Assembly (NCBI GenBank): GCA_017523725.1
Contig: JAFWVY010000050.1
Coordinates: forward strand, 1-64,000
DNA from: Bacteroidales bacterium
GTDB taxonomy: Bacteria; Bacteroidota; Bacteroidia; Bacteroidales; UBA4181
Reading direction: 5' to 3'
DNA: 64,000 bases
Position 1 is the stretch's first letter. Each line of letters begins with the position of its first letter. Positions 1 through 64,000 of the stretch are shown piece after piece. Made by a program: the position numbers and the translations under genes. Below the pieces are notes generated by a model, which worked only from the letters and a program-made list of their open reading frames with translations, searched no databases and was not told where the DNA came from.

Positions 1-53
1 GCTGTCATCCACACACAGACAAAGAGCATCAGTATCGAAAGGGTCTTGGACAT
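1..53 (-). CDS. Partial secreted protein, third member of a tandem family (5' end only)
   Basis: Only the first 17 or so codons lie inside the window. The reverse strand reads ATG at 53-51 followed by codons for MSKTLSILMLFVCVWMTA, nearly identical to the signal peptide of the gene at 800-1501 (MSKTLPILTLFVCVWMTA). An in-frame TAA lies four codons upstream of this ATG, so translation must begin here, which also helps fix the start of the neighbouring copy. The rest of the gene, and hence any function, is off the left edge. Confidence 0.75.
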   Translation of the reverse strand, partial: MSKTLSILMLFVCVWMT

Positions 54-113
54 GCCGGAGCGTTAAAAACAGGGATAAGATATAAAAAAAAATGACACGA
101 GAGATATATATGA

Positions 114-803
114 TTACAATTTCTTATTTCGCCCGTATTGCTCCCTAACCTTCCGCTTCGCTTCCCGGATCTGCTGCCGATAAGGCCGTGCGCTGCCATA
201 CAGGTATAGATTTTCATCCCAGGGGAACGGCAGGTCGGATGCAGTATAGTGGAACTCCAGCGGAAGCGTGATGAGTGGCTTGAAGTAGCTCGTTTCCTTA
301 AGGTTCAACGTACTGTCGGTAAGGGTGACAATGTCCACGCTGGCCACGTTGGTATAACTGGCCCAAACGTGCCCTGTAGGGAATCCCAGAATGTTATAAC
401 GATAGGCGATGTGTCTCCCGTTTTGGTTTGCACCAAGGACATCCGGCCAAAGAAGTTTGACATATTCCTCTCTGCCATTGACAGATACTATATCATAGAA
501 TTCTTGTCCAGGTTTAAAGAGATAAAATGGTTCGAAAAACAGATGTCCCCATTCGCCATTTGTGCGGATGCGCGTGAATATGGTATCACCGCGGAACATC
601 TTGTAGGTGAGGATGTGTCCATAGGGGTCCCAGTTCTCTTCCATCATCCACACATGTGCTTCGAGTGAGTCCATGGTGGTTGACACACCTGGCGCATCTG
701 ATGATATCTGCCCGGCAGCGGTGCCGGTTATTCCGACGAGGCAAAGACCTGCAGCAAGACACAGTATCCGTATCATTTTATTACAAAAGGAATGGTCTGT
801 CAT
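114..803 (-). CDS. Secreted protein of unknown function, tandem paralog A
   Basis: A 229-residue protein with an N-terminal signal peptide (hydrophobic stretch at residues 11-30, no lipobox Cys), so probably periplasmic or surface exposed. It shares the landmarks MDSLEAHVW, QNGRH and DLPFPWDEN with the gene at 800-1501, so the two are paralogs; DNA similarity is still visible around 650-680 versus 1365-1395. The ATG at 803-801 overlaps the TGA of the upstream copy by four bases (ATGA), implying translational coupling and supporting this start. I recognise no catalytic motif or named family. The C-terminus is basic (REAKRKVREQYGRNKKL). Confidence 0.8.
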   Translation of the reverse strand: MTDHSFCNKMIRILCLAAGLCLVGITGTAAGQISSDAPGVSTTMDSLEAHVWMMEENWDPYGHILTYKMFRGDTIFTRIRTNGEWGHLFFEPFYLFKPGQEFYDIVSVNGREEYVKLLWPDVLGANQNGRHIAYRYNILGFPTGHVWASYTNVASVDIVTLTDSTLNLKETSYFKPLITLPLEFHYTASDLPFPWDENLYLYGSARPYRQQIREAKRKVREQYGRNKKL

Positions 804-1501
804 CGTATGATAATTGGTTTATTGTACGTACTATCCCGGGGCCGGGACGGCTTTTTCGGAAAGTCAAAGAGTCCGCGGTCGATATTTTCATCCCAGGGGA
901 AAGGCAAATCGGTGGCGTGATACGTTGTGGTGAGGCTGCCGGCCAGCATTTCCGGCTCAGTGTAGTCGGCATTTCGCTTAACTGTCAGAACACTGTCATT
1001 CAGGCAAAGAATATCGAGACTGAACATAGCTCCCCTTACCATCCTCGACGAAGGCAATTCGGTCATAATGGGATGGGGATGAAACTCTCGGTGGTCGTAA
1101 TCAAGTACTATATGCCGGCCGTTCTGACGTTGTCCGACTCGGGAATAGAGAAACAGTATCTGATTATATGGGATAGTATTGGTGTCCATGATGTTTTCTT
1201 TCCCAGGAGTATAGAAGTAAAAAGGCTCAGAACTAATGGCATACCACTTTCCTCCGTCATAATATCTTCTGGAATAGATGATATTGTTGCGGAACATGAG
1301 GAATATCACACTACCACCGGCATAAGGAGAAACGGAGAAGGATTCTGGTCTCAGCGTGGTCCACACATGCGCTTCCAGCGAGTCCATGGTGGTCGGGGAC
1401 GCCTCCTTCGACCGGACGGACACGACATCATTCTTCGGTCTAGCGACAGCTGTCATCCACACACAGACAAAAAGAGTCAGAATCGGAAGAGTCTTGGACA
1501 T
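800..1501 (-). CDS. Secreted protein of unknown function, tandem paralog B
   Basis: A 233-residue protein starting MSKTLPILTLFVCVWMTA, a clear signal peptide. An in-frame ATG exists eight codons upstream (1525), but the homologous copy at the window edge has a stop codon just upstream of the matching MSKT, so 1501 is the better start. It shares MDSLEAHVW, QNGRHI and DLPFPWDEN with the downstream gene, which it overlaps by four bases. A degenerate -7-like sequence TATCTTGC lies at 1522-1529 on the reverse strand. Function unknown; a secreted, recently duplicated lineage-specific family is the most that can be said. Confidence 0.8.
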   Translation of the reverse strand: MSKTLPILTLFVCVWMTAVARPKNDVVSVRSKEASPTTMDSLEAHVWTTLRPESFSVSPYAGGSVIFLMFRNNIIYSRRYYDGGKWYAISSEPFYFYTPGKENIMDTNTIPYNQILFLYSRVGQRQNGRHIVLDYDHREFHPHPIMTELPSSRMVRGAMFSLDILCLNDSVLTVKRNADYTEPEMLAGSLTTTYHATDLPFPWDENIDRGLFDFPKKPSRPRDSTYNKPIIIR

Positions 1502-1614
1502 GGGAAATGGCTTACATCGTTGCAAGATACAGAAATAATTCGGATCGGAAAAAATATTATCTAATCAAGACCAGCCCACGCAAAGAAAATGATGACATTT
1601 CCTGAACTTGTTCC

Positions 1615-1622
1615 TATCTTTG
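1615..1622 (+). promoter_or_regulatory. -7 box of rarA promoter
   Basis: TATCTTTG matches the Bacteroidota -7 consensus TAnnTTTG and lies 22 bases before the rarA ATG, predicting a leader of about 16 nt. No good TTTG is seen at the -33 position. Confidence 0.6.
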
Positions 1623-1644
1623 CTTTTCCACAATCGCACACGCC

Positions 1645-2949
1645 ATGTCCACACCCATCAACCAGCCCCTCGCCGACCGCATGCGTCCCACCTCGCTGGA
1701 CCAGTACATCGGACAGCGTCATCTGGTGGGCGAAGGTGCCGTGCTGCACCGGATGATCACCTCCGGCAATCTGTCTTCGTTCATCCTCTGGGGCCCGCCC
1801 GGCGTCGGAAAGACCACGCTGGCACGTATCGCGGCCGAACAGCTGAACCGGCCGTTCTACATCCTGAGTGCGGTTTCGTCTGGGGTGAAGGACGTGCGCG
1901 AAACCATCGAACGGGCCCAGAAAAGCCAGTTTTTCAACGCCCCCTGCCCTGTCCTTTTCATCGACGAAATCCACCGGTTCAACAAGGCGCAGCAGGATTC
2001 GCTGCTGGCGGCCGTCGAACAGGGCATCGTCGTGCTCATCGGCGCCACTACGGAGAATCCGTCGTTCGAGGTCATCTCGCCGCTCCTGTCGCGCTGCCAG
2101 GTTTTTGTCCTGAAATCCTTGGAGAAGGCCGATCTGGAAACGCTGCTGGACCGTGCCATCCGCGAAGATTCCTATCTCAAGACGTTATCTATCAAGCTCG
2201 AAGAACGCGAGGCACTGCTGCGCATCTCGGGCGGAGACGCCCGGAAACTGCTCAATGCGCTGGAACTTGTCGTCATGGCCGAAGCGGACGGACCGGACGG
2301 TGCGGCGAAAGACATCGTCATCACCAACCAGAAAGTGCTCGACCGGGTGCAGGACAACATGGCCCTGTACGACAAGAAAGGCGAACAGCACTACGACATC
2401 ATTTCGGCGTTCATCAAGTCCATCCGTGGCGGCGACCCCAACGCGGCCGTGTATTATCTGGCACGCATGCTGGCCGGCGGCGAGGATCCGCTGTTCATCG
2501 CCCGGCGGCTGGTCATCCTGGCGGCCGAAGACATCGGGCTGGCCAACCCCAATGCCCTGCTCATCGCCAACAACTGTTTCCAGGCCGTGCATGCCATCGG
2601 CCTGCCGGAGGGGCGCATCCCACTGTCCGAAGCGGCCGTCTATCTGGCCTCGTCGCCCAAGAGCAATTCGGCCTACATGGCCATCGACACGGCGCTGCAG
2701 AAGGTCAGGGAGACCGGCGACCTGCCCGTCCCGCTGCATCTGCGCAATGCCCCGACACAACTGATGAAGGACATCGGCTATGCCAAGGACTACCGGTATG
2801 CCCACGACTATGCCGGCCATTTCGTCGATCAGGAGTTCCTGCCCGCCGCGTTGAGCGGCACGGCCTTCTATACGCCGCAGGACAACGCCCGCGAACACGA
2901 CATGCAGGCCCGGCTCCGGCAGTGGTGGCAGGGAAAATACGGCTATTGA
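1645..2949 (+). CDS. rarA: Replication-associated recombination protein A (RarA/MgsA), AAA+ ATPase
   Basis: RarA/MgsA/WRNIP1-family clamp-loader-like AAA+ ATPase acting at stalled replication forks in the cytoplasm. The 434-residue length is typical. It starts MSTPINQPLADRMRPTSLDQ, the family's usual opening, has Walker A GPPGVGKT at residues 50-57, Walker B LFIDEIHRFNK near 103-112, sensor 1 GATTENPSF near 133-141, and a C-terminal tetramerisation region with DIGLANP and LASSPKSNSAY. It sits alone before kdsA, with a promoter box at 1615-1622; kdsA has its own box after the rarA stop. Confidence 0.95.
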   Translation: MSTPINQPLADRMRPTSLDQYIGQRHLVGEGAVLHRMITSGNLSSFILWGPPGVGKTTLARIAAEQLNRPFYILSAVSSGVKDVRETIERAQKSQFFNAPCPVLFIDEIHRFNKAQQDSLLAAVEQGIVVLIGATTENPSFEVISPLLSRCQVFVLKSLEKADLETLLDRAIREDSYLKTLSIKLEEREALLRISGGDARKLLNALELVVMAEADGPDGAAKDIVITNQKVLDRVQDNMALYDKKGEQHYDIISAFIKSIRGGDPNAAVYYLARMLAGGEDPLFIARRLVILAAEDIGLANPNALLIANNCFQAVHAIGLPEGRIPLSEAAVYLASSPKSNSAYMAIDTALQKVRETGDLPVPLHLRNAPTQLMKDIGYAKDYRYAHDYAGHFVDQEFLPAALSGTAFYTPQDNAREHDMQARLRQWWQGKYGY

Positions 2950-2971
2950 CCGTCTCTTCCGCCCTTTTTCG

Positions 2972-2979
2972 TATTTTTG
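2972..2979 (+). promoter_or_regulatory. -7 box of kdsA promoter
   Basis: TATTTTTG, a match to TAnnTTTG, lies 20 bases before the kdsA ATG and after the rarA stop. An imperfect TATTG lies about 23 bases upstream. Confidence 0.55.
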
Positions 2980-2998
2980 TCTGTTCAACCGTTGCATC

Positions 2999-3817
2999 AT
3001 GATACAAACCATCCCCTATATCCGTCACACCGAAAGCGGCAACTTCTTTCTGATGGCCGGCCCGTGCGTCGTGGAAGGACGCGAGATGTGCTTCGAAATC
3101 GCCCGCACCATCCAGGCCATAACCGATGAATTGCAGATTCCTTTCATCTTCAAGGGCTCGTTCAAGAAAGCCAACCGGTCCCGGCTGGATTCCTTTACCG
3201 GCATCGGCGACAGGGAAGCGCTGGAGATTCTGGGTGAAATCCGTGAGACGCTGCATGTGCCCGTGGTGACCGACATCCACTGCGAGCATGATGCGGAGAT
3301 GGCGGCGCAATACGTGGATGTGCTGCAGATTCCGGCATTCCTGTCCAGACAGACAGACCTGCTGGTGGCGGCGGCACATACCGGCAAGGTCGTCAACATC
3401 AAGAAAGGGCAGTTCATGGCACCGCAGGCCATGCGCTATGCGGCCGACAAGATCGTCCAGTCGGGCAACAGCCGGGTGATGCTCACCGACCGGGGCACCA
3501 TGTTCGGCTACCAGGACCTGATTGTCGATTACCGGGGTATCTACGAAATGCGGAAGTTCGGATTCCCGGTGGTACTGGACATCACGCACTCCCTGCAACA
3601 GCCCAACCAGACCGCCGGCGTCACCGGCGGACAGCCGGAACTCATCGAGACGATTGCGATGGCCGGCATCGCAGCCCGGGCGGACGGCATTTTCCTGGAA
3701 ACCCACCCGGAACCCGCCAAGGCCAAATCTGACGGCGCCAACATGCTGCAACTCGACCGGCTCCGCGATCTGCTTACCAAACTGGTGAGCCTGCGTCAAA
3801 CGGTTATCAAACTCTGA
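2999..3817 (+). CDS. kdsA: 3-deoxy-8-phosphooctulonate synthase (KdsA)
   Basis: Condenses arabinose 5-phosphate with phosphoenolpyruvate to Kdo-8-phosphate, the first committed step of Kdo synthesis for the LPS inner core. The 272-residue length and sequence fit the DAHP/Kdo8P synthase class I barrel: LMAGPCVVEG near residue 18, FKGSFKKANRSRLDSFTG near 51 (the phosphate and substrate loop), VVTDIH near 91, DVLQIPAFLSRQTDL near 107 and DITHSLQQP near 196. The phosphatase for the following step, kdsC, is at 44.5-45.1 kb, not adjacent. The next gene starts three bases after the stop and is probably co-transcribed. Confidence 0.97.
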   Translation: MIQTIPYIRHTESGNFFLMAGPCVVEGREMCFEIARTIQAITDELQIPFIFKGSFKKANRSRLDSFTGIGDREALEILGEIRETLHVPVVTDIHCEHDAEMAAQYVDVLQIPAFLSRQTDLLVAAAHTGKVVNIKKGQFMAPQAMRYAADKIVQSGNSRVMLTDRGTMFGYQDLIVDYRGIYEMRKFGFPVVLDITHSLQQPNQTAGVTGGQPELIETIAMAGIAARADGIFLETHPEPAKAKSDGANMLQLDRLRDLLTKLVSLRQTVIKL

Positions 3818-3820
3818 CCC

Positions 3821-4354
3821 ATGGAAGAAGAAGGCGGCAGCATACTGATATACATCCTCTTCGGAATAGCCTACATTATTCTGCAGGTGGTCGGCGCGAA
3901 AAAGAGCAAAAAGCCGCGCAGGCCCGTGCCGCCGCAGACGATTCCGGACATGGAAGAGTTGCCCGACGATGCGACATGGGAAGACGAGACCGTCGGAACA
4001 CCTGACCCGGGAACGTCTGTCCCCGAAACACCGGTCTCAAGCCAGCCGATGCCCAGCCAGCCGGTACCAGCGCCAGAACCCGAAACAGTACCCGCCGCAC
4101 CTTTCTCCTATGACGACGACATCACGCAGGATTATTTCGAACGTGCCAGAGGGGAGCGGAAACCAGACTCTTTCGGCCATGTCTGGGAAAAAGTTGCCAA
4201 AAAGGCAGAGGCCCTGCGCAACACAAGTACAGACTCGGCCGACATGACCACCGGCGCTGGGGTGCTGGATGATTTCGACGCCCGCAAAGCGATACTGTAC
4301 GCCGAGATCCTGCGGCCCAAGTTCGACGGCGACCAGGAATCCGACCGATTCTAA
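3821..4354 (+). CDS. Small single-span membrane protein, unknown function
   Basis: A 177-residue protein with one N-terminal membrane segment (roughly residues 6-25, ILIYILFGIAYIILQVVG), a basic patch KKSKKPRR, and then a low-complexity region rich in Pro, Glu, Ser and Val (residues 35-90) leading to a charged C-terminus. The topology suggests a membrane-anchored cytoplasmic tail. It starts three bases after kdsA and is likely in its operon; the stop overlaps the stop of the convergent GH3 gene by four bases. I do not recognise a family and assign no function. Confidence 0.75.
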   Translation: MEEEGGSILIYILFGIAYIILQVVGAKKSKKPRRPVPPQTIPDMEELPDDATWEDETVGTPDPGTSVPETPVSSQPMPSQPVPAPEPETVPAAPFSYDDDITQDYFERARGERKPDSFGHVWEKVAKKAEALRNTSTDSADMTTGAGVLDDFDARKAILYAEILRPKFDGDQESDRF

Positions 4355-6540
4355 TACTCCGTTACTTCGATGGACTTCTTCAGGCGGATATCGGCCGAAG
4401 ACGCCCCCGCCTGCAATTCATACGTACCCGGCTGCACCACGTATCCCTGTTCGCCGACGCTCCAGTAGGCCAACTGTTCTCCCTTGATTCTGCAAGTCAC
4501 CTGCCGGGTTTCGCCGGCCTTCAACGACACACGCGCAAAGGCCACCAGGAACCGTTCGGGCCGTTGCATGAACATGCGCGGCGGATGGATGTACACCTGC
4601 ACGACTTCGTCGCCGTCGCGCGTACCGGTATTGGTCACATTCAGCGTCACTTCAAGCATCCCGCCTTCGCCGGCCAGCGATTCGCTGTCGGTTTGCAAAT
4701 CGGCATATTCGAAGGTCGTATAGCTCAGTCCGTGGCCGAAGGCATAAAGCGGTTCGCCTTTCAGATACATGTAGGTGAAACCCTTCGTGATGTCGTATTC
4801 GTCCACCGGCGGCACCTGCGATTCCGAGGCATACATGGTATAGGGCAACCGACCTGCCGGATTGCAGTCGCCAAAGAGTACGGAGGCGATGGCGTCGCCC
4901 TGCTGCTCCGCGCCCAGCCAGCCCTGCAACACGGCCGCAGCATGCTCTTTGACCCACGGCACAGTCAGCGGACCGCCGCTCATCAGCACCACGATGGTCT
5001 TCGGATTAGCCGCACAGACCGCTTCCACCAAAGCCTGCTCGGCTTCGGGCAGGCCGAGCGAGGTCCGGTCATGGCCTTCGTCTTCGATGGCGCGCGATGT
5101 GCCGACAAAGACCACCGCCACATCGGCCTGTTTGGCTGCCGCCACGGCCGCAGCCAGTGCGGCGGCCGGATCGCCGGCCTCTGCAGCGCCGAGCTGCTTT
5201 GCATAGGTCTTCTCGGCATCAATCATCGGCAAATCGCATCCGACGGCGTGCAGCACCTTGACGCTCTTGCCGGCTTTGTTCCGGATGCCCTGCAACGGTG
5301 TGACTGCATCCTGGATCTTGCCACTGTAACGGTTCTGTATCATCCGGTCGGCATGGGGGCCGATGACCGCTACCGTCTTGACAGCATCACCGAGCGGCAG
5401 GATGCCGTCCCGGTTGGTCAGGAGCACCACTGCCTCCTGTGCGGTGCGGAGCGACACGGCCCGGTGCTCTGCACTGCGGATGATGTCCGGTGAAAGCGAT
5501 GCATACGGGCTCGCGGACGGGTCGTCGAACTCGCCCAGCAGGAAACGGACGCGCAGCACACGCCGGAGCGCATCGTCCAGCCGCGTTTCGCGCAGCAGCC
5601 CTTGCTCCACCGCCTGCGGAATGAACGAACTGAACTCCTTGTCCGAGAAATCGCAGCCGGCATTGAGGGCCTTGGCCACGGCCTCCGGGTATTCCATTTC
5701 GCCCTTCTCATGCCCTTCGACCATCTGTTTGATGCCATCGTAGTCCGATACCACAAAACCCTTGAAGCCCCAGGTATTTTTCAGGATATCCGTCAGCAAC
5801 AGCCGGTTGATGGTCGAAGGCACACTGTTCACCGCGTTGTAGGAGGCCATGACGGACATGGCGCCCCCGTCCACCACACAGTCGCGGAAATGCGGCAGCC
5901 AGTATTCGTACAGCATCCGCTCGGACACCATGGCATTCAGTGACATCCGGCCAGTCTCCACATTGTTTACGGCAAAGTGCTTCAAGGTGGCAGCCACTTT
6001 CAGATGGTCCGGATCGTCGCCCTGCAGGCCCTTTACATAGGCCACACCGATGCGGCCGGTCAGGAAATTGTCTTCGCCGAAGCATTCCGCGATGCGGCCC
6101 CAATAAGGATTGCGGCTGATGTTGATCACCGGGGAACGGTAGAACAGCCCCTTTTTCTCCCCCTTGAAATCGGCATCGGAACGCCAGCCATTGTAAATGG
6201 CCCTGGCCTCGTCCGAAATCACGGAAGCCGCCTCCCGGATCAACAGGGTATCCCATGTCGCAGCCATGGCGATCGGGACCGGGAACTGGGTTGTCGGACT
6301 GTCCCAGACGACACCGTTCAGGCATTGGTTCCAGCCGTCGGCAAAGATGCCCAGCCGTTCGACCGGCTGTGATTTGTCCAGCACATTTGCTTTCTCGGAC
6401 AGGGTCATGCGGCCCAGGAGGTCGTTGACACGTACCTCGACCGGCTGTGAAGCATCGAGATAGAGCGGTGTTTCCGCCGCTGCGGGCAGCACGGTCAGGA
6501 TCAGGGACAGCACGCAAAACGTGGAGAGGATTCTTTTCAT
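4351..6540 (-). CDS. Family 3 glycoside hydrolase, beta-glucosidase-like (BglX type)
   Basis: Secreted exo-acting glycosidase of GH3; the exact substrate (beta-glucoside, xyloside or other) cannot be read from sequence. The 729-residue protein has a signal peptide (MKRILSTFCVLSLILTVLPAAAE), the N-terminal barrel with KHFAVNN and VSDYDG, where D266 is the expected nucleophile, the C-terminal sandwich domain with EDEGHDRTSLGLP in the acid/base region, and a C-terminal fibronectin-III-like domain (NVTNTGTRDGDEVVQVY). An ATG 24 bases upstream (6564) is rejected because it falls in the -7 box at 6562-6569, which would give a leader of about 15 nt to the ATG at 6540. No SusC/SusD pair is adjacent. 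Confidence 0.92.
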   Translation of the reverse strand: MKRILSTFCVLSLILTVLPAAAETPLYLDASQPVEVRVNDLLGRMTLSEKANVLDKSQPVERLGIFADGWNQCLNGVVWDSPTTQFPVPIAMAATWDTLLIREAASVISDEARAIYNGWRSDADFKGEKKGLFYRSPVINISRNPYWGRIAECFGEDNFLTGRIGVAYVKGLQGDDPDHLKVAATLKHFAVNNVETGRMSLNAMVSERMLYEYWLPHFRDCVVDGGAMSVMASYNAVNSVPSTINRLLLTDILKNTWGFKGFVVSDYDGIKQMVEGHEKGEMEYPEAVAKALNAGCDFSDKEFSSFIPQAVEQGLLRETRLDDALRRVLRVRFLLGEFDDPSASPYASLSPDIIRSAEHRAVSLRTAQEAVVLLTNRDGILPLGDAVKTVAVIGPHADRMIQNRYSGKIQDAVTPLQGIRNKAGKSVKVLHAVGCDLPMIDAEKTYAKQLGAAEAGDPAAALAAAVAAAKQADVAVVFVGTSRAIEDEGHDRTSLGLPEAEQALVEAVCAANPKTIVVLMSGGPLTVPWVKEHAAAVLQGWLGAEQQGDAIASVLFGDCNPAGRLPYTMYASESQVPPVDEYDITKGFTYMYLKGEPLYAFGHGLSYTTFEYADLQTDSESLAGEGGMLEVTLNVTNTGTRDGDEVVQVYIHPPRMFMQRPERFLVAFARVSLKAGETRQVTCRIKGEQLAYWSVGEQGYVVQPGTYELQAGASSADIRLKKSIEVTEY

Positions 6541-6561
6541 GGTATTGGGGATATGTTCTTG

Positions 6562-6569
6562 CAAAGATA
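6562..6569 (-). promoter_or_regulatory. -7 box of the GH3 gene promoter
   Basis: The reverse strand reads TATCTTTG just upstream of the GH3 ATG at 6540 and just after the response-regulator stop, so the hydrolase appears to have its own promoter rather than rely on readthrough. Confidence 0.55.
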
Positions 6570-6577
6570 CATTTTTT

Positions 6578-7279
6578 TCAACGCGGGACGACCTTCAGCA
6601 CATAGCCCGTCGATTTGATGGACTCCAGCGACACTGAAACATCAGCCGACAGGTATTTCCGGATATGTGATATGGCACGGTCACGGCTGTTCGTGTTCAT
6701 TTCCCAGCCGGGGTCGCAGCACCGCAGCAGTTCCTGATGCGATACCACATGGTTGATACGCGCGCACAGCATCTCCAGGATCCGGGACTCGGACCGGGGC
6801 AGCCTGTGGGATATACCGTACACGTCCAGCGTCTGGAGTTCCGCATCGAATACACTGCCCGCACCGATACGGAAAACCCTGTGAAGCATCTTCACCTGTT
6901 CCGCCTGCCATATCAGACGTTCGAGACGGATCCAGCCCTCGCCGGACATCGTGTGTTTCCAGATGCATTCATCAGCCCCGGCCCGGAACGCCATGGCCAT
7001 GTTGACGGGCTGCGGATCGTCATACAGGCATACAACCGTCAATTGGCGGCTCGCCTCCCGCAGCCTCCGCACCAGTTCCTGCAGGCTGTCCGTCATAAAA
7101 TCCGCTGTCAGGAGGACAATGTCCGGCAGATGATGCTGATAAGCGTTCCAGAGGTCTTGCCAATGTGTCACGGCGGAAAACTTCAGGACACCGGCATGTT
7201 TTTTTTGTGCATACAGCGAAATGCTCCGCGCAAAATCTTCGTCAGGTTCGACGAACAGAATAGAAAGGCCGTTTTTCAT
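6578..7279 (-). CDS. Atypical OmpR-family response regulator lacking the phospho-acceptor Asp
   Basis: A 233-residue protein with an N-terminal receiver-like domain (about 1-125) and a C-terminal winged-helix DNA-binding domain of the Trans_reg_C type (about 138-232; LPRSESRILEMLCARIN, then SRDRAISHIRKYLS and IKSTGYVLKV). The receiver is degenerate: after PDIVLL the expected Asp is Thr58, one of the two N-terminal acidic residues is Pro12 (VEPDED), and the conserved switch Thr is replaced (VVCLYDD), though the late Lys is kept (ADECIWKH). Phosphorylation-independent control is therefore likely. No histidine kinase is adjacent. The target is unknown; the GH3 gene immediately downstream and the leader region upstream are candidates. 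A TATCTTTG box at 7537-7544 could drive it with a leader of about 250 nt. Confidence 0.85.
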   Translation of the reverse strand: MKNGLSILFVEPDEDFARSISLYAQKKHAGVLKFSAVTHWQDLWNAYQHHLPDIVLLTADFMTDSLQELVRRLREASRQLTVVCLYDDPQPVNMAMAFRAGADECIWKHTMSGEGWIRLERLIWQAEQVKMLHRVFRIGAGSVFDAELQTLDVYGISHRLPRSESRILEMLCARINHVVSHQELLRCCDPGWEMNTNSRDRAISHIRKYLSADVSVSLESIKSTGYVLKVVPR

Positions 7280-7536
7280 AAAGATAATAATTCAACTCTC
7301 AGTTCATAGTTTTTTGGATACTCGTGCACGACGAAATGGGTCTTTCATGGATGGCCGTTGCCGGATTATACAGACACGCGGGGCCGACATTTCGTCATAA
7401 AGTCCATAAAGACTTGAGAGACAGGAGATCCAAAGACGATATAAATATCAGAATACGCACCTTGCACGATTCTACTACAATATACGTAATTTCTGGTTAA
7501 TTACCTAACAAAGCTGGATTCACAGACAGAAAAAAA

Positions 7537-7544
7537 CAAAGATA
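7537..7544 (-). promoter_or_regulatory. Leftward -7 box upstream of the response regulator
   Basis: Reverse strand TATCTTTG. A start near 7530 would give the response-regulator gene a leader of about 250 nt or a separate small RNA. No TTTG is evident at -33. Confidence 0.4.
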
Positions 7545-7583
7545 AAACAAGGAAAAAACATGAATGGATTACTATTGTAGTAC

Positions 7584-7591
7584 TACCTTTG
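7584..7591 (+). promoter_or_regulatory. Rightward -7 box upstream of htpG
   Basis: TACCTTTG matches TAnnTTTG. The predicted start near 7598 places a terminator-like hairpin (7636-7676) between promoter and gene. Confidence 0.5.
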
Positions 7592-7635
7592 CATACGTAG
7601 CAATACATTTAACGACTACCAACTACTGCTTCCCT

Positions 7636-7676
7636 GAACGGGCCTGCGCTCTCTCCGCGGCCCGTTCTCTTTTTCT
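7636..7676 (+). terminator. Terminator-like hairpin in the htpG leader (attenuator or small-RNA end)
   Basis: GAACGGGCC (7636-7644) pairs perfectly with GGCCCGTTC (7659-7667) around a 14-base loop and is followed by TCTTTTTCT. It lies 45 bases downstream of the rightward -7 box and about 80 bases before the htpG ATG, so it should end most transcripts at about 75-80 nt unless antiterminated. Confidence 0.6.
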
Positions 7677-7756
7677 GCCGGATGCGACAAATTGACAGCC
7701 GCCGGCGGTTGGCATACCGTTTGAAACCGGGCGGACGGACTTTTAACATATACACC

Positions 7757-9811
7757 ATGATACAACAAGGCAATATCGGGGTAACCTCCGAGAACATCTT
7801 CCCGGTCATCAAGCAGTTTCTGTATTCCGACCATGAGATTTTCCTGCGCGAAATCGTCGCCAACGCCGTCGATGCCACGCAAAAGGTCAAGGCACTGGCC
7901 ACGGCCGGCAAACTGAAAGAGGATCTCGGCGACCTGACCATCCGCATCGCCATCGACGAGAAAGAAGGCACGCTCACCGTCTCCGACCGGGGCATCGGCA
8001 TGACCGATGACGAAGTCAACAGATATATCAACCAGATTGCATTCTCCGGCGCCGGAGAGTTTCTGGAAAAATACAAGAACCAGAGCAATGCCATCATCGG
8101 TCATTTCGGTCTTGGTTTCTATTCCTCGTTCATGGTCTCCGACCGGGTGGACATCATCACAAAATCCTACCGCGAAGGCAGCGAGGCCCTCAAATGGAGC
8201 TGCGACGGCTCCCCGACCTTCACCATGGAGGCTGCGGAAAGGGATTCGCGGGGTGCTGATATCGTGCTGCACTTCGATGAAGAATCCAAAAAGGATTTCC
8301 TCAACGAAGCTAAAATCAACGAGTTGCTCAACAAGTACTGCCGTTACATGCCGGTTCCGATCGCCTTCGGCAAGGAAAAGGAATGGAAAGACGGCAAACA
8401 GGTGGAAACCGACAAGGACCACATCGTCAACACCACGGAACCGCTCTGGACCCGCAAGCCGGCCGATCTGAAAGAGGAGGACTACCTCAAGTTCTACCGC
8501 GAACTGTACCCCATGCAGACCGACCTGATGTTCTACATCCACCTCAACGTGGACTACCCGTTCCACCTCACCGGCATTCTGTATTTCCCGAAAATCAAGA
8601 CGAACATCGATTTCCAGAAGAACAAGATACAACTCTACTGCAACCAGGTCTTCGTCACCGATTCGGTCGAGAACATCGTTCCGGATTTCCTGACCCTGTT
8701 GCACGGCGTCATCGATTCGCCCGATATTCCGCTGAATGTCTCACGCAGCTACCTGCAGAGCGATGCCAATGTCAAGAAGATCTCGTCGCACATCACCAAG
8801 AAGGTGGCCGACCGGCTGGAAGACATCTTCAAGACCCAGCGCGAAGAATTCGAAAAGAAGTGGGACAACCTCAAGTTGTTCATCGCATATGGCATGATTA
8901 CCGACGAGAAGTTCTACGAGCGGGCCGAGAAATTCGCCCTGCTGAAGAACACCGACGGCAAGTTCTTCACGCTGGAGGAATACCGGAAACTCATCGAAGG
9001 GAACCAGACCGACAAGAACAAGAAACTGGTTTATCTGTACACTACCGACAAGGTGGAGCAGTATGCCTATATCGAGGCCGCGAAAGCCAAGGGCTACGAT
9101 GTGCTCGACATGGACGGACAGCTCGACCTGCACTGGATAAACCATCTGGAAAGCAAGTTGCAGGATACGGTCTTCACACGGGTGGACGCCGACATCATCG
9201 AGCGCCTTATCGAGAAAGAAGAACTGGCCAAGAGTACGCTGACCTTTGCCGAGCAGGAGGAACTCCGGCCCGTCTTCGAAGGCGTGCTGCCCGAAAAGAG
9301 CCACTTCTATGTCACGTTCGAGAATCTGTCCGCTGACGGACAGCCGCTGGTCATCACCCAGTCTGAATACATGCGCCGTATGAAGGATCTGTCGGCCATG
9401 AATCCCGGCATGAGTTTCTACGGCGAGATGCCCGACAGCTACAACCTGATTGTCAACACCAGCCATCCGCTGGTCCAGACGGTCATCCAGCAGAAAAACG
9501 AAGCGGTGGGCAAGGAGACGGCCGACATGGACGCCGCGCTGCAACCGGTCGAAAAGGCGCTGGAAGAACTGAACAAGCGTCTCGAAGGCAAAAAGGACGA
9601 AGAGATTCCGCAGGCGCAGAAGGACGAACGGGAGAAACTGGAGAAGGAGGCCGATGACATGCGGAGCAAGAAAGAGCAGCTGCTCAAGGAATACGGCAAG
9701 AAGAGCGAACTGGCCAAACAGATGGTTGACCTGGCACTGCTGGCCAACAACCTGCTCAAGGGCGAAGCGCTCAGCCGCTTCATCCGCCGCAGCGTTGACC
9801 TGCTCAAATAG
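7757..9811 (+). CDS. htpG: Chaperone protein HtpG (Hsp90 family)
   Basis: Cytosolic ATP-dependent chaperone of the Hsp90 family. The 684-residue product starts MIQQGNIGVTSENIFPVIKQ; an in-frame ATG 75 bases upstream adds an unsupported basic stretch and is rejected. GHKL ATPase motifs are visible: ANAVDAT near residue 36, SDRGIGMT near 76 and GHFGLGFYSSFM near 115. Middle-domain landmarks include NVSRSYLQSD near 330, and a charged coiled-coil-like region (KALEELNKRLEGKKDEE) lies near the C-terminus. A hairpin terminator follows at 9838-9874. Expression may be gated by the terminator-like hairpin in its leader. Confidence 0.96.
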   Translation: MIQQGNIGVTSENIFPVIKQFLYSDHEIFLREIVANAVDATQKVKALATAGKLKEDLGDLTIRIAIDEKEGTLTVSDRGIGMTDDEVNRYINQIAFSGAGEFLEKYKNQSNAIIGHFGLGFYSSFMVSDRVDIITKSYREGSEALKWSCDGSPTFTMEAAERDSRGADIVLHFDEESKKDFLNEAKINELLNKYCRYMPVPIAFGKEKEWKDGKQVETDKDHIVNTTEPLWTRKPADLKEEDYLKFYRELYPMQTDLMFYIHLNVDYPFHLTGILYFPKIKTNIDFQKNKIQLYCNQVFVTDSVENIVPDFLTLLHGVIDSPDIPLNVSRSYLQSDANVKKISSHITKKVADRLEDIFKTQREEFEKKWDNLKLFIAYGMITDEKFYERAEKFALLKNTDGKFFTLEEYRKLIEGNQTDKNKKLVYLYTTDKVEQYAYIEAAKAKGYDVLDMDGQLDLHWINHLESKLQDTVFTRVDADIIERLIEKEELAKSTLTFAEQEELRPVFEGVLPEKSHFYVTFENLSADGQPLVITQSEYMRRMKDLSAMNPGMSFYGEMPDSYNLIVNTSHPLVQTVIQQKNEAVGKETADMDAALQPVEKALEELNKRLEGKKDEEIPQAQKDEREKLEKEADDMRSKKEQLLKEYGKKSELAKQMVDLALLANNLLKGEALSRFIRRSVDLLK

Positions 9812-9837
9812 GCATACGCTTCGGGGGCAACAGAAAG

Positions 9838-9874
9838 AAGGCGACCGGTAAGTAATCGGTCGCCTTCGCTGTTT
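9838..9874. terminator. Terminator between htpG and rho (convergent)
   Basis: AAGGCGACCG (9838-9847) pairs with CGGTCGCCTT (9857-9866), followed by GCTGTTTTC on the forward strand. The opposite strand also has a short T-rich tail, so it may serve both convergent genes. Confidence 0.75.
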
Positions 9875-9993
9875 TCATCTGAAAGATCCTCTCACGGATT
9901 GGCCGGGCCGTCCCCTGCTGTTTTGCACCGCAAGCCTTCGCTTTGTTCATCCACCCCAGCTCCACTGTGGAAAGCTCAGAGCGTTATGCAGAA

Positions 9994-11820
9994 TTATCCG
10001 TTCATCGAGATCAGGAACTCTTCGTTCGAAGAGGTCTTGCTGAGGCGGTCGCGCATGAATTCCATGGCTTCCACCGGATTCATCTCGGCGAGATAATTGC
10101 GAAGAATCCACATGCGGTTCAGGTAGTCCTTGTCGAACAGCAAATCGTCGCGACGGGTGCTCGAAGCCACGATATCCACGGCCGGGAATATCCGCTTGTT
10201 GGCCAGCTTGCGGTCGAGCTGCAGCTCCATGTTGCCGGTCCCCTTGAACTCCTCGAAAATAACATCGTCCATCTTCGAGCCCGTCTCGGTCAGCGCTGTG
10301 GCCAGAATGGTCAGCGAACCGCCGTTCTCGATGTTACGGGCCGAACCGAAGAAACGTTTCGGTTTCTGCAGGGCGTTGGCATCCACACCGCCCGACAGAA
10401 TCTTGCCGGAAGCCGGTGCCACCGTATTGAAGGCACGCGCCAGACGGGTGATGGAATCGAGCAGAATGACCACGTCGTGACCGCATTCCACCATTCTTTT
10501 GGCCTTCTCCAGGACGATGTTGGCCACCCGGACATGACGGTCGGCCGGTTCGTCGAAGGTGGAGGCCACCACCTCACCGCGGACACTGCGGGCCATGTCG
10601 GTCACCTCTTCGGGACGTTCGTCGATGAGCAGGATGATCAAGTACACCTCCGGATGGTTCTTGGCTATGGCGTTGGCAATTTCCTGCAGCAGGATGGTCT
10701 TGCCCGTCTTGGGCTGCGCCACGATAAGGCCGCGCTGCCCCTTGCCGATAGGCGAGAACATATCGACCACCCGGCACGACAGAGAACCCTTCTCGCCGGG
10801 TGTCACCAGCGTGAATTTCTCGTTCGGGAAAAGCGGCGTCAGAAAATCGAACGGCACCCTGTCGCGGATGAAATCAGGCGTCCGGCCATTGATATTCTCC
10901 ACTTTGACCAGCGGGAAATACTTCTCGCCTTCCTTGGGCGGACGGATCGGACCACGCACCACGTCACCGGTTTTAAGGCCGAATAACTTGATCTGGGACT
11001 GCGATACATAGATATCGTCTGGCGACGGCAGGTAATTGTAATCGGCCGACCGCAGGAAACCATATCCCTCGGGAACAATCTCCAGCACCCCGCGTCCTTC
11101 GACGATGCCGTCGAAATCGTAGGTCTTGTCGTAAAAACGGCCTTTCTTGTTATAGCGGAAATCGTTCTTGTCGCCGTATTTCTGATTATAACCGTTCTGC
11201 TGTCCCCTGCGCTCGGCATCCGCGCCGTTCTTCCGGTCGGCTGTCTCGTCCTGTCCGGACTCCATGTCATCTTCCCGGTTAGACGCATATTCCTGCGCAT
11301 CCACGGTCCGGTCATCGCCCGTTTCCTGCGGATCCTGAGCGTACATATCCTCACGGGGGGCTTCATCCATGTCGTGCTCCATGTCGGCAGACGTCTGGTC
11401 GTCCATGCGCAACGCCTCTTCGTCTACCATGCCGTTATATGGTTTCTGTCCGTTTCTGCGGCGCCGGCCGCGTCCACCGGCACGTTCCTCCGTGGTTGCA
11501 TACTGCGGCTGTTGCTGAGAAGAGGCATTCTGCGCCGCACCACGGTTCAGGCGTTTGCGCCGTGTCTGGACAGGCGCCGATGTATCCGCATCCTGAGTCC
11601 GGGGCTGCTCGGCCGGAGCACTTGCATCCGGGGCAGCGTCTTCTTTTTCGGCCTTCGGCAGCGCATTGTTTGCCGCCGTGGTCGTAAACGGTTGGCCATT
11701 CAGGATCATAGATATGAGATCCTGCTTCTTGTAAGACTCCACCCGTTTGATATGCATGGATTTAGCTATCTTCCGCAACTCGGGAAGCAGTTTTGTGCTG
11801 AGTTCCAAAAAGTCGTACAT
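9994..11820 (-). CDS. rho: Transcription termination factor Rho with a long disordered insertion
   Basis: Hexameric RNA helicase that ends transcription. 608 residues, much longer than E. coli Rho (about 420), as is usual in Bacteroidota. Order: Rho_N helical domain (1-45, ending [10 protein letters not shown]), a low-complexity region of about 185 residues (about 45-230: basic RRKRLNRG and GGRGRRRRN, then acidic, then Gln/Asn/Gly rich), the RNA-binding cold-shock fold ([18 protein letters not shown]), and the RecA-like ATPase with P-loop [21 protein letters not shown] and [11 protein letters not shown]. It probably has its own promoter at 11936-11943 and a leader of about 110 nt with a nested hairpin, fitting autoregulation as known for rho elsewhere. 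Confidence 0.96.
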
Positions 11821-11882
11821 AAATAAATACAGGCTGTATCCTTCCAGTCGGATACCTTCGTTGAAATAAAGTGATAGGAATT

Positions 11883-11912
11883 AGGCGTGTGGCCGTAACG
11901 GCGGTAACGCCT
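11883..11912 (-). promoter_or_regulatory. Nested hairpin in the rho 5' leader
   Basis: AGGCGT (11883-11888) pairs with ACGCCT (11907-11912), enclosing GCCG-TAA-CGGC (11892-11902). It lies between the predicted rho transcription start and the ATG and could be an attenuation element; this role is inferred. Confidence 0.4.
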
Positions 11913-11930
11913 GTGTTGATTGTTTGATTC

Positions 11931-11962
11931 GGGCGCAAATATACTCTTTTTTATTTGCGCCC
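11931..11962 (-). promoter_or_regulatory. Rho promoter -7 box inside a perfect inverted repeat
   Basis: GGGCGCAAAT (11931-11940) and ATTTGCGCCC (11953-11962) form a perfect 10-base inverted repeat. The left arm overlaps the reverse-strand -7 box TATATTTG (11936-11943), so the repeat could be an operator. It could instead be a weak terminator for the upstream lyase gene, although it has no T-run after the stem. Confidence 0.45.
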
Positions 11963-11990
11963 GGATACAATCGGTTGATTTTTTCGGTTT

Positions 11991-14900
11991 CTATAATTCT
12001 TTTACAAACTTTCCTGCTTGTACACCGTCCGCTGTCACAATCCGCAAGAGATAGGTTCCTGCAGGGAGATCTCCGACGGGCAGTTCCTGACTGCCGGACG
12101 GCTTCTGCCAGATGAGCAGCCGGTTACCGGCCATGTCGCAAATTTCGACCGTTCCTCCCGAAAGTGGCAGATCGACATGCAGAATATCCCGCACCGGATT
12201 GGGATAGAAGGTCGGACGTGCGGCCAACGTTTCCGGCAATCCCGTCACCTGAGACAGCGTAACCGTCCCAGCTGACTGTGTTTTGCACTGCGACTGCAAA
12301 TCGGTCACTTCCACCCTGTACGTCCCGGAAGCCGGTACCATGCACTGCGCATCACCGGAGGTCTTGCTCAGCACTCCTTCCTGAAGGGTCCAACCGGCAG
12401 AACGCAGTGCCGCCGAGGCGGCATCCGACGCCGGCCGGACACACATCCACCGGTACGCGTAACCGTCCGAAGGCGCGGTAACCGAAGCCGTCAGACGGCT
12501 GTACTGTCCGCTCAATGTAACAGACTTGAGCGACGATACTTCCAGCAGGACTTCGTCCGAGAAAACGGCATCGTTGGCGTTATAAACCTTGACGGTATAC
12601 ACGCCGGGCGCATCGGTCGTGTACGAAGACCGGATAGCGCCGGAAACTGGCGATGCATTCAAATACCACTGGTACCGCAAATTATTGCCGGAAGCCGTCA
12701 CCTGCATCGTATGGGAAGCGCCTGCACACAATTTCTGCGCCGGAGCTGCCGGCTGCGTGATGATGACGACACGATCCACTGCAGGATCTGTCACCACTCG
12801 GATTACGCCGGTATTGATGTCCGCAAGATCCCATAGAAGGCCGTCGGCAGGAACGGCCGGCTGGATTACAGTCGGTTGGCCGGAGAACGAAGCCGCCCCG
12901 GCAATGGTCAGGACATCGCCCGCTGCATAGGTACCTGACAGAAGCGTCAGTTGCAGCGTACCGTTCCACGTCACACGACCGGCTGCCTGCAATTTGTCGC
13001 AACGGATGGCTGACGAGGTTTTGCGGACTTCCACCGCATAGATGCCCGTACTGACGAACGTTACATCGGAATCGAAATTCAGTGTACCTACGTCGTCACG
13101 GCCAGGCTGAAGCATACCCGCAACCGATACGGCACCGGCAATGGTACCTGTGCCTCCCAGTACCGCACCTTGCGCAACCGACACGCTGCCCGTACCCGTC
13201 GCACTGCCGGCCGTATTCATCACCAGCAACCGGCCTTCCGCCACTTGTGTCGTTTCTGTATAGGTATTGTTTCCAGTCAGTGTCCAGGTGCCGGCGCCCC
13301 GCTTGACAATCCGGAGCGTCTTGGAGATGGTGCCTTCGAAAGTGCCATCCTGCCCGTTGCCGCCAACGGCCCAGGTTATGGTCCTGGACGATGCACCCTG
13401 CAAGGATGAAGTGGCCGGACCGGTCAGCATGCCGACGGGCACTTCGCCAGACGGTGCAGCAGTCGGATAATGCAGCATGGCCGATCCCGTCAGGTTGACC
13501 GTTGCACCGGGCAAGCCTTTTTCGTTCCGCAAACGGAATTCACCTGTGGCACCACCTATTTCCAGTATGCCCGTGAAAGCCGACCAGTCACCCGCCATCT
13601 CTGCCCGCACATACGGAATCAGCAGCGTCAGATGACCTTCGCCGGTCAAGGCGCCCGTCATGTTGAAACGGTCGGGCACACGCAGGACCGCCTCGCCGCC
13701 GGCCGGCACACAAATGTCCCATGCCGCAGGGCCTGTATAAGACATATTGTTGATTCCAAACATATTGACCGTTCCATTTTCAATGGTGATACCCGTCGGG
13801 AAAGCGTCCATATTCGCCTCATAGGTCCCCAGCAGGATGGTTCCTTCGCGCAAGACCGTACCACCGGTATGGGTGTTCCGGCCGCTCAGGGTCAGCTGGC
13901 CGGCCCCCGTCTTTATCAATCGGCCGCTGCCGGTTATGGCACCGCTCAGGTTGGCATAGACCGTCCTGGTAGGAATATCAATCTGATTTTCTCCGATAAG
14001 CGAAAGTGAGCGATCGGTCGTGCTTTCCCGCATAATGCGCAATATGGCGTTCTGCAGCAGCACCGTGCCGTCTTCGCCCGAAGCAGCACCGATGGACGAA
14101 GGCGATCCGGCCACCGACAGCTGGGCAACCTCCAGCGTACCGCCCAGCACTTCGGTCCGGCCGGTATAGGTATGCGCCGTACCCTCGATAGTCAAGGTGT
14201 GCTGCCCATTCTTGCGCAGTCCGCCGATTCCGGACAGCACGCCGCTGCCGGACAGCGTATAGTCGGATTCTGCATCCATCTGCAAAAGACGCATGGGCAG
14301 CGTACCGGACAAGACGATGGATTTGCTCAGCGCCGCATCGGTGAGATAGACCGAATCCTGTGGCGCAAAAACCGTCTGCGTCTGACCGACCAGGAAATTC
14401 TTTGTACGCATGTCCCATACGTTGTCGATTGTTCCCATCCACCGGACCGTCGACGGCAAGCGGGGCTCCTCTACGCTTATCCGTAGGAAACGCCCGTCCG
14501 TCTGCAGTTCATATGGAATGCCGTCCAGACCCTGCACGGTGAATTGGGAGGCAGATGCCTGCAGACCGCCCTTGGCCTCCAGCAGTGTGTATGTGCCGGC
14601 AGCCAGCGACCCCGGTACATATTGCAACAGGATTGTATTGTCCGTGCCGGTGATGGTCAGACGGCCTTGCACAACGATGGAATCGTTCCGCCGGTCGGAC
14701 GAGGACGAAATATCAAAAGCAAATGTATTCCGGCCGCCAGCCGTAACATCTCCGGCTATAGTCAAAGTTCCCAGCTCGGATGCGCCTGTTCCGAACCCAG
14801 GTTCCAGACGGCCGCCCTCGACATTCAACCCTTCTTCAAGCAAGATGCCGCCGCGCAGCGTCGCAATGCCGGCCAAGGTCCCGCGAGCCTGCACCCTCAC

Positions 14901-17198
14901 CTGACTTTCGAGCGTGCCATCCACCACGAAACGGCCCTCTGAAATCCGCGTCTGGCCGGTATAGGTATGCGCTCCCCGCAGAATCACAGTACCCTGCTGC
15001 GACTTGACCACCGGCATCGGACCTGTCAGCACACCGGCACCTGCCAGTTCACAGGTCGTACCCCGCGGATTCATCATCCATAATTTCTTGGGTGCCAAGG
15101 CTCCCGTCAACTGCACATGCATGGTATCAGCCGTCACGCCACGCAGGTCGAACATCACCTCTTTCCCGTCGGCATATGAGGCCGGCGCTCCGGTCTGCCC
15201 ATTGGCAAATGCCGGGCTCCCGGACTGCCAGACCGCTCCGTCGGCGCCGGTCCAGTACATGTCGCTCTGCATGACAGGCGGCACGGGCGGTGCCGGCATA
15301 TCATAAGCCAGATAATAATCCGTATAGGGCCCCTGATAATAGCCTTTTGTCGTCGCCTGCATCCGGTAGCCGGGATTCTGCATCAGACAGTAAATCCGAT
15401 GCTCGGTAACGTCCCATGTGGAAATAATGCAGAAACCTGTGGAATCGCAACGCATCAGCACCAGTTCTTCGCGCCAGTCGCCCAGCAAATCGCCCATGAA
15501 AGCCGGTCGTCCGCCGTACTGTGCCTTGGTGTAATACGAGGATTTCTCGTGGTACAACGGTTTATTGTTATACATATAACGGTCCATCTTCTTGGTGACG
15601 GAATTCCATTTTTTGATATCGATATTGGCACCGTCGCTGTCGATGGGAGCCAGCACTTCCCGGCCCAGGTCACCGTCCCACCAGAGCGGTTCTGCCGGGA
15701 AATCGGTACTCGAATCAACCAAAAGATTTCCCTTGGCATCATAATAGCCGTACATGGTGGAATACATCTCCAGTCCCCGTGAGGTCTCATCCATGTCGAT
15801 GCACTCGCCGCGGCCGACATCGCCTACACCGCTCATATACCATTTCTTAATCATTTCACCCGTCGCAGCATCGTACAGTGCCATGCCCAACGTCGTGGGG
15901 TTGTTCTGCTGGATGGCGAATGTTTCGAGGCCCGGCCGGTCCGGGTCGATATCCGTGGTCCGGTGCCGGTCGCCATGACACAATTCAGTACCAAAAAGCG
16001 GCTGCCCCGTATGGTCCAGGACAAAACCGCCTTCTATCATCTCATCGAACCCGTCGCCGTCCACATCGGCGATACGGATCTGGTGGAAATCGTTGTATTG
16101 GTTGCCTTCATTCCGGTTTACCCAGTTGAACCGTTCCGTCAGCACGCCGTCGCGATAATCCCACGCCGTGACGAAACCGTTGAACGACTTGTCGGCGTTG
16201 CGGTTGGAATATTCAAAAATCAGACTCGGACGCACACCGTCCAGATAAGCGATGCCGAAGTGGCCGTTGTGGTTCCTGTAATGCCAGGTGTTGTACAGTC
16301 CTTCTTTTTCACGGTACGACTTGTTAGGCATCTCAATACGCGCGAGTTCCGTACCGGTCATGCCGTTCACCACCGAAATATAATGCACGGGAACCAACTG
16401 CGTGTTCCGTGTATCGGTTACGGTTCCATCTGCCGCCGTGATGCACGTCCCATCCGCAAACGTGGTACCCTCGGACGTTTTCATCAACACTTCCGCTTTG
16501 CCGTCACCGTCCATGTCGTAGGCAATGACCATGTCGTCATGCCCGTTGCATATCTGGACATTCGGTCCCATGTCGATACGCCACATAAACTGACCGGTGC
16601 TCGAATATGCCTCAACCTTCGGCGTAGGATAACTGCCGGAATTCACGCCGGTTTCGTCATCCGATGCCGTGGCTCCGTAATTCTGCCGGTCCATCACGAA
16701 ATCGTAGGCGCCATCTCCATCCAGGTCGGCCGGCCAGCAGAACTTCATGTTGTAGCGCTTGCCGTCTGGCATGGGTGCGAAATTGAAATCCTGGACAATA
16801 CGGTGGAAACTCGTAGAAGCCCGGTATGCGAAAGGCTCACTGGCAGGACCTTCCACTCCGTCTTGTACCGGCCGCACTGTAATCGTATGATTGGACGATG
16901 CAGAAAGCGATGCCAGAAGATTTGTCGAATTCGCGATGGGAGAAGCATTGAGTTTAATGCCATCGGCATAGACGTTGAATGCCAGATCTTCTGCATCACC
17001 GGCCAGATAGCGCCAGCTGATGAAAACCTCGTTGGCACTTTTGGCCATGGCTATGACGCCACGGTTCAACGACTCTATCTGACGCTGGCCGCAAACGGGC
17101 TGCATACACATCAGAAAAACCAACATCCATATCAGGCCATACAGTGATACGGCACGTCGGCCGGAGGCCTTACAATTACGGAAGGGAAAAAACTTCAT
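11991..17198 (-). CDS. T9SS-exported rhamnogalacturonan lyase (PL11) with autotransporter-type repeats
   Basis: A 1735-residue surface or secreted enzyme. Order: signal peptide (about 15-37, ending CMQPVCG); a PL11 rhamnogalacturonan I lyase beta-propeller (about 40-635) with repeated calcium-loop motifs (LDGDGAYDFVMDR, DMDGDGKAEVLMK, DVDGDGFDEMIEGG) and GHDDMVIAYDMDG; a long segment (about 650-1470) with at least four passenger-associated repeats of the form KTGAGQLTLSGRNTHTGGT, as in type V autotransporter stalks; an Ig-like domain (about 1475-1560, LRYQWYLNASPVSG); and a T9SS type A sorting domain (about 1659-1735, FYPNPVRDILHVDL to GTYLLRIV). PL11 enzymes cleave the pectin rhamnogalacturonan backbone by beta-elimination. 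The full PL11 region looks intact. No SusCD pair is adjacent. Confidence 0.9.
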   Translation of the reverse strand: MKFFPFRNCKASGRRAVSLYGLIWMLVFLMCMQPVCGQRQIESLNRGVIAMAKSANEVFISWRYLAGDAEDLAFNVYADGIKLNASPIANSTNLLASLSASSNHTITVRPVQDGVEGPASEPFAYRASTSFHRIVQDFNFAPMPDGKRYNMKFCWPADLDGDGAYDFVMDRQNYGATASDDETGVNSGSYPTPKVEAYSSTGQFMWRIDMGPNVQICNGHDDMVIAYDMDGDGKAEVLMKTSEGTTFADGTCITAADGTVTDTRNTQLVPVHYISVVNGMTGTELARIEMPNKSYREKEGLYNTWHYRNHNGHFGIAYLDGVRPSLIFEYSNRNADKSFNGFVTAWDYRDGVLTERFNWVNRNEGNQYNDFHQIRIADVDGDGFDEMIEGGFVLDHTGQPLFGTELCHGDRHRTTDIDPDRPGLETFAIQQNNPTTLGMALYDAATGEMIKKWYMSGVGDVGRGECIDMDETSRGLEMYSTMYGYYDAKGNLLVDSSTDFPAEPLWWDGDLGREVLAPIDSDGANIDIKKWNSVTKKMDRYMYNNKPLYHEKSSYYTKAQYGGRPAFMGDLLGDWREELVLMRCDSTGFCIISTWDVTEHRIYCLMQNPGYRMQATTKGYYQGPYTDYYLAYDMPAPPVPPVMQSDMYWTGADGAVWQSGSPAFANGQTGAPASYADGKEVMFDLRGVTADTMHVQLTGALAPKKLWMMNPRGTTCELAGAGVLTGPMPVVKSQQGTVILRGAHTYTGQTRISEGRFVVDGTLESQVRVQARGTLAGIATLRGGILLEEGLNVEGGRLEPGFGTGASELGTLTIAGDVTAGGRNTFAFDISSSSDRRNDSIVVQGRLTITGTDNTILLQYVPGSLAAGTYTLLEAKGGLQASASQFTVQGLDGIPYELQTDGRFLRISVEEPRLPSTVRWMGTIDNVWDMRTKNFLVGQTQTVFAPQDSVYLTDAALSKSIVLSGTLPMRLLQMDAESDYTLSGSGVLSGIGGLRKNGQHTLTIEGTAHTYTGRTEVLGGTLEVAQLSVAGSPSSIGAASGEDGTVLLQNAILRIMRESTTDRSLSLIGENQIDIPTRTVYANLSGAITGSGRLIKTGAGQLTLSGRNTHTGGTVLREGTILLGTYEANMDAFPTGITIENGTVNMFGINNMSYTGPAAWDICVPAGGEAVLRVPDRFNMTGALTGEGHLTLLIPYVRAEMAGDWSAFTGILEIGGATGEFRLRNEKGLPGATVNLTGSAMLHYPTAAPSGEVPVGMLTGPATSSLQGASSRTITWAVGGNGQDGTFEGTISKTLRIVKRGAGTWTLTGNNTYTETTQVAEGRLLVMNTAGSATGTGSVSVAQGAVLGGTGTIAGAVSVAGMLQPGRDDVGTLNFDSDVTFVSTGIYAVEVRKTSSAIRCDKLQAAGRVTWNGTLQLTLLSGTYAAGDVLTIAGAASFSGQPTVIQPAVPADGLLWDLADINTGVIRVVTDPAVDRVVIITQPAAPAQKLCAGASHTMQVTASGNNLRYQWYLNASPVSGAIRSSYTTDAPGVYTVKVYNANDAVFSDEVLLEVSSLKSVTLSGQYSRLTASVTAPSDGYAYRWMCVRPASDAASAALRSAGWTLQEGVLSKTSGDAQCMVPASGTYRVEVTDLQSQCKTQSAGTVTLSQVTGLPETLAARPTFYPNPVRDILHVDLPLSGGTVEICDMAGNRLLIWQKPSGSQELPVGDLPAGTYLLRIVTADGVQAGKFVKEL

Positions 17199-17286
17199 GA
17201 CTGATTCTTGATATAGTTATAAAACGAACTCAACGGCCAAAGCCACAAGGAAGCAGGACCTATGTGCAGGCAAATATGCCGACAAA

Positions 17287-17294
17287 CAAATCTA
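17287..17294 (-). promoter_or_regulatory. Possible -7 box of the PL11 gene
   Basis: Reverse strand TAGATTTG, about 90 bases upstream of the ATG at 17198. A reverse-strand TTTG lies 24 bases further upstream, slightly too far. Confidence 0.35.
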
Positions 17295-17346
17295 CAAAAT
17301 AATCCTCGCAACACCATACAAAAAAAAGGAATCAACGGCAGGGAAT

Positions 17347-17381
17347 AAAAAAACCGCCTCCCGGAAGGGAGGCGGTTTTTT
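17347..17381 (-). terminator. Rho-independent terminator after the multi-Ig protein gene
   Basis: On the reverse strand ACCGCCTCCC and GGGAGGCGGT form a tight stem with a 4-base loop, flanked by A-run and T-run. It lies 17 bases past the stop at 17398 and separates the two giant genes. Confidence 0.9.
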
Positions 17382-17397
17382 CATATCAGATGTGAAA

Positions 17398-20300
17398 CTA
17401 TCTTTCGATGGTCACTTTCTTGGTAATGGTCTGGTCGCCGTAAATAACCTTGATGAAGTACATGCCGGCCGGAGCAGAGGTGAGGTCGATGACCGCCTCT
17501 TCCTGACCGTTCACCTTCTCGGAGAAGATGGTAGCACCGGTCAGATTGTCCACCTGGATGAGGACCTGAGCGTCCACAGGCAGGTTCTGTACTCTGAAGA
17601 TACCCGTCGAAGGATTCGGATAAGCGGCAATCTGCTGCAGCGCAAGATCCGGATCGGCAGCCGTGATACCGGCACCGACGATACGCGTGGTAGAAGTGGT
17701 GGAGCAACCGTTTTCGTTGGTTACGATAACCGCATAGTTGCCTCTCTTCTTGACCATGTACGAAGCATTGGTAGCACCCTGAATGGGTTCTTCATCCAGC
17801 GTCCACTGATACTTGACCGTGGCAGGATTCGGATCGCTGATCGTAGCGGTCAGCGTGCTGTAGGACTGGTTAACCAACACCGACGGATTATCGAAGGTTC
17901 TGATTTCCACAACATTCGAAAGACCAGTACCGCATTCGTTCGTGGCAGCCACATAGTAGTCGCCATTGTAACGCGTAGCATAAGAACTTACAGTTGCTTC
18001 CTCGATCAACTCGTCATCACGATACCATGCATAGCTGTCAGCCGGATAATCGTACTCGGGAACCAGGTCGAACAACATACCGCTGCAAACCGCCGGCAGG
18101 TCGAATTCAATGTTGGAGGCAGGCGTGAGCTTGGCCGTGAAGGTAACCTCGTCAGACTTCGTCATGCAGAGGTCATCGTTGGTCAGTACCACATAGTAGG
18201 TACCAGATTCCGTCGTTTCGAAATCAGGCTTGTCTGCGCCCTCGATGGCTTCACCATCCTTGAACCACTGATAAGAGGTGACATCCACACCGAAGACCGA
18301 CAATTCACCAATCTGACCATCGCAGAGGCTGCCGGCATAACCTTCGATATATTCTTCGGCAAACGGCTGGGTACGGATGGTCGGGACCTTCAGGAAGGTT
18401 ACTTCCTTCGCAGAGGAGTTCGTGGCGCAGGCACCGTCCGTCGAAACCGTTACATAATATGTACCGCTTTCAACCGGGCTGTAAGAAGCGGAGGTGGCGT
18501 TACGGACCATGGCTCCGTCCTTGTACCACTGATAAGACAGCGTACCGCTCGAAGCTTCCGCCTCAATGGACAGGGAGACTTCCTCACCGGCGCAGGCAAT
18601 AATCGGTTCCGCTGCGAGTTCAAGGTCCTTGGTGATCTCACCGGAAGAAGACAGGGCCAGATTGACGACCTTCGTGGTTTTCACGCAACTGCCGACCGTC
18701 ACTTCAACCTGGTAAGCACCATTCGCATCAGCCGTGTAGCTGGACTCGGTGGCACCGGCAATCTCAGCACCATCCTGGAACCAGCGGTAAGTGGCCGATT
18801 CGAAGGAAGAACCATTCGTAGCAGACTTCGGAGCCACGGAGAATACATGATCGGAAGCGCACTCATTGACATCGGCCGTCGGGAATCCGCTGAACGCGAT
18901 GGCCGTGATATCAACATAAGCCTTTTCGGAATAGGTGTAACCACGGGCAACAGACAGATAGCACAGATAATAGCCGCTCTGACGTGCCGTATAGGAAGAA
19001 GCCGTTGCACCGGCGATTTCCGTTTCTTCGGAAGCTTCGACAGAATTGTCGTCGCCCAGATAATGCCACTGGTAATTGATAATACCATCAATAGCCTGCG
19101 TCGTGGCTTCGATCTGCAGCGTCACATAGGCACCCTCGCACAGCTGTTCGTCGTTGCCGACCGGCTGTGCAACGATACCGGGTTCGAAGCGGACCAGCGT
19201 AGACTCAAGGTGCGTCATACAGCCAAGTTCGGAATAGATATCAGCTGCATAGTAGCCGGAAGTCGTCATGACATACTTGGGATTCCACTCGAAATCGAGC
19301 GGTGTCTCATCTGTAGGATTGTCCACCGGAGCCATGTACCACTGCCAAGCCTCAAGGGTCTCACCCGAAGCAGGCGTCACGAAGATACTGTCACCATCGG
19401 TACGGTAGGAAGTGCCGGCCGCGATGGTGGAAGGATTGTGACCTTCACGGACTTCAAACTCATAATCTTCCGTAGAAGAGCCCTTGATTGCCGTAACCGT
19501 GTACATACCGGCTTCCGTCGTGCTGTATTCAGACACACCGGAAGCAACGGTGGCACCGTCTTTCTTCCATTCGAACGACACACCTTCCAGCAGGGTCTCG
19601 ACAGCAAGCTCGCAAGCCGCACCGTCGCAGATACCAGCCAATTTACGCGGGGTCTTCGAGAACATGGAGAAGTCGACAATTTTCAACTTTCCAGTCTCAT
19701 TCAGATAATCCAGATCGAAAACCGGGACCTTGGTCGCTTCCGGTCCGACACCAACCACTTCAATGGCTGAGAACTGCGGCCAGGGCAAAGCCGTGCCAGC
19801 TGCATCCTGGACAATCAAGAACGGGAATTCCGCACCGACTGTGAAATCCTTGGCAACATACACGCGAACGGTGTTTCCCGGCATGACAAGGCTTTCGGTG
19901 ACAATCTCCAGCGTGTCAAAACTGTCATTATCCAAAAGGTCAATATCAACATAACCGCCACCCCAGGTGAATGCACCGTTGCTGACAGCAAGTTCGCCAG
20001 CCTGGTTTTCACCAGCGCCGGGACGCAACGCGCCGCTACCGGTGATGAGGTTTTTCAAAAGGCCATTGCCACCAAGGAAGGCACCTTCGGCAACGGTAAC
20101 GGCTCCCGTTCCAAGACCGGTGCCGGTTGAGCTGTTAACATAAATACCTCCTTCACGGATTTCCGTTCCCTGAGTATAGGAAGAACCACCATTGGGCAAC
20201 GTGAGGGAGCCCGTGCCGACTTTGCGGAGTGCGGTAACGCCCGTGTAACCACCCTTCATCTGGCCGTCAACGATTTTGCCGGAGAAATAGGAATCGGTGT

Positions 20301-20949
20301 TGCGACCGCCGATTTCCCAAGTGGTTTTAATTGTTCCGCCAAGCTGGAAACCGGAACTGCCGAGAGCAGACCCGCTGTATGCATCCTCGCATTGGATTTC
20401 ACCGATTTTCGTAACCGTGTTGGTGGTAACACCTCCGTAACGGGTATCAGCGACATAACCGCCGTACAAAGAACCCGTCGTCTTGAAGACAAAACGTCCG
20501 TTCGGCATACCATAAGCACCATCTCTGTTGATTCCACCAAGATACATCATGCTTCGGGCGGCCGTCCAACGGAACTCTCCTTCGAAAAGTTCATCGGTAA
20601 GAGCAAAACCCTCACGAGAGTTGGCCGGGCTGATCTGCTGGAAATTGATGATACCGCCACCGTGCAGTGCACCAGACCAGGATGCATACTGGACAGAAGA
20701 TTTCATCGTCGTAGCTGTGCCGGCCGGCACCGTAATGGAACCGAATATGAGGCCACCTCTGAACGTACTTGTTATCGTTCCTCCGTTTTCTACGATGAAA
20801 TGCTTATCAGCCCCCTGATCACCGCTCCAGGACACTGCGGTATTGATTACCGTCTGCGCCGATGCCCATTGAACAGAGAACGCAAAGCACAACACTGCCA
20901 TAAGTCCGCGCACGCCATAGGATGCGCTCTTGTGTAAATGTTTACTCAT
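17398..20949 (-). CDS. T9SS-exported multi-Ig-like surface protein, probable adhesin
   Basis: A 1183-residue secreted protein. Signal peptide within residues 1-33 (LMAVLCFAFSVQWASA); an N-terminal Gly/Thr-rich beta-helix-like part (about 35-330) with an autotransporter-type repeat (LRKVGTGSLTLPNGGSSYTQ); about eight Ig-like or PKD-like repeats with the motifs YQWYKDGA, SYTA and SGYY; and a T9SS type A sorting domain (YPNPSTGIFRVQNL ... GMYFIKVIYG ... KKVTIER). The architecture resembles the downstream PL11 protein without its enzyme, so an adhesive or structural role is inferred. A GTG nine bases upstream is possible; the ATG at 20949 is preferred. A -7-like TAAATTTG lies at 21013-21020. Confidence 0.88.
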   Translation of the reverse strand: MSKHLHKSASYGVRGLMAVLCFAFSVQWASAQTVINTAVSWSGDQGADKHFIVENGGTITSTFRGGLIFGSITVPAGTATTMKSSVQYASWSGALHGGGIINFQQISPANSREGFALTDELFEGEFRWTAARSMMYLGGINRDGAYGMPNGRFVFKTTGSLYGGYVADTRYGGVTTNTVTKIGEIQCEDAYSGSALGSSGFQLGGTIKTTWEIGGRNTDSYFSGKIVDGQMKGGYTGVTALRKVGTGSLTLPNGGSSYTQGTEIREGGIYVNSSTGTGLGTGAVTVAEGAFLGGNGLLKNLITGSGALRPGAGENQAGELAVSNGAFTWGGGYVDIDLLDNDSFDTLEIVTESLVMPGNTVRVYVAKDFTVGAEFPFLIVQDAAGTALPWPQFSAIEVVGVGPEATKVPVFDLDYLNETGKLKIVDFSMFSKTPRKLAGICDGAACELAVETLLEGVSFEWKKDGATVASGVSEYSTTEAGMYTVTAIKGSSTEDYEFEVREGHNPSTIAAGTSYRTDGDSIFVTPASGETLEAWQWYMAPVDNPTDETPLDFEWNPKYVMTTSGYYAADIYSELGCMTHLESTLVRFEPGIVAQPVGNDEQLCEGAYVTLQIEATTQAIDGIINYQWHYLGDDNSVEASEETEIAGATASSYTARQSGYYLCYLSVARGYTYSEKAYVDITAIAFSGFPTADVNECASDHVFSVAPKSATNGSSFESATYRWFQDGAEIAGATESSYTADANGAYQVEVTVGSCVKTTKVVNLALSSSGEITKDLELAAEPIIACAGEEVSLSIEAEASSGTLSYQWYKDGAMVRNATSASYSPVESGTYYVTVSTDGACATNSSAKEVTFLKVPTIRTQPFAEEYIEGYAGSLCDGQIGELSVFGVDVTSYQWFKDGEAIEGADKPDFETTESGTYYVVLTNDDLCMTKSDEVTFTAKLTPASNIEFDLPAVCSGMLFDLVPEYDYPADSYAWYRDDELIEEATVSSYATRYNGDYYVAATNECGTGLSNVVEIRTFDNPSVLVNQSYSTLTATISDPNPATVKYQWTLDEEPIQGATNASYMVKKRGNYAVIVTNENGCSTTSTTRIVGAGITAADPDLALQQIAAYPNPSTGIFRVQNLPVDAQVLIQVDNLTGATIFSEKVNGQEEAVIDLTSAPAGMYFIKVIYGDQTITKKVTIER

Positions 20950-21012
20950 AATGTTCACAATTAATTGTTTATAATGAATTAACCTACTTTTTTCAGTATA
21001 CTAATAATGGAG

Positions 21013-21020
21013 CAAATTTA
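21013..21020 (-). promoter_or_regulatory. Possible -7 box of the multi-Ig protein gene
   Basis: Reverse strand TAAATTTG in an AT-rich stretch about 65 bases upstream of the ATG at 20949. No clear -33 TTTG. Confidence 0.4.
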
Positions 21021-21150
21021 ATCAATTATTTTTTATTCGCATATCTTTTTTCTACTTTTTTCAAATTTTCTTTAATATTTTTTAACAACGTTTTTCACAA
21101 CCGATGGACGGAAGCCGGGCAGATGTCATCGGCAAGACTTGCGGACAATG

Positions 21151-21186
21151 CAAAAAAAGGGTGACCGGATTATCCAGTCACCCTTT
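21151..21186 (-). terminator. Rho-independent terminator after pnp
   Basis: On the reverse strand AAAGGGTGAC and GTCACCCTTT form a 10-base stem with an inner GGAT/ATCC pairing, followed by TTTTTTTG. It lies 38 bases past the pnp stop at 21224. Confidence 0.9.
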
Positions 21187-21223
21187 AGCAAAGGTATCGG
21201 GATCTCATGTCCCCGGGAAAAAA

Positions 21224-22534
21224 CTAGCGTTTTCTGTCGTCGCGGCGGCCGTGCGGACCGTCTTTGCGGTCGTGCCGTTCACCGTTCCGGCGGGGCCGGT
21301 CGGAATGTTCCTTACGCTCGGGCGTTTCGGGCATGCCTTCGGGCCGCGGCAGCAAGGCCTTGCGCGAAAGACGGAGTTTGCCCGTCTTCTTGTCCACCGC
21401 CAGCAACTTGACATCAATCTCGTCGCCTTCCTTCAGCAGGCCTTCCAGCGTATCGATGCGTTTCCAGTCGTACTCGGAAATATGCAGCAGGCCGTCCTTG
21501 CCGGGCAGAATCTCCACAAAGGCGCCGAATTCCAGGATGGACTGGACGGTGCCGTGATAGATTTTGCCTTCCTCGGGCTGCTCGATGATGGCGTTGATGA
21601 GCTTCACGGCTGAATCGAGCGCATCCTTGTTCTCGCCGTAGATATCCACGACACCGACTCCGTTCTCTTCCTCGATGACGATGGTGGCACCGGTCTTGGC
21701 CTGGATATCCTGGATTACCTTGCCGCCCGTGCCGATAACGGCACCGATCTGGTCTTTCGGAATGGTGAACTGGACAATGCGCGGCGTATGCGGCTTGTAA
21801 TCCGGACGCGGCGCAGGGATGGTTTCGGTAATGCAGTTGAGGATGTGCAGACGACCCTCGCGCGCCTGGTTCAACGCCTTGGCCAGCACTTCATAAGAAA
21901 GACCGTTAACCTTGATGTCCATCTGCGTGGCCGTGATGCCGTCGCGGGTGCCCGTGACCTTGAAGTCCATGTCGCCCAGATGGTCCTCGTCGCCGAGAAT
22001 GTCCGAGAGAATGGCATACTTGCCGGTTGCTTCGTCGGAAATAAGTCCCATGGCGATACCGGAAACCGGTTTCTTGAGCTGCACGCCGGCGTCCATGAGG
22101 GCCATCGTGGCGGCACAGACCGTCGCCATGGAAGAGGAACCGTTCGACTCAAGGATGTCCGAAACGACGCGGATGGCATACGGCTGTTCGCTGCCGGTCG
22201 GAATCATGTTCTTGACAGCGCGGTGCGCCAGGTTGCCGTGGCCGATTTCGCGGCGTGACGTGCCGCGGTAGGCCTTGGCCTCGCCTGTAGCAAACGGCGG
22301 GAAATTATAGTGCAGCACGAATTTCTCAGATCCCTGCTGCAGCACTTCGTCGATAATTTTTTCATCCAGCTTCGTGCCCAGCGTCACCGAGGCCAGCGCC
22401 TGGGTTTCGCCGCGGGTGAAGATGGCCGATCCGTGGGCGCAGGGCAGATAGTCCACTTCGCACCAGATCGGGCGGATTTCGGCCGTCGTACGGCCGTCCA
22501 GACGGATACCCTCGTTGAGGATCATGGTCCGCAT
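21224..22534 (-). CDS. pnp: Polynucleotide phosphorylase, C-terminal part (downstream of an in-frame stop)
   Basis: This 436-residue segment carries the second RNase PH core, with the catalytic region [19 protein letters not shown] intact, a KH domain ([15 protein letters not shown]), an S1 domain ([20 protein letters not shown]) and a basic tail. It is in the same frame as the N-terminal part: after the TAA at 22567-22565 the frame continues with ten PNPase-like codons ([10 protein letters not shown]) and then ATG at 22534. PNPase is normally one protein of about 700-750 residues doing 3'-to-5' phosphorolysis of RNA. If translated separately, from an ATG preceded by the A-rich GTTGAAAAAGAAGCC, this part keeps the known catalytic and RNA-binding domains. 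Otherwise the locus is a nonsense pseudogene or a sequencing error. Confidence 0.85.
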
Positions 22535-22564
22535 GGCTTCTTTTTCAACGGCATGATAGTAGCG

Positions 22565-23455
22565 TTACACCATCACCGTCTTGGCATCCTTCTCGTCGTC
22601 GTCGGGCAGCGTGGCGATGAATTCATCGCAGAGCGCCGCGAAAGCGTCCTCGCGTTCATGCTTGGGCAGCTGCGACTTGGCGATGGCGTAGGCCTTGTCG
22701 TAGGTAGCCGCACGGACGGCTTCCCTCAATGCGTCGTCGTTCTGCTCGTGGCAGTAAACCCGCTTGACGGTCTTGCCGGCCTTTTCTGAAAGCGACTTCT
22801 GGGCAAGGCAGTGTTTCTTGATCTCCTCGTGCGCAAACTGCAGTGCCTGCAGCATCTCCGCCTCGGAAACCTCTTTCATCTCGCCTTCCACCATCATGAT
22901 GTTCTCGTAGGTGGCGCCCACCATCAGTTCGATGTCGGCCTGTTCCACTTCTTCGAACGAAGGATTGATGACAAATTCCCCGTTGATGCGGGCCACCCGC
23001 ACCTCCGAGATAGGACCGTTGAAAGGTATGTCGGATACGGCCAGCGCCGCCGATGCCGCCAGTCCGGCCAATGCATCGGGCATGATGGTCTTGTCAGCCG
23101 AAATCAGGTTCACCGTCACGAAAGTCTCCGCATGGCAATCATCCGGGAAAAGCGGACGCAATGCCCGGTCTATCAACCTTGAAACCAGAATCTCATAATC
23201 GGAGAGACGTCCCTCTCTCTTCAGGAAACCGCCCGGAAAACGCCCGGCTGCCGCAAACTTTTCTCTGTACTCCACCGAAAGCGGCATGAAATCGGTGTCT
23301 TCTTTTACCTCTTTGGCCGAAACTACCGTGGCCAGCAACATGGTCTTGCCCATGCTCACGACAACCGACCCGTCGGCCTGCTTGGCCAGCTTGCCGGATT
23401 CAATGGTAATGACCCGGCCGTCGGGAAGCGTGATGGATTCTTGAATGATATTCAT
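22565..23455 (-). CDS. pnp: Polynucleotide phosphorylase, N-terminal part, ended by an in-frame TAA
   Basis: A 296-residue segment with the first RNase PH domain ([52 protein letters not shown]) and the all-helical linker domain ([14 protein letters not shown]). It ends at TAA (22567-22565) where related enzymes read through into RYYH.VEKEA. Both parts are otherwise conserved, with no second stop or frameshift, so the change is either very recent, an error, or tolerated. The gene follows rpsO across a structured 138-base spacer and has its own possible -7 box (TACATTTG, 23575-23582). Confidence 0.85.
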
Positions 23456-23484
23456 ATCTTGTTACATAATAATTCGTGCAACAC

Positions 23485-23520
23485 AAGAAGGGTGACTAGC
23501 CTGGCTTAGTCACCCTTCTT
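23485..23520 (-). promoter_or_regulatory. 14-base-pair hairpin in the pnp leader / rpsO 3' region
   Basis: On the reverse strand AAGAAGGGTGACTA pairs perfectly with TAGTCACCCTTCTT around an 8-base loop. The stem is followed by GTGTTGC rather than a T-run, so it may be an mRNA processing or autoregulatory hairpin more than a strong terminator. It lies 30 bases before the pnp ATG. Confidence 0.7.
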
Positions 23521-23526
23521 TCCTGT

Positions 23527-23591
23527 GCGTAATCTTACCCAGACGGGCAACATTACTGTTGTTTTAATGCAAAACAAATGTAAGACTACGC
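23527..23591 (-). promoter_or_regulatory. Long-range stem after the rpsO stop with an internal hairpin
   Basis: GCGTAATCTTAC (23527-23538) pairs with GTAAGACTACGC (23580-23591), 12 positions with one G-U, enclosing a small hairpin CAACA-TTAC-TGTTG (23548-23561). The stem begins two bases after the rpsO stop codon. It overlaps a reverse-strand -7 box TACATTTG at 23575-23582. Confidence 0.55.
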
Positions 23592-23593
23592 GG

Positions 23594-23863
23594 TTATTTG
23601 CGAAGATTCAACGCTTTCAGTATGTCACGGTAGCGGTTGATGTCCCTTTCTTTCAGATAGTCGAGAAGTCTTCTGCGCTTACCGACCAGCTTCAGCAGCG
23701 CCATCTGCGTACTATGATCTTTCTTATTGATTTTCAGATGTTCCGTAAGATGATTGATGCGATAAGTGAACAGCGCAATCTGAGATTCGGAAGATCCGGT
23801 ATTTGCAGCGTCCTTCCCGTATGTGGCGAAAAGTTCCTGCTTCTTTTCTGCGGTTAAATACAT
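23594..23863 (-). CDS. rpsO: 30S ribosomal protein S15
   Basis: An 89-residue protein of exactly the family length that binds 16S rRNA early in 30S assembly. Characteristic stretches are SSESQIALFTYRINHLTEHL, KKDHSTQMALLKLVGKRRRLL and YLKERDINRYRDILKALNLRK. The rpsO-pnp gene order is widely conserved in bacteria and is kept here. The promoter at 23912-23941 gives a leader of about 40 nt. Confidence 0.97.
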   Translation of the reverse strand: MYLTAEKKQELFATYGKDAANTGSSESQIALFTYRINHLTEHLKINKKDHSTQMALLKLVGKRRRLLDYLKERDINRYRDILKALNLRK

Positions 23864-23911
23864 CGTTTAAACCTTATTAAATTTTTTTATTCCTCTTTAT
23901 TTTTTGGCCTG

Positions 23912-23941
23912 CAAAGTTATCCTTTTTTTATCAATGCACAA
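23912..23941 (-). promoter_or_regulatory. rpsO promoter
   Basis: Reverse strand TTG (23941-23939), 19 bases, then TAACTTTG (23919-23912): the Bacteroidota -33/-7 arrangement. Confidence 0.65.
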
Positions 23942-23956
23942 TTTTTTTTCTTTTTT

Positions 23957-25174
23957 TTAGACGAATTTGTGAATGACTGCATTGCCCAGCCGGACAAACG
24001 CCGCCTTGTGCGCCGTGTCAGCACGTCCGGCTGCATCGACATAACCCGGCAGTCCGTTGGCACGGAGATACTGGTGGGCGGCCACCACACAGGCGCCCTC
24101 GTAATTGATGCGACGCAGGTTCGCCGTCAGCGGCACATGCCCGCGGCAATCGACCGTCAGCGGAATCATATCGGGGGCGTTGTGCTCGGTTCCCAGGGTC
24201 ACCACGAAATCGTTGTCGGAGAAGAACTGCACGAACGGTTCCAGGATTTCCAGCGAATTACGGCCCGGAATCAGTTCGATGGACCAGATATCCTGCGCTT
24301 TGAGCGATGCCATCATCGCCTCGCGGTCGCCTTCGAAATCGGTGAAATTGCCTTTCTTGTCGTCCAGCAGCACCGGATAGCACGGAATACCGCCCGCCGC
24401 AAGGATAATCTGCTTGACCTGTTCCACCGACAGGAACGCCTTCTCATCCTCGGCCACGAATGCCTTCCCGCCCGACTTGAGCAAGTGATTGCGCAGTTCG
24501 TTTTCGAGTGCCGCCGCAGAGCCGAGATCGGCGGCCGATTCCTTACCCCCGTACAGTTTCCGGAGGAAATCTTTCCGGGCCTCCTCCGTGGCATACCGTT
24601 CGAATACCGCAATACGCAACGCCTTGGCGATATGACGTTCCCGGACCAGTTGGCGGGCGTAGGCGCTGCGGATACCTTCGTAAGAAAACTTTATGTCGCT
24701 GCCCAGTTCGGCCAGCCATGCGTTGAGTTTCTCGATCATTTCGGCCACCTGACGCTGGCTTTCGTCCTTCACGCTGTCGAGCTGTGTCCGGCAGGGGCCC
24801 GAAAGTGTTACCGGATAGTCAAGTCCTTTGCCGCTGAAATACGTGCGCCCCGGATTGTTCGGGTCGTTGACGCGGATGCCCTGCGCCTGCTGTGTTTTCG
24901 AAAGCGCGATGAATTCGATGTTGAAAAGCGGGAACACCCGGTTCTTCAAGGCGTACGAAGCGAATTCCTCATAGCCGTCGGTTACATAGAAATCGTTGAT
25001 GCCCAATATTTTGACATTTTCTTTACGGGCCATGTCAAAAACCTGGTCCATGCCGGTGAAAGCGCTGAAGGAATAAGGCGTATGGAAATGGCCGTTGAAT
25101 TCGAGCACTTCGAAAGGTATTTGTTCCGCCTGAGACTTCAGGACATCTGGTGAAGGAAGATTCTTGTACAACAT
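23957..25174 (-). CDS. PHP-superfamily metal-dependent hydrolase, unknown substrate
   Basis: A 405-residue cytoplasmic protein. The first metal-binding motif of the PHP fold is clear (FNGHFHTPYSFSAF, His29 and His31), with FNIEF near residue 85 and GTEHNAPD near residue 333 as further probable ligands. PHP proteins are phosphoesterases, for example histidinol phosphatase and polymerase-associated enzymes, but the length and middle region match none of the well-known types that I can name. It begins 23 bases after the lolD stop and is probably the last gene of a tatA-lolD-PHP operon. Confidence 0.8.
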   Translation of the reverse strand: MLYKNLPSPDVLKSQAEQIPFEVLEFNGHFHTPYSFSAFTGMDQVFDMARKENVKILGINDFYVTDGYEEFASYALKNRVFPLFNIEFIALSKTQQAQGIRVNDPNNPGRTYFSGKGLDYPVTLSGPCRTQLDSVKDESQRQVAEMIEKLNAWLAELGSDIKFSYEGIRSAYARQLVRERHIAKALRIAVFERYATEEARKDFLRKLYGGKESAADLGSAAALENELRNHLLKSGGKAFVAEDEKAFLSVEQVKQIILAAGGIPCYPVLLDDKKGNFTDFEGDREAMMASLKAQDIWSIELIPGRNSLEILEPFVQFFSDNDFVVTLGTEHNAPDMIPLTVDCRGHVPLTANLRRINYEGACVVAAHQYLRANGLPGYVDAAGRADTAHKAAFVRLGNAVIHKFV

Positions 25175-25197
25175 ATGACTTATATTTAATGATGATG

Positions 25198-25884
25198 CTA
25201 TGACAACTGCCCGGGTTCACCGGGGACATTTTTTTCGACAATACGGCCGTCGTGCATGGTGTAGCAGATGTCCGACATGGCGGCCAGCTGCATGTCGTGC
25301 GTGACAACGACGAATGTCTGGCCGAACGTGTCGCGCAACTTGAAGAAAAGGCGGTGCAAGGCCTGCTTGTTGACGGTGTCCAGGTTGCCTGACGGTTCGT
25401 CGGCAAACACAACCTGCGGATGGTTGATCAGGGCACGTGCCACGGCCACGCGCTGCTGCTCGCCGCCTGAAAGCGCATCCGGATGATGGTACAGCCTCTC
25501 CGAAAGCCCGAGAAAGTCCAGCATCTCCTTCGCCTGCCGTTCGGCTTCCGCCCGGCGCGTACCCCCGATCAAGGCCGGCATGCATACATTTTCGAGTGCA
25601 GTGAATTCAGGCAAGAGATGGTGAAACTGAAAAACGAAACCGATCTGCCGGTTGCGGAAAGCGGCGAGCTGACGGTCGGAAAGCGAACGGATGTCCGTCC
25701 CGCCCAGCGTCACCGTGCCCTCGTCAGGTTTCATCAGTGTGCCGAGAATCTGCAGCAGCGTCGTCTTGCCCGCGCCGCTGCTCCCGACAATGGTCGTCAC
25801 CCGACGGTCCGGAATGTCGAGATCGACCTGCCGGAGAACCTGCAGGGAGCCGAATGATTTGCTGATATGTCTGGCCTCGATCAT
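25198..25884 (-). CDS. lolD: Lipoprotein-releasing ABC transporter ATPase, LolD-like
   Basis: A 228-residue ABC ATPase of the LolD/MacB group, expected to power release of outer-membrane lipoproteins from the inner membrane with a LolC/E partner that is not in this window. Walker [10 protein letters not shown] (near 34-42), Q-loop region [18 protein letters not shown], signature [15 protein letters not shown], Walker [13 protein letters not shown] and H-loop THDM are all intact. The ATG overlaps the tatA TGA by four bases, so the two are translationally coupled. Confidence 0.9.
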
Positions 25885-26309
25885 GCTGTGACTTCTTTTT
25901 CCGCGGCTTCGGCCTGAGATTCTTCCCCGGCCGCAGCGGGTCCGTAATGTTTTTCGTACGATGCCGCTTCACGGGCAAGCCGGTCGGCCCGGGCCTCGGG
26001 TGTTTCAACCGGCGACGGGTGATGGCTCTCTTCTGTCCGGACAGCATCTGAAAGAGCGGAAGCCCTGAAACCGGATTCGATGCTGTCCTGCAGGGTCCGT
26101 CCAGCCTCTTTCGCATCATCCAGCGCAGCTTTCAGTCCATCGTCCGCTATCTCCTGCTTGAATTCGGCGGTCGCCTTCCTGATTTCGCGCAGGCTCTTGC
26201 CCAGAAAACGGGCGGTCTCGGGCAGACGCTTGGTACCCAGGAGCAACCAGGCGACGACCAGCACAACCACGAGCTCACTGCCGCTGATAAAAAGGAAAAT
26301 GACACTCAT
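25881..26309 (-). CDS. tatA: Twin-arginine translocase subunit TatA/TatE family, with extended tail
   Basis: A 142-residue protein with one N-terminal membrane helix (about 5-23, [17 protein letters not shown]), the Tat hinge and amphipathic helix ([20 protein letters not shown]), then a long charged tail (about 60-142). TatA is usually 60-90 residues, so the tail is long; TatB is longer and the two cannot be separated securely here. No tatC is in the window. A -7 box at 26330-26337 precedes it, and it opens an operon with lolD and the PHP gene. Confidence 0.85.
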
Positions 26310-26329
26310 CTCGCCAAACTTTCAATCTA

Positions 26330-26337
26330 CAAAGATA
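26330..26337 (-). promoter_or_regulatory. -7 box of the tatA-lolD operon
   Basis: Reverse strand TATCTTTG, giving a leader of about 14 nt to the ATG at 26309. Confidence 0.5.
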
Positions 26338-26391
26338 CAAGAAGCTGTTTGAATTTAAACTGCTTCTGAAATTTTCGAGCGCACCAGGCAG

Positions 26392-26424
26392 AAAAAGAAA
26401 AGGGACGGTCCGACGACCGTCCCT
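26392..26424 (-). terminator. Rho-independent terminator after secDF
   Basis: Reverse strand AGGGACGGTC and GACCGTCCCT (26401-26410 with 26415-26424) form a 10-base stem with a 4-base loop followed by TTTCTTTTTC, 22 bases past the secDF stop. Confidence 0.9.
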
Positions 26425-26445
26425 CTCCCCCACTGCACAGCAGGA

Positions 26446-29400
26446 CTATTTCTTCTCTTTACGGTCCTTGCGGGAAATCAGGTCGTACACCACCGGCGAT
26501 GCGATGCACACAGACGAGTACGTACCGATAACCACGCCGAACAACATGGCAAAGACGAATCCGCGGATGACATCGCCGCCCCAGATGAACATGACCAGAA
26601 GTACGAGCATGGTCGTCAAGGAGGTATTCATCGTACGGCTCAACGTCGAATTGACTGCGCCGTTGAGGATATCCTTCAGCGGACGTTTGGAATAGAGCGT
26701 CGTATATTCACGGATACGGTCGAAAATAACCACGGTGTCGTTGATGGAATAACCGATGATGGTCAGGATGGCCGCGATGAAATGCTGGTTGATCTCAAGC
26801 GAGAACGGCACGATACGGTAGAGCACCGAATACATGCAGATGGTTATCGTGGCATCGTGCACCAGTGCAATGACCGAACCCAGACCGAAACGCCAGTTCT
26901 TGAACCGGATCAGGATGTAGAGGAACATCACAGCCAGGGCCAGGATGATGGCGATGACCGCCGAGAGCTTGATATCGTCGGCGATGGTCGGACCCACCTT
27001 CTGCGAGTTGATGATGTAGTCGGCTTCGAAGGCCGCCAGTGTGGTGCCGGCAGGCAGCAGCGAACGCGAACCCGCGAAGATACGGGCTTCGACGATACTG
27101 TCGGCGTCGGCGACCTCGGCATCCTCCAGCAGGTAATCCGTGATGATCTTGACCTGGTTGTCAGAACCGAATGTCTTGACCTCCGGCACATTGCCGTCCA
27201 AGGCATCGCGCAGGGATTCCTGCAGAGCCACCGTATTCACCGTCTGGTCGTATCTCACCGTGTAAGAACGGCCACCCGTGAAGTCGATACCGTAGTTGAA
27301 GCCGTTGAAGATAACGGAAAGCAGACCGAATGCAATGACGCAGATAGCTATCGTGTAGAACATTTTGCGCTTGCCGATGAAATCATAGGCCGTATTCTTG
27401 AGGATGTTGGCCGTCAGCGGGATGGAGAACGACGGTGTCTTGTCGGCTGCCAGCATGCGCTCGAAGATGAGGCGTGTAATGAACAGCGCCGAGAACAGTG
27501 AGGTAAGGATACCCAGAACCAGCGTATTGGCGAAACCCTTGATCGGGCCCGTACCGACGAAGAAAAGCACCAGACCGACCAGGAAAGTCGTGATATTACC
27601 GTCAAGGATGGCGGAATAGGCGTTCTTGTAACCGTCGGAAACAGCCAGCTTGATGCCTTTGCCGGCGCGCAGTTCCTCACGGATGCGCTCGTAGATGATG
27701 ACGTTTGCATCGTTAGCCATACCGAGGGTCAGCACGATACCGGCGATACCCGGGAGGGTCAGCACCACGCCTGCGGAAGCCATGACACCCATCAGGAAGA
27801 ACATGTTGGCCAGCAAGGCGATATCGGCGACAAAACCGGCAGTGCTGTAATAGAAGGCCAGATAAATCATGACCAGCACCAACGCCAGAATAAACGAAAT
27901 GATACCGGCGCGGATCGATTCCTGACCGAGCGACGGACCGACCACCTCGTCCTGGATGATCCGGGCGGGAGCGGGCAGTTTGCCCGACTTAAGGATGTTG
28001 GCGAGGTCTTCGGCCTCGGTGATGGTGAAGTTACCGGTAATCGAGGTATTGCCACCCGAAATCTCGGAAATGACAACCGGCGAAGAATAGACATAGTCAT
28101 CCAGCACAATGGCGATCTCATGACCAATGTTGTCGCGGGTGATGCGGCCCCAGATACGGGCACCTTCGCCGTTCATCGTCATCTGGACGCGGCCTGCGGA
28201 ACCACCGCGCTCCTCGTCGAACTGGGCGCTGGTGTTCACCACCACGCCGCCGTCGAGCGGAGGCAGTTCATCGCGGCCCGTCTTCTTGATGGCATGCAGG
28301 GCGAACGTATTGCCGGCCGGATCGAATTCGACAGGCTTGACCGACCACAGCATCTTGAAGTCACGCGGGAAAATCGCCTTGACCTGCGGCAGACGGAGCA
28401 GGCGGTTCACAGCCGCCGTATCGCGGTAATGTGCATAGCCGATGGTCGATCCTCTCATGGGAGACTGGTCGGACCCGATATTGGGCGTCAATACGTTGAA
28501 GAGCGGGTATTCTGCGGCAATGTCAGCTTCGGAAACCAGGCTGTCAGCCGTCTGTCCGCCCTGGGCGAGCCGATCGAGCAGCGAGGTTTCGGAAGATGCA
28601 TCTTCCGCTGTTTCCGCCGCCACTTCTTCAGCGACGGTTTCGCCGGCTTCCGCGTTCACGAGCGTATCGCCCGAAGCGAGCGCCTTGGCCGCATCCTCAA
28701 GTTCCTTGATGCGGGCGTTGGCTTCCACCAGATACGGAAAAATATCGCTGTTCTCATACGTCTCCCAGAATTCGAGGTTAGCCGTTCCCTGCAGCAGTTT
28801 CCTGACACGGGCCGGTTCCTTCACGCCGGGCAGTTCGACCAGGATCTGGCCCTTGGTCTCCAACTGCTGGATATTGGGCTGCACGACGCCGAACTTGTCA
28901 ATACGGCTGCGCAGGATCTGGAACGCATTGTCGATGGCGCCTTCCGTTTCGGAGCGGATGACGCGGAGCACTTCTTCATTGGTGGAGTTGAAGTTGACTT
29001 TGTTCTGCAGTTCGACGGTATTGAATATCGAGGCGAGTTTCGCATTGGGATCGACCTCTTCGAAGGCTTCGCCGAACAGGGTGACGAAATCCGACTGGCT
29101 GTCTTTCTGCTTTTCCCTGGCAAGCGCAAGGGCTTTCTGGAATGTTTCGTTTGTGCTGTAGTTCGAAAGTGCGCGGATGATGTCGATGGAGGACACTTCG
29201 AGTGTCACGTTCATACCGCCTTTCAGGTCAAGACCCAGACTGATTTCGCGCTCCTTGCACTCCTTGTAGGTGTACTTGCGCATCCCCAGGAAGTTGTACA
29301 CCACCTGATCGGACATCGAATCCAGGTAAGCCTGTTCCTTCTCGTACGACCCTCCCGAATACCGCTTGGCAGCCTTCTCCACGCTGGACGTTCTGAACGT

Positions 29401-29472
29401 GAACATCAACGTATAAAGACATACCAAGGCAAGCGCGACGGCAAATGTCCTGATAAATCCTTTGTTCTGCAT
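26446..29472 (-). CDS. secDF: Protein translocase subunit SecDF (fused)
   Basis: Proton-motive-force-driven accessory subunit of the Sec translocon, pulling exported proteins across the inner membrane. 1008 residues, SecD and SecF fused, as is common in Bacteroidota. N-terminal membrane segment (about 8-27), SecD start motif SLGLDLKGGMNVTLEV, large periplasmic P1 region with a low-complexity Ala/Glu stretch (about 260-310), SecD membrane motif LPGIAGIVLTLGMANDANV, then SecF with NGFNYGIDFTGG and GYSINDTVVIFDRIRE. Twelve membrane segments are expected. Single-gene unit with a terminator and a possible -7 box at 29590-29597. Confidence 0.97.
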   Translation of the reverse strand: MQNKGFIRTFAVALALVCLYTLMFTFRTSSVEKAAKRYSGGSYEKEQAYLDSMSDQVVYNFLGMRKYTYKECKEREISLGLDLKGGMNVTLEVSSIDIIRALSNYSTNETFQKALALAREKQKDSQSDFVTLFGEAFEEVDPNAKLASIFNTVELQNKVNFNSTNEEVLRVIRSETEGAIDNAFQILRSRIDKFGVVQPNIQQLETKGQILVELPGVKEPARVRKLLQGTANLEFWETYENSDIFPYLVEANARIKELEDAAKALASGDTLVNAEAGETVAEEVAAETAEDASSETSLLDRLAQGGQTADSLVSEADIAAEYPLFNVLTPNIGSDQSPMRGSTIGYAHYRDTAAVNRLLRLPQVKAIFPRDFKMLWSVKPVEFDPAGNTFALHAIKKTGRDELPPLDGGVVVNTSAQFDEERGGSAGRVQMTMNGEGARIWGRITRDNIGHEIAIVLDDYVYSSPVVISEISGGNTSITGNFTITEAEDLANILKSGKLPAPARIIQDEVVGPSLGQESIRAGIISFILALVLVMIYLAFYYSTAGFVADIALLANMFFLMGVMASAGVVLTLPGIAGIVLTLGMANDANVIIYERIREELRAGKGIKLAVSDGYKNAYSAILDGNITTFLVGLVLFFVGTGPIKGFANTLVLGILTSLFSALFITRLIFERMLAADKTPSFSIPLTANILKNTAYDFIGKRKMFYTIAICVIAFGLLSVIFNGFNYGIDFTGGRSYTVRYDQTVNTVALQESLRDALDGNVPEVKTFGSDNQVKIITDYLLEDAEVADADSIVEARIFAGSRSLLPAGTTLAAFEADYIINSQKVGPTIADDIKLSAVIAIILALAVMFLYILIRFKNWRFGLGSVIALVHDATITICMYSVLYRIVPFSLEINQHFIAAILTIIGYSINDTVVIFDRIREYTTLYSKRPLKDILNGAVNSTLSRTMNTSLTTMLVLLVMFIWGGDVIRGFVFAMLFGVVIGTYSSVCIASPVVYDLISRKDRKEKK

Positions 29473-29589
29473 TTGAATCTTTTGTTTTCGACGCAGGGCT
29501 GCCGATTGTCAGTTTGCTGAAAATGAGCAACATGAATGTCAGCAATCTACATCCCCGTACGCCGGTTTATGTTACTGAAAAATTGACCG

Positions 29590-29597
29590 CAAACCTA
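29590..29597 (-). promoter_or_regulatory. Possible -7 box of secDF
   Basis: Reverse strand TAGGTTTG about 118 bases before the secDF ATG, predicting a leader of about 110 nt. No -33 TTTG at the right distance. Confidence 0.35.
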
Positions 29598-29643
29598 CAT
29601 GTTTTTTTGCCAAAATCATAACATGAACCGGACTTTTTCTGTT

Positions 29644-30528
29644 TTATTGCGCCGACGTGGAATCCCGCCGTTTCCACCGCCTGTGCGACCAGAGCCAGAA
29701 TTCGGGAGCCCGGCGGATGTCTTTTTCGAGTTCCGCAAAGGTCGCGGCCGTAATCTGCCCGTCGGCCGTAGCGGATCCGTCGTCCGTAACCGGCCTCGCC
29801 TCGACACGGTAATATCCGCGTCTGGTACGCTGAATGGACATATAGACCACCGGCAAACCGTATTGCCGGGCCAGGCGTTCGACACCCGTATAGACGGCAG
29901 TCTCCCGCCCCATGAACTGTATCAGTTGCTGGTCGCCGTCTCGTTTGGGCGCCTGGTCGGCATTGAAGCCGAACAAGGTCGTCCGTCCGCTTCTGACACA
30001 GGTGATGAACGGCCGGTAAAAATGTTTCATCGACACGATACGCATGCCGAAACGTGTGCGCATATAAGATGTAAGCCGTTCAAAAGCAGGACTATGAAGA
30101 ACATGATAAAGCGTAAAAAAAGAAAAACGATCCGTATATACCGTAGAAGCCATCCATTCCCAGTTGCCGTAATGGGAGGTCACCACGAGAATGGTTTTGT
30201 TCAGCGCGAACAGTTTTTCAAGCAAATCCGTATTGGCATAGGTAATCCTTCTGCGCATATTGGCCAGCGATGCGGAAGCCATTTTCACCGTTTCAGCAAT
30301 CAGGTCGCACATATAGCGGTAAAAGCGGCGGCGCACCCGGCGGCGGAACGCCGGCGATTCGTCCGGAAATACCAGCAGCAGATTCCGGTCCACCACTTTC
30401 CGGCGATAGCGTACCACATAGAAAAGTAACAGGAACAGAAGATCGGACAGGCCGTACAGCACCCGGAGCGGAAGGGCGCCGATGGCCTTGAAGAGGCCGA
30501 ACAAGATATAATATGCGATGGTCTGCAT
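29644..30528 (-). CDS. Lipid A biosynthesis acyltransferase (LpxL/HtrB family)
   Basis: A 294-residue inner-membrane-associated late acyltransferase of lipid A synthesis. It starts MQTIAYYILFGLFKAIGALP, an N-terminal membrane anchor; an ATG 63 bases upstream would begin within two bases of the -7 box at 30589-30596 and lacks family similarity. The catalytic HX4E motif is His119-Glu124 (SHYGNWE), followed by RFGM.IVSMK and FGFNADQAP, typical of the family. Donor chain length and target position cannot be read. Divergent from nnrD. Confidence 0.92.
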   Translation of the reverse strand: MQTIAYYILFGLFKAIGALPLRVLYGLSDLLFLLLFYVVRYRRKVVDRNLLLVFPDESPAFRRRVRRRFYRYMCDLIAETVKMASASLANMRRRITYANTDLLEKLFALNKTILVVTSHYGNWEWMASTVYTDRFSFFTLYHVLHSPAFERLTSYMRTRFGMRIVSMKHFYRPFITCVRSGRTTLFGFNADQAPKRDGDQQLIQFMGRETAVYTGVERLARQYGLPVVYMSIQRTRRGYYRVEARPVTDDGSATADGQITAATFAELEKDIRRAPEFWLWSHRRWKRRDSTSAQ

Positions 30529-30588
30529 ACAGTCCCTGACATTGCCGGCGGCAGAGGCGTTCCGACCCCGCAGACACCGGATTCCTGG

Positions 30589-30596
30589 CAAAGATA
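30589..30596 (-). promoter_or_regulatory. -7 box of the lipid A acyltransferase gene
   Basis: Reverse strand TATCTTTG, about 60 bases upstream of the preferred ATG at 30528; back to back with the nnrD promoter. Confidence 0.5.
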
Positions 30597-30623
30597 ACGA
30601 AAAACGCCGCAGTTACATTAAAA

Positions 30624-30655
30624 TTTGGGATTCCGCCGAAATCGCGCTACTTTTG
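30624..30655 (+). promoter_or_regulatory. nnrD promoter, full Bacteroidota consensus
   Basis: TTTG (30624-30627), 20 bases, TACTTTTG (30648-30655). The start predicted near 30662 leaves a leader of only about 11 nt before the ATG at 30673. Confidence 0.75.
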
Positions 30656-30672
30656 ACGCAAAAGGTCCGACC

Positions 30673-31608
30673 ATGCAGATTCTGGACAGTCATTTCGCCG
30701 CCGCGTGTTTCCCGGCCCGTAATCCGTTTTCGCACAAAGGGGATTACGGACATGCGCTCTTGTGTGCCGGTTCTTTCGGCATGATGGGCGCCGCCGTGCT
30801 GGCCGCCCGGGCCTGTCTGCGGGGCGGCATCGGCAAACTGACGGTCTATGTGCCGGGAGCGGGCTACAGCATTCTGCAGACGGCCGTACCGGAAGCCATG
30901 GTCCGGACAGACCCCGGCGAACGCGTGCTGACGGCCGCACCAGACCTGACGCCCTACGATGCCATCGCCGTCGGACCTGGGCTTGGCACAGCGCCTGCCA
31001 CGGCCGGATTTCTGCAGACATTGCTCGAACAGGCGCGGCAGACGGACAAACCGGTCGTCATCGATGCAGATGCCCTCAACCTTTTGGCAGCCCATCCGTC
31101 TATGCTGGACAAATTACCCAGCCGGACTATTCTGACCCCCCATGTCGGCGAGTTCAGACGGTTGGCCGGCGGATACGCCCGGATGACAGAGCCACCGCAG
31201 GCGGATTTTCTTCCGGATTGTTTGTCACCGGCGGAAATGCAGGCGCTGCAGATGCGTCTGGCAAAGCGATGGCAGGCCGTCGTTGTGCTCAAGGGACACG
31301 AAACGCACATCGCAGCAGACGGCACATGCTATGTAAATCCGACCGGAAACGCCGGTATGGCGACCGGCGGCAGCGGTGACGTGCTGACCGGACTCACGCT
31401 GGCATTGCTGGCGCGGACCGCAATGCCACAGGCCACCGGCTGGCACGGAGATTGTTCGGGAACGACGCTGGCTGCCTGTGCGGCGTGCTATGTCCATGGA
31501 CTGGCCGGCGACCTGGCTGCAAAGCAATATGGAGAAACGGCACTGATCGCCGGCGACATTGTCGCACAGATCGGAACTGCCGTCCTTGAAATCGCAACCT
31601 ATAAATAA
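30673..31608 (+). CDS. nnrD: ADP-dependent NAD(P)H-hydrate dehydratase (NnrD), standalone
   Basis: Repairs hydrated NAD(P)H using ADP. 311 residues of the ribokinase-like YjeF C-terminal fold: KGDYGHALLCAGSFGMMGAAVLAA near residue 22, YDAIAVGPGLG near 95, VVIDADALNLL, LTPHVGEFRRL, VVLKGHET and the hallmark GNAGMATGGSGDVLTG. In many bacteria this domain is fused to the NnrR epimerase; here the N-terminal domain is absent. The ATG at 30673 is chosen over one 48 bases upstream because the upstream one falls in the promoter. The DUF4831 gene begins two bases after its stop, so the two form an operon. Confidence 0.93.
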   Translation: MQILDSHFAAACFPARNPFSHKGDYGHALLCAGSFGMMGAAVLAARACLRGGIGKLTVYVPGAGYSILQTAVPEAMVRTDPGERVLTAAPDLTPYDAIAVGPGLGTAPATAGFLQTLLEQARQTDKPVVIDADALNLLAAHPSMLDKLPSRTILTPHVGEFRRLAGGYARMTEPPQADFLPDCLSPAEMQALQMRLAKRWQAVVVLKGHETHIAADGTCYVNPTGNAGMATGGSGDVLTGLTLALLARTAMPQATGWHGDCSGTTLAACAACYVHGLAGDLAAKQYGETALIAGDIVAQIGTAVLEIATYK

Positions 31609-31609
31609 T

Positions 31610-32644
31610 ATGTATATGAGCGTAAGAAGTTTTATTCTGGCATGCTGCGGGCTGTGTCTGACCCTGCCCGTCACGACCCAGGCGGCCCCGAAGGGTGGTA
31701 CCGCGACGTCCATGGTCTATGCCCTGCCGCAGACGCGGCTGGAAGTGCAGTTGAACGTCCGTCATACGGTGTACAAGAGAGGGCCATATGCCGACTATGC
31801 CAACCGGATGTTGGGCATACAGAATCTGCCCGCCACCGACCGGGATGTCTGGGAAATCGTATCGGCCGACATCAGCACGGTCAATGAAACCGACAACCAG
31901 GAACTGCGCACGCTGTCGCTCAGTGCTTCCGGAAGCGTCCGCGACCTGTTGCAGATTACGGCCGCCGGACTGGTCGCAGATGCGCAGATGCAGAACGTAC
32001 TGACACAGAAAACAATCCGGCAGAAAGACGAGGATTATGCGCCGTTCATGAACTTCACAGGCAAGGAGCAGACGGCCGAACGGGTGGACACCTTCTACAA
32101 GACCATCATGAACGACACCGCTTTCATCCGGCAGCCCGTCGTACAAAGGACCCTGACGTCCAAGAGCCGTGAGGAACTGGCCAGAGACGTGGCCAACCAA
32201 ATCTACGACATCCGCGACAACCGCATCCAGCTGCTGATCGGCAATGTGGACAACTATCCGGACGGCGAGGCCCTGCGCACGGCGCTGCAAGCCCTGTCGC
32301 ACGAAGAAGAACTGCTGCTGTCGATGTTTGTCGGCGCACGCTATGAAGAGATCATTCCCTACCGGTTCTCGGTCGTTCCGGAAACACCGGACACCGGTGT
32401 GCTCTGCTATTTCTCGCCGCAGCAGGGTGTCTCGACGGCACAGCGGAACGGATACGATGCTATTTCTTATCTGATCAGCACGTCGTACGACGGTCCGACC
32501 GGCCGGCCGGACAACAATCCGCACAACCTGATCTACCGGACCCCGGTCCAATGCGAGGTCCAGGTCTATTCCGGCAGCGGTCTGCTGCAGACCAAATCCC
32601 TGCCGTTCTTCCAGTTCGGGCCCTACAGCATATTCCCACTGTAA
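31610..32644 (+). CDS. DUF4831 family secreted protein
   Basis: A 344-residue protein with a signal peptide (SFILACCGLCLTLPVTTQAA) and the DUF4831 opening (SMVYALPQTRLEVQLNV..TVYKRGPYADYANRMLGI). The family is confined to Bacteroidota and has no assigned function. The ATG at 31610 lies two bases after the nnrD stop; ATG at 31616 is an equally possible start. A hairpin at 32686-32727 follows. Probably periplasmic or outer-membrane associated. Confidence 0.82.
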   Translation: MYMSVRSFILACCGLCLTLPVTTQAAPKGGTATSMVYALPQTRLEVQLNVRHTVYKRGPYADYANRMLGIQNLPATDRDVWEIVSADISTVNETDNQELRTLSLSASGSVRDLLQITAAGLVADAQMQNVLTQKTIRQKDEDYAPFMNFTGKEQTAERVDTFYKTIMNDTAFIRQPVVQRTLTSKSREELARDVANQIYDIRDNRIQLLIGNVDNYPDGEALRTALQALSHEEELLLSMFVGARYEEIIPYRFSVVPETPDTGVLCYFSPQQGVSTAQRNGYDAISYLISTSYDGPTGRPDNNPHNLIYRTPVQCEVQVYSGSGLLQTKSLPFFQFGPYSIFPL

Positions 32645-32685
32645 CCGGCGGCAGAGCAACCTGGCAGACCCGGCCAGAACCGACT

Positions 32686-32727
32686 GACACGAACCCCGGA
32701 GGTTTTCCATGACTTCCGGGGTTTGTC
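32686..32727 (+). terminator. Hairpin downstream of the DUF4831 gene
   Basis: GACACGAACCCCGGA pairs with TCCGGGGTTTGTC (nine perfect pairs plus an outer GACA/TGTC). There is no T-run after the stem, so termination is uncertain. Confidence 0.4.
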
Positions 32728-32825
32728 ATATACGCCGATGCCGGAATCCAGGGAAAGCGACCGGGAAGGAATGATCCCGATCCAGGAAACGATTGATTGT
32801 CCATACATCCGACAGGCCGTTAATA

Positions 32826-32865
32826 TATAAAAAGAGGGTGACCAAGATTTTCAGTCACCCTCTTC
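32826..32865 (-). terminator. Rho-independent terminator after the PpiD-like gene
   Basis: Reverse strand AAGAGGGTGAC and GTCACCCTCTT form an 11-base stem with an 11-base loop followed by TTTATATATT, 35 bases past the stop at 32900. Confidence 0.88.
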
Positions 32866-32899
32866 CACCGGTCCCGGATGGACCGGATAAGGTTGTTTT

Positions 32900-35002
32900 C
32901 TAGAAGAATTTGGCCCGCAGATCCTTGATACCGGACAGTGCGTGAAGCGCTTCCAGCAGATCTTCGTCCGCCCGCGAATCCATATTGCGTCTGAGACGGG
33001 TTTCAGAGATATTCCGATCCTCGTACTCATCTTTTTGCACGGCCACCGGCTGGATCATATAAACGCCGGAACTTCCGACAATCGGCTGAGACAACGTACC
33101 TTCCGGCAGCATGGTGGCCAGGGCGGCAACGCGCGGTTCAACACCGATGGTCTGGACGGCATACGAGGAGAATCCCACGTTCCTGGCCGTATCGACCGCC
33201 AGCGAAAGCTTGGCAGCAGCATCGGCCAGCGTGGTGGCACCCGCCGTAGCCTCGGCCATTTCCGCCGCAATCATTTTTCCTTTCTTTTCGCGGGATGCCA
33301 TCAGGTTCACCACCGGCATCACCTGCTCGAACGGCATGACACCTTCTTCACGCACGTCCTTCAAGGTGGCCACGATATAGGCATCGGACAGCGAGATGCA
33401 CGGCGAGACGTCACCGACTTTCGCATTGTAAGCCCAACGCACCACTTCACGGGCCGAATAGTCCGCTACTTTGTAATCGTAGGAAGCCAGACCCGTTGCC
33501 GACATGATGGAAAGCTGCTGGGCGGCCGCTGCGGAGGCAAAAGCCGACAGGGTCGTATTCTGTCCGGCAAACGTGCTCGCCGCAGCATATACATTCTGAT
33601 AAGTCTGCGAACTGGGAATGATGTTGCGCACAAGTGTCGCAATCTTCACTTTCCTGACAGCAGGTCCGCGATCGGTCACCTGCAGCACATGGTATCCGAA
33701 GTTGGTCTGTACCACCGCGACTTCACCCTTGGCCAGCGCGAAAGCCGCATCCGTGAAGTCCTTCACCATGGTGGCCTCGACAAACCAGCCAAGATCGCCG
33801 CCGTCTTCGGCACTGGCCTTGTCGACGGAATACTCCACCGCCAGGGCTTTGAAGTCAGCGCCGTTCCGGATCAGTTCACAAAGGCTGTCTGCCAGATGTT
33901 GCGCTTTCGCCGTTGCATCGGGTGTCATTTCGGTGGGCTGGATCAGGATGTGACGGGCACGGATGCTGTCGGGGATCATGTTGATCTCGGCAAGTCTGGA
34001 CAGTTTGTAAGTATCGCCGTCCTTATACGGACCGACCATGGCGCCAAGTTCGGCCGTGAAAAGCGTATCAACAGGCGCAATCAGCTGATCCGCACGGTAG
34101 TTATTCTCATCGTACTTCTCGTCGGAGTTCAGCGCCACAAACTGGCCGGGATTCTCGGTCGCCGCAAAATCGGCCTGCTGCGTCTCAATCCACTTCAGAG
34201 CCGCCGCATCATCGTCGGCCGAAGGCTTCACTTCGAACAGCACATAGTCGATGTCACGCCCTTCAGACTGTTTGAACTCGTTGATATGCTGCTGGTAATA
34301 GGCTTCACCTTCGGCACGCGACAATCTGACGAGACTGTCGGACATGGAGGAGTAAGGCCGCATCACATAGGCAATATCCGCCAACACGCCGTTTTCCTGC
34401 ACATCGTTGTCAATCACATACGAAGGTATATACAGACCACGTTGCACCAGATTGATGTACTTGTTGGCCATTTGCTCGTTGTAGATCTCGTTCTCCACGA
34501 ACGACCAGTAAAGCTGCTGCTGGCCTGTTGCATCGTTGTCTTTGTTCTTCAGGAAATACAGCAGGCTGGAACGGTCGAAAGTCCCGGTCTCCTGATTGGT
34601 GAACATGCTGCGGATGATGCTGTGGGGCGACTGGCCCTGTACCAGGTCGAACAGTTCGTCCGATGAGACCTGCATGCCCAATGCCTTGTACTCGTCATTC
34701 ATGATGATTTCGTTCACCAGCGTGTTATAGGCCTGCGTATTGATGCCGTGCTGGACGGTTTCGTCGAACGACTGCTCACCTACCTGCATCTTATACAGCG
34801 TATTGAGTTCCTGAATTTTGTTATTCAGCGCGGTATAGGAAATCTTGTTGCCCTTGACCTTGGCCACATCCGTATTACGGACCGTAAACAGCGACCGGTT
34901 GGGGTCCAGCAGGTCACCCATGATGAATGCGACGAGGGAAATGCCGATAATGATGGCCAAAACGATGCCACCTTTTGTCTTAAGTTTCTCTAAAACAGAC
35001 AT
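32900..35002 (-). CDS. PpiD-like peptidyl-prolyl isomerase, membrane-anchored periplasmic foldase
   Basis: A 700-residue inner-membrane-anchored chaperone. Residues 11-30 form a signal anchor (GGIVLAIIIGISLVAFIMGD), followed by a SurA_N-like chaperone region, a parvulin domain (about 345-450: RARHILIQPTEMTPDATAKA, SVDKASAEDGGDLGWF, FGYHVLQV) and a C-terminal region with a second, degenerate PPIase-like segment. It is expected to fold proteins leaving the Sec channel. Bacteroidota usually annotate this as SurA/PpiD-type isomerase; the N-terminal anchor favours PpiD. A weak promoter (TTTG, 22 bases, TATCTTCG) lies at 35047-35080. Confidence 0.93.
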   Translation of the reverse strand: MSVLEKLKTKGGIVLAIIIGISLVAFIMGDLLDPNRSLFTVRNTDVAKVKGNKISYTALNNKIQELNTLYKMQVGEQSFDETVQHGINTQAYNTLVNEIIMNDEYKALGMQVSSDELFDLVQGQSPHSIIRSMFTNQETGTFDRSSLLYFLKNKDNDATGQQQLYWSFVENEIYNEQMANKYINLVQRGLYIPSYVIDNDVQENGVLADIAYVMRPYSSMSDSLVRLSRAEGEAYYQQHINEFKQSEGRDIDYVLFEVKPSADDDAAALKWIETQQADFAATENPGQFVALNSDEKYDENNYRADQLIAPVDTLFTAELGAMVGPYKDGDTYKLSRLAEINMIPDSIRARHILIQPTEMTPDATAKAQHLADSLCELIRNGADFKALAVEYSVDKASAEDGGDLGWFVEATMVKDFTDAAFALAKGEVAVVQTNFGYHVLQVTDRGPAVRKVKIATLVRNIIPSSQTYQNVYAAASTFAGQNTTLSAFASAAAAQQLSIMSATGLASYDYKVADYSAREVVRWAYNAKVGDVSPCISLSDAYIVATLKDVREEGVMPFEQVMPVVNLMASREKKGKMIAAEMAEATAGATTLADAAAKLSLAVDTARNVGFSSYAVQTIGVEPRVAALATMLPEGTLSQPIVGSSGVYMIQPVAVQKDEYEDRNISETRLRRNMDSRADEDLLEALHALSGIKDLRAKFF

Positions 35003-35046
35003 TTATTAATTGGTTTTATATAGAAAATGCTCATTTTTTGCGGCTA

Positions 35047-35080
35047 CGAAGATATTAAAAATCTGACTTTGAAACACAAA
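35047..35080 (-). promoter_or_regulatory. Weak promoter of the PpiD-like gene
   Basis: Reverse strand TTTG (35080-35077), 22 bases, TATCTTCG (35054-35047), one mismatch from consensus. It overlaps the rightward DUF3109 promoter, so the two may interfere. Confidence 0.35.
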
Positions 35081-35100
35081 AAAGATAAAATATATCTTTG
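35068..35100 (+). promoter_or_regulatory. DUF3109 gene promoter
   Basis: TTTG (35068-35071), 21 bases, TATCTTTG (35093-35100). Predicts a leader of about 58 nt to the ATG at 35165. Confidence 0.65.
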
Positions 35101-35164
35101 CAACACCTGTCCGGGATTCTGCACACGCCGTCCATACCGGATGTCGTATCAGACCATACTGCTT

Positions 35165-35761
35165 ATGATACAGATAGATAACACCATCGTTTCACTGGAT
35201 GTCTTCGAGGATTTTTTCGCTTGCGACCTGGCGGTCTGCCGGGGTGCCTGCTGCATCGAAGGTGACGGCGGGGCGCCGCTGACCGAAAACGAGATCAACC
35301 AGCTGGAAGACGGTCTGGAAGCATTGCTGCCGTTCATGACCGAAGCCGGGGTGGCCGCCGTCCGGGCGAACGGTGTCTTTACGATAGACAGTGACGGCGA
35401 CCATGTAACGACACTGGTCCGGGAAGGTCCGGACCGCGATGCCTGTGCTTTTGCCTGCACGGAGAACGGCATCCGCCACTGCGCCGTCGAGAAGGCGCAA
35501 CGGGCCGGCGCCGTGCCTTTCGCCAAGCCGGTTTCCTGCCATCTGTACCCCATCCGCATCACGGCATACAAAGACTTCGACGCCATCAACGTACACCACT
35601 GGGACATCTGCGCATGTGCCCGACGCAACGGCCAGGCTCTGCAGATGCCGCTTTACAGGTTTCTGAAAACGCCGCTGATCAGGAAATACGGCGCCGAGTG
35701 GTACGAAAAGCTGCTGGCAGCCGCCGAATATGTCCGGCAGTTCCGGAACGGCCAGGCCTGA
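35165..35761 (+). CDS. DUF3109 family cysteine-rich protein
   Basis: A 198-residue cytoplasmic protein starting MIQIDNTIVSLDVFEDFFAC, the usual family opening; longer in-frame starts at 35027 and 35141 add unsupported sequence. Conserved cysteines occur in clusters (CDLAVCRGACCIEGD near the start, CAFACTENGIRHC, KPVSCHLYPIR, HWDICACA), suggesting a metal or Fe-S site like that of the YkgJ-type zinc/iron-chelating family. No function is established. It is convergent with the nucleotidyltransferase, four bases apart. Confidence 0.87.
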   Translation: MIQIDNTIVSLDVFEDFFACDLAVCRGACCIEGDGGAPLTENEINQLEDGLEALLPFMTEAGVAAVRANGVFTIDSDGDHVTTLVREGPDRDACAFACTENGIRHCAVEKAQRAGAVPFAKPVSCHLYPIRITAYKDFDAINVHHWDICACARRNGQALQMPLYRFLKTPLIRKYGAEWYEKLLAAAEYVRQFRNGQA

Positions 35762-35765
35762 CAGC

Positions 35766-36674
35766 CTATTTCCAAAGCGGGCTCGGGTAATAGCCCCGGT
35801 CGGCCAGCGCAGCAAATTTCTCCACCACGGCCGGGCGGTCGGACGCATACGTCACGCCGAACCATTTCGAAGGCGTATCCAATACTTCGCAGGTGGCCTG
35901 TCCTGACTGAATGAGTTCGTTGACAACCAGCGGAATGAAAAATTCAGACTTGGGTTCGTTGACATGCTGTTCCAGGAAACGGACAAAGGATTTCTCGGAA
36001 TACGCAAAATAATCGGGTGTGAATCCCCACATGTTCATCGACACCGGTGTCCGTTCGTCAACCGCCTGCAACTCACCCGCATCGTCCTTGTACTTCACCT
36101 GGCCGTCCGTGTCACGGATGACATAGGTACGTTCCACCACCGTCGTCAGATGGCGCTGCGCATCCATTTCACAAATGCCGCGCGCCACGCTGCCGCTTTC
36201 GGAAAGCGTGTTGCCGACGCGGTAGCCCACCATGCAGTAAGCGTTGCTTCCGCCGGCCGCCCGCTGCAGCCATGCCGACAGAATCTCGAAACTCTCCCGG
36301 CCATAATAGTCATCGGCATTGATGACGGCAAACGGCTCGCGGATGACGTCACGTCCCATCAGTACCGCATGGTTGGTCCCCCAGGGTTTCTGCCGTGCCT
36401 CCGGACAGGTAAATCCCTCAGGCAGCGCATCCAATGACTGGAAAACAAGTTCGACCGGAATGGATTTCTCATATTTCGAAAGAATCTTCTCGCGGAAATC
36501 TTTCTCGAAAACTTCCCGGATGACGAACACGACCTTGCCGAATCCGGCATGCAGCGCATCGTAAATGGAATAATCCATGATGGTCTCCCCGGAAGGACCC
36601 AGGCCGTCAAGTTGCTTAAGACCGCCATAACGGCTGCCCATTCCGGCAGCAAGCACAAACAGTGTAGGTTTCAT
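35766..36674 (-). CDS. Sugar-phosphate nucleotidyltransferase family protein
   Basis: A 302-residue nucleotidyltransferase with the signature loop FVLAAGMGSRYGGLKQLDGLGPSGE at the N-terminus, INADDYYG (metal-binding Asp pair) near residue 115, and WGFTPDYF in the second half. These enzymes activate sugar phosphates to NDP-sugars; the base and sugar are not readable. It begins one base after the metA stop, so metA and this gene are co-transcribed despite unrelated functions. Confidence 0.85.
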   Translation of the reverse strand: MKPTLFVLAAGMGSRYGGLKQLDGLGPSGETIMDYSIYDALHAGFGKVVFVIREVFEKDFREKILSKYEKSIPVELVFQSLDALPEGFTCPEARQKPWGTNHAVLMGRDVIREPFAVINADDYYGRESFEILSAWLQRAAGGSNAYCMVGYRVGNTLSESGSVARGICEMDAQRHLTTVVERTYVIRDTDGQVKYKDDAGELQAVDERTPVSMNMWGFTPDYFAYSEKSFVRFLEQHVNEPKSEFFIPLVVNELIQSGQATCEVLDTPSKWFGVTYASDRPAVVEKFAALADRGYYPSPLWK

Positions 36675-36675
36675 A

Positions 36676-37584
36676 TCAGTCTATATTGTAAGGTGTCTGT
36701 TGATACACATAATAGTTCAACCAGTTGGTGAACAGCAGGTTTGCATGACTCTTCCAACGCACCACCGGCCGGTGCGACGGGTCATCGTCCGGGAAATAGT
36801 GCTGCGGCATCTTGATATCCAAGCCTTTGGCCAGATCGCGTTCGTATTCCTCCTTGAGAGTCAGCGAATCGTACTCAGAATGGCCGGTCACGAAAATCTG
36901 ACGCATCGAACGGTTCACGATGAGATACACGCCGGCTTCGTCCGATTCGGCCACGATCTCCAGCCCAGGTATCCGTTCGATGTCCGCCCGGCGCACCTCG
37001 GTGTAACGCGAATGAGGCGCAAAGAATTCCTCGTCGAATCCCCGGACGATGGGCAGGTAGGGTGCCGTCACCCGGTGGTTGAAAATACCGGACAGTTTCT
37101 CCGGAAGCGGATACTTGGGAATGCCGTACAGGTGGTACAGGCCTGCCTGGGCCGCCCAGCAGATGAAGAACGTCGAGGTGACATGGGACTGCGACCAATC
37201 CATGATGGTCTCCAGTTCGCGCCAGTAGGTCACTTCTTCGAACGACAACTGTTCCACCGGCGCACCGGTTATGATGAGCCCGTCGAAACGGCGTCCGCGG
37301 ATCTGGTCGAACGTCTTGTAGAAAGTGGTCAGATGCTCCTGCGGTGTATTCCTGGAGGTGTAAGTGTGGGTGCTCAGAAGGGTGACCTCCGCCTGCAGCG
37401 GGGAATTCGACAGCATGCGCAGCAGCTGGGTCTCCGTCGCAATCTTGAGAGGCATCAGGTTCAGGATGACAATGCGTAGCGGACGGATGTCCTGCGAGGT
37501 GGCCCTCGTTTCGGTCATCACGAAAATATTCTCCTGTTTCAGGATCTCCGCCGCCGGCAGATTGTCGGGTATATTCAGTGGCAT
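36676..37584 (-). CDS. metA: Homoserine O-acyltransferase, MetA family (acetyl-CoA type predicted)
   Basis: Acylates homoserine in methionine synthesis. With the ATG at 37584 ([15 protein letters not shown]) the product has 302 residues and the catalytic cysteine is Cys142 ([14 protein letters not shown]), matching E. coli numbering. Residue 111 is Glu ([13 protein letters not shown]); in this family Glu at 111 goes with acetyl-CoA and Gly with succinyl-CoA, so homoserine O-acetyltransferase activity is predicted. An ATG 51 bases upstream overlaps the -7 box and is rejected. Other motifs: [11 protein letters not shown] and FVTGHSEYD. Confidence 0.94.
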
Positions 37585-37632
37585 GTCAAACAGTTTCACG
37601 GCAGGCAGCAAGCCCGCCGTCGCAATATGGCG

Positions 37633-37640
37633 CAAAGGTA
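37633..37640 (-). promoter_or_regulatory. -7 box of metA
   Basis: Reverse strand TACCTTTG, 49 bases upstream of the metA ATG. No -33 TTTG at the right distance. Confidence 0.5.
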
Positions 37641-37693
37641 AACCATAATTTCATATCCCGTACCGCACCGAAGTATGCGCCCGCAACTTTTCC

Positions 37694-37724
37694 TTGCCAT
37701 CCTGCCCGAAATATTGTACCTTTC
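37694..37724 (+). promoter_or_regulatory. Promoter of the YggS-type gene
   Basis: TTG (37694-37696), 20 bases, TACCTTTC (37717-37724), one mismatch from consensus. Predicts a leader of about 13 nt to the ATG at 37744, which supports that start. Confidence 0.45.
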
Positions 37725-37743
37725 GGCATTATTTTTTTCACCG

Positions 37744-38430
37744 ATGACGAAGATACAGGAATCCATACGATTCTTCCGCGACACGCTGCCTGCAGGCGTG
37801 AAACTGATTGCAGTGAGCAAGACGCATCCCGAAAGCATGATCCGGGAAGCGATGGAAGCCGGACAATTCGATTTCGGCGAGAACAAAATGCAGGAAATGA
37901 CGGCCAAGCACCGCGCGCTGGCCGACACGGCCGCCGCATGGCACTGCATCGGCCATCTGCAGACCAACAAGGTAAAGGACATCGCCCCTTTCGTCACGAT
38001 GATACACAGCGTCGATTCGCTCCATCTGCTCGCAGAGATCGAAAGACAAGCCGCCCGCTGCGGCCGGGTCATCCCCTGCTTGCTCCAGGTCCATATCGCA
38101 CAGGAGGAAAGCAAGTTTGGATTCAGCGAATCAGAACTTTACGAGGCCATCACTTCCCCCGCCCTGCAGGCCATGACGCACGTCCGCATCTGCGGACTCA
38201 TGGGCATCGCCTCCACGACGGACGACCGCCAACAGATCCGGCAGGAATTCAGTCATCTGAGAGCATTATTCCTGAAACTCAAAGAGGAACATTTCGCCGG
38301 TGACGACCACTTCAAGGAACTGTCCATGGGCATGTCCGGCGACTACCTCCTCGCCGTGGAGGAAGGCAGCACGATGGTGCGCATCGGATCCCTGATCTTC
38401 GGAGAAAGAAACTACGGGCCTACCGCTTAG
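37744..38430 (+). CDS. YggS/PLPBP-family pyridoxal phosphate homeostasis protein
   Basis: A 228-residue fold-type III PLP-binding protein involved in vitamin B6 and amino-acid homeostasis, with no classical enzyme activity. Lys of LIAVSKTHPESM (near residue 24) is the expected PLP Schiff-base residue; FGENKMQEM, WHCIGHLQTNK, SMGMSGDYLLAVEEGSTMVRIGS and IFGER are family landmarks. The upstream in-frame ATG at 37675 is rejected in favour of 37744. The end overlaps the convergent yidC stop by 11 bases. Confidence 0.93.
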   Translation: MTKIQESIRFFRDTLPAGVKLIAVSKTHPESMIREAMEAGQFDFGENKMQEMTAKHRALADTAAAWHCIGHLQTNKVKDIAPFVTMIHSVDSLHLLAEIERQAARCGRVIPCLLQVHIAQEESKFGFSESELYEAITSPALQAMTHVRICGLMGIASTTDDRQQIRQEFSHLRALFLKLKEEHFAGDDHFKELSMGMSGDYLLAVEEGSTMVRIGSLIFGERNYGPTA

Positions 38431-40300
38431 GCAACTGAATGCCGCGTTCCTTGGCCATCTGCTCCAACTTCTGCTGGAATTTCGACTTGGCCGGTTTGCC
38501 GCCCTTGCCCGGCGAAGCGGATGCCGCCTGTACGCGGCGCAGGATTTCCCCTTCGTCGATGGTCTTGCTGAAGAAATAATTCTGTCCGATGGTGATGAGA
38601 TTGGCCAGCAGATAGTAATAAGTCAGCGCCGACGAGAAGTTGTTCAGCAGGAAGAGGAACATGACGGGCATCATGTACATCATCATTTTCATGCCGGGCA
38701 TCGACGAATCCGACTGTCCGCTCGACATCTTCATGCTGACAATGGTGGCAATCGTCATCAGCAGCGTGAACAGGCTGACATGGTCTCCGTAGAACGGAAT
38801 CGAGAATGGAAGATTCAGGATGGAATCGTAGGTCGAAAGGTCGTCGGCCCACAGGAAGGCCTGCTGACGGAGCTCGATGGATGACGGGAAGAACCGGAAC
38901 ATGGCAATCAGGATCGGGAACTGGATCAGCATCGGCAGACAGCCGCCCATGGGGTTGATGCCCGCTTTCTTGTACAGTTCCATCGTCGCCTGCTGACGTT
39001 CCATGGCCTTGTCAGCCGGGAATTTCTTGTTGATCTCATCCAGGAAAGGCTTGAGCACCTTGGTCTTGGCCGTGGACATATAGGTCTTGTACGTCAGCGG
39101 CAGCAGCACCAGTTTAATCAGCACCGTCATGATGAGGATGATCAGGCCGTAATTCGAAATGAACGAATTGAGCCAGTCGAAAATGACAATGATGACATAC
39201 TTGTTGATCCAGCTGACCAGCGATCCGCCCAGCGGGACCAGTTTCTCGAGATCCACACGGTACTTCTTCAGGGTCTTGTAATGGATAGGTCCGAAATACA
39301 GCCGCATCGGCACTGTGACCGAAGTCTCCTGCGCATTGTACGGAATACCGATGGCCGCATGGTATTTCTTCAGATAGCGTTCGAACGTGGCCGTCTTCTC
39401 CGATGAAATCTCGGCATTGGCGAAATGTTCGTCGGCCAGCAGCACCGATGTGAAGAACTGCTGCTTGAACGCGATCCACGAAAGGCGCGTCGAGGCTTTT
39501 TCCGTCTGCGAAGTCTTGGTCGGGGAGAAATCCTCTATGCCGTCCTCGTTGAGATATTTGTAATGTATCGAAGTATAGTTGTTCTCGTTGTCGGCTCCCT
39601 TCTCCTGCCGGGGCACATAAATCTGCCATTCGAAATCGATGGTGCTCTGGTTGGCCTCGATATACCGGTTCATGTTGACCGCCTCTATCCGGAAATCCAT
39701 CATGTAGTCATCCGGCCGCATGGTATAGACATAGTCCAGATAGGCGTCATCAGCGGCGTAAAGCCTCATGCGCAACACCTTGCCGTCGGCCGTCGTTTCC
39801 GGTAGCGGCTCGAAATACAGCCGGTCGGTCGAGACCGCACGGTTCTGCGCGAAGAAATTAAGGCCGAAAATGGTGGAATCTCCGTCGAAAAGCACCAGTG
39901 CCGTCGAGTCGTACCGCATGTACTCCTTGAGCACGACCCGGTATGGCCGTCCGCCGCGGGTGGAGAAATCCACCTGCATCCGTTCGTTTTCGAGGGTCAC
40001 CGTTTCGCGGGTTCCCTCCACCGCCCGGTAGAAGACACCATATTGGTCACGCAGACGGACATCCCTCAATGAATCCGGGAGGGTGTCCGGCAAGGAAGCC
40101 ATGGCAGGGTCCGCGGCAAACGCACGCTGCTCCTGCAGCTCTTTCTGGCGGGCGGCATTCCGCTCCTGCATGACCTGTTCCAAAGAATCCCGCTGCCTGC
40201 GGGCCCGTTCAATCTGTTCGGCCGAGGGCCGCATCCAATAGCTGAATCCAAAAAGGATCAGCGCAATGAGAGTTATACCTATTAATGAGTTCTTGTCCAT
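38420..40300 (-). CDS. yidC: Membrane protein insertase YidC
   Basis: Inserts and folds inner-membrane proteins, alone or with Sec. 626 residues from the ATG at 40300 (MDKNSLIGITLIALILFGFS, first membrane segment). A long periplasmic domain (about 30-350, beta-sandwich type) precedes the conserved five-helix core with FDWLNSFISNYGLIIL, TYKTYMSTAKTKVLKP, GGCLPMLIQFPILIAMFRFFPS and NNFSSALTYYYLLANLIT. The C-terminal tail is basic. It follows the DUF349 gene by 60 bases and may share its transcript, as no -7 box is seen in the gap. Confidence 0.96.
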   Translation of the reverse strand: MDKNSLIGITLIALILFGFSYWMRPSAEQIERARRQRDSLEQVMQERNAARQKELQEQRAFAADPAMASLPDTLPDSLRDVRLRDQYGVFYRAVEGTRETVTLENERMQVDFSTRGGRPYRVVLKEYMRYDSTALVLFDGDSTIFGLNFFAQNRAVSTDRLYFEPLPETTADGKVLRMRLYAADDAYLDYVYTMRPDDYMMDFRIEAVNMNRYIEANQSTIDFEWQIYVPRQEKGADNENNYTSIHYKYLNEDGIEDFSPTKTSQTEKASTRLSWIAFKQQFFTSVLLADEHFANAEISSEKTATFERYLKKYHAAIGIPYNAQETSVTVPMRLYFGPIHYKTLKKYRVDLEKLVPLGGSLVSWINKYVIIVIFDWLNSFISNYGLIILIMTVLIKLVLLPLTYKTYMSTAKTKVLKPFLDEINKKFPADKAMERQQATMELYKKAGINPMGGCLPMLIQFPILIAMFRFFPSSIELRQQAFLWADDLSTYDSILNLPFSIPFYGDHVSLFTLLMTIATIVSMKMSSGQSDSSMPGMKMMMYMMPVMFLFLLNNFSSALTYYYLLANLITIGQNYFFSKTIDEGEILRRVQAASASPGKGGKPAKSKFQQKLEQMAKERGIQLPKR

Positions 40301-40360
40301 TTTCAGCGTTGATTCACGCATCCGGCAAACGCCGTCAAACGGCACCTGCCCGGATTGCGG

Positions 40361-42409
40361 CTACGATTCCTCCATCTGGTCGATCATGCGGATTTTCTCT
40401 TCGAGCACCTTCAGGTCGGCCTTGCCTTTCTCAATCATGTCACGCACATTCGCAATCATGGCCTCGGCGTTCCTGGTCTTCGAGAAGAATCCGATATTGT
40501 TCTCCCACACGTTGATATCGTTCTGCAACTGTTGCATTTTCTTGAACAGCCGGTCGCGTTCCGTCTCCACCTTGCGATGGGCGCGCGGTCCGCCGGCCAT
40601 GTTTTCCATCCGTGACTTATAACGCACCAGACCCATCTTCTCCTCGTCGAGATTCAGCGCGGAGAACTGTGCGGAGATGGCGGCGCGGTAACGTTCCTGC
40701 ACCTTGGATTTCACCTTCATCGGCACGAAACCGATACCGCTCCAGGTACGCTGGAACTCCTGCAGACGGGCGATGTTCTCGTCCATGTCTTCCGTCGGAA
40801 CGAAAGCCTCGATCTGCTCAATCAGCGCCATCTTCGCCTTGTAGTTCTCATCGTACGAAGTCTCGACCGTCGAGAAATGCGCGGCTTTCTTCTCGAAGAA
40901 GGCATCGCAGGCCGCCCGGAAGCGTTTCCACAGCGCATCGCGCTGTTTGCGGGGCACCGCACCGATTTCCTTCCAGCTCTGCTGCAGCTTGATGAACTCT
41001 TCGGTCGTGGCCTTCCATTCCGTACTGTCTTTCAGCGCTTCCGCCTGGATGCACAAATCCTCCTTGAGCTGCAGGTTGTTGGTCTGCTCCTCCTTGTTTT
41101 GTGCAAAATAGGCCCGCTTTTTCGTAAAGAACGCATCGCAGGCAGTCCGGAAACGGTTGTAAATCTTGGTATTCTCCTTTTTCGTCGCAAAACCGATGGT
41201 CTGCCAGATTTTCTGGATCTCGATCATCTCCTTTGACTTGGCATCCCATTCAGCCAGCGAGGCGCAGTCTGCCGCAGCAATGGCCTCGACCTGTTCGCAA
41301 AGAGCCGTTTTCGCTTCGAGATTCTTCTGCTGCTGCGCTTTCTGGTCTTCGAAATACTGCTGGTATTTCCTGTTGATGGTCGTGGAAGCCGTCTTGAAAC
41401 GCTCCCAGATTTCGGTCCGCATTTCCTGCGGCACCGGACCTATCTCCCGCCACTGCTCGTGCAGTTGCTGCAAAGCATTGAACGCCTTGATATCCGAAGA
41501 TTCCAACAGCAGTTCCTCTGCCTTTTCGCACAATTTAATCTTGGACTCGAGGTTCTTTTTCAGATCCAGATCGCGGAGTTCCTTGTTGATCTTGATATAG
41601 TCGTAGAAATTCTCGACATTGTGGTGGTAGGTCTCCCAGAGGTTCTTCACCTCGGACTGCGGCACCGGACCGATGTTTCTCCAACGGTTCTGCAAATCGC
41701 GGAAAGCCTGGAACGTCACGCCAATGGATTCGCTGCCGTTGATCAGGTCTTTCAGTTCCTGGATGATGGCTTGCTTGGCCTCCAGATTTTTCTGTTTTTC
41801 AGCTTCCTGGGCTTCGTTCATCTGGGCCCGTTTGGCCTTGAAAGCCTGCAATGCCTGTTTCAGACGGTCCTCATAGACGTCATCTTCCAGCGAGAAGGAC
41901 GCCTCGTCGTTGCCGGCCTCCACAAATGCTTTGCGTGCGGCCTCCTGCTCCTGACGCAGTTTTCTGTAAAACTGGACTTTGATAACGTCCACATCGTGGC
42001 GTATGGCATCGGCGTCCTGATGTTCGACCAGGTCCTCCAGAATGGTCACCAACGAAGGACGGCTGTAGCCGCTGTAATCGACCGGAGCCGGAGCTGTTTC
42101 TTCCACAGGCGCGGTTTCCTCCGCCGGAGCTGCTTCTTCCGCAGGCGCGGTTTCCTCTGCCGGAGCTGTCTCCTCCACGGGAACTGATTCCTCCACGGAA
42201 ACCGGCTCCTCCGCAGGAGTTGATTCCTCAACCGGCGCCACGTTTACGGATGCCACCGTCCCCTCCGGCTCCGCCGGTGTTTCGACAGCCGCTGCCGCCA
42301 CTTCCGTTCCATTCATTTCAGGGGCCGTCTCCTGTCCGGATCCACGTATAGTTTCTCCAGCGGGAATCTCCGCACCGCCCAAGGCGGGATCAATCACTTC
42401 CGTATTCAT
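40361..42409 (-). CDS. DUF349 repeat protein with repetitive acidic N-terminus
   Basis: A 682-residue cytoplasmic protein. Residues about 30-115 are a low-complexity array of PAEETA/PVEETA-like hexads rich in Glu, Ala, Pro and Val; the rest is helical with about five DUF349 repeats marked by W..IG.VP (NRWRNIGPVPQSE, EQWREIGPVPQEM, KIWQTIGFATKKE, QSWKEIGAVPRKQ, RTWSGIGFVPMKV). Function is unknown; DUF349 proteins are widespread in Bacteroidota. The array is encoded by a degenerate 18-base tandem repeat that could vary in length. Confidence 0.88.
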   Translation of the reverse strand: MNTEVIDPALGGAEIPAGETIRGSGQETAPEMNGTEVAAAAVETPAEPEGTVASVNVAPVEESTPAEEPVSVEESVPVEETAPAEETAPAEEAAPAEETAPVEETAPAPVDYSGYSRPSLVTILEDLVEHQDADAIRHDVDVIKVQFYRKLRQEQEAARKAFVEAGNDEASFSLEDDVYEDRLKQALQAFKAKRAQMNEAQEAEKQKNLEAKQAIIQELKDLINGSESIGVTFQAFRDLQNRWRNIGPVPQSEVKNLWETYHHNVENFYDYIKINKELRDLDLKKNLESKIKLCEKAEELLLESSDIKAFNALQQLHEQWREIGPVPQEMRTEIWERFKTASTTINRKYQQYFEDQKAQQQKNLEAKTALCEQVEAIAAADCASLAEWDAKSKEMIEIQKIWQTIGFATKKENTKIYNRFRTACDAFFTKKRAYFAQNKEEQTNNLQLKEDLCIQAEALKDSTEWKATTEEFIKLQQSWKEIGAVPRKQRDALWKRFRAACDAFFEKKAAHFSTVETSYDENYKAKMALIEQIEAFVPTEDMDENIARLQEFQRTWSGIGFVPMKVKSKVQERYRAAISAQFSALNLDEEKMGLVRYKSRMENMAGGPRAHRKVETERDRLFKKMQQLQNDINVWENNIGFFSKTRNAEAMIANVRDMIEKGKADLKVLEEKIRMIDQMEES
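42085..42235 (-). repeat. Degenerate 18-base tandem repeat in the DUF349 gene
   Basis: About eight near-copies of an 18-base unit (reverse strand, of the type GCTCCGGCGGAGGAAACC) encode PAEETA-like hexads. Units differ mainly by substitutions. Multiples of three would keep frame if copy number changes. Confidence 0.65.
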
Positions 42410-42441
42410 TTTGCAGAAAAATTAAGCAAGATTTGAATTTA

Positions 42442-42473
42442 CGAAGATACGCACTTCTCTCGGAAACGGCAAA
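42442..42473 (-). promoter_or_regulatory. Promoter of the DUF349 gene
   Basis: Reverse strand TTTG (42473-42470), 20 bases, TATCTTCG (42449-42442), one mismatch from the -7 consensus. Leader of about 25 nt. Confidence 0.5.
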
Positions 42474-42489
42474 AGTTTTTGCCAGCTTC

Positions 42490-43842
42490 TTAGCAAATAC
42501 CGTTCAGGAAAATGAGAAAAACCGCTATCGGAACCACGTAACGCACCAGAAAATAAAACACTGCGAGATGCGGACGGTAGCGGCCGCCGCTGGTGATTTC
42601 GGTCTCGACGACAGGACGGGACAGTACATATCCGAGGAATATCGCCATACACAGTCCGCCAGCCGGCAGCAGAATATTGGACGAAATGAAGTCCATCAGG
42701 TCGAACACACTCTTGCCGAACAGGGTGAAGTCGGACATAATCCCCAGCGAAAGCGAACAAAAGACGCCCAGCGCCATAATCAGCAAGGATATCAGCCACG
42801 CTGCGACAGGACGGCGCATGCCGAACTCTTCCACGGCAAAGGCCACCACCACCTCGTGCAGCGACATGGCTGACGTCAGGGCGGCGATGAATACCAGGAA
42901 GAAGAAGATAAAACTGAACACCTGGCCGGCCGGCATCTGCCCGAAAACATTCGGCAAAGTCTCGAACAACAGGCCGGGACCCGATGTCGGATCCAGGCCG
43001 AAGGCAAAGACCGCCGGGAAAATGGCGATGGATGCCAGCAACGAGATGACCGTGTCAGCAATAGTCACATATTTGGACGACTTGACGATGTCTGCATCTT
43101 TGGAAAGGTAGGATCCATAGGTCAGGATGGCTCCCATGCCGAGACTGAGCGAGAAAAAGACCTGCCCGAGGGCGGCCATGACCGACTCTGGGTTGAGTTT
43201 CGAGAGATCCGGCTTGAACAGGAATTTCAGGCCGTCCATGCCGCCCGGCAGCGTGATGGCGCGTATGCCCATCACCACCAGCAACAGCAGGAGCAGCGGC
43301 ATCATCAGCCGGGAAAATTTCTCAATGCCTTTCGAGACGCCGCGCATCACCACGTACATGGTCGCCAGCAGGAACAAGGCCTGCCAGACGATAGGCCATA
43401 CCGGATGCGAAACGAAATCTGAAAAGATCTGCTGTATCTGCTGCGAGGAAGCGCCGGCGAATCCCCCGCTTGCCGACTTGAAGATATACGCCATGGTCCA
43501 TCCGCCGATGGCCGTGTAAAACGACATGATGATAAAGGCGGCCAGGATGCCCATCGAACCGATCAGACGCCCCATGCCCGGTGCATTCATGCGCTGGAAA
43601 GCTCCATAGGCGTTGCCCTGCCCGAGACGGCCGAGCGTCAGTTCCGTCAGCATCAGCGGCCGGCCCATGATGAGCACGAAGACAATGTACAGCAATATGA
43701 TGGCACCTCCGCCATAAACCCCTGCGATATACGGGAACCTCCAGATGTTACCCAATCCGACCGCCGAGCCGACAATGGCTACGAGTGCGCCGTACTGGCT
43801 GGAAAAGTGGTCCCTTGAATTATGTCCTGCATCACTTTTCAT
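42490..43842 (-). CDS. Sodium-dependent transporter, NSS/SNF family
   Basis: A 450-residue inner-membrane symporter of the neurotransmitter:sodium symporter family. The sodium and substrate site of the first helix is intact (AIVGSAVGLGNIWRFPYIAG with GGGAI following), as are RPLMLTELTLGRLGQ and FFSLSLGMGAILTYGSYL. About 11-12 membrane segments are expected, like other short bacterial members. The substrate (amino acid or amine) cannot be read. Its start overlaps the maf stop by 11 bases, so it is the last gene of a tamL-kdsC-maf operon. Confidence 0.92.
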   Translation of the reverse strand: MKSDAGHNSRDHFSSQYGALVAIVGSAVGLGNIWRFPYIAGVYGGGAIILLYIVFVLIMGRPLMLTELTLGRLGQGNAYGAFQRMNAPGMGRLIGSMGILAAFIIMSFYTAIGGWTMAYIFKSASGGFAGASSQQIQQIFSDFVSHPVWPIVWQALFLLATMYVVMRGVSKGIEKFSRLMMPLLLLLLVVMGIRAITLPGGMDGLKFLFKPDLSKLNPESVMAALGQVFFSLSLGMGAILTYGSYLSKDADIVKSSKYVTIADTVISLLASIAIFPAVFAFGLDPTSGPGLLFETLPNVFGQMPAGQVFSFIFFFLVFIAALTSAMSLHEVVVAFAVEEFGMRRPVAAWLISLLIMALGVFCSLSLGIMSDFTLFGKSVFDLMDFISSNILLPAGGLCMAIFLGYVLSRPVVETEITSGGRYRPHLAVFYFLVRYVVPIAVFLIFLNGIC

Positions 43843-44437
43843 CTTCGAAAAACTTTTTCAGGCGCTCGTAGAGCATTTCCACGGGCAGCCCCATGACATT
43901 GTAGTAGGAACCTTCGATCCGCGACACGGCCGTATAGCCTATCCACTCCTGGATGCCATAGGCACCGGCCTTGTCATAGGGTTGGAATGTGTCAACGTAA
44001 AAGGCTGCCTCCCCGGTACTCAACGGCCGGAAAGAGACCTTTGTCGCATCGCAGAAGGTGTCCGAACGCCGCGCATCGCGCAGGCAGACTCCCGTAAAGA
44101 CCTCGTGCGTCCGGCCGGACAGGCGTCCCAGCATATCCAACGCTTCTTCACGGGAGGCCGGCTTGCCCAGCACCGCGCCGTCAATGCAGACGACTGTGTC
44201 AGCCGTGATCAGCAGGCAGCCGTCCGGTATCGGACGATGGTACGCAAGCGATTTCATCCGGGCCAGGTACTGCGGCACCTCACTGCAGGCCAATGTTTCC
44301 GGATACGTTTCCGCGCCGGCGTCGGCAGAAACCACCTCGAACCGGAGTCCGAGCAGCGAAAGCAGTTCCCGGCGGCGCTCCGAATTGGAGGCCAGCAGGT
44401 AACGGTGCTGATAAGGTGTAAAAGGATATCCGGTCAT
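43832..44437 (-). CDS. maf: Maf-family nucleoside triphosphate pyrophosphatase
   Basis: Hydrolyses non-canonical or excess NTPs to NMP and pyrophosphate; the sequence resembles the dTTP/UTP (YhdE) subgroup, with IQEWIGYTAVSRIEGSYYNVMGLP. The Maf N-terminal motif is LLASNSERRRELL, with ITADTVVCIDGAVLGKP in the middle. The ATG at 44437 gives 201 residues, the family length, and follows a -33/-7 promoter at 44474-44503. A GTG at 44530 that overlaps the kdsC stop would add 31 unsupported residues and is the alternative. Confidence 0.9.
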   Translation of the reverse strand: MTGYPFTPYQHRYLLASNSERRRELLSLLGLRFEVVSADAGAETYPETLACSEVPQYLARMKSLAYHRPIPDGCLLITADTVVCIDGAVLGKPASREEALDMLGRLSGRTHEVFTGVCLRDARRSDTFCDATKVSFRPLSTGEAAFYVDTFQPYDKAGAYGIQEWIGYTAVSRIEGSYYNVMGLPVEMLYERLKKFFEDEK

Positions 44438-44473
44438 GACATGTTCGTCCAGTCTGGCATGAAACCCGGACGA

Positions 44474-44503
44474 CAAAGTTACGTGATTTTCGGAAAAGCG
44501 CAA
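44474..44503 (-). promoter_or_regulatory. Internal promoter upstream of maf
   Basis: Reverse strand TTG (44503-44501), 19 bases, TAACTTTG (44481-44474). Leader of about 30 nt to the ATG at 44437. Confidence 0.5.
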
Positions 44504-44526
44504 CTGTCGCCGCAGGGAATGTGTTG

Positions 44527-45057
44527 TCACCAGGAAAACGCGTCGGCATCCATCCAGCGGCCCTGCAGTTTCAGCGTCTGTTCTATGACATCGCGCACAC
44601 AGCCGGCACCGCCGGCCCGGTCGGATACGTAGTCCGCCACGGCCCTGATTTCCTCAGCCGCATCGCATGGACAGGCACTGGCACCCGCTGCCTGCATCAC
44701 CGGATAATCCGGCAGGTCGTCTCCCATGTACAGCACCTCTTCCGGCTGAAGATCATAGCGCAGCCGGAAATCCTCCAGATCGGCCAGTTTGTCGGCCGAA
44801 CGCTGGTATATGTCTGTAATACCCAGCATGCCGAAGCGTTGTCTGATCGACTCGCAGGCCGCTCCGGTGATAATGGCAACCGGATAGTGTTTCTTCAATG
44901 CATACTGCACCGCATAGCCGTCCTTGGGGTTCATCTGCCGGATGAGTTCGCCGGCCGTCGAAATCAGCATCTCGCGGGAGAACACTCCGTCCACATCAAA
45001 TGCAAACGCTTTGATATTCTGTAATTTCTGTTTAAAGGTAAGCATAATCTCAGCCAT
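44527..45057 (-). CDS. kdsC: 3-deoxy-D-manno-octulosonate 8-phosphate phosphatase (KdsC)
   Basis: HAD-family phosphatase that dephosphorylates Kdo-8-phosphate, the step after KdsA. 176 residues, as usual. The nucleophile motif is FAFDVDGVFS (Asp21 and Asp23), with NPKDGYAVQYALKK, VAIITGA and LYMGDDLPDYPVM (third HAD motif). Its ATG shares one base with the tamL stop (TAATG), so translation is coupled. Kdo synthesis is thus split between this operon and kdsA at 3 kb. Confidence 0.92.
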   Translation of the reverse strand: MAEIMLTFKQKLQNIKAFAFDVDGVFSREMLISTAGELIRQMNPKDGYAVQYALKKHYPVAIITGAACESIRQRFGMLGITDIYQRSADKLADLEDFRLRYDLQPEEVLYMGDDLPDYPVMQAAGASACPCDAAEEIRAVADYVSDRAGGAGCVRDVIEQTLKLQGRWMDADAFSW

Positions 45058-47378
45058 TAGAAAGGATAACCGATACCGATACTCAGTGTCGCGTCATGCA
45101 AGCCGTGCCAATCGTGGACGGGGTGCCAACGGTCCTCCGCTGCCGGATCGCGCAGTTTGAACCCCATATCGGTCCTGAATATAAAGAATTTGGCATCCAG
45201 CCGCAGGCCCAGTCCCGCACTCATGGCGAATTCCTCGGTGAAGCGGTTGAACTGGAAGTCGGCACCCGGACGCATTTCGTCGCGGTGATAGTCCCAGACG
45301 TTGCCCACATCGAGGAAAAGCGCCCCTTCCAGAATCCAGAACAACTTGAACCGGTACTCGACATTCGCTTCCAGCTTGATGTCACCCGTACTGTTCGGAT
45401 ACAGCTGCGCGATGGTGTCCTGATACGAACCGGGGCCGAGGGTCCGGACTTTCCACCCACGGATGCTGTTGGCGCCGCCCGCATAGTATTTCCGCTCGAA
45501 CGGGATGGACTTGGAATTGCCGTAAGGAACCCCCATGGCCGCCGCCAGACGGTAAACCAGCCGGCTTTTCGGATTGAGCGTCTGATAGAAACGGTAGTCG
45601 AAATCTATCTTGAAGAATTGCGAGAACGCATTGCCGAACACTTTGTACGGCTTGTCATGCGATGAACGGAACGCCGAAGAAAGCGTATGCGCCAGCAATC
45701 CGGCCGATTCGACGTTGACCCGGAAATAGGAGAAATACGGCTGCTCCACCGCCACCTGCTGGTTGCTCCACTGGAACGTGTATCCCCCCGAAAACACCAT
45801 ATGGTTCAAGTAGCTGTTCTCCAGATAAGTACCGGCAATCTGCGTCCGGAACCGGTCGCTCAGGAACGGCAGACGGACGAAGTTCACGTCAATCGGACGG
45901 ACCGTATGTGATACAAAACGACCTGAACTCCAGTGGTATGCAAAATTGATGTTGGCAATGGTCCGTTCGTAGTCCGGCCGGAGCTGATAATTGTACTGCG
46001 CCGAGATAACCGTGCGCGGGTTGTACTGCCGGACGAAACCTTCCACATGGAAGAACGGCAGCAGCAGTTTGGGAATGGTAATGCCTGCCTCCACCCCGTA
46101 CTCGTAAGTCGAGTTGAAGTCGATGCCTTCCTGGTGAATCGCCTCAAGACTCGTAATGATTTTCAAATCGAACGTCTCCGCGTGGCGGAACAGGCTCTTG
46201 TGCTGATACACCAGATTGACGGCCCCGCCGATATTGCCGCCGGAGTTGGTGCCTTCGACCTCGATGCCGTAATGCTGCATCTTGAAAGGCAGGAGGTTGA
46301 TCTGCATGTCCAGCTGGGGTGACGGGGTGCCTGCCACCGGCGAAAACTGCACGTTGACCAACTTGAATGTCTGCAGGTTCATCAGATGCCGGTAGGTCCG
46401 GTCAGCCTCCGAAAGACGGTACATCGAATCCGGCACGACGAAAATCGACTGGGCGAGCGTCGACGGCCGCACCGGAAAACCAGGATGCATCAGGAAAGTG
46501 TACCGGTCCATACGGACCGTGTCCGGAGCCTGCCGCCGCGTCGTGCCGGACGTCTGGCCGAACAGGTTGTCGTAGTCGAGTTCCGCATTCACCGTCACCT
46601 GTCGGACCGTGTAAGTCGGAAACGGTGGCGTCACGGTGCGTCCCTGCGCATCCGTTTCGGGCATATTGCTGATTTTCAGCGTCAGGTCGACCTGCCGGTA
46701 TGGCGTCACGGTGTCCGCTTCGTAAGTGACGGCATATTCGGAAAACCCGAAATAACCGTGATTCATCAGATAGTTCCGAATGCGCGAACGTTCCTCCTTC
46801 AGCACGTCACTGTCGAAAATCATTCCACACCGGAGCAGCGAACTCGCCGTATCGGCCAGGACGTGCGCCCGCACCGCCTCGTCAGCGATGTCGTATTGTA
46901 TCCGGCGCACCATGTAGGGCCACGACGGATCGATATGATAAGTCAGGTCAACCTTGGGACGGCGCCGGTGACGCACATCAGACGAAATGGCGGCGTGATA
47001 ATAGCCTTTCTGCTCGAAATACAGCGCAATCTGCTCCATGGTCCGGTCGGTCAGCGTCGCATCCCACACGACAGGAGGCTCGCCGTTGCTGCGGAGCCAT
47101 TCGTTCCACCGGTTTTTCTTGTCGGGATTGGCCTTGTTGTAGAGCCAGAGATGAAACCGAAGTCCCAGAATGCGCTTGTTTGGTTTCTGTTTCAGATAGG
47201 CCCGGAGTTCCTCCTGCGGCACGGCTGCCTTGTCCGTGGTCTCAATGGTGACTGAATTGAGCAGACTGGCGTCTTCGGGCAGTTGTTTCAGCATGTTGCA
47301 GGCACACGACAAAAACATGCACGCGCACAGCGCCAGGACCACGCATGTCTTTTTTTTATATATTTTTGCCGATTCCAA
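45057..47378 (-). CDS. tamL: TamL-type Omp85 outer-membrane assembly lipoprotein
   Basis: A BamA/TamA-family outer-membrane protein of the Bacteroidota TamL type. 773 residues: a lipoprotein signal (VVLALCACMFLSC, lipobox Cys25), the TamL opening NMLKQLPEDASLLNSVTIE, POTRA-like periplasmic domains (about 90-310), and a C-terminal 16-strand barrel with the Omp85 loop motif SIRGWKVRTLGPGSY and a terminal aromatic (IGIGYPF). It should act with an inner-membrane TamB-like partner, not present here. It has a strong promoter at 47405-47435 and heads the kdsC-maf-transporter operon. Confidence 0.92.
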   Translation of the reverse strand: MESAKIYKKKTCVVLALCACMFLSCACNMLKQLPEDASLLNSVTIETTDKAAVPQEELRAYLKQKPNKRILGLRFHLWLYNKANPDKKNRWNEWLRSNGEPPVVWDATLTDRTMEQIALYFEQKGYYHAAISSDVRHRRRPKVDLTYHIDPSWPYMVRRIQYDIADEAVRAHVLADTASSLLRCGMIFDSDVLKEERSRIRNYLMNHGYFGFSEYAVTYEADTVTPYRQVDLTLKISNMPETDAQGRTVTPPFPTYTVRQVTVNAELDYDNLFGQTSGTTRRQAPDTVRMDRYTFLMHPGFPVRPSTLAQSIFVVPDSMYRLSEADRTYRHLMNLQTFKLVNVQFSPVAGTPSPQLDMQINLLPFKMQHYGIEVEGTNSGGNIGGAVNLVYQHKSLFRHAETFDLKIITSLEAIHQEGIDFNSTYEYGVEAGITIPKLLLPFFHVEGFVRQYNPRTVISAQYNYQLRPDYERTIANINFAYHWSSGRFVSHTVRPIDVNFVRLPFLSDRFRTQIAGTYLENSYLNHMVFSGGYTFQWSNQQVAVEQPYFSYFRVNVESAGLLAHTLSSAFRSSHDKPYKVFGNAFSQFFKIDFDYRFYQTLNPKSRLVYRLAAAMGVPYGNSKSIPFERKYYAGGANSIRGWKVRTLGPGSYQDTIAQLYPNSTGDIKLEANVEYRFKLFWILEGALFLDVGNVWDYHRDEMRPGADFQFNRFTEEFAMSAGLGLRLDAKFFIFRTDMGFKLRDPAAEDRWHPVHDWHGLHDATLSIGIGYPF
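47361..47368 (+). promoter_or_regulatory. -7 box of the TrmH/SpoU methyltransferase gene
   Basis: TATTTTTG in an AT-rich run; the predicted leader is about 72 nt. It overlaps the start of the divergent tamL gene. Confidence 0.4.
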
Positions 47379-47404
47379 AGTTTCTCCAACCGCCGTTTTG
47401 CAGG

Positions 47405-47435
47405 CAAAAGTACGGTGTTTTAAACTTCTTACAAA
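47405..47435 (-). promoter_or_regulatory. tamL operon promoter
   Basis: Reverse strand TTTG (47435-47432), 19 bases, TACTTTTG (47412-47405). Leader of about 20 nt to the tamL ATG. Confidence 0.7.
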
Positions 47436-47446
47436 GCGATTGCGCC

Positions 47447-48232
47447 ATGGAACGAAAAAAATTGACCCGGAGCGACATCCTGTTCATCCGCCAGCTTGCC
47501 GACCGTCAGGTACGCCGTCAGCACCGGCTTTTCGCCGTGGAAGGCGAAAAGAACGTGGCCGAGATGTGCCGCTCCGCGCTCCGGGTACAGAGCATCTATG
47601 CCGAAGCCGCTTGGTACGACCTGCGCATATTGGAAGAAATGCCCTATGAGCCGGACACTTACATCGTCAATAATCAGGAGCTCGGCCGCATCAGCCGACA
47701 GAAGACACCCGACCGCGTGATGGCGCTGGTCCACATGCCCGAACACCGGTTCCATATGGAAAACCTCGCCGGCAAACTGTCCCTGATGCTCGACCGCGTC
47801 CAGGATCCCGGCAACATGGGCACCATCCTGCGCATCGCCGACTGGTTCGGCATCGACCATATCCTCTGCAGCGAAGATACGGTGGACGCCTTCTCTCCCA
47901 AAGTGGTCCAGGCGTCGATGGGGGCCGTCGCACGCGTAAGCGTTCACTATGGCGACCTCGTCCGATGGGCGGAGGAAGCCGCCGCCTGCGGCATCCCGCT
48001 GTACGGCACCTTTCTCGACGGAGAAAATATTTACAAACAAGAGCTGACGGCTGGCGGCATCGTGGTCATGGGCAACGAATCACAGGGCATCTCGCCCGCA
48101 TTGGCCGGACACATCGGCCGGAGGCTGTGGCTGCCGTGCCATCCGGCCGGCACACCGCGTTCGGAATCGCTCAACGTGGCCGTCGCCACGGCCCTGGTCT
48201 GCGGCGAGTTCCGCCGCCGTATCTCCCTATAA
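47447..48232 (+). CDS. TrmH/SpoU-family RNA 2'-O-ribose methyltransferase
   Basis: A 261-residue SAM-dependent methyltransferase with the knotted SPOUT fold. An N-terminal substrate-binding domain (HRLFAVEGEKNVAEMC) precedes the catalytic part: LDRVQDPGNMGTILRIADWFGID (motif 1), VVMGNESQGIS (motif 2) and SESLNVAVATAL (motif 3). Target rRNA or tRNA is not readable. The ATG at 47447 (MERKKLTRSDILFIRQL) is preferred over one 102 bases upstream. It converges on murF with a 6-base overlap. Confidence 0.92.
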   Translation: MERKKLTRSDILFIRQLADRQVRRQHRLFAVEGEKNVAEMCRSALRVQSIYAEAAWYDLRILEEMPYEPDTYIVNNQELGRISRQKTPDRVMALVHMPEHRFHMENLAGKLSLMLDRVQDPGNMGTILRIADWFGIDHILCSEDTVDAFSPKVVQASMGAVARVSVHYGDLVRWAEEAAACGIPLYGTFLDGENIYKQELTAGGIVVMGNESQGISPALAGHIGRRLWLPCHPAGTPRSESLNVAVATALVCGEFRRRISL

Positions 48233-49591
48233 GTTTTCGACCAGACGGTCCAGCCGCATGCTGTGCGACCCTTTGAGCAGAATGAACCGTCCTTCGGGCG
48301 GGTTCTGACGGAGATATGCCTGCAGGGCATCCGTCGTAGGGAATGCACGCACGTCGGACCGGCCGACAGTTGCCGCTGCGGCGGCGAACAATCCGCCGGC
48401 CGTCCAGATTTCCAGACCGTCTTGCGGGGGGATGTCCGACAGCATTTTCCGATGCTCCGCATCTGCCTGCGCGCCGAGTTCCCCCATATCCCCAAGAATC
48501 AACAGTTTGTCAGGTTCGGAACGATGCAGGAAACTCTGCACCGACAGCGACATGCTCGTCGGATTGGCGTTGTAGCAGTCCACCCACAGCAGATTACGTC
48601 CGGTACGCAACAACTGCGAACGGTTGTTCGCCGGCACATAGGCCGAAATGCCCCCCGCAATCTGCCGGAGATCCAGCCCGAAATGAAGACCGACACACGT
48701 CGCCGCCGCTATGTTGGCGACATTGTAGGCACCGATGAGATGCGTCGCACAAGACACCCCGTTCCCTGCGGCATCCGAGATTCCTACCGTCAGATACGGT
48801 TCTTCCGACACCACCTCCGCCGAACAGGCAAGGCGGTGACCGCGCTGCTGCATGGTTGGATGACCGACACCATAGAATTCTTTGCGCACCGCCAGATGAG
48901 AGGCCATCTTCATGACCAGCGGATGGCCGGTCCAGGCGAAAATCACGCCCCTCCGCGCAGCGACGCTGGCATACAGCGCCCGCTTGGTCTGGTATATTGT
49001 TTCCATGGAACCGTACTCGCCGATATGCGTCGCCGACACATTGGTCACGATACCGTGGGTAGGCTGTGCGATGCGGCACAGTTCCGCGATTTCGCCGGCA
49101 TGGTTCGCCCCCATCTCGACAACAGCGATCTCTGTATCCTCAGGCATGGCCAGCAGCGTGAGCGGCAGGCCGATATGGTTATTGAAATTGCCGGCTGTAG
49201 CATGCACCCTGAACGCCGTCCGGAGCACGGCGCAGACCAGTTCCTTCGTGGTGGTCTTGCCGTTGCTGCCCGTGATGCCGATGACCGGCACGCCGATCCG
49301 CTGCCGGTGCCATGCTGCCAGTGCCTGCAACGCACGCAGTGTGTCCACCACCCACAGACAGCCGGGCGCATCCTGCCAGCGGGGATCCGACGTGACCACC
49401 GCCCGGCAGCCCTGCGCCAGCACCTCGCCTACGAAGTCGTTCCCGTCGAAACGGCTTCCCTTGAGCGCAAAGAACATGGTGCCCGGAACAGCTTTAGAAG
49501 ACTCCGTAACCACCTGTCTGTTATCTAAATATGCACTATACAGACGCGGCATGGTATCAAGGTCGCATCCAAAAAACTGCGATTTTTTCAT
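48227..49591 (-). CDS. murF: UDP-N-acetylmuramoyl-tripeptide--D-alanyl-D-alanine ligase (MurF)
   Basis: Last cytoplasmic step of peptidoglycan precursor synthesis, adding D-Ala-D-Ala to the UDP-MurNAc-tripeptide. 454 residues. N-terminal substrate domain (VPGTMFFALKGSRFDGNDFV), P-loop GITGSNGKTTTKE near residue 107, NFNNHIGLPLTLL, EMGANHAGEIAELC, and the C-terminal DCYNANPTSMSLSVQSF and ILGDMGELG. It is separate from the usual mur cluster, between a methyltransferase and porU, with its own -7 box at 49611-49618. Confidence 0.96.
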   Translation of the reverse strand: MKKSQFFGCDLDTMPRLYSAYLDNRQVVTESSKAVPGTMFFALKGSRFDGNDFVGEVLAQGCRAVVTSDPRWQDAPGCLWVVDTLRALQALAAWHRQRIGVPVIGITGSNGKTTTKELVCAVLRTAFRVHATAGNFNNHIGLPLTLLAMPEDTEIAVVEMGANHAGEIAELCRIAQPTHGIVTNVSATHIGEYGSMETIYQTKRALYASVAARRGVIFAWTGHPLVMKMASHLAVRKEFYGVGHPTMQQRGHRLACSAEVVSEEPYLTVGISDAAGNGVSCATHLIGAYNVANIAAATCVGLHFGLDLRQIAGGISAYVPANNRSQLLRTGRNLLWVDCYNANPTSMSLSVQSFLHRSEPDKLLILGDMGELGAQADAEHRKMLSDIPPQDGLEIWTAGGLFAAAAATVGRSDVRAFPTTDALQAYLRQNPPEGRFILLKGSHSMRLDRLVENL

Positions 49592-49610
49592 GGTGATGTC
49601 TTTGGTCGGA

Positions 49611-49618
49611 CAAAGATA
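49611..49618 (-). promoter_or_regulatory. -7 box of murF
   Basis: Reverse strand TATCTTTG, giving a leader of about 13 nt to the ATG at 49591. Confidence 0.5.
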
Positions 49619-49647
49619 GCGGAGATATGAAAATATCCGCCGTTTGT

Positions 49648-49679
49648 TTTGACAACTTCGGTCCGAACCTTTATTTTTG
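49648..49679 (+). promoter_or_regulatory. porU-porV operon promoter, full consensus
   Basis: TTTG (49648-49651), 20 bases, TATTTTTG (49672-49679). Predicts a start near 49686, only about 10 nt before the ATG at 49696, and rules out the ATG at 49627. Confidence 0.75.
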
Positions 49680-49695
49680 CAACAAATGCGATTTC

Positions 49696-52600
49696 ATGCG
49701 CCGCCTGTCTCCATATCTCCTATTCCTGCTCTGGACCGCAGCAACGGTCTGCCATGCGGCGCCGTCCGTGCTGAGTTCGGGAGATTGGGTCCGTTTCGCC
49801 GTCGTCGAGGAAGGTATCTACCGCATCACCTATCAGGAAATCGCCGACCTTGGCCTGGTGCCGGAAACGGTCGCGCTGTACGGTACGACCGGCGAAGCAC
49901 TGCAGGAGACGCCAGGACCGGCCGAAGGCGAGACGCTGCGCGAGATTCCTGTCTGGGCGGAAACCGGTGCGGACGGCGTTTTCGGTCCCGGCGACTACAT
50001 TCTGTTCTACGGCCAGGGCCCGATGAACCGCACCTTTACCGAATCGGCGGGCTACGGACACAGCCTGCATCCCTATGACACGCGCAACTGCTATTATCTG
50101 ACCTCCCGGGCCGGCGGCCGGCGCATCACCGTGCAGGAGAGCTCCCTGCAGCCCTCTGTGGAGGTCGACCACTATGACGATTTCGCCGTCCACGAAAGCG
50201 AACTGACCAACTTCCTGGGATCCGGCCGCCAATGGTACGGCGAGCAAATCAGCCTTGGAAGACCGTCACAGACCGTGTCTTTCTCGCTGCCGAACGCCGA
50301 CACAGAATGGCCCGTACAGGTGTTTTGCCAGACAGTATCGCGCAACACCGGCACCGCCTATCTGACCGTGTCCGGCGGCGGCGCCGAGACACCGGCGCAA
50401 CGGCTGCCTGTCATCGACCTGAGCGAGACGGGGGGCAACTATGCCGCACCTTTCTCCTGCATCCTTCCGGGAGCGCACGCCGATGCCGAAGGGAAACTGG
50501 ACGTCACCCTCAGAATGACAGCCGGCAGCGGCATGTCGTACGTATGGATCGACCATATCCGCCTGCTGGCCCGCTCCCACCTCCGCATAGGCAATAATCC
50601 GCTTTTTTTCAGGGATTACTACTCCACAGGACCGGGCTCCATTGCACGCTATCACCTGTCCGGAGGCACAGCCGGCACCCGGGTCTGGGACATCACCGAT
50701 CCGCACGACGTCTTCGCGCTGCAAGTATTTCCGGCTGCCGGCGAAGCCACCTTTACGGCCGATGCGTCGGAACTCAGGGAATACGTGGCATTCCGGACGG
50801 ACCAACCGTTGCTTTCCCCTGTCTGGCTACCCGCAGACGAAGCTGCTGTGGAAAACCAGGACCTGAACAATCTGCCCGACGCCGACCTGATCATCGTCAC
50901 CCCGCCGGCCTTTTCGGCGCAGGCCGGACAGCTGGCCGAACTTCACCGCATCCATGACGGCATGTCGGTCGTGACAGTGACCGATGCCCAGATCTACCAT
51001 GCATTCTCCGGCGGGAAGACCGATCCAGCCGCAATTCGCAATTTTCTGAAATTCAAATATGAGCAATCCGAGAGCCATCGGCTGAAATACGCGCTGCTGA
51101 TGGGCGACGGCACCTACGATAACCGGGCTGTCTCCGCAGCGGCAAAGGACGAACGCTATCTTGTCACCTACCAGTCCGAAAATTCCCTGTCCTCGGTTTC
51201 ATCCTTTACATCGGACGACTATTTCGGCATCTTCGGCGAGGATGCCTCGCCCATCACAGGCCACATGGACATCGGCGTCGGCCGGTTGCCGGTCAAGAGT
51301 GCGGAAGAAGCCGCCGCCGTCGTGGCGAAGATCGAACGCTATCTCACCGAACCGCAGTGGGGCGCCTGGCATCGCACCCTCTGTTTCATGGCCGACGACG
51401 AGGACGGCAACAGTCACCTGTTGCAGACAGAAGACATGACATCCTTCCTGGCCGGAAATCATCCTGAATTCGACATCCAGAAACTGTATCTCGATGCCTA
51501 CCGGCAGGAAACCACTCTTAACGGGCATCGATACCCGGAAGTGCAGAATGCTTTGAAGCAGAGCCTTGCAAACGGGATTCTGATCTTCAACTATGTCGGC
51601 CACGGCAACGAAACCGGGCTGACCAACGAACGTGTCATCAACGAAACCGACATCGCCACATGGCGTAATACCGTCTATCCGCTGTTCATCACAGCGTCCT
51701 GCGAGTTCGGCCGCTACGACAACCACATGCTGGTCACGGCAGCGGAAAAACTGCTGCTGATGCCCGAAGGCGGCGCCATCGGCCTGCTGTCTGCCACCCG
51801 GCTGGTCTATTCGGAACTCAACAGCCAGCTCAACGCCGCATTCTACCGCTACGCCTTTGCTGCGGACGGCACCGGACGGCTGGGAGACATCCTGCGGCAG
51901 GCCAAGAATGCCTCGCAACTCGGGATCAACGCCCGCGCCTTCGCTTTATTGGGAGATCCGGCGCTGCGCCTGGCGGCCCCCCATGGCCGGGCCGTGCTGA
52001 CAGACATCAACGGACAGTCGCCGGAAGAAGCCTCGTTGCAGGCCTTCCAGACTGTGAATTTATCGGGCGAAATCCAGAAAGCGGACGGCACAGCCGACAT
52101 CGGATTCAACGGCACAGCCGACATCGTGCTCTACGACAAACCCGCCACCCGGCATACGCTGGACAACGACGGCGAAGGCGGCACAGTGGCCTTCCAGACA
52201 AGTCCCGTATTGTTCAAAGGCGCATGTTCGGTATCACAGGGACGCTTCTCCCTGACATTCACCCTGCCGGGAGACCTGGACTACACACCGGGACAGGGTC
52301 GGGTGGTCTGCTACGCCTGGAACGGCACGACGGACGCTGCAGGTCAGACCGCCGTCACCATCGGCGGCAGCGCCGCACCACCGGCATCGGACCATGACGG
52401 CCCGGAAATCCGGCTGTTCCTCAACGACACCCTTTTCCGTGCGGGCGGCCTTGCCAACGAACAGCCCGTCGTTTTGGCGCTCTTGCGTGACGAAAGCGGC
52501 ATCAACGTTTCGGAAAACGCCTTCGGACACCCGCTGGAACTGCAGCTGCAGGCGCCGGACGGCACGACCTCCGTGTGGCAGGTCAATGCGTGGTATCAGA

Positions 52601-53055
52601 GTTCAACGGACGATGCGACGGCAGGACAGCTCACCTACCGGCTGCCGACCCTGGCTCCGGGCCTGTACACGCTGCAAATGGAGGCGTGGGACATCTGCAA
52701 CAACCGGGCGACTGCCAACCTGCCGTTCCAGGTCGTGCGGTCGCGTGCGGTCGCCGTACGCAACCTCCGCAACTATCCCAACCCGTTCTCCGACGAAACC
52801 AGATTCTTCTTTGAACACAACCAGCCCGACGCGCCGATAGAGGCCGTCATCCGTATCTACGCGCTGGACGGGACCCTGTTGCGTGTCCTGCAGGAAGAAG
52901 TGCCGGCAGGCGGTTATACGGCCGGCGACATGACCTGGGACGGACGCACCGCATCCGGCAAAAAAATCGGGACGGGCATATACTTATACCGGCTTTCTCT
53001 GCGTTTTAAAGACGGCCAGACCGTAACCGAAAGCGCCAAACTTATTGTACAATAA
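49696..53055 (+). CDS. porU: Type IX secretion system sortase PorU
   Basis: Outer-membrane sortase that removes the C-terminal sorting domain of T9SS cargo and attaches A-LPS. 1119 residues, gingipain-like (C25) protease. Signal peptide MRRLSPYLLFLLWTAATVCHA; the catalytic dyad is His636 (FNYVGHGNETGL) and Cys669 (FITASCEFGRYDN), 33 residues apart as in gingipains. The C-terminus carries a FlgD/T9SS-domain-like stretch (NYPNPFSDETRFFFEHN ... GTGIYLYRLSL). It heads an operon with porV. Confidence 0.93.
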   Translation: MRRLSPYLLFLLWTAATVCHAAPSVLSSGDWVRFAVVEEGIYRITYQEIADLGLVPETVALYGTTGEALQETPGPAEGETLREIPVWAETGADGVFGPGDYILFYGQGPMNRTFTESAGYGHSLHPYDTRNCYYLTSRAGGRRITVQESSLQPSVEVDHYDDFAVHESELTNFLGSGRQWYGEQISLGRPSQTVSFSLPNADTEWPVQVFCQTVSRNTGTAYLTVSGGGAETPAQRLPVIDLSETGGNYAAPFSCILPGAHADAEGKLDVTLRMTAGSGMSYVWIDHIRLLARSHLRIGNNPLFFRDYYSTGPGSIARYHLSGGTAGTRVWDITDPHDVFALQVFPAAGEATFTADASELREYVAFRTDQPLLSPVWLPADEAAVENQDLNNLPDADLIIVTPPAFSAQAGQLAELHRIHDGMSVVTVTDAQIYHAFSGGKTDPAAIRNFLKFKYEQSESHRLKYALLMGDGTYDNRAVSAAAKDERYLVTYQSENSLSSVSSFTSDDYFGIFGEDASPITGHMDIGVGRLPVKSAEEAAAVVAKIERYLTEPQWGAWHRTLCFMADDEDGNSHLLQTEDMTSFLAGNHPEFDIQKLYLDAYRQETTLNGHRYPEVQNALKQSLANGILIFNYVGHGNETGLTNERVINETDIATWRNTVYPLFITASCEFGRYDNHMLVTAAEKLLLMPEGGAIGLLSATRLVYSELNSQLNAAFYRYAFAADGTGRLGDILRQAKNASQLGINARAFALLGDPALRLAAPHGRAVLTDINGQSPEEASLQAFQTVNLSGEIQKADGTADIGFNGTADIVLYDKPATRHTLDNDGEGGTVAFQTSPVLFKGACSVSQGRFSLTFTLPGDLDYTPGQGRVVCYAWNGTTDAAGQTAVTIGGSAAPPASDHDGPEIRLFLNDTLFRAGGLANEQPVVLALLRDESGINVSENAFGHPLELQLQAPDGTTSVWQVNAWYQSSTDDATAGQLTYRLPTLAPGLYTLQMEAWDICNNRATANLPFQVVRSRAVAVRNLRNYPNPFSDETRFFFEHNQPDAPIEAVIRIYALDGTLLRVLQEEVPAGGYTAGDMTWDGRTASGKKIGTGIYLYRLSLRFKDGQTVTESAKLIVQ

Positions 53056-53075
53056 AACACGAAATACATAATTAC

Positions 53076-54227
53076 ATGAAAATCAGATCTTTTATTGCCG
53101 CATGTCTGCTGATGCTCCCGCTGGGAGCCTTGGCCGACGAACCGATTTCGACCACACAGATCAACAGCGTTTCCACAGGCGTCCCGTTTCTGACCATCGC
53201 CCCCGACTCCCGGGCTTCGGGTATGGGTGACGTCGGCGTGGCCACCTCCCCCGACATCAACTCCATGTACTGGAATCCTGCCAAGTACGGTTTCATCGGC
53301 AGCGATGCCGGCGTGGCCCTCTCCTATTCGCCGTGGCTGCGCAAGCTGGTGGACGACATGAGCCTGGCCTATCTCGCTGGATTCAAGCGGCTGGACCAGC
53401 GCCAGGTGGTGGCGGCCTCCCTGCGGTACTTCGACCTCGGCAGCATCACCTTCACCGACATCAACGGTGAAATGCTCCGCGAAGGCAACCCGAGCGAATT
53501 CTACATCGACCTCGGCTACTCGCTGCTGCTCAGCGACCATGTGAGCGGCGGCATCGCATTCCGCTACATCCACTCCGACATGGCGTCGGGCATCAACGGT
53601 TCCAAAGCCGCCAACACCTTCGCCGCCGACATCAGCATGTACTACGAATCGGAAGTCCGGCTGGGATACGACTACAGCACGCTGTCGTTCGGTGCCAACA
53701 TCTCGAACATCGGTGCCAAGATAAAATACTCGAACAGCGAGAACAAGGAATTCATCCCCACCAACCTGCGACTGGGCGCCTCCCTGCTGACGCCGCTCGA
53801 CAATTATAACTCGCTGCGCGTGTCGCTCGACCTGAACAAACTGCTGGTGCCGACGCCGCCCATCAAGGATGCGGATGGCAATATTGTCAAGGGTAAAGAC
53901 AACGATGTGTCGGTCATTCAGGGTATCTTCCAGTCGTTCGGCGATGCACCCGACGGCTTCTCGGAAGAACTGAAGGAAATCCAGTACGGGCTGGGTCTGG
54001 AGTACTGGTACAACAACCAGTTCGCCGTGCGGACCGGCTATCATCACGAAAGCGACATGAAAGGCAACCGACGCTATTTCACCGTCGGTGCCGGCGCCCA
54101 GATGAACGTATTCGGCATCGACATCTCCTATCTGATTCCTGTCGATTCGAACAATTCCCTGGCCAACACCATGCGTTTCTCGCTGCTGTTCAATGTCGAC
54201 CGCATGCAGCGCGGACGCCGCAGGTAA
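53076..54227 (+). CDS. porV: Type IX secretion system outer-membrane protein PorV (LptO)
   Basis: A 383-residue outer-membrane barrel protein of the FadL-like PorV family that delivers cargo from the Sov translocon to the PorU sortase. Signal peptide MKIRSFIAACLLMLPLGALA; family opening SVSTGVPFLTIAPDSRASGMGDVGVA and SMYWNPAKYGF. It begins 20 bases after porU and is followed 10 bases later by ispF. The cargo proteins at 12-21 kb carry matching C-terminal sorting domains. Confidence 0.93.
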   Translation: MKIRSFIAACLLMLPLGALADEPISTTQINSVSTGVPFLTIAPDSRASGMGDVGVATSPDINSMYWNPAKYGFIGSDAGVALSYSPWLRKLVDDMSLAYLAGFKRLDQRQVVAASLRYFDLGSITFTDINGEMLREGNPSEFYIDLGYSLLLSDHVSGGIAFRYIHSDMASGINGSKAANTFAADISMYYESEVRLGYDYSTLSFGANISNIGAKIKYSNSENKEFIPTNLRLGASLLTPLDNYNSLRVSLDLNKLLVPTPPIKDADGNIVKGKDNDVSVIQGIFQSFGDAPDGFSEELKEIQYGLGLEYWYNNQFAVRTGYHHESDMKGNRRYFTVGAGAQMNVFGIDISYLIPVDSNNSLANTMRFSLLFNVDRMQRGRRR

Positions 54228-54237
54228 TTCTGCCGCC

Positions 54238-54729
54238 ATGCCTCCCGCCATTCCGTTCAGAACCGGCATCGGCTACGATGTACATCCGCTCCGGGCAGGA
54301 CTTCCGCTCATGGTGGGCGGCATCCTGATTCCACATGACAAAGGAGCCGCAGGACATTCCGATGCCGACACACTGATCCACGCCATATGCGATGCGCTGC
54401 TCGGCGCCGCCGCGCTCGGCGACATCGGTGTGCTGTTTCCGGACACGGATGACCGGTACAAGGGCATCGACAGCAAGATACTGCTGGCACATACGGCGGA
54501 GCATATCCGTGACCGGGGATTCGAGATAGGCAACATCGACTGCACCGTCTGCCTGCAGCGGCCGAAACTGCGCCCCTACATCCCGCAGATGGCCGACTGC
54601 CTTGCGCAGGTGCTGCACATTGCGCCGGAACAGATCTCCGTCAAGGCCACCACGACCGAGCATCTGGGATTCGTGGGACGCGAGGAAGGCATCGCCGCCT
54701 ATGCCACGGCCCTGCTGGTCGTCCGATAA
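54238..54729 (+). CDS. ispF: 2-C-methyl-D-erythritol 2,4-cyclodiphosphate synthase (IspF)
   Basis: MEP-pathway enzyme making the cyclodiphosphate isoprenoid precursor; also feeds the prenyl donor used by MiaA next door. 163 residues from the ATG at 54238 (MPPAIPFRTGIGYDVHPL). The zinc-binding DxH is DVH in GYDVHPL; HSDADTLIHAICDALLGAA and GDIGVLFPDTD are the family signature, and KATTTEHLGFVGR is near the C-terminus. An earlier in-frame ATG at 54193 inside porV is rejected. Confidence 0.94.
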   Translation: MPPAIPFRTGIGYDVHPLRAGLPLMVGGILIPHDKGAAGHSDADTLIHAICDALLGAAALGDIGVLFPDTDDRYKGIDSKILLAHTAEHIRDRGFEIGNIDCTVCLQRPKLRPYIPQMADCLAQVLHIAPEQISVKATTTEHLGFVGREEGIAAYATALLVVR

Positions 54730-54739
54730 GACACCACAC

Positions 54740-55609
54740 GTGGACTATAGCCGTAAGCACCTGATTATCATAGCCGGTCCGACAGCAGTCGGCAAAACCG
54801 CCTATGCCATCCGGACCGCCTTGGAGCACCGGACCGAAATCATTTCATGCGATTCCCGGCAGATGTACCGTGAGATGCGCATCGGCACGGCCGTGCCGAG
54901 TCCCGGAGAACTGGCCGCCGTCCCGCATCATTTCATAGGGAACCTTTCCGTCAGCGACTACTATAACGCCAGCCGTTTCGAGACCGATGCACTCCAGTTG
55001 CTTGACGACCTTTTCACCCGTCACGACACCGTCGTCATGTGCGGTGGTTCAGGCCTGTACATCCAGGCTTTGTGGCACGGCATGGACGAATTCCCGGAAA
55101 TCGATCCGGAAGTGCGCCGGCAGGTACTCGGGATTCTGGCACAGGAAGGTCTGCCCCGGCTCCGCCGCGAATTGAAACTCGCCGATCCGGCCTACTACGC
55201 GCGGGTGGACCTGCGCAATACCCAGCGCATTGTCCGGGCGGTGGAAACTTTCCGGCAGACGGGCCGTCCCTACTCCTCGTTCCTGACCGAACACCGGCAA
55301 ATACGACCCTTCAAGATCACAGGTCTGGTTCTCAACCGGCCACGGGCCATCCTCTACGACCGTATCGACCGGCGGGTAGACGTCATGATGGCAGACGGAC
55401 TGCAGGAAGAAGCCCGGCAATTGTATCCTTACCGACATCTCAACGCGCTCCAGACCGTGGGCTACAAAGAACTGTTCGATTACTTTGACGGAAAGTGCAC
55501 ACTGGAACAGGCCGTCACCAACATCAAATGCCACACCCGCCGCTATGCCAAACGGCAGCTATCATGGTTCGCAAGGGATCCTGAATGGGAATGGATCGAA
55601 ATGGAATAG
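54740..55609 (+). CDS. miaA: tRNA dimethylallyltransferase (MiaA)
   Basis: Transfers dimethylallyl to A37 of tRNAs reading UNN codons. 289 residues. P-loop IIAGPTAVGKTAYAI, ISCDSRQMYREMRIGTAVPS, VMCGGSGLYIQAL, LTGLVLNRPRA-like region and RYAKRQLSWF identify the family. No suitable ATG precedes the P-loop; the GTG at 54740 (GTG GAC TAT), 10 bases after the ispF stop, is the likely start. ATG at 54701 would overlap ispF. The end is 9 bases from the convergent cinA stop. Confidence 0.92.
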   Translation: MDYSRKHLIIIAGPTAVGKTAYAIRTALEHRTEIISCDSRQMYREMRIGTAVPSPGELAAVPHHFIGNLSVSDYYNASRFETDALQLLDDLFTRHDTVVMCGGSGLYIQALWHGMDEFPEIDPEVRRQVLGILAQEGLPRLRRELKLADPAYYARVDLRNTQRIVRAVETFRQTGRPYSSFLTEHRQIRPFKITGLVLNRPRAILYDRIDRRVDVMMADGLQEEARQLYPYRHLNALQTVGYKELFDYFDGKCTLEQAVTNIKCHTRRYAKRQLSWFARDPEWEWIEME

Positions 55610-55618
55610 ACAATCCGC

Positions 55619-56866
55619 TCAATGCTGCGGCATCACACCGAGCAACATCCTGAGTGCTTCATTGGAAGCCCGTTCCACGATGGACTGACGGTCCAGATCA
55701 GGCGGAAAATGGAAGCAGCGCGCCACGATATCTTCGGGCGATGCCGCAGCAATCCACACCGTCCCGACCGGTTTATCGGGCGTACCGCCGTCCGGACCTG
55801 CGATGCCCGAAATCGCAACGGCATAGCCAGTCTGCAGCAACTGCCGGACACCGGCCGCCATTTCCAGCACGGTTTCCCGGCTGACGGCGCCATGCATCTC
55901 GAGCGTTTCGGGAGACACATGCAGCACCTCCGTCTTCACCCGGTTGCTGTACGCCACGACCGAACCCGCAAAATACCGGGAGCTGCCCGGCACCGACGTG
56001 ATACGCCGTGCCACGTTGCCGCCCGTGCAACTTTCCGCCGTAGCCAGCATCGCATGATGTGCCAGCAGGTGTAGTCCGACGATTTCTTCCAGGCGCTGGA
56101 CATCTTCGCCCAGCAGATAAGACTCCAACAAGGGCCGGAGCTTCGCCAGCTGCGCCTCGGCGGCCTCTTCCACAGGCTCATCCTTGGATCCTTTGGCCGT
56201 CAGCCGCAAACGGAGCACGCCAGCATCCGGCAGATAAGCCAGTTTCATGTTCGCCGGGAGCTGGTCTTCCCAAGCCGACAGCACCAGGGCCAGACGCGAC
56301 TCCGGAATGCCGGCCAGCACGAGCGTCCGGTGTACGATGCGCTGCGTCACAAGACGCGACACAATCCGGGGCAGCACCTCCTGCTGCATCATGCGCGACA
56401 TTTCGTGCGGGACGCCGGGCATGGACACATACACCACGCCGTCCTGCTCGTACCACATGCCTGGTGCACTGCCGCAGGCGTTCGGCAACACCTCGGCGCG
56501 GCTGGGTACCCAGGCCTGCCGCTCGTTCAGCGCATTCATCTCCAGATGGCGTTCCGCCAGGAAACGCTCCACATTCCGGTACGAGGCCTCGTCGCGCACC
56601 AAATTGTCATGCCAATATTCCGCCAGCGTGGATTTGGTAATGTCATCCCGGGTAGGACCGAGTCCGCCCGTCAGCAGCACCAGATCGGCCTCGGCCGAAA
56701 CGCTGCGAAGCGTCGAGACGATCTGTTCGCGCGTGTCGCCGATGGTTATCTTTTCATGCACATCCACCCCGATGCGCGCCAGCATCTGCGCCATCGCCGC
56801 CGAGTTGGTGTCAACGACCTGGCCGATGAGCAGTTCATCGCCTATCGTGATAATATCGCACTTCAT
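55619..56866 (-). CDS. cinA: CinA-like nicotinamide-nucleotide amidohydrolase
   Basis: A 415-residue two-domain protein. The N-terminal MoCF-like domain (1-170; ITIGDELLIGQVVDTNSA, LLTGGLGPTRDDITK) and the C-terminal CinA amidase (about 255-415; HAMLATAESCTGGNVARRIT, AVAISGIAGPDGG, GTVWIA) are complete. The family hydrolyses NMN to nicotinate mononucleotide and pyridine-nucleotide by-products, recycling NAD; the competence role named in CinA is not implied here. It begins 2 bases after the preceding gene and closes a yebC-PorT-like-cinA operon. Confidence 0.92.
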   Translation of the reverse strand: MKCDIITIGDELLIGQVVDTNSAAMAQMLARIGVDVHEKITIGDTREQIVSTLRSVSAEADLVLLTGGLGPTRDDITKSTLAEYWHDNLVRDEASYRNVERFLAERHLEMNALNERQAWVPSRAEVLPNACGSAPGMWYEQDGVVYVSMPGVPHEMSRMMQQEVLPRIVSRLVTQRIVHRTLVLAGIPESRLALVLSAWEDQLPANMKLAYLPDAGVLRLRLTAKGSKDEPVEEAAEAQLAKLRPLLESYLLGEDVQRLEEIVGLHLLAHHAMLATAESCTGGNVARRITSVPGSSRYFAGSVVAYSNRVKTEVLHVSPETLEMHGAVSRETVLEMAAGVRQLLQTGYAVAISGIAGPDGGTPDKPVGTVWIAAASPEDIVARCFHFPPDLDRQSIVERASNEALRMLLGVMPQH

Positions 56867-56868
56867 GT

Positions 56869-57780
56869 CTACTTGAAGCGCCGGCCGACCGTAAAGGTGA
56901 ACACACTGTTCTTCACCGTGAAATGCGTCTCGCCCTCCATATACGTCTGCGTCGGTTTGATGTCGGACAGACTCCGTTCATAACCGACCTGGAAGAAGAA
57001 AGAACCCGAGGTCTGGTAACCCAGCCGGCAAGCCGCGCCGAAATCGTAATTGTGGTACACGTTGTAATAGAACGGCGGATTCTCCTTTTTGTTATAGCGG
57101 TTCTGTTCCATGTCGAACGTATGGCTGTAAACGCCATAGCTGACATAGGGGCCGAGACCGGCGAAAAGATATCCGGCCGGCAGCTGCAGCTTGGCCTCGA
57201 ACAGCACCGGCACATGCAGGTAGAGCAGCAGGTCGTTACGGTGCATATCCCGCAGTTCGTAAACATCCACACCATGTCCATCATCGTAGTTCTCGTCGTC
57301 GGGATCGAGTTCATCCACCCCGTACTGGGAATCCTTGTAATTGTACTTGCCACCCTTTATGGCCAGCTGGATTTCAGGCACCACCGAGAAACGGTCGTTC
57401 AGCGGCCGCTCGACAAACACACCGATATGCGCACCCGGACGGGCTGTCGGAGTAATACCGTCGTCCACGTATGATGCGATGGAGAAACCGAGGAAATAGC
57501 CGTACGGCACCTTGATGTCCGGCGGGGTCCGGCGACGGAGTTCGGAAGACGTGACAACCTCGACCGATTCCTGCGTTTTCCGACGGATGTCAGCCGCATC
57601 GATCAGATGGATGGTCTGGTCGGTGGACATGATCTTGATATCACCTTCGGGACTCTCTTCGACAATGCGTCCCCGGATGATTTTTCCGTTGGTCATATAG
57701 ACAACGTCCTCGGTCCGCTGGGCGTACAGTACGCCTGCCACACAGCAAACGATAATACTGAGAATGAGTTTCTTGATCAT
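56869..57780 (-). CDS. PorT-like outer-membrane beta-barrel protein
   Basis: A 303-residue protein with a signal peptide (MIKKLILSIIVCCVAGVLYA), an N-terminal beta-rich domain (VYMTNGKIIRGRIVEESPEGDIKIM, about 22-75) seen in other Bacteroidota envelope proteins, and a C-terminal eight-stranded barrel-like region (IGVFVERPLNDRFSVVPE, LPAGYLFAGLGPYVSYG, FFFQVGYERSLSDI). Function unknown; 'PorT-like' describes fold, not a T9SS role. The longer ATG at 57837 overlaps yebC and is rejected. Confidence 0.83.
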   Translation of the reverse strand: MIKKLILSIIVCCVAGVLYAQRTEDVVYMTNGKIIRGRIVEESPEGDIKIMSTDQTIHLIDAADIRRKTQESVEVVTSSELRRRTPPDIKVPYGYFLGFSIASYVDDGITPTARPGAHIGVFVERPLNDRFSVVPEIQLAIKGGKYNYKDSQYGVDELDPDDENYDDGHGVDVYELRDMHRNDLLLYLHVPVLFEAKLQLPAGYLFAGLGPYVSYGVYSHTFDMEQNRYNKKENPPFYYNVYHNYDFGAACRLGYQTSGSFFFQVGYERSLSDIKPTQTYMEGETHFTVKNSVFTFTVGRRFK

Positions 57781-57796
57781 ATGTTTTCTTTTTTTG

Positions 57797-58519
57797 TTAT
57801 TCTTCCTGGCGCATGTTGTGGAAGATGTTCTGCACATCTTCGTCCTCTTCCAGTTTCTGGAGCAATTTGTCGATTTCCGCCGCCTGCCCGGCCGTCACAT
57901 CCTTGAAATCGGCCGGAATTCTTTCGAATTCGCCGCTGGTGATGAAGAAATCGTGGTCTTCGAGGTATTTCTGTATTTTGCCGTACGATTCGAACGCACC
58001 GTAAATCACGGTTTCGTCCCCGTCGCTGAAAAGTTCGTCCGCACCGTAGTCTATCAGATCCAGTTCCAGTTCCTCCAGGTCGACCTCCGGTTTTGTACGG
58101 ACGCGGAACACGCACTTGCGCTCGAACATGAAGTCCAGCGAGCCGATGTTGCCCAACGTGCCGCCGTAATGGGTGAAATAACTGCGCACGTTGGCCACCG
58201 TCCGGGTCGTATTGTTGGTCACCGTTTCCACGACGATAGCCACGCCATAAGGCCCGTAACCACTGTACGCCACCTCTTTATAGTCGGCCGAAGCATCTTT
58301 GTCCGTCGCTTTGCGGATGGCACGCTCCACATTCTCCTTGGGCATGGCCGCAGCCTTGGCCATCTGCAGCAGCACGCGCAGCCGCGGGTTGGCCACCGGG
58401 TCGGTTCCGCCGGATTTGACCGCCAACGTAATATCCTTGCCGATCCTCGTGAACGTCCGCGCCATGTTGCCCCAGCGCTTCAGTTTGCGTGCCTTGCGAT
58501 ATTCAAATGCTCGTCCCAT
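57797..58519 (-). CDS. yebC: YebC/PmpR-family protein (TACO1-like)
   Basis: A 240-residue protein of the YebC family, formerly called transcriptional regulators and now tied to translation of difficult sequences as well. Landmarks: MGRAFEYRKARKLKRWGNMAR at the start, GGTDPVANPRLRVLLQMAKAAAMPKENVERAI, YGPYGVAIVVE and an acidic C-terminus. The ATG at 58519 lies just after a -7 box (58544-58551) and matches the family start; an ATG 99 bases upstream lies beyond the promoter. Confidence 0.94.
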   Translation of the reverse strand: MGRAFEYRKARKLKRWGNMARTFTRIGKDITLAVKSGGTDPVANPRLRVLLQMAKAAAMPKENVERAIRKATDKDASADYKEVAYSGYGPYGVAIVVETVTNNTTRTVANVRSYFTHYGGTLGNIGSLDFMFERKCVFRVRTKPEVDLEELELDLIDYGADELFSDGDETVIYGAFESYGKIQKYLEDHDFFITSGEFERIPADFKDVTAGQAAEIDKLLQKLEEDEDVQNIFHNMRQEE

Positions 58520-58543
58520 ACCATTCCTCACTTTGTGAATGGA

Positions 58544-58551
58544 CAAAGATA
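58544..58551 (-). promoter_or_regulatory. -7 box of the yebC operon
   Basis: Reverse strand TATCTTTG with a possible TTG 22 bases upstream; the leader to the ATG at 58519 is about 18 nt. Confidence 0.5.
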
Positions 58552-58616
58552 AGCCATTCGGCACAATTCCAGACAACTTCGGAAGTTTTTTTCGTTGCAC
58601 GACCAGACGGACGGAC

Positions 58617-58647
58617 ATAAAAAAACCGGACCGTCGTAACGATCCGG
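58617..58647 (-). terminator. Rho-independent terminator after the DUF4476 gene
   Basis: Reverse strand CCGGATCGT and ACGGTCCGG (one G-U) form a 9-base stem with a TACG loop followed by a T-run, 25 bases past the stop at 58672. Confidence 0.85.
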
Positions 58648-58671
58648 CTCTTCCGGGCGGAAAACGTCCGG

Positions 58672-59235
58672 TTATCTGCGCACCACCCAGTCCATCAGCC
58701 GGTCGTAGCCGGTCTGGAAGGTGAATGCCACCCTGAGCCGCGGATAATGTTGCCGGTCGGGGCAGTAAGTGTAAGCATATTTGAGGAGTTCCAGCCGGTC
58801 GCTGTCGAAGGCAAGTTCGGCAGCCAACCGCACCAGATCGGTTGTCCGTACGCCATAGAGACGCACATACCGCTGCGCCCTTTCGAGACGGAGCAATTCA
58901 GAACGTTCCTGACGCAGAATGCGGATCATCGCATCCACCTGGGTGGGTGTGGCCAGCGGCACGGCCGTCACATGCGGACGCGGAGCCGGCACGACAGCCG
59001 GGACCGGAGGCGGCGGAGGAACCGGAGGAACCGGACGGACTACGGGCCGGGGAGTCGGAGGCATATCGGGACGGACTACGATACGAACCTCGGGACGGGG
59101 TGCAGGACGGGGTGCAACCACCGCCGACACCGTCACACGGGGACCATTGTTTCTCGGAAGAGTTCTGCTGTCTGCGGCCTGTGCCCACAGTCCGATGCAG
59201 CAGATACTGCAAATCAGGCAAGCATATCTTTTCAT
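58672..59235 (-). CDS. DUF4476 domain protein with proline-rich linker
   Basis: A 187-residue protein with a signal peptide (MKRYACLICSICCIGLWAQA), a Pro/Val/Arg-rich linker (about 30-95, RPVPPVPPPPPVPAVVP) and a C-terminal DUF4476-like helical domain (AFDSDRLELLKYAYTYCPD ... AFTFQTGYDRLMDWV). The family is common in Bacteroidota and has no function. The long Pro linker suggests a periplasmic spacer. An ATG 105 bases upstream is rejected because the signal peptide starts here. It has its own terminator. Confidence 0.8.
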   Translation of the reverse strand: MKRYACLICSICCIGLWAQAADSRTLPRNNGPRVTVSAVVAPRPAPRPEVRIVVRPDMPPTPRPVVRPVPPVPPPPPVPAVVPAPRPHVTAVPLATPTQVDAMIRILRQERSELLRLERAQRYVRLYGVRTTDLVRLAAELAFDSDRLELLKYAYTYCPDRQHYPRLRVAFTFQTGYDRLMDWVVRR

Positions 59236-59411
59236 GGCTTTCAGATTAAGAGGATTAAAACTGCATCGCCGGAGGCGGGTCGGCCATAAAACCTTGCGCC
59301 GGGCACCCGATGCGGTCCTGCACGAAAGCAAGTCCGTCAAGGTGAATGCAAAAACAATGCATTTCTTACCTCAAAAACCTAAAAAAAAGAAAAAAAAGCG
59401 GGCGATGCTCT

Positions 59412-61697
59412 TTACCTGACACTGAAATGCCGTGTCAGTTCGTAGCCCTGTTCATCGACGACGGACAGCGTATAATCGCCCGGCAACGCCGACACGGCCA
59501 GCCGGTGTTCGCCGGCCGTACAGCCCATATAGCGGCCGTTGAGGTGATAGTACAGCACTGCAGAGGGCTGACTGTGCACGGCACGGACCACGAGCTCGCC
59601 CGGCCGGCCGTCGCCCTGGAGCGGCAGGATGACGGTCGATCCCTCCTGAGGATAGATGATGGACACCGGCAGATCGGACACCGACGGCACCGCCCCGGGA
59701 TGCACCGGCGGCAACGGCCGGTAATCGCTGTGTCGCTGCCGGTAATACCAGGCTTCGGCCGGGGGCAGCACAAACCAGACTTCCCGGCGGATGTCGCGGG
59801 CGGACACGACCGATGTATTCACCCGGTACGACGCATCGCTGTTGAGTGTCACCTCCACATGGAACGGACAGACCGGCACCTGCGTCCCCTGCCGCGGCAG
59901 CATCCGGAAGACCGGATGCGGGCATAAGGGAGATGCCGCATAGCCACTTTCAGTACAGACAGCCACTTCCACCATATCGTCCAGAGGTTCCCTGAACCAG
60001 GCCGTGGCAGGCAGATGGCGGAACGCATCGAAGAGGAGCGGCGCCGCATCGTGGATGCCGGTCATGTCCGGCCGGCCCTCACCTGACGCGTTGCCGACCC
60101 ATACCCCGACCGCATAATCCGGCGTCACGCCTACCGCCCAGGCACCCCGGTTGCCGAAACTGGTGCCGGTCTTCCACGCGACACGGCGCGACGACCCGAA
60201 CATTTCCCAATCGGATTCTTCCTCGGGCCGGTTGAGCTGCGCGAGCGATGACAGTGTCAGATACAACGCTCCCGCAGAAAAAGGATAGGCGGACGTATCG
60301 GCTGCGGACGGCACATGCCGGTTCAGCCGGTCGGCCATGCGGGCATAGACGTGGGTGATGTCCCATAGGGTACATTCAGCGCCACCGAGGATCAGAGCCA
60401 GACCATAATGGGAAGCCGGAAAGTTCAGCGTAGAGACGCCGAGTTTCCCGAGCAGGGAATGGAAACGCTCGTAACCATACTGTTGCAGCATCCTGGCGGA
60501 AGGCACGTTCAGCGAACGTTCGAGCACACGGTGGGCCGGCACGGCGCCGTCAAAGGTTTTGTTGAAATTCTGTGGCGAAAAACCGTCGTGATAAAACGGG
60601 ATGTCAGGCACCAGCATATCAGGCGTCAGAGACCCTTCCTCCAGCATAGCCGCGTACAACAGCGGTTTCAGCAGGCTTCCGCTCGACCGCGGGGCCCGGA
60701 CAATGTCGACATGCGGGCTGTAGGCCGACGGCAGTAACGGCACGTTGCCGATGTAGGCCAGCACATCCTGCGTGTGCACATCAAGCACCAACATGCACAG
60801 GTTATGGACATGGTTAGCCGCTTCGCGGGCGGCATAACGTACGGCCAGCGCCTGCAGACTCTCCTGCAGGGAGGCGTCCACAGCGCTGTGCACGGACTCC
60901 CCGGGACGGATCTTTGCCATATACTCCAGCAGGTGCGGCGCCGCTGCCGGCATATCGGCCGGGCGATCGGGCAGCGGCTCGGCCTTGGCAGTCCGGAGCG
61001 TTTCCTCCGAAATACTGCCGGCCGCATACAACCGGTCTAGCAGCCGGTCGCGCTTCCGCTGCAATTGCTCCCGGTTTTTCGACGGATGCACCAGCGAGGG
61101 AGCATTGGGAAGTACGGCCAGCATGGCCGACTCGGCCCACGAAAGGTGGTCGGCATCCCGGCCGAAATAGCGCCAGGCGGCCGCATCAATGCCCACCACA
61201 TTCCCGCCGAAAGGCGCATGCGAGGCGTACAGCGCGAGAATCTCCCGCTTTGAATAATGCACTTCCAGACGCAACGCCAACAGGCATTCCTTCAGTTTCT
61301 CCGCAACGGTCCGGGGGGCTTCCGGCCGGGACAGCCGCACCACCTGCATGGACAGCGTACTGCCGCCGCTGACCACCCTGCCGGCCCGCAGATTGCGGAA
61401 TAAGGCGCGTCCCATGGCCAGCGGATCGACGCCGGGATGAAGATAGAACCGATGATCCTCGAAACGGACAACGGCCTCGGCGAATTTCCCGGGCACCACA
61501 GTCCTGGGCGGAAACCGCCACTGTCCGTCGGGGGCCGTCCGGGCCCCGAGCAGCGTGCCGTCGGCGGCATAGAGCACCGTGGAATAAGGCTGCCGGAACA
61601 CATGGAAAGGCCACAGCAGCCACACCCCGGCAGATATCAGGAAGAAGGCTGATATCCAGCAGACTGCACGTCGGCGGTTAAAGGTCGTTTTTTTCAT
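59412..61697 (-). CDS. pbpC: Penicillin-binding protein 1C (PbpC), bifunctional
   Basis: A 761-residue peptidoglycan glycosyltransferase and transpeptidase with one N-terminal membrane segment. The GT51 motif is EDHRFYLHPGVDP near residue 78; the transpeptidase motifs are SLLK (near 341, in SSGSLLKP), SLN (in LERSLNVPSA) and KTG (near 509, AWKTGTSFG); a BiPBP_C domain follows. The ATG at 61697 (MKKTTFNRRRAVCW) is preferred over 61829, which lies beyond the promoter box and overlaps the divergent gene. PBP1C is characteristically linked to alpha-2-macroglobulin, as here. Confidence 0.95.
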   Translation of the reverse strand: MKKTTFNRRRAVCWISAFFLISAGVWLLWPFHVFRQPYSTVLYAADGTLLGARTAPDGQWRFPPRTVVPGKFAEAVVRFEDHRFYLHPGVDPLAMGRALFRNLRAGRVVSGGSTLSMQVVRLSRPEAPRTVAEKLKECLLALRLEVHYSKREILALYASHAPFGGNVVGIDAAAWRYFGRDADHLSWAESAMLAVLPNAPSLVHPSKNREQLQRKRDRLLDRLYAAGSISEETLRTAKAEPLPDRPADMPAAAPHLLEYMAKIRPGESVHSAVDASLQESLQALAVRYAAREAANHVHNLCMLVLDVHTQDVLAYIGNVPLLPSAYSPHVDIVRAPRSSGSLLKPLLYAAMLEEGSLTPDMLVPDIPFYHDGFSPQNFNKTFDGAVPAHRVLERSLNVPSARMLQQYGYERFHSLLGKLGVSTLNFPASHYGLALILGGAECTLWDITHVYARMADRLNRHVPSAADTSAYPFSAGALYLTLSSLAQLNRPEEESDWEMFGSSRRVAWKTGTSFGNRGAWAVGVTPDYAVGVWVGNASGEGRPDMTGIHDAAPLLFDAFRHLPATAWFREPLDDMVEVAVCTESGYAASPLCPHPVFRMLPRQGTQVPVCPFHVEVTLNSDASYRVNTSVVSARDIRREVWFVLPPAEAWYYRQRHSDYRPLPPVHPGAVPSVSDLPVSIIYPQEGSTVILPLQGDGRPGELVVRAVHSQPSAVLYYHLNGRYMGCTAGEHRLAVSALPGDYTLSVVDEQGYELTRHFSVR

Positions 61698-61739
61698 CTT
61701 TTTCCAGGAAAGCCGGGGCGCTCGTCTCCCTTTATGCGT

Positions 61740-61761
61740 TAAATTTGCATCATCAAAGATA
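61740..61761. promoter_or_regulatory. Overlapping divergent -7 boxes for pbpC and the macroglobulin gene
   Basis: Forward TAAATTTG (61740-61747) faces the macroglobulin gene; reverse TATCTTTG (61761-61754) faces pbpC. They are six bases apart, so the two start sites should overlap and polymerases exclude one another. Neither has a clear -33 TTTG. Confidence 0.5.
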
Positions 61762-61780
61762 ACGCTTAATCCGACAAAAC

Positions 61781-64000
61781 ATGTCCTACCAATTCCCGAC
61801 TTCACTTCGCCGGATACTGCTTCCGGCATGGATTCTCGCCGGCACGTTGCTGCTCACGCAGTGCAACACCGGTGTGCAGCGGCAAGACGACCTGTTCACC
61901 AGAAAGATCTCACTTGCGCCAGAGCAGGTGCATCCGCTGGTCGCAGCCTATACGGGAGGCACCGTATCCGCCGGCACCGATATCCGGCTTCAGCTGACAG
62001 ACGACCCGATCAGGCTGCAGGCCGCCCCGGGCAAGCCGGTTGATGTGCCGGTGTTCAGCCTGAAACCCGAAGTGACGGGAAAGACCTTCTGGCAGGACCG
62101 GCGCACGCTGGTTTTCAAGCCGGACGCTCCGCTGCAACACGGCACGCTCTACGAAGTGACCGTGGACATGGAGAAGGTGGCCGACACCCGCGGCATGCCA
62201 GCGTTTTTCAATTACAAGATCCTGACCCTGCCGCTGACCATCACGGTGGACCGTACATCCTGGACCACCTCCGCCGCAACGCGCGGCACCTACGCGCTCA
62301 CCCGGACCGTCCTGACCTCGGACCGGGCAGACAACACACAGATTGAGCAATGTCTGAACGCCGCACTGGACGGGAAACAGGCGGCAGCGGTCTGGACACA
62401 CGACGAGACGGGCACCCGCCATACCGTCCGGTTCGAGAATGTCCGGCCGGAGAGCCGGCTGGAACTCGATTGGAACGGACGGCCGCTGGGAATCGCCTTC
62501 AAGCGTGAAGAGAAGCTGCAGGCGCCTTCCGACGGACGTTGGGAAGTGGTCGATGTATCGCTCCGTTACAGCCCGGAATTCTGCATCGCAGTAACCTGCT
62601 CGGCCCCGCTGGCGAAAGACCAGCGCGTCACAGACTACATCACCCTGGCCTCGGGTCTGGGCATGCGGTCGGACGTGGACGGCAACACGGCACTGCTTTA
62701 TCCCTACGAACGCATCGAAGGCGATTTGCTGCTGACCGTGCACGCCGGACTGGGTGACGACCAGGGACGGCGTCTGGCGGCCACGACCGATTACACACTT
62801 CACGCAGACGCCGTCACCCCGCAGGTCCAGTTTCTCCAGAGCGGGTTCATCGTGCCGGACAGCGGCCGTATCATACTGCCGGTCAGGAGTGTTAATTTTA
62901 CAGGCATTGATGTAAGAATCAGCAAGATAGATCCGCGCAACCTGACCTGGTTCCTGCAGCAGAACGACCTGGACGACAATTATGGTCTGTTCCGCGTACA
63001 GGAAGTGCTGGGGGAGACGCACATCACTCTCGGGCAGGAAGACGACAAGACACTGCGCGAATGGCACACCTATGCACTTGACCTCACCGACCTGATCCGG
63101 AAGGAACCGGGGTCGCTCTACCGGATATACATGCATGGTACGCAGCCCCTTGGCGAGGACCCGGAATGGTACGATGTCGACTATCTCTACGGTCCCTACG
63201 CATCCCGGAATGAACGCATCCGCAATCTGATGGTGTCGGATATGGGACTCGTGGTCAAAGGGGACGAAAACGGCCGCTACCAGATTACCGTTTCCGACTT
63301 GCAGACCGCCGACCCCATGTCCGGCGTCGCAGTGACCTTCTGCAACGCCCTTGGTCGCTCGCTGGCCGAAGGGACCACTTCCAGGGATGGCACCTGGTCC
63401 GCCACGCTGTCCGAGACCCCGGCCATCGTCGTGGCACGCCGGCAGCAGCAGTTCGGTTTTTTGCAGCTCGGCCATGCGCAGAGTTTGCCGCTGAGCAGTT
63501 TCGATGCAGCCGGTGCCGCCGTCAATGACGGGCTGAACGGCATGATTTATGGAGAACGCGGAGTCTGGCGGCCGGGCGACTCCCTCTACCTCACCTTCGC
63601 CATGATGGACAAGACGGGCAGCCTGCCGGCGGCCCACCCCGTACGCATGGAGCTCATCAATCCGATGGGTCAGGTCGTCGGCCGTCAGATCAAGACCCGT
63701 GGCGAAAACGGTCTGTATGGCTTCCGCTGGGCCACCAGCCCCCAGTCGCCGACCGGCCGGTGGAAAGCCCAGGTCACCGTCGGCGGAAAAACATTCCTGA
63801 AGAGCCTGCCGATTGAAACGATCAAGGCCAACCGGGTCCGCATTGAATTCACACCCGACCGCGACATCCTGACTTCGCCGGTACAGGGACGGCTGTCGGC
63901 CGCCTATCTGACGGGCATGCCGGCCGCCGGCATGGAAGCCTCTGTAGATCTGAAACTGACCGCAGTCAAAACCATCTTCGACGGATTCAGCCAATATACC
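61781..64000 (+). CDS. Bacterial alpha-2-macroglobulin lipoprotein (partial, runs off the right edge)
   Basis: The frame is open for 740 codons from ATG 61781 to the window end. The opening MSYQFPTSLRRILLPAWILA leads to a lipobox-like TLLLTQC (Cys28; Gln at -1 is unusual). Macroglobulin MG-type domains follow; the hallmark of the bacterial family, ERGVWRPGDSLYLTF, is near residue 590. The thioester region, if present, lies outside. These envelope proteins trap proteases and pair functionally with PBP1C, which here is divergently transcribed from a shared 83-base region. Confidence 0.9.
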   Translation, partial: MSYQFPTSLRRILLPAWILAGTLLLTQCNTGVQRQDDLFTRKISLAPEQVHPLVAAYTGGTVSAGTDIRLQLTDDPIRLQAAPGKPVDVPVFSLKPEVTGKTFWQDRRTLVFKPDAPLQHGTLYEVTVDMEKVADTRGMPAFFNYKILTLPLTITVDRTSWTTSAATRGTYALTRTVLTSDRADNTQIEQCLNAALDGKQAAAVWTHDETGTRHTVRFENVRPESRLELDWNGRPLGIAFKREEKLQAPSDGRWEVVDVSLRYSPEFCIAVTCSAPLAKDQRVTDYITLASGLGMRSDVDGNTALLYPYERIEGDLLLTVHAGLGDDQGRRLAATTDYTLHADAVTPQVQFLQSGFIVPDSGRIILPVRSVNFTGIDVRISKIDPRNLTWFLQQNDLDDNYGLFRVQEVLGETHITLGQEDDKTLREWHTYALDLTDLIRKEPGSLYRIYMHGTQPLGEDPEWYDVDYLYGPYASRNERIRNLMVSDMGLVVKGDENGRYQITVSDLQTADPMSGVAVTFCNALGRSLAEGTTSRDGTWSATLSETPAIVVARRQQQFGFLQLGHAQSLPLSSFDAAGAAVNDGLNGMIYGERGVWRPGDSLYLTFAMMDKTGSLPAAHPVRMELINPMGQVVGRQIKTRGENGLYGFRWATSPQSPTGRWKAQVTVGGKTFLKSLPIETIKANRVRIEFTPDRDILTSPVQGRLSAAYLTGMPAAGMEASVDLKLTAVKTIFDGFSQYT

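Follow-up and report, generated by a model that had tools for sequence, protein, structure and literature searches.

What is a long array of autotransporter-type repeats doing on an enzyme that carries the sorting signal of another secretion system? The question is raised by P0001, a protein of 1735 residues composed of a PL11 lyase, a double β-helix with a CBM89-like module, an Ig-like stretch and a C-terminal tail of the type IX secretion system (T9SS). It is encoded on the minus strand at positions 11991-17198 of the window, i.e., the whole 64,000-nucleotide stretch of Bacteroidales DNA that was analysed. An earlier note on this DNA had regarded the stalk behind the enzyme as an autotransporter passenger that is reused as a surface spacer or adhesive on T9SS cargo.

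Domain organization and export of P0001

P0001, all parts of which lie on the minus strand, starts with a probable Sec signal peptide (residues ~1-37, positions 17088-17198; judged by eye). This is followed by an RGI_lyase β-sheet domain (PF18370; residues 39-122, 16833-17084; Pfam E 1.6e-19) and the PL11 catalytic domain RGL11_C (PF21348; residues 145-640, 15279-16766; Pfam E 2e-90). A PL11 domain had been noticed before and is indeed present, but the accompanying label "pectin lyase" was wrong, as PL11 enzymes are rhamnogalacturonan lyases. Behind the enzyme, a first β-helix is predicted by the model (residues ~641-912, 14463-15278), after which the alignment and the model place a W-x-G linker with the first turns of a second helix (residues ~913-1119, 13842-14462). 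The CBM89-like module, delineated by fold and profile-profile comparison, lies within this second helix (residues 1120-1475, 12774-13841). Four stretches of the stalk match TIGR02601 (13221-13310, 13827-13919, 14127-14222 and 14922-15008; NCBIfam E 3.7e-26), and four match PATR (Pfam E 3.2e-21); these E values put the repeats far above chance. Thus, the ~800 residues with autotransporter-type repeats are there as described, but they do not form a single even repeat, since the region ~641-1475 is not uniform. The Ig-like domain fared less well: a stretch at residues ~1483-1540 (12579-12752) resembles Ig_7 (E 0.023) and BiPBP_C (E 1.4e-4), both matches being weak and below the Pfam cut-offs. The T9SS type A C-terminal sorting domain, in contrast, is clear (residues 1665-1734, 11997-12206), with TIGR04183 at E 8e-13 and 48.2 bits against a cut-off of 23 (NCBIfam) and Por_Secre_tail at residues 1665-1731 (Pfam E 1.5e-8).

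The enzyme part is related to YesW (2Z8R), to which residues 1-645 align with an E value of 1.6e-89. When catalytic and calcium-binding residues given in PMC8787155 were mapped onto YesW numbering in this analysis, six of the seven active-site and calcium residues aligned in P0001 (pairwise alignment). H372, H408, D410, R463 and Y620 correspond to H363, H399, D401, R452 and Y595 of YesW, and their counterparts are kept, but for one gap, in all aligned PL11 domains with a stalk. In contrast, the calcium ligand E422 is replaced by Gln431; at this position, 13 of 33 stalked PL11 domains have Gln and 20 have Glu. K535 of YesW aligns with K558, yet the loop around it is not conserved in the clade of P0001, a divergent PL11 clade from which the NGTK loop of other PL11 enzymes is missing. 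Because of the Gln at the E422 position and the missing NGTK loop, the substrate of P0001 may, as far as alignments tell, be something other than plain rhamnogalacturonan I (RG-I). Within the region corresponding to residues 553-570, R564 is invariant in the eight aligned members of this clade. The 2.35 Mb genome encoding P0001 contains eight PL11 ORFs on contigs C20, C26, C29, C31, C32, C47 and C64 (two on C64), which suggests that the organism is an RG-I specialist.

As for export, the earlier observation that there is no β-barrel translocator holds: the autotransporter barrel PF03797 is not listed for P0001 at E ≤ 1 (Pfam), nor for the 2.35 Mb genome at E ≤ 1e-3. Among 149 genomes searched, 19 gave matches to PF03797, mostly in frames of ~175-325 amino acids, and seven had a match over the family cut-off. 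The own genome encodes SprA (SprA_N E 8.6e-164) and the T9SS sortase PorU, the latter within the window at 49627-53055 on the plus strand (NF033707, 1105 bits against a cut-off of 420). Seven type A tails in this genome score over the cut-off, one of them that of PorU itself. Given these tails, SprA and PorU, the T9SS is the likely route by which P0001 is exported.

Elsewhere in the window, an in-frame TAA at 22565-22567 divides the PNPase gene (21224-23455, minus strand) into two ORFs that are otherwise in one frame; this may reflect a mistake in the assembly or a genuine interruption. On the same strand, a protein with five DUF349 stretches is encoded at 40361-42409, and a 694-residue ORF without a Pfam match at E ≤ 1e-4 is found at 61910-63994.

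Fold and ancestry of the stalk

Residues 641-1500 of P0001 were modelled from a 13-row alignment that contained PL11 stalks only. The model (mean pLDDT 89.3) is rich in strands, short ones all along its length, and its best structural matches are β-helices, as the earlier note had expected. The top match in the PDB is 7JVI (Foldseek, E 3.8e-8). In a second look with VIA, 7JVI gave a Z score of 33.5 and an rmsd of 2.5 Å over 323 of 421 residues with 23% identity, and the match spans model positions 500-834, i.e., residues ~1140-1474 of P0001. The next VIA matches are Ssp (8e7f; Z 21.2), which falls on the first helix, UpaB (Z 18.5) and pertactin (Z 17.8).

Right-handed β-helices are common in pectinases, and chains of PL6, polygalacturonase and PL3 also match the stalk model in VIA (Z ~9-12). 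Both points would fit a module that is itself a β-helix enzyme of unknown family, be it a lyase, a hydrolase or an esterase, in which case P0001 would be a two-enzyme pectinase. However, these chains are far below 7JVI in fold match, and 7JVI is the structure of CBM89, the N-terminal domain of a GH10 xylanase from a Bacteroidaceae MAG of the capybara gut (PMC8810776). That paper reports that CBM89 binds xylan, that it had no activity on 30 substrates and that, according to its authors, it lacks conserved catalytic residues of known β-helix families and resembles none of the known ancillary CAZyme domains (PMC8810776). With a closest relative of this kind, a second enzyme is highly improbable.

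The relationship to CBM89 is also seen in sequence comparisons. Among the loci with PATR repeats, one (L057) encodes a full-length relative of CapGH10, the xylanase that carries CBM89 (7JVI E 6.6e-231), and a CBM89 profile was made from eight relatives of its CapGH10-type N-terminal domain. In profile-profile comparison, the C-terminal half of the stalk (residues 1120-1475) aligned with this profile over 319 collinear columns with a score of 192 (Prob 99.7, E 5.1e-26), whereas 50 column shuffles scored at most 26.0 and the passenger of E. coli Ag43 scored 36.7 over 65 columns. The PATR-free part ahead of the repeat, taken alone, still reached a score of 66.8 over 74 columns, while its shuffles did not exceed 20.8. 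The N-terminal half of the stalk matched the profile more weakly (E 5.5e-9, 138 columns), namely in its repeat part. Judged by the predicted fold and these alignments together, residues ~1120-1475 are homologous to CBM89.

The main rival to a binding role is that the double β-helix, inherited from autotransporter-type passengers, binds nothing and acts only as a rigid spacer by which the lyase is raised clear of the polysaccharides on the cell surface. The PATR/TIGR02601 repeats agree with this, as does the first helix, for which the Ssp passenger is the nearest solved fold (Z 21.2). Moreover, when the PDB was searched with a whole-stalk profile (E ≤ 0.1), the matches included three autotransporter passengers, Ssp (E 1.3e-15), IcsA (5ke1) and fusolisin, and 7JVI was not listed. 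The PATR portion is common to CBM89-like stalks and autotransporter passengers. Nevertheless, none of the passengers listed comes anywhere near CBM89 in similarity to the second helix. A simply reused autotransporter passenger was therefore dropped as the main explanation after the fold ranking, in which 7JVI came first, and the profile comparison.

A further argument against a mere spacer is a motif outside the repeats, R1177...R1198...W1205-x2-F1208-x-G1210 (13569-13670, minus strand), which the alignments show to be shared with CBM89. It was followed through 95 module sequences (67 linked to PL11, 10 to PL1, 7 of the CapGH10 type and 11 other or cut), of which 94 are distinct, with five pairs being at least 90% alike. 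R1198 is kept in 90 of the 95 modules and G1210 in all 95; F1208 is replaced by Tyr or Met in seven and is Phe in the other 88, while Trp is found at the position of W1205 in 60. A spacer function by itself would not account for such conservation.

In CBM89, the substitutions Y62A and E82A affect xylan binding (PMC8810776). The residue numbers in that paper equal the 7JVI chain index plus two, as checked at D344, E247, E282 and Y279, and, so numbered, Y62 and E82 sit beside two of the motif arginines. In the column of Y62, Tyr is found in all seven CapGH10-type modules (a GH10 stretch is seen in six of them, in one only its start, and L149 ends before GH10), Asn in 9 of 10 PL1-linked modules, and Arg in 54 of 67 PL11-linked ones (Tyr in 5 of 67). 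This column, however, hangs on a shift of one residue: when Arg is aligned to Arg, the position of Y62 is taken by Phe, Cys or Ser. In the E82 column, the seven CapGH10-type modules all have Glu, PL11-linked modules mostly Val, Thr or Ile, and PL1-linked modules Leu or Val; for 66 of the 67 PL11-linked modules, Glu is not among the residues listed. P0001 itself has Val in the E82 column and, depending on the same one-residue choice, Arg or Phe in that of Y62. Thus, by alignment, the xylan-binding residues of CBM89 are not conserved in the module of P0001, which is why the module is filed as a sister family of CBM89 and not as CBM89 proper. That the residue in the Y62 column tracks the partner enzyme may reflect a specificity matched to the partner or plain descent.

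Spread of the module and its partners

The window contains a second copy of the module. P0002 (17398-20958, minus strand; 1186 residues) has a CBM89-like module near its N terminus (19663-20781; profile A2 E 3e-70), followed by Ig/PKD domains and a T9SS type A sorting domain (17407-17625). A catalytic family was not found in it. Its model matches 7JVI with a Z score of 31.4, the next match being at 17.7; this score is not independent, since the alignment used held CBM89-type rows, whereas the model of P0001 is independent. The two genes share a strand, with P0002 lying 199 bp upstream of P0001, and no terminator-like site was found between them on this strand, so their co-transcription is possible. 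In genome G003, of the same family, a PL11-module gene is present, and no P0002-like gene was seen, as all three module matches fall in the PL11-module ORF. P0002 may be a separate surface glycan-binding protein.

The make-up of P0002, with a module and Ig-like domains and without an enzyme, and the fact that related β-helix folds are adhesins (UpaB, pertactin, Ag43) could also mean that the module mediates adhesion between cells or to host surfaces, as Ag43 or pertactin do, with the lyase being incidental. This is very unlikely in view of the company that the module keeps. At least 53 ORFs in 393 Bacteroidales genomes contain it at E ≤ 1e-20, with 39 genomes having a match; these counts are lower bounds, as at most five first-look candidates were scored per genome. 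Its partners are PL11 (32), PL1-type enzymes (9), GH10 (2), an alginate-lyase-like domain (1) or none (5), and four ORFs are cut at the N terminus. Hence, 44 of the 49 module ORFs with a readable N terminus have a polysaccharide-degrading domain, which is of the pectin-directed PL11 or PL1 type in 41. The PL1-type assignment is based on the match of L176 to a solved pectate lyase (E 2.9e-23), a weak sub-cut-off Pfam match of L185 and a profile of three N termini. As most of the modules in profile A2 are PL11-linked, the profile is biased towards finding more of these. When only genomes without a sequence in the profile are counted, the partners are PL11 (19), PL1-type (7), GH10 (1) and none (2), with four ORFs cut, so that an enzyme domain is present in 27 of the 29 readable module ORFs of these held-out genomes and a pectin-directed one in 26.

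One of the five ORFs without an enzyme, in genome G079 (G079:C25, L201), adjoins a GH10 ORF, as seen in L148. The ORFs of L180, L200, L201 and L202 have a CBM89-like module and no enzyme domain that could be found, and L180 and L202 have a T9SS tail in Pfam; possibly, they are stand-alone surface glycan binders like P0002. The position of the module varies as well, as it also occurs N-terminally of GH10. Its presence there, on proteins without an enzyme and on enzymes of several families argues against a plain spacer, which altogether appears a rather unlikely explanation.

The repeat label gives a similar picture of partners. TIGR02601 is found in a single ORF of the own genome and in 18 of 149 searched genomes, the own one included. 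Among 31 ORFs with TIGR02601 (30 from relatives, plus P0001), 13 are PL11 enzymes with a homologous stalk of ~800 residues, two are pectinesterases, two have a pectate-lyase type N terminus, one is a GH10 enzyme and one is alginate-lyase-like; no enzyme was seen in the remaining 12, some of which are cut and of which all but L040, L042, L044 and L059 were scanned. The pectinesterases with PATR repeats (L045, L062) were considered as carriers of the module and set aside, as they gave no match to the profile of the C-terminal half at E ≤ 1. The match of the L045 ORF to profile A2 is confined to the repeats (best E 1.1e-5), and this ORF was not counted as a carrier.

A search of named genomes with the P0001 sequence alone gave no match. 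With alignment A3, the best 80 of 576 relatives were taken; 39 of these 80 loci have a module match, and 36 PL11 ORFs have one that includes the N-terminal part, several of the matches being cut or partial (L204, L211, L266). The carriers are rumen and gut Prevotellaceae, Paludibacter, Dysgonomonas sp. 216 and others; G632 and G710 are of the same genus and contain near-copies. PL11 with the module is also found in two Verrucomicrobia MAGs (L205 and L207), where the module matches reach profile positions 266 and 273 of 355 and a T9SS tail is not among the Pfam matches at E ≤ 0.01. In these, the pairing of PL11 with the module is thus independent of the T9SS route. The recurrence of the unit, also where a T9SS tail is not listed, and the identity of the closest solved relative of helix 2 both speak against the earlier idea that an autotransporter stalk had been reused as a plain spacer on T9SS cargo. 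Still outside the Bacteroidales, a PL1-type enzyme with the module is encoded in a genome of the same class (G181, L203). Two other Bacteroidales genomes each have two PL11-module genes in tandem (L175, 2250-12066; L172, 4919-14103), and in a Prevotellaceae MAG (L223, 2811-7415) the stalk of such a gene is divided between two ORFs.

In a tree of 56 PL11 domains, from which the short fragments L081 and L092 were left out, the 13 domains with a stalk fall into two clades of seven and six members, and well-supported branches force two changes. The stalks divide into the same two groups. From these two stalked clades and the matching stalk groups it follows that the module was joined to PL11 at least twice, or passed from one PL11 lineage to another, and has since remained with its enzyme.

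Proposed role and comparison with known systems

Taken together, P0001 is probably a rhamnogalacturonan lyase that is exported by the T9SS and anchored at the surface, and its CBM89-like module probably binds pectin. After Sec export, the protein would pass through SprA, and PorU would cleave the tail and anchor the protein at the cell surface. The PATR β-helix, i.e., helix 1, would serve as a spacer between the parts, whilst the module would capture pectin of the plant cell wall near the position that is used for xylan in CBM89 and so keep the lyase on its substrate. Because of its relatedness to CBM89 and its recurrence mostly on pectin-cutting enzymes, the module probably holds the enzyme on the plant cell wall. 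Of the two roles earlier offered for the stalk, an adhesive comes near to this proposal, but a spacer as its sole role does not.

More tentatively, a widespread, unrecognised family of β-helix CBMs, labelled "autotransporter repeat", might serve the pectin-degrading enzymes of Bacteroidales and of some Verrucomicrobia. The residue at the Y62 position would then follow the partner, and P0002-like genes would export the module alone as a T9SS glycan-binding protein. If so, an Arg at the Y62 position would give Arg-based recognition of the acidic RG-I. As far as the open-licence PMC literature shows, CBM89 is known from one characterised protein, and the terms "PL11" and "autotransporter" are absent from the main text of its founding paper (PMC8810776). 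In the same literature, no paper was found that joins the autotransporter-associated β-strand repeat with the T9SS, or polysaccharide lyases, autotransporters, Bacteroidetes and rhamnogalacturonan, or rhamnogalacturonan lyases, β-helices, carbohydrate-binding modules and type IX secretion. What is new here is that pectin enzymes carry a sister family of CBM89 which had gone unrecognised. Tying CBM89 to PATR and, in rumen and gut bacteria, to PL11 and PL1-type enzymes would turn an annotation label into a hypothesis on how surface enzymes hold pectin, and the set of modules offers natural variants from which binding specificity may be read.

P0001 resembles known systems in part only. It has the tail of T9SS type A cargo, with SprA and PorU encoded in the genome, but only two of the seven tail matches in this genome are on module proteins. 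It resembles the PL11 lyase YesW in H372, H408, D410, R463 and Y620, but differs in the Gln at the position of E422, in the loop around K558, which its clade does not conserve, and in having C-terminal helices added. With the passengers of type V autotransporters (Ssp, IcsA, fusolisin, UpaB and pertactin) it shares PATR/TIGR02601 repeats and a β-helix, but it has a T9SS tail in place of a C-terminal barrel, and its second helix is much nearer to CBM89. With CBM89 it shares, according to the predicted model, the β-helix fold, and further a full-length collinear homology in sequence including the R..W..F.G motif, and a plant-cell-wall enzyme of Bacteroidales as partner. However, CBM89 is joined to GH10 and is located N-terminally in CapGH10, whereas modules of the P0001 type are joined to PL11 or PL1-type enzymes, and that of P0001 is located C-terminally of the enzyme and, unlike CBM89, is preceded by an extra PATR helix.
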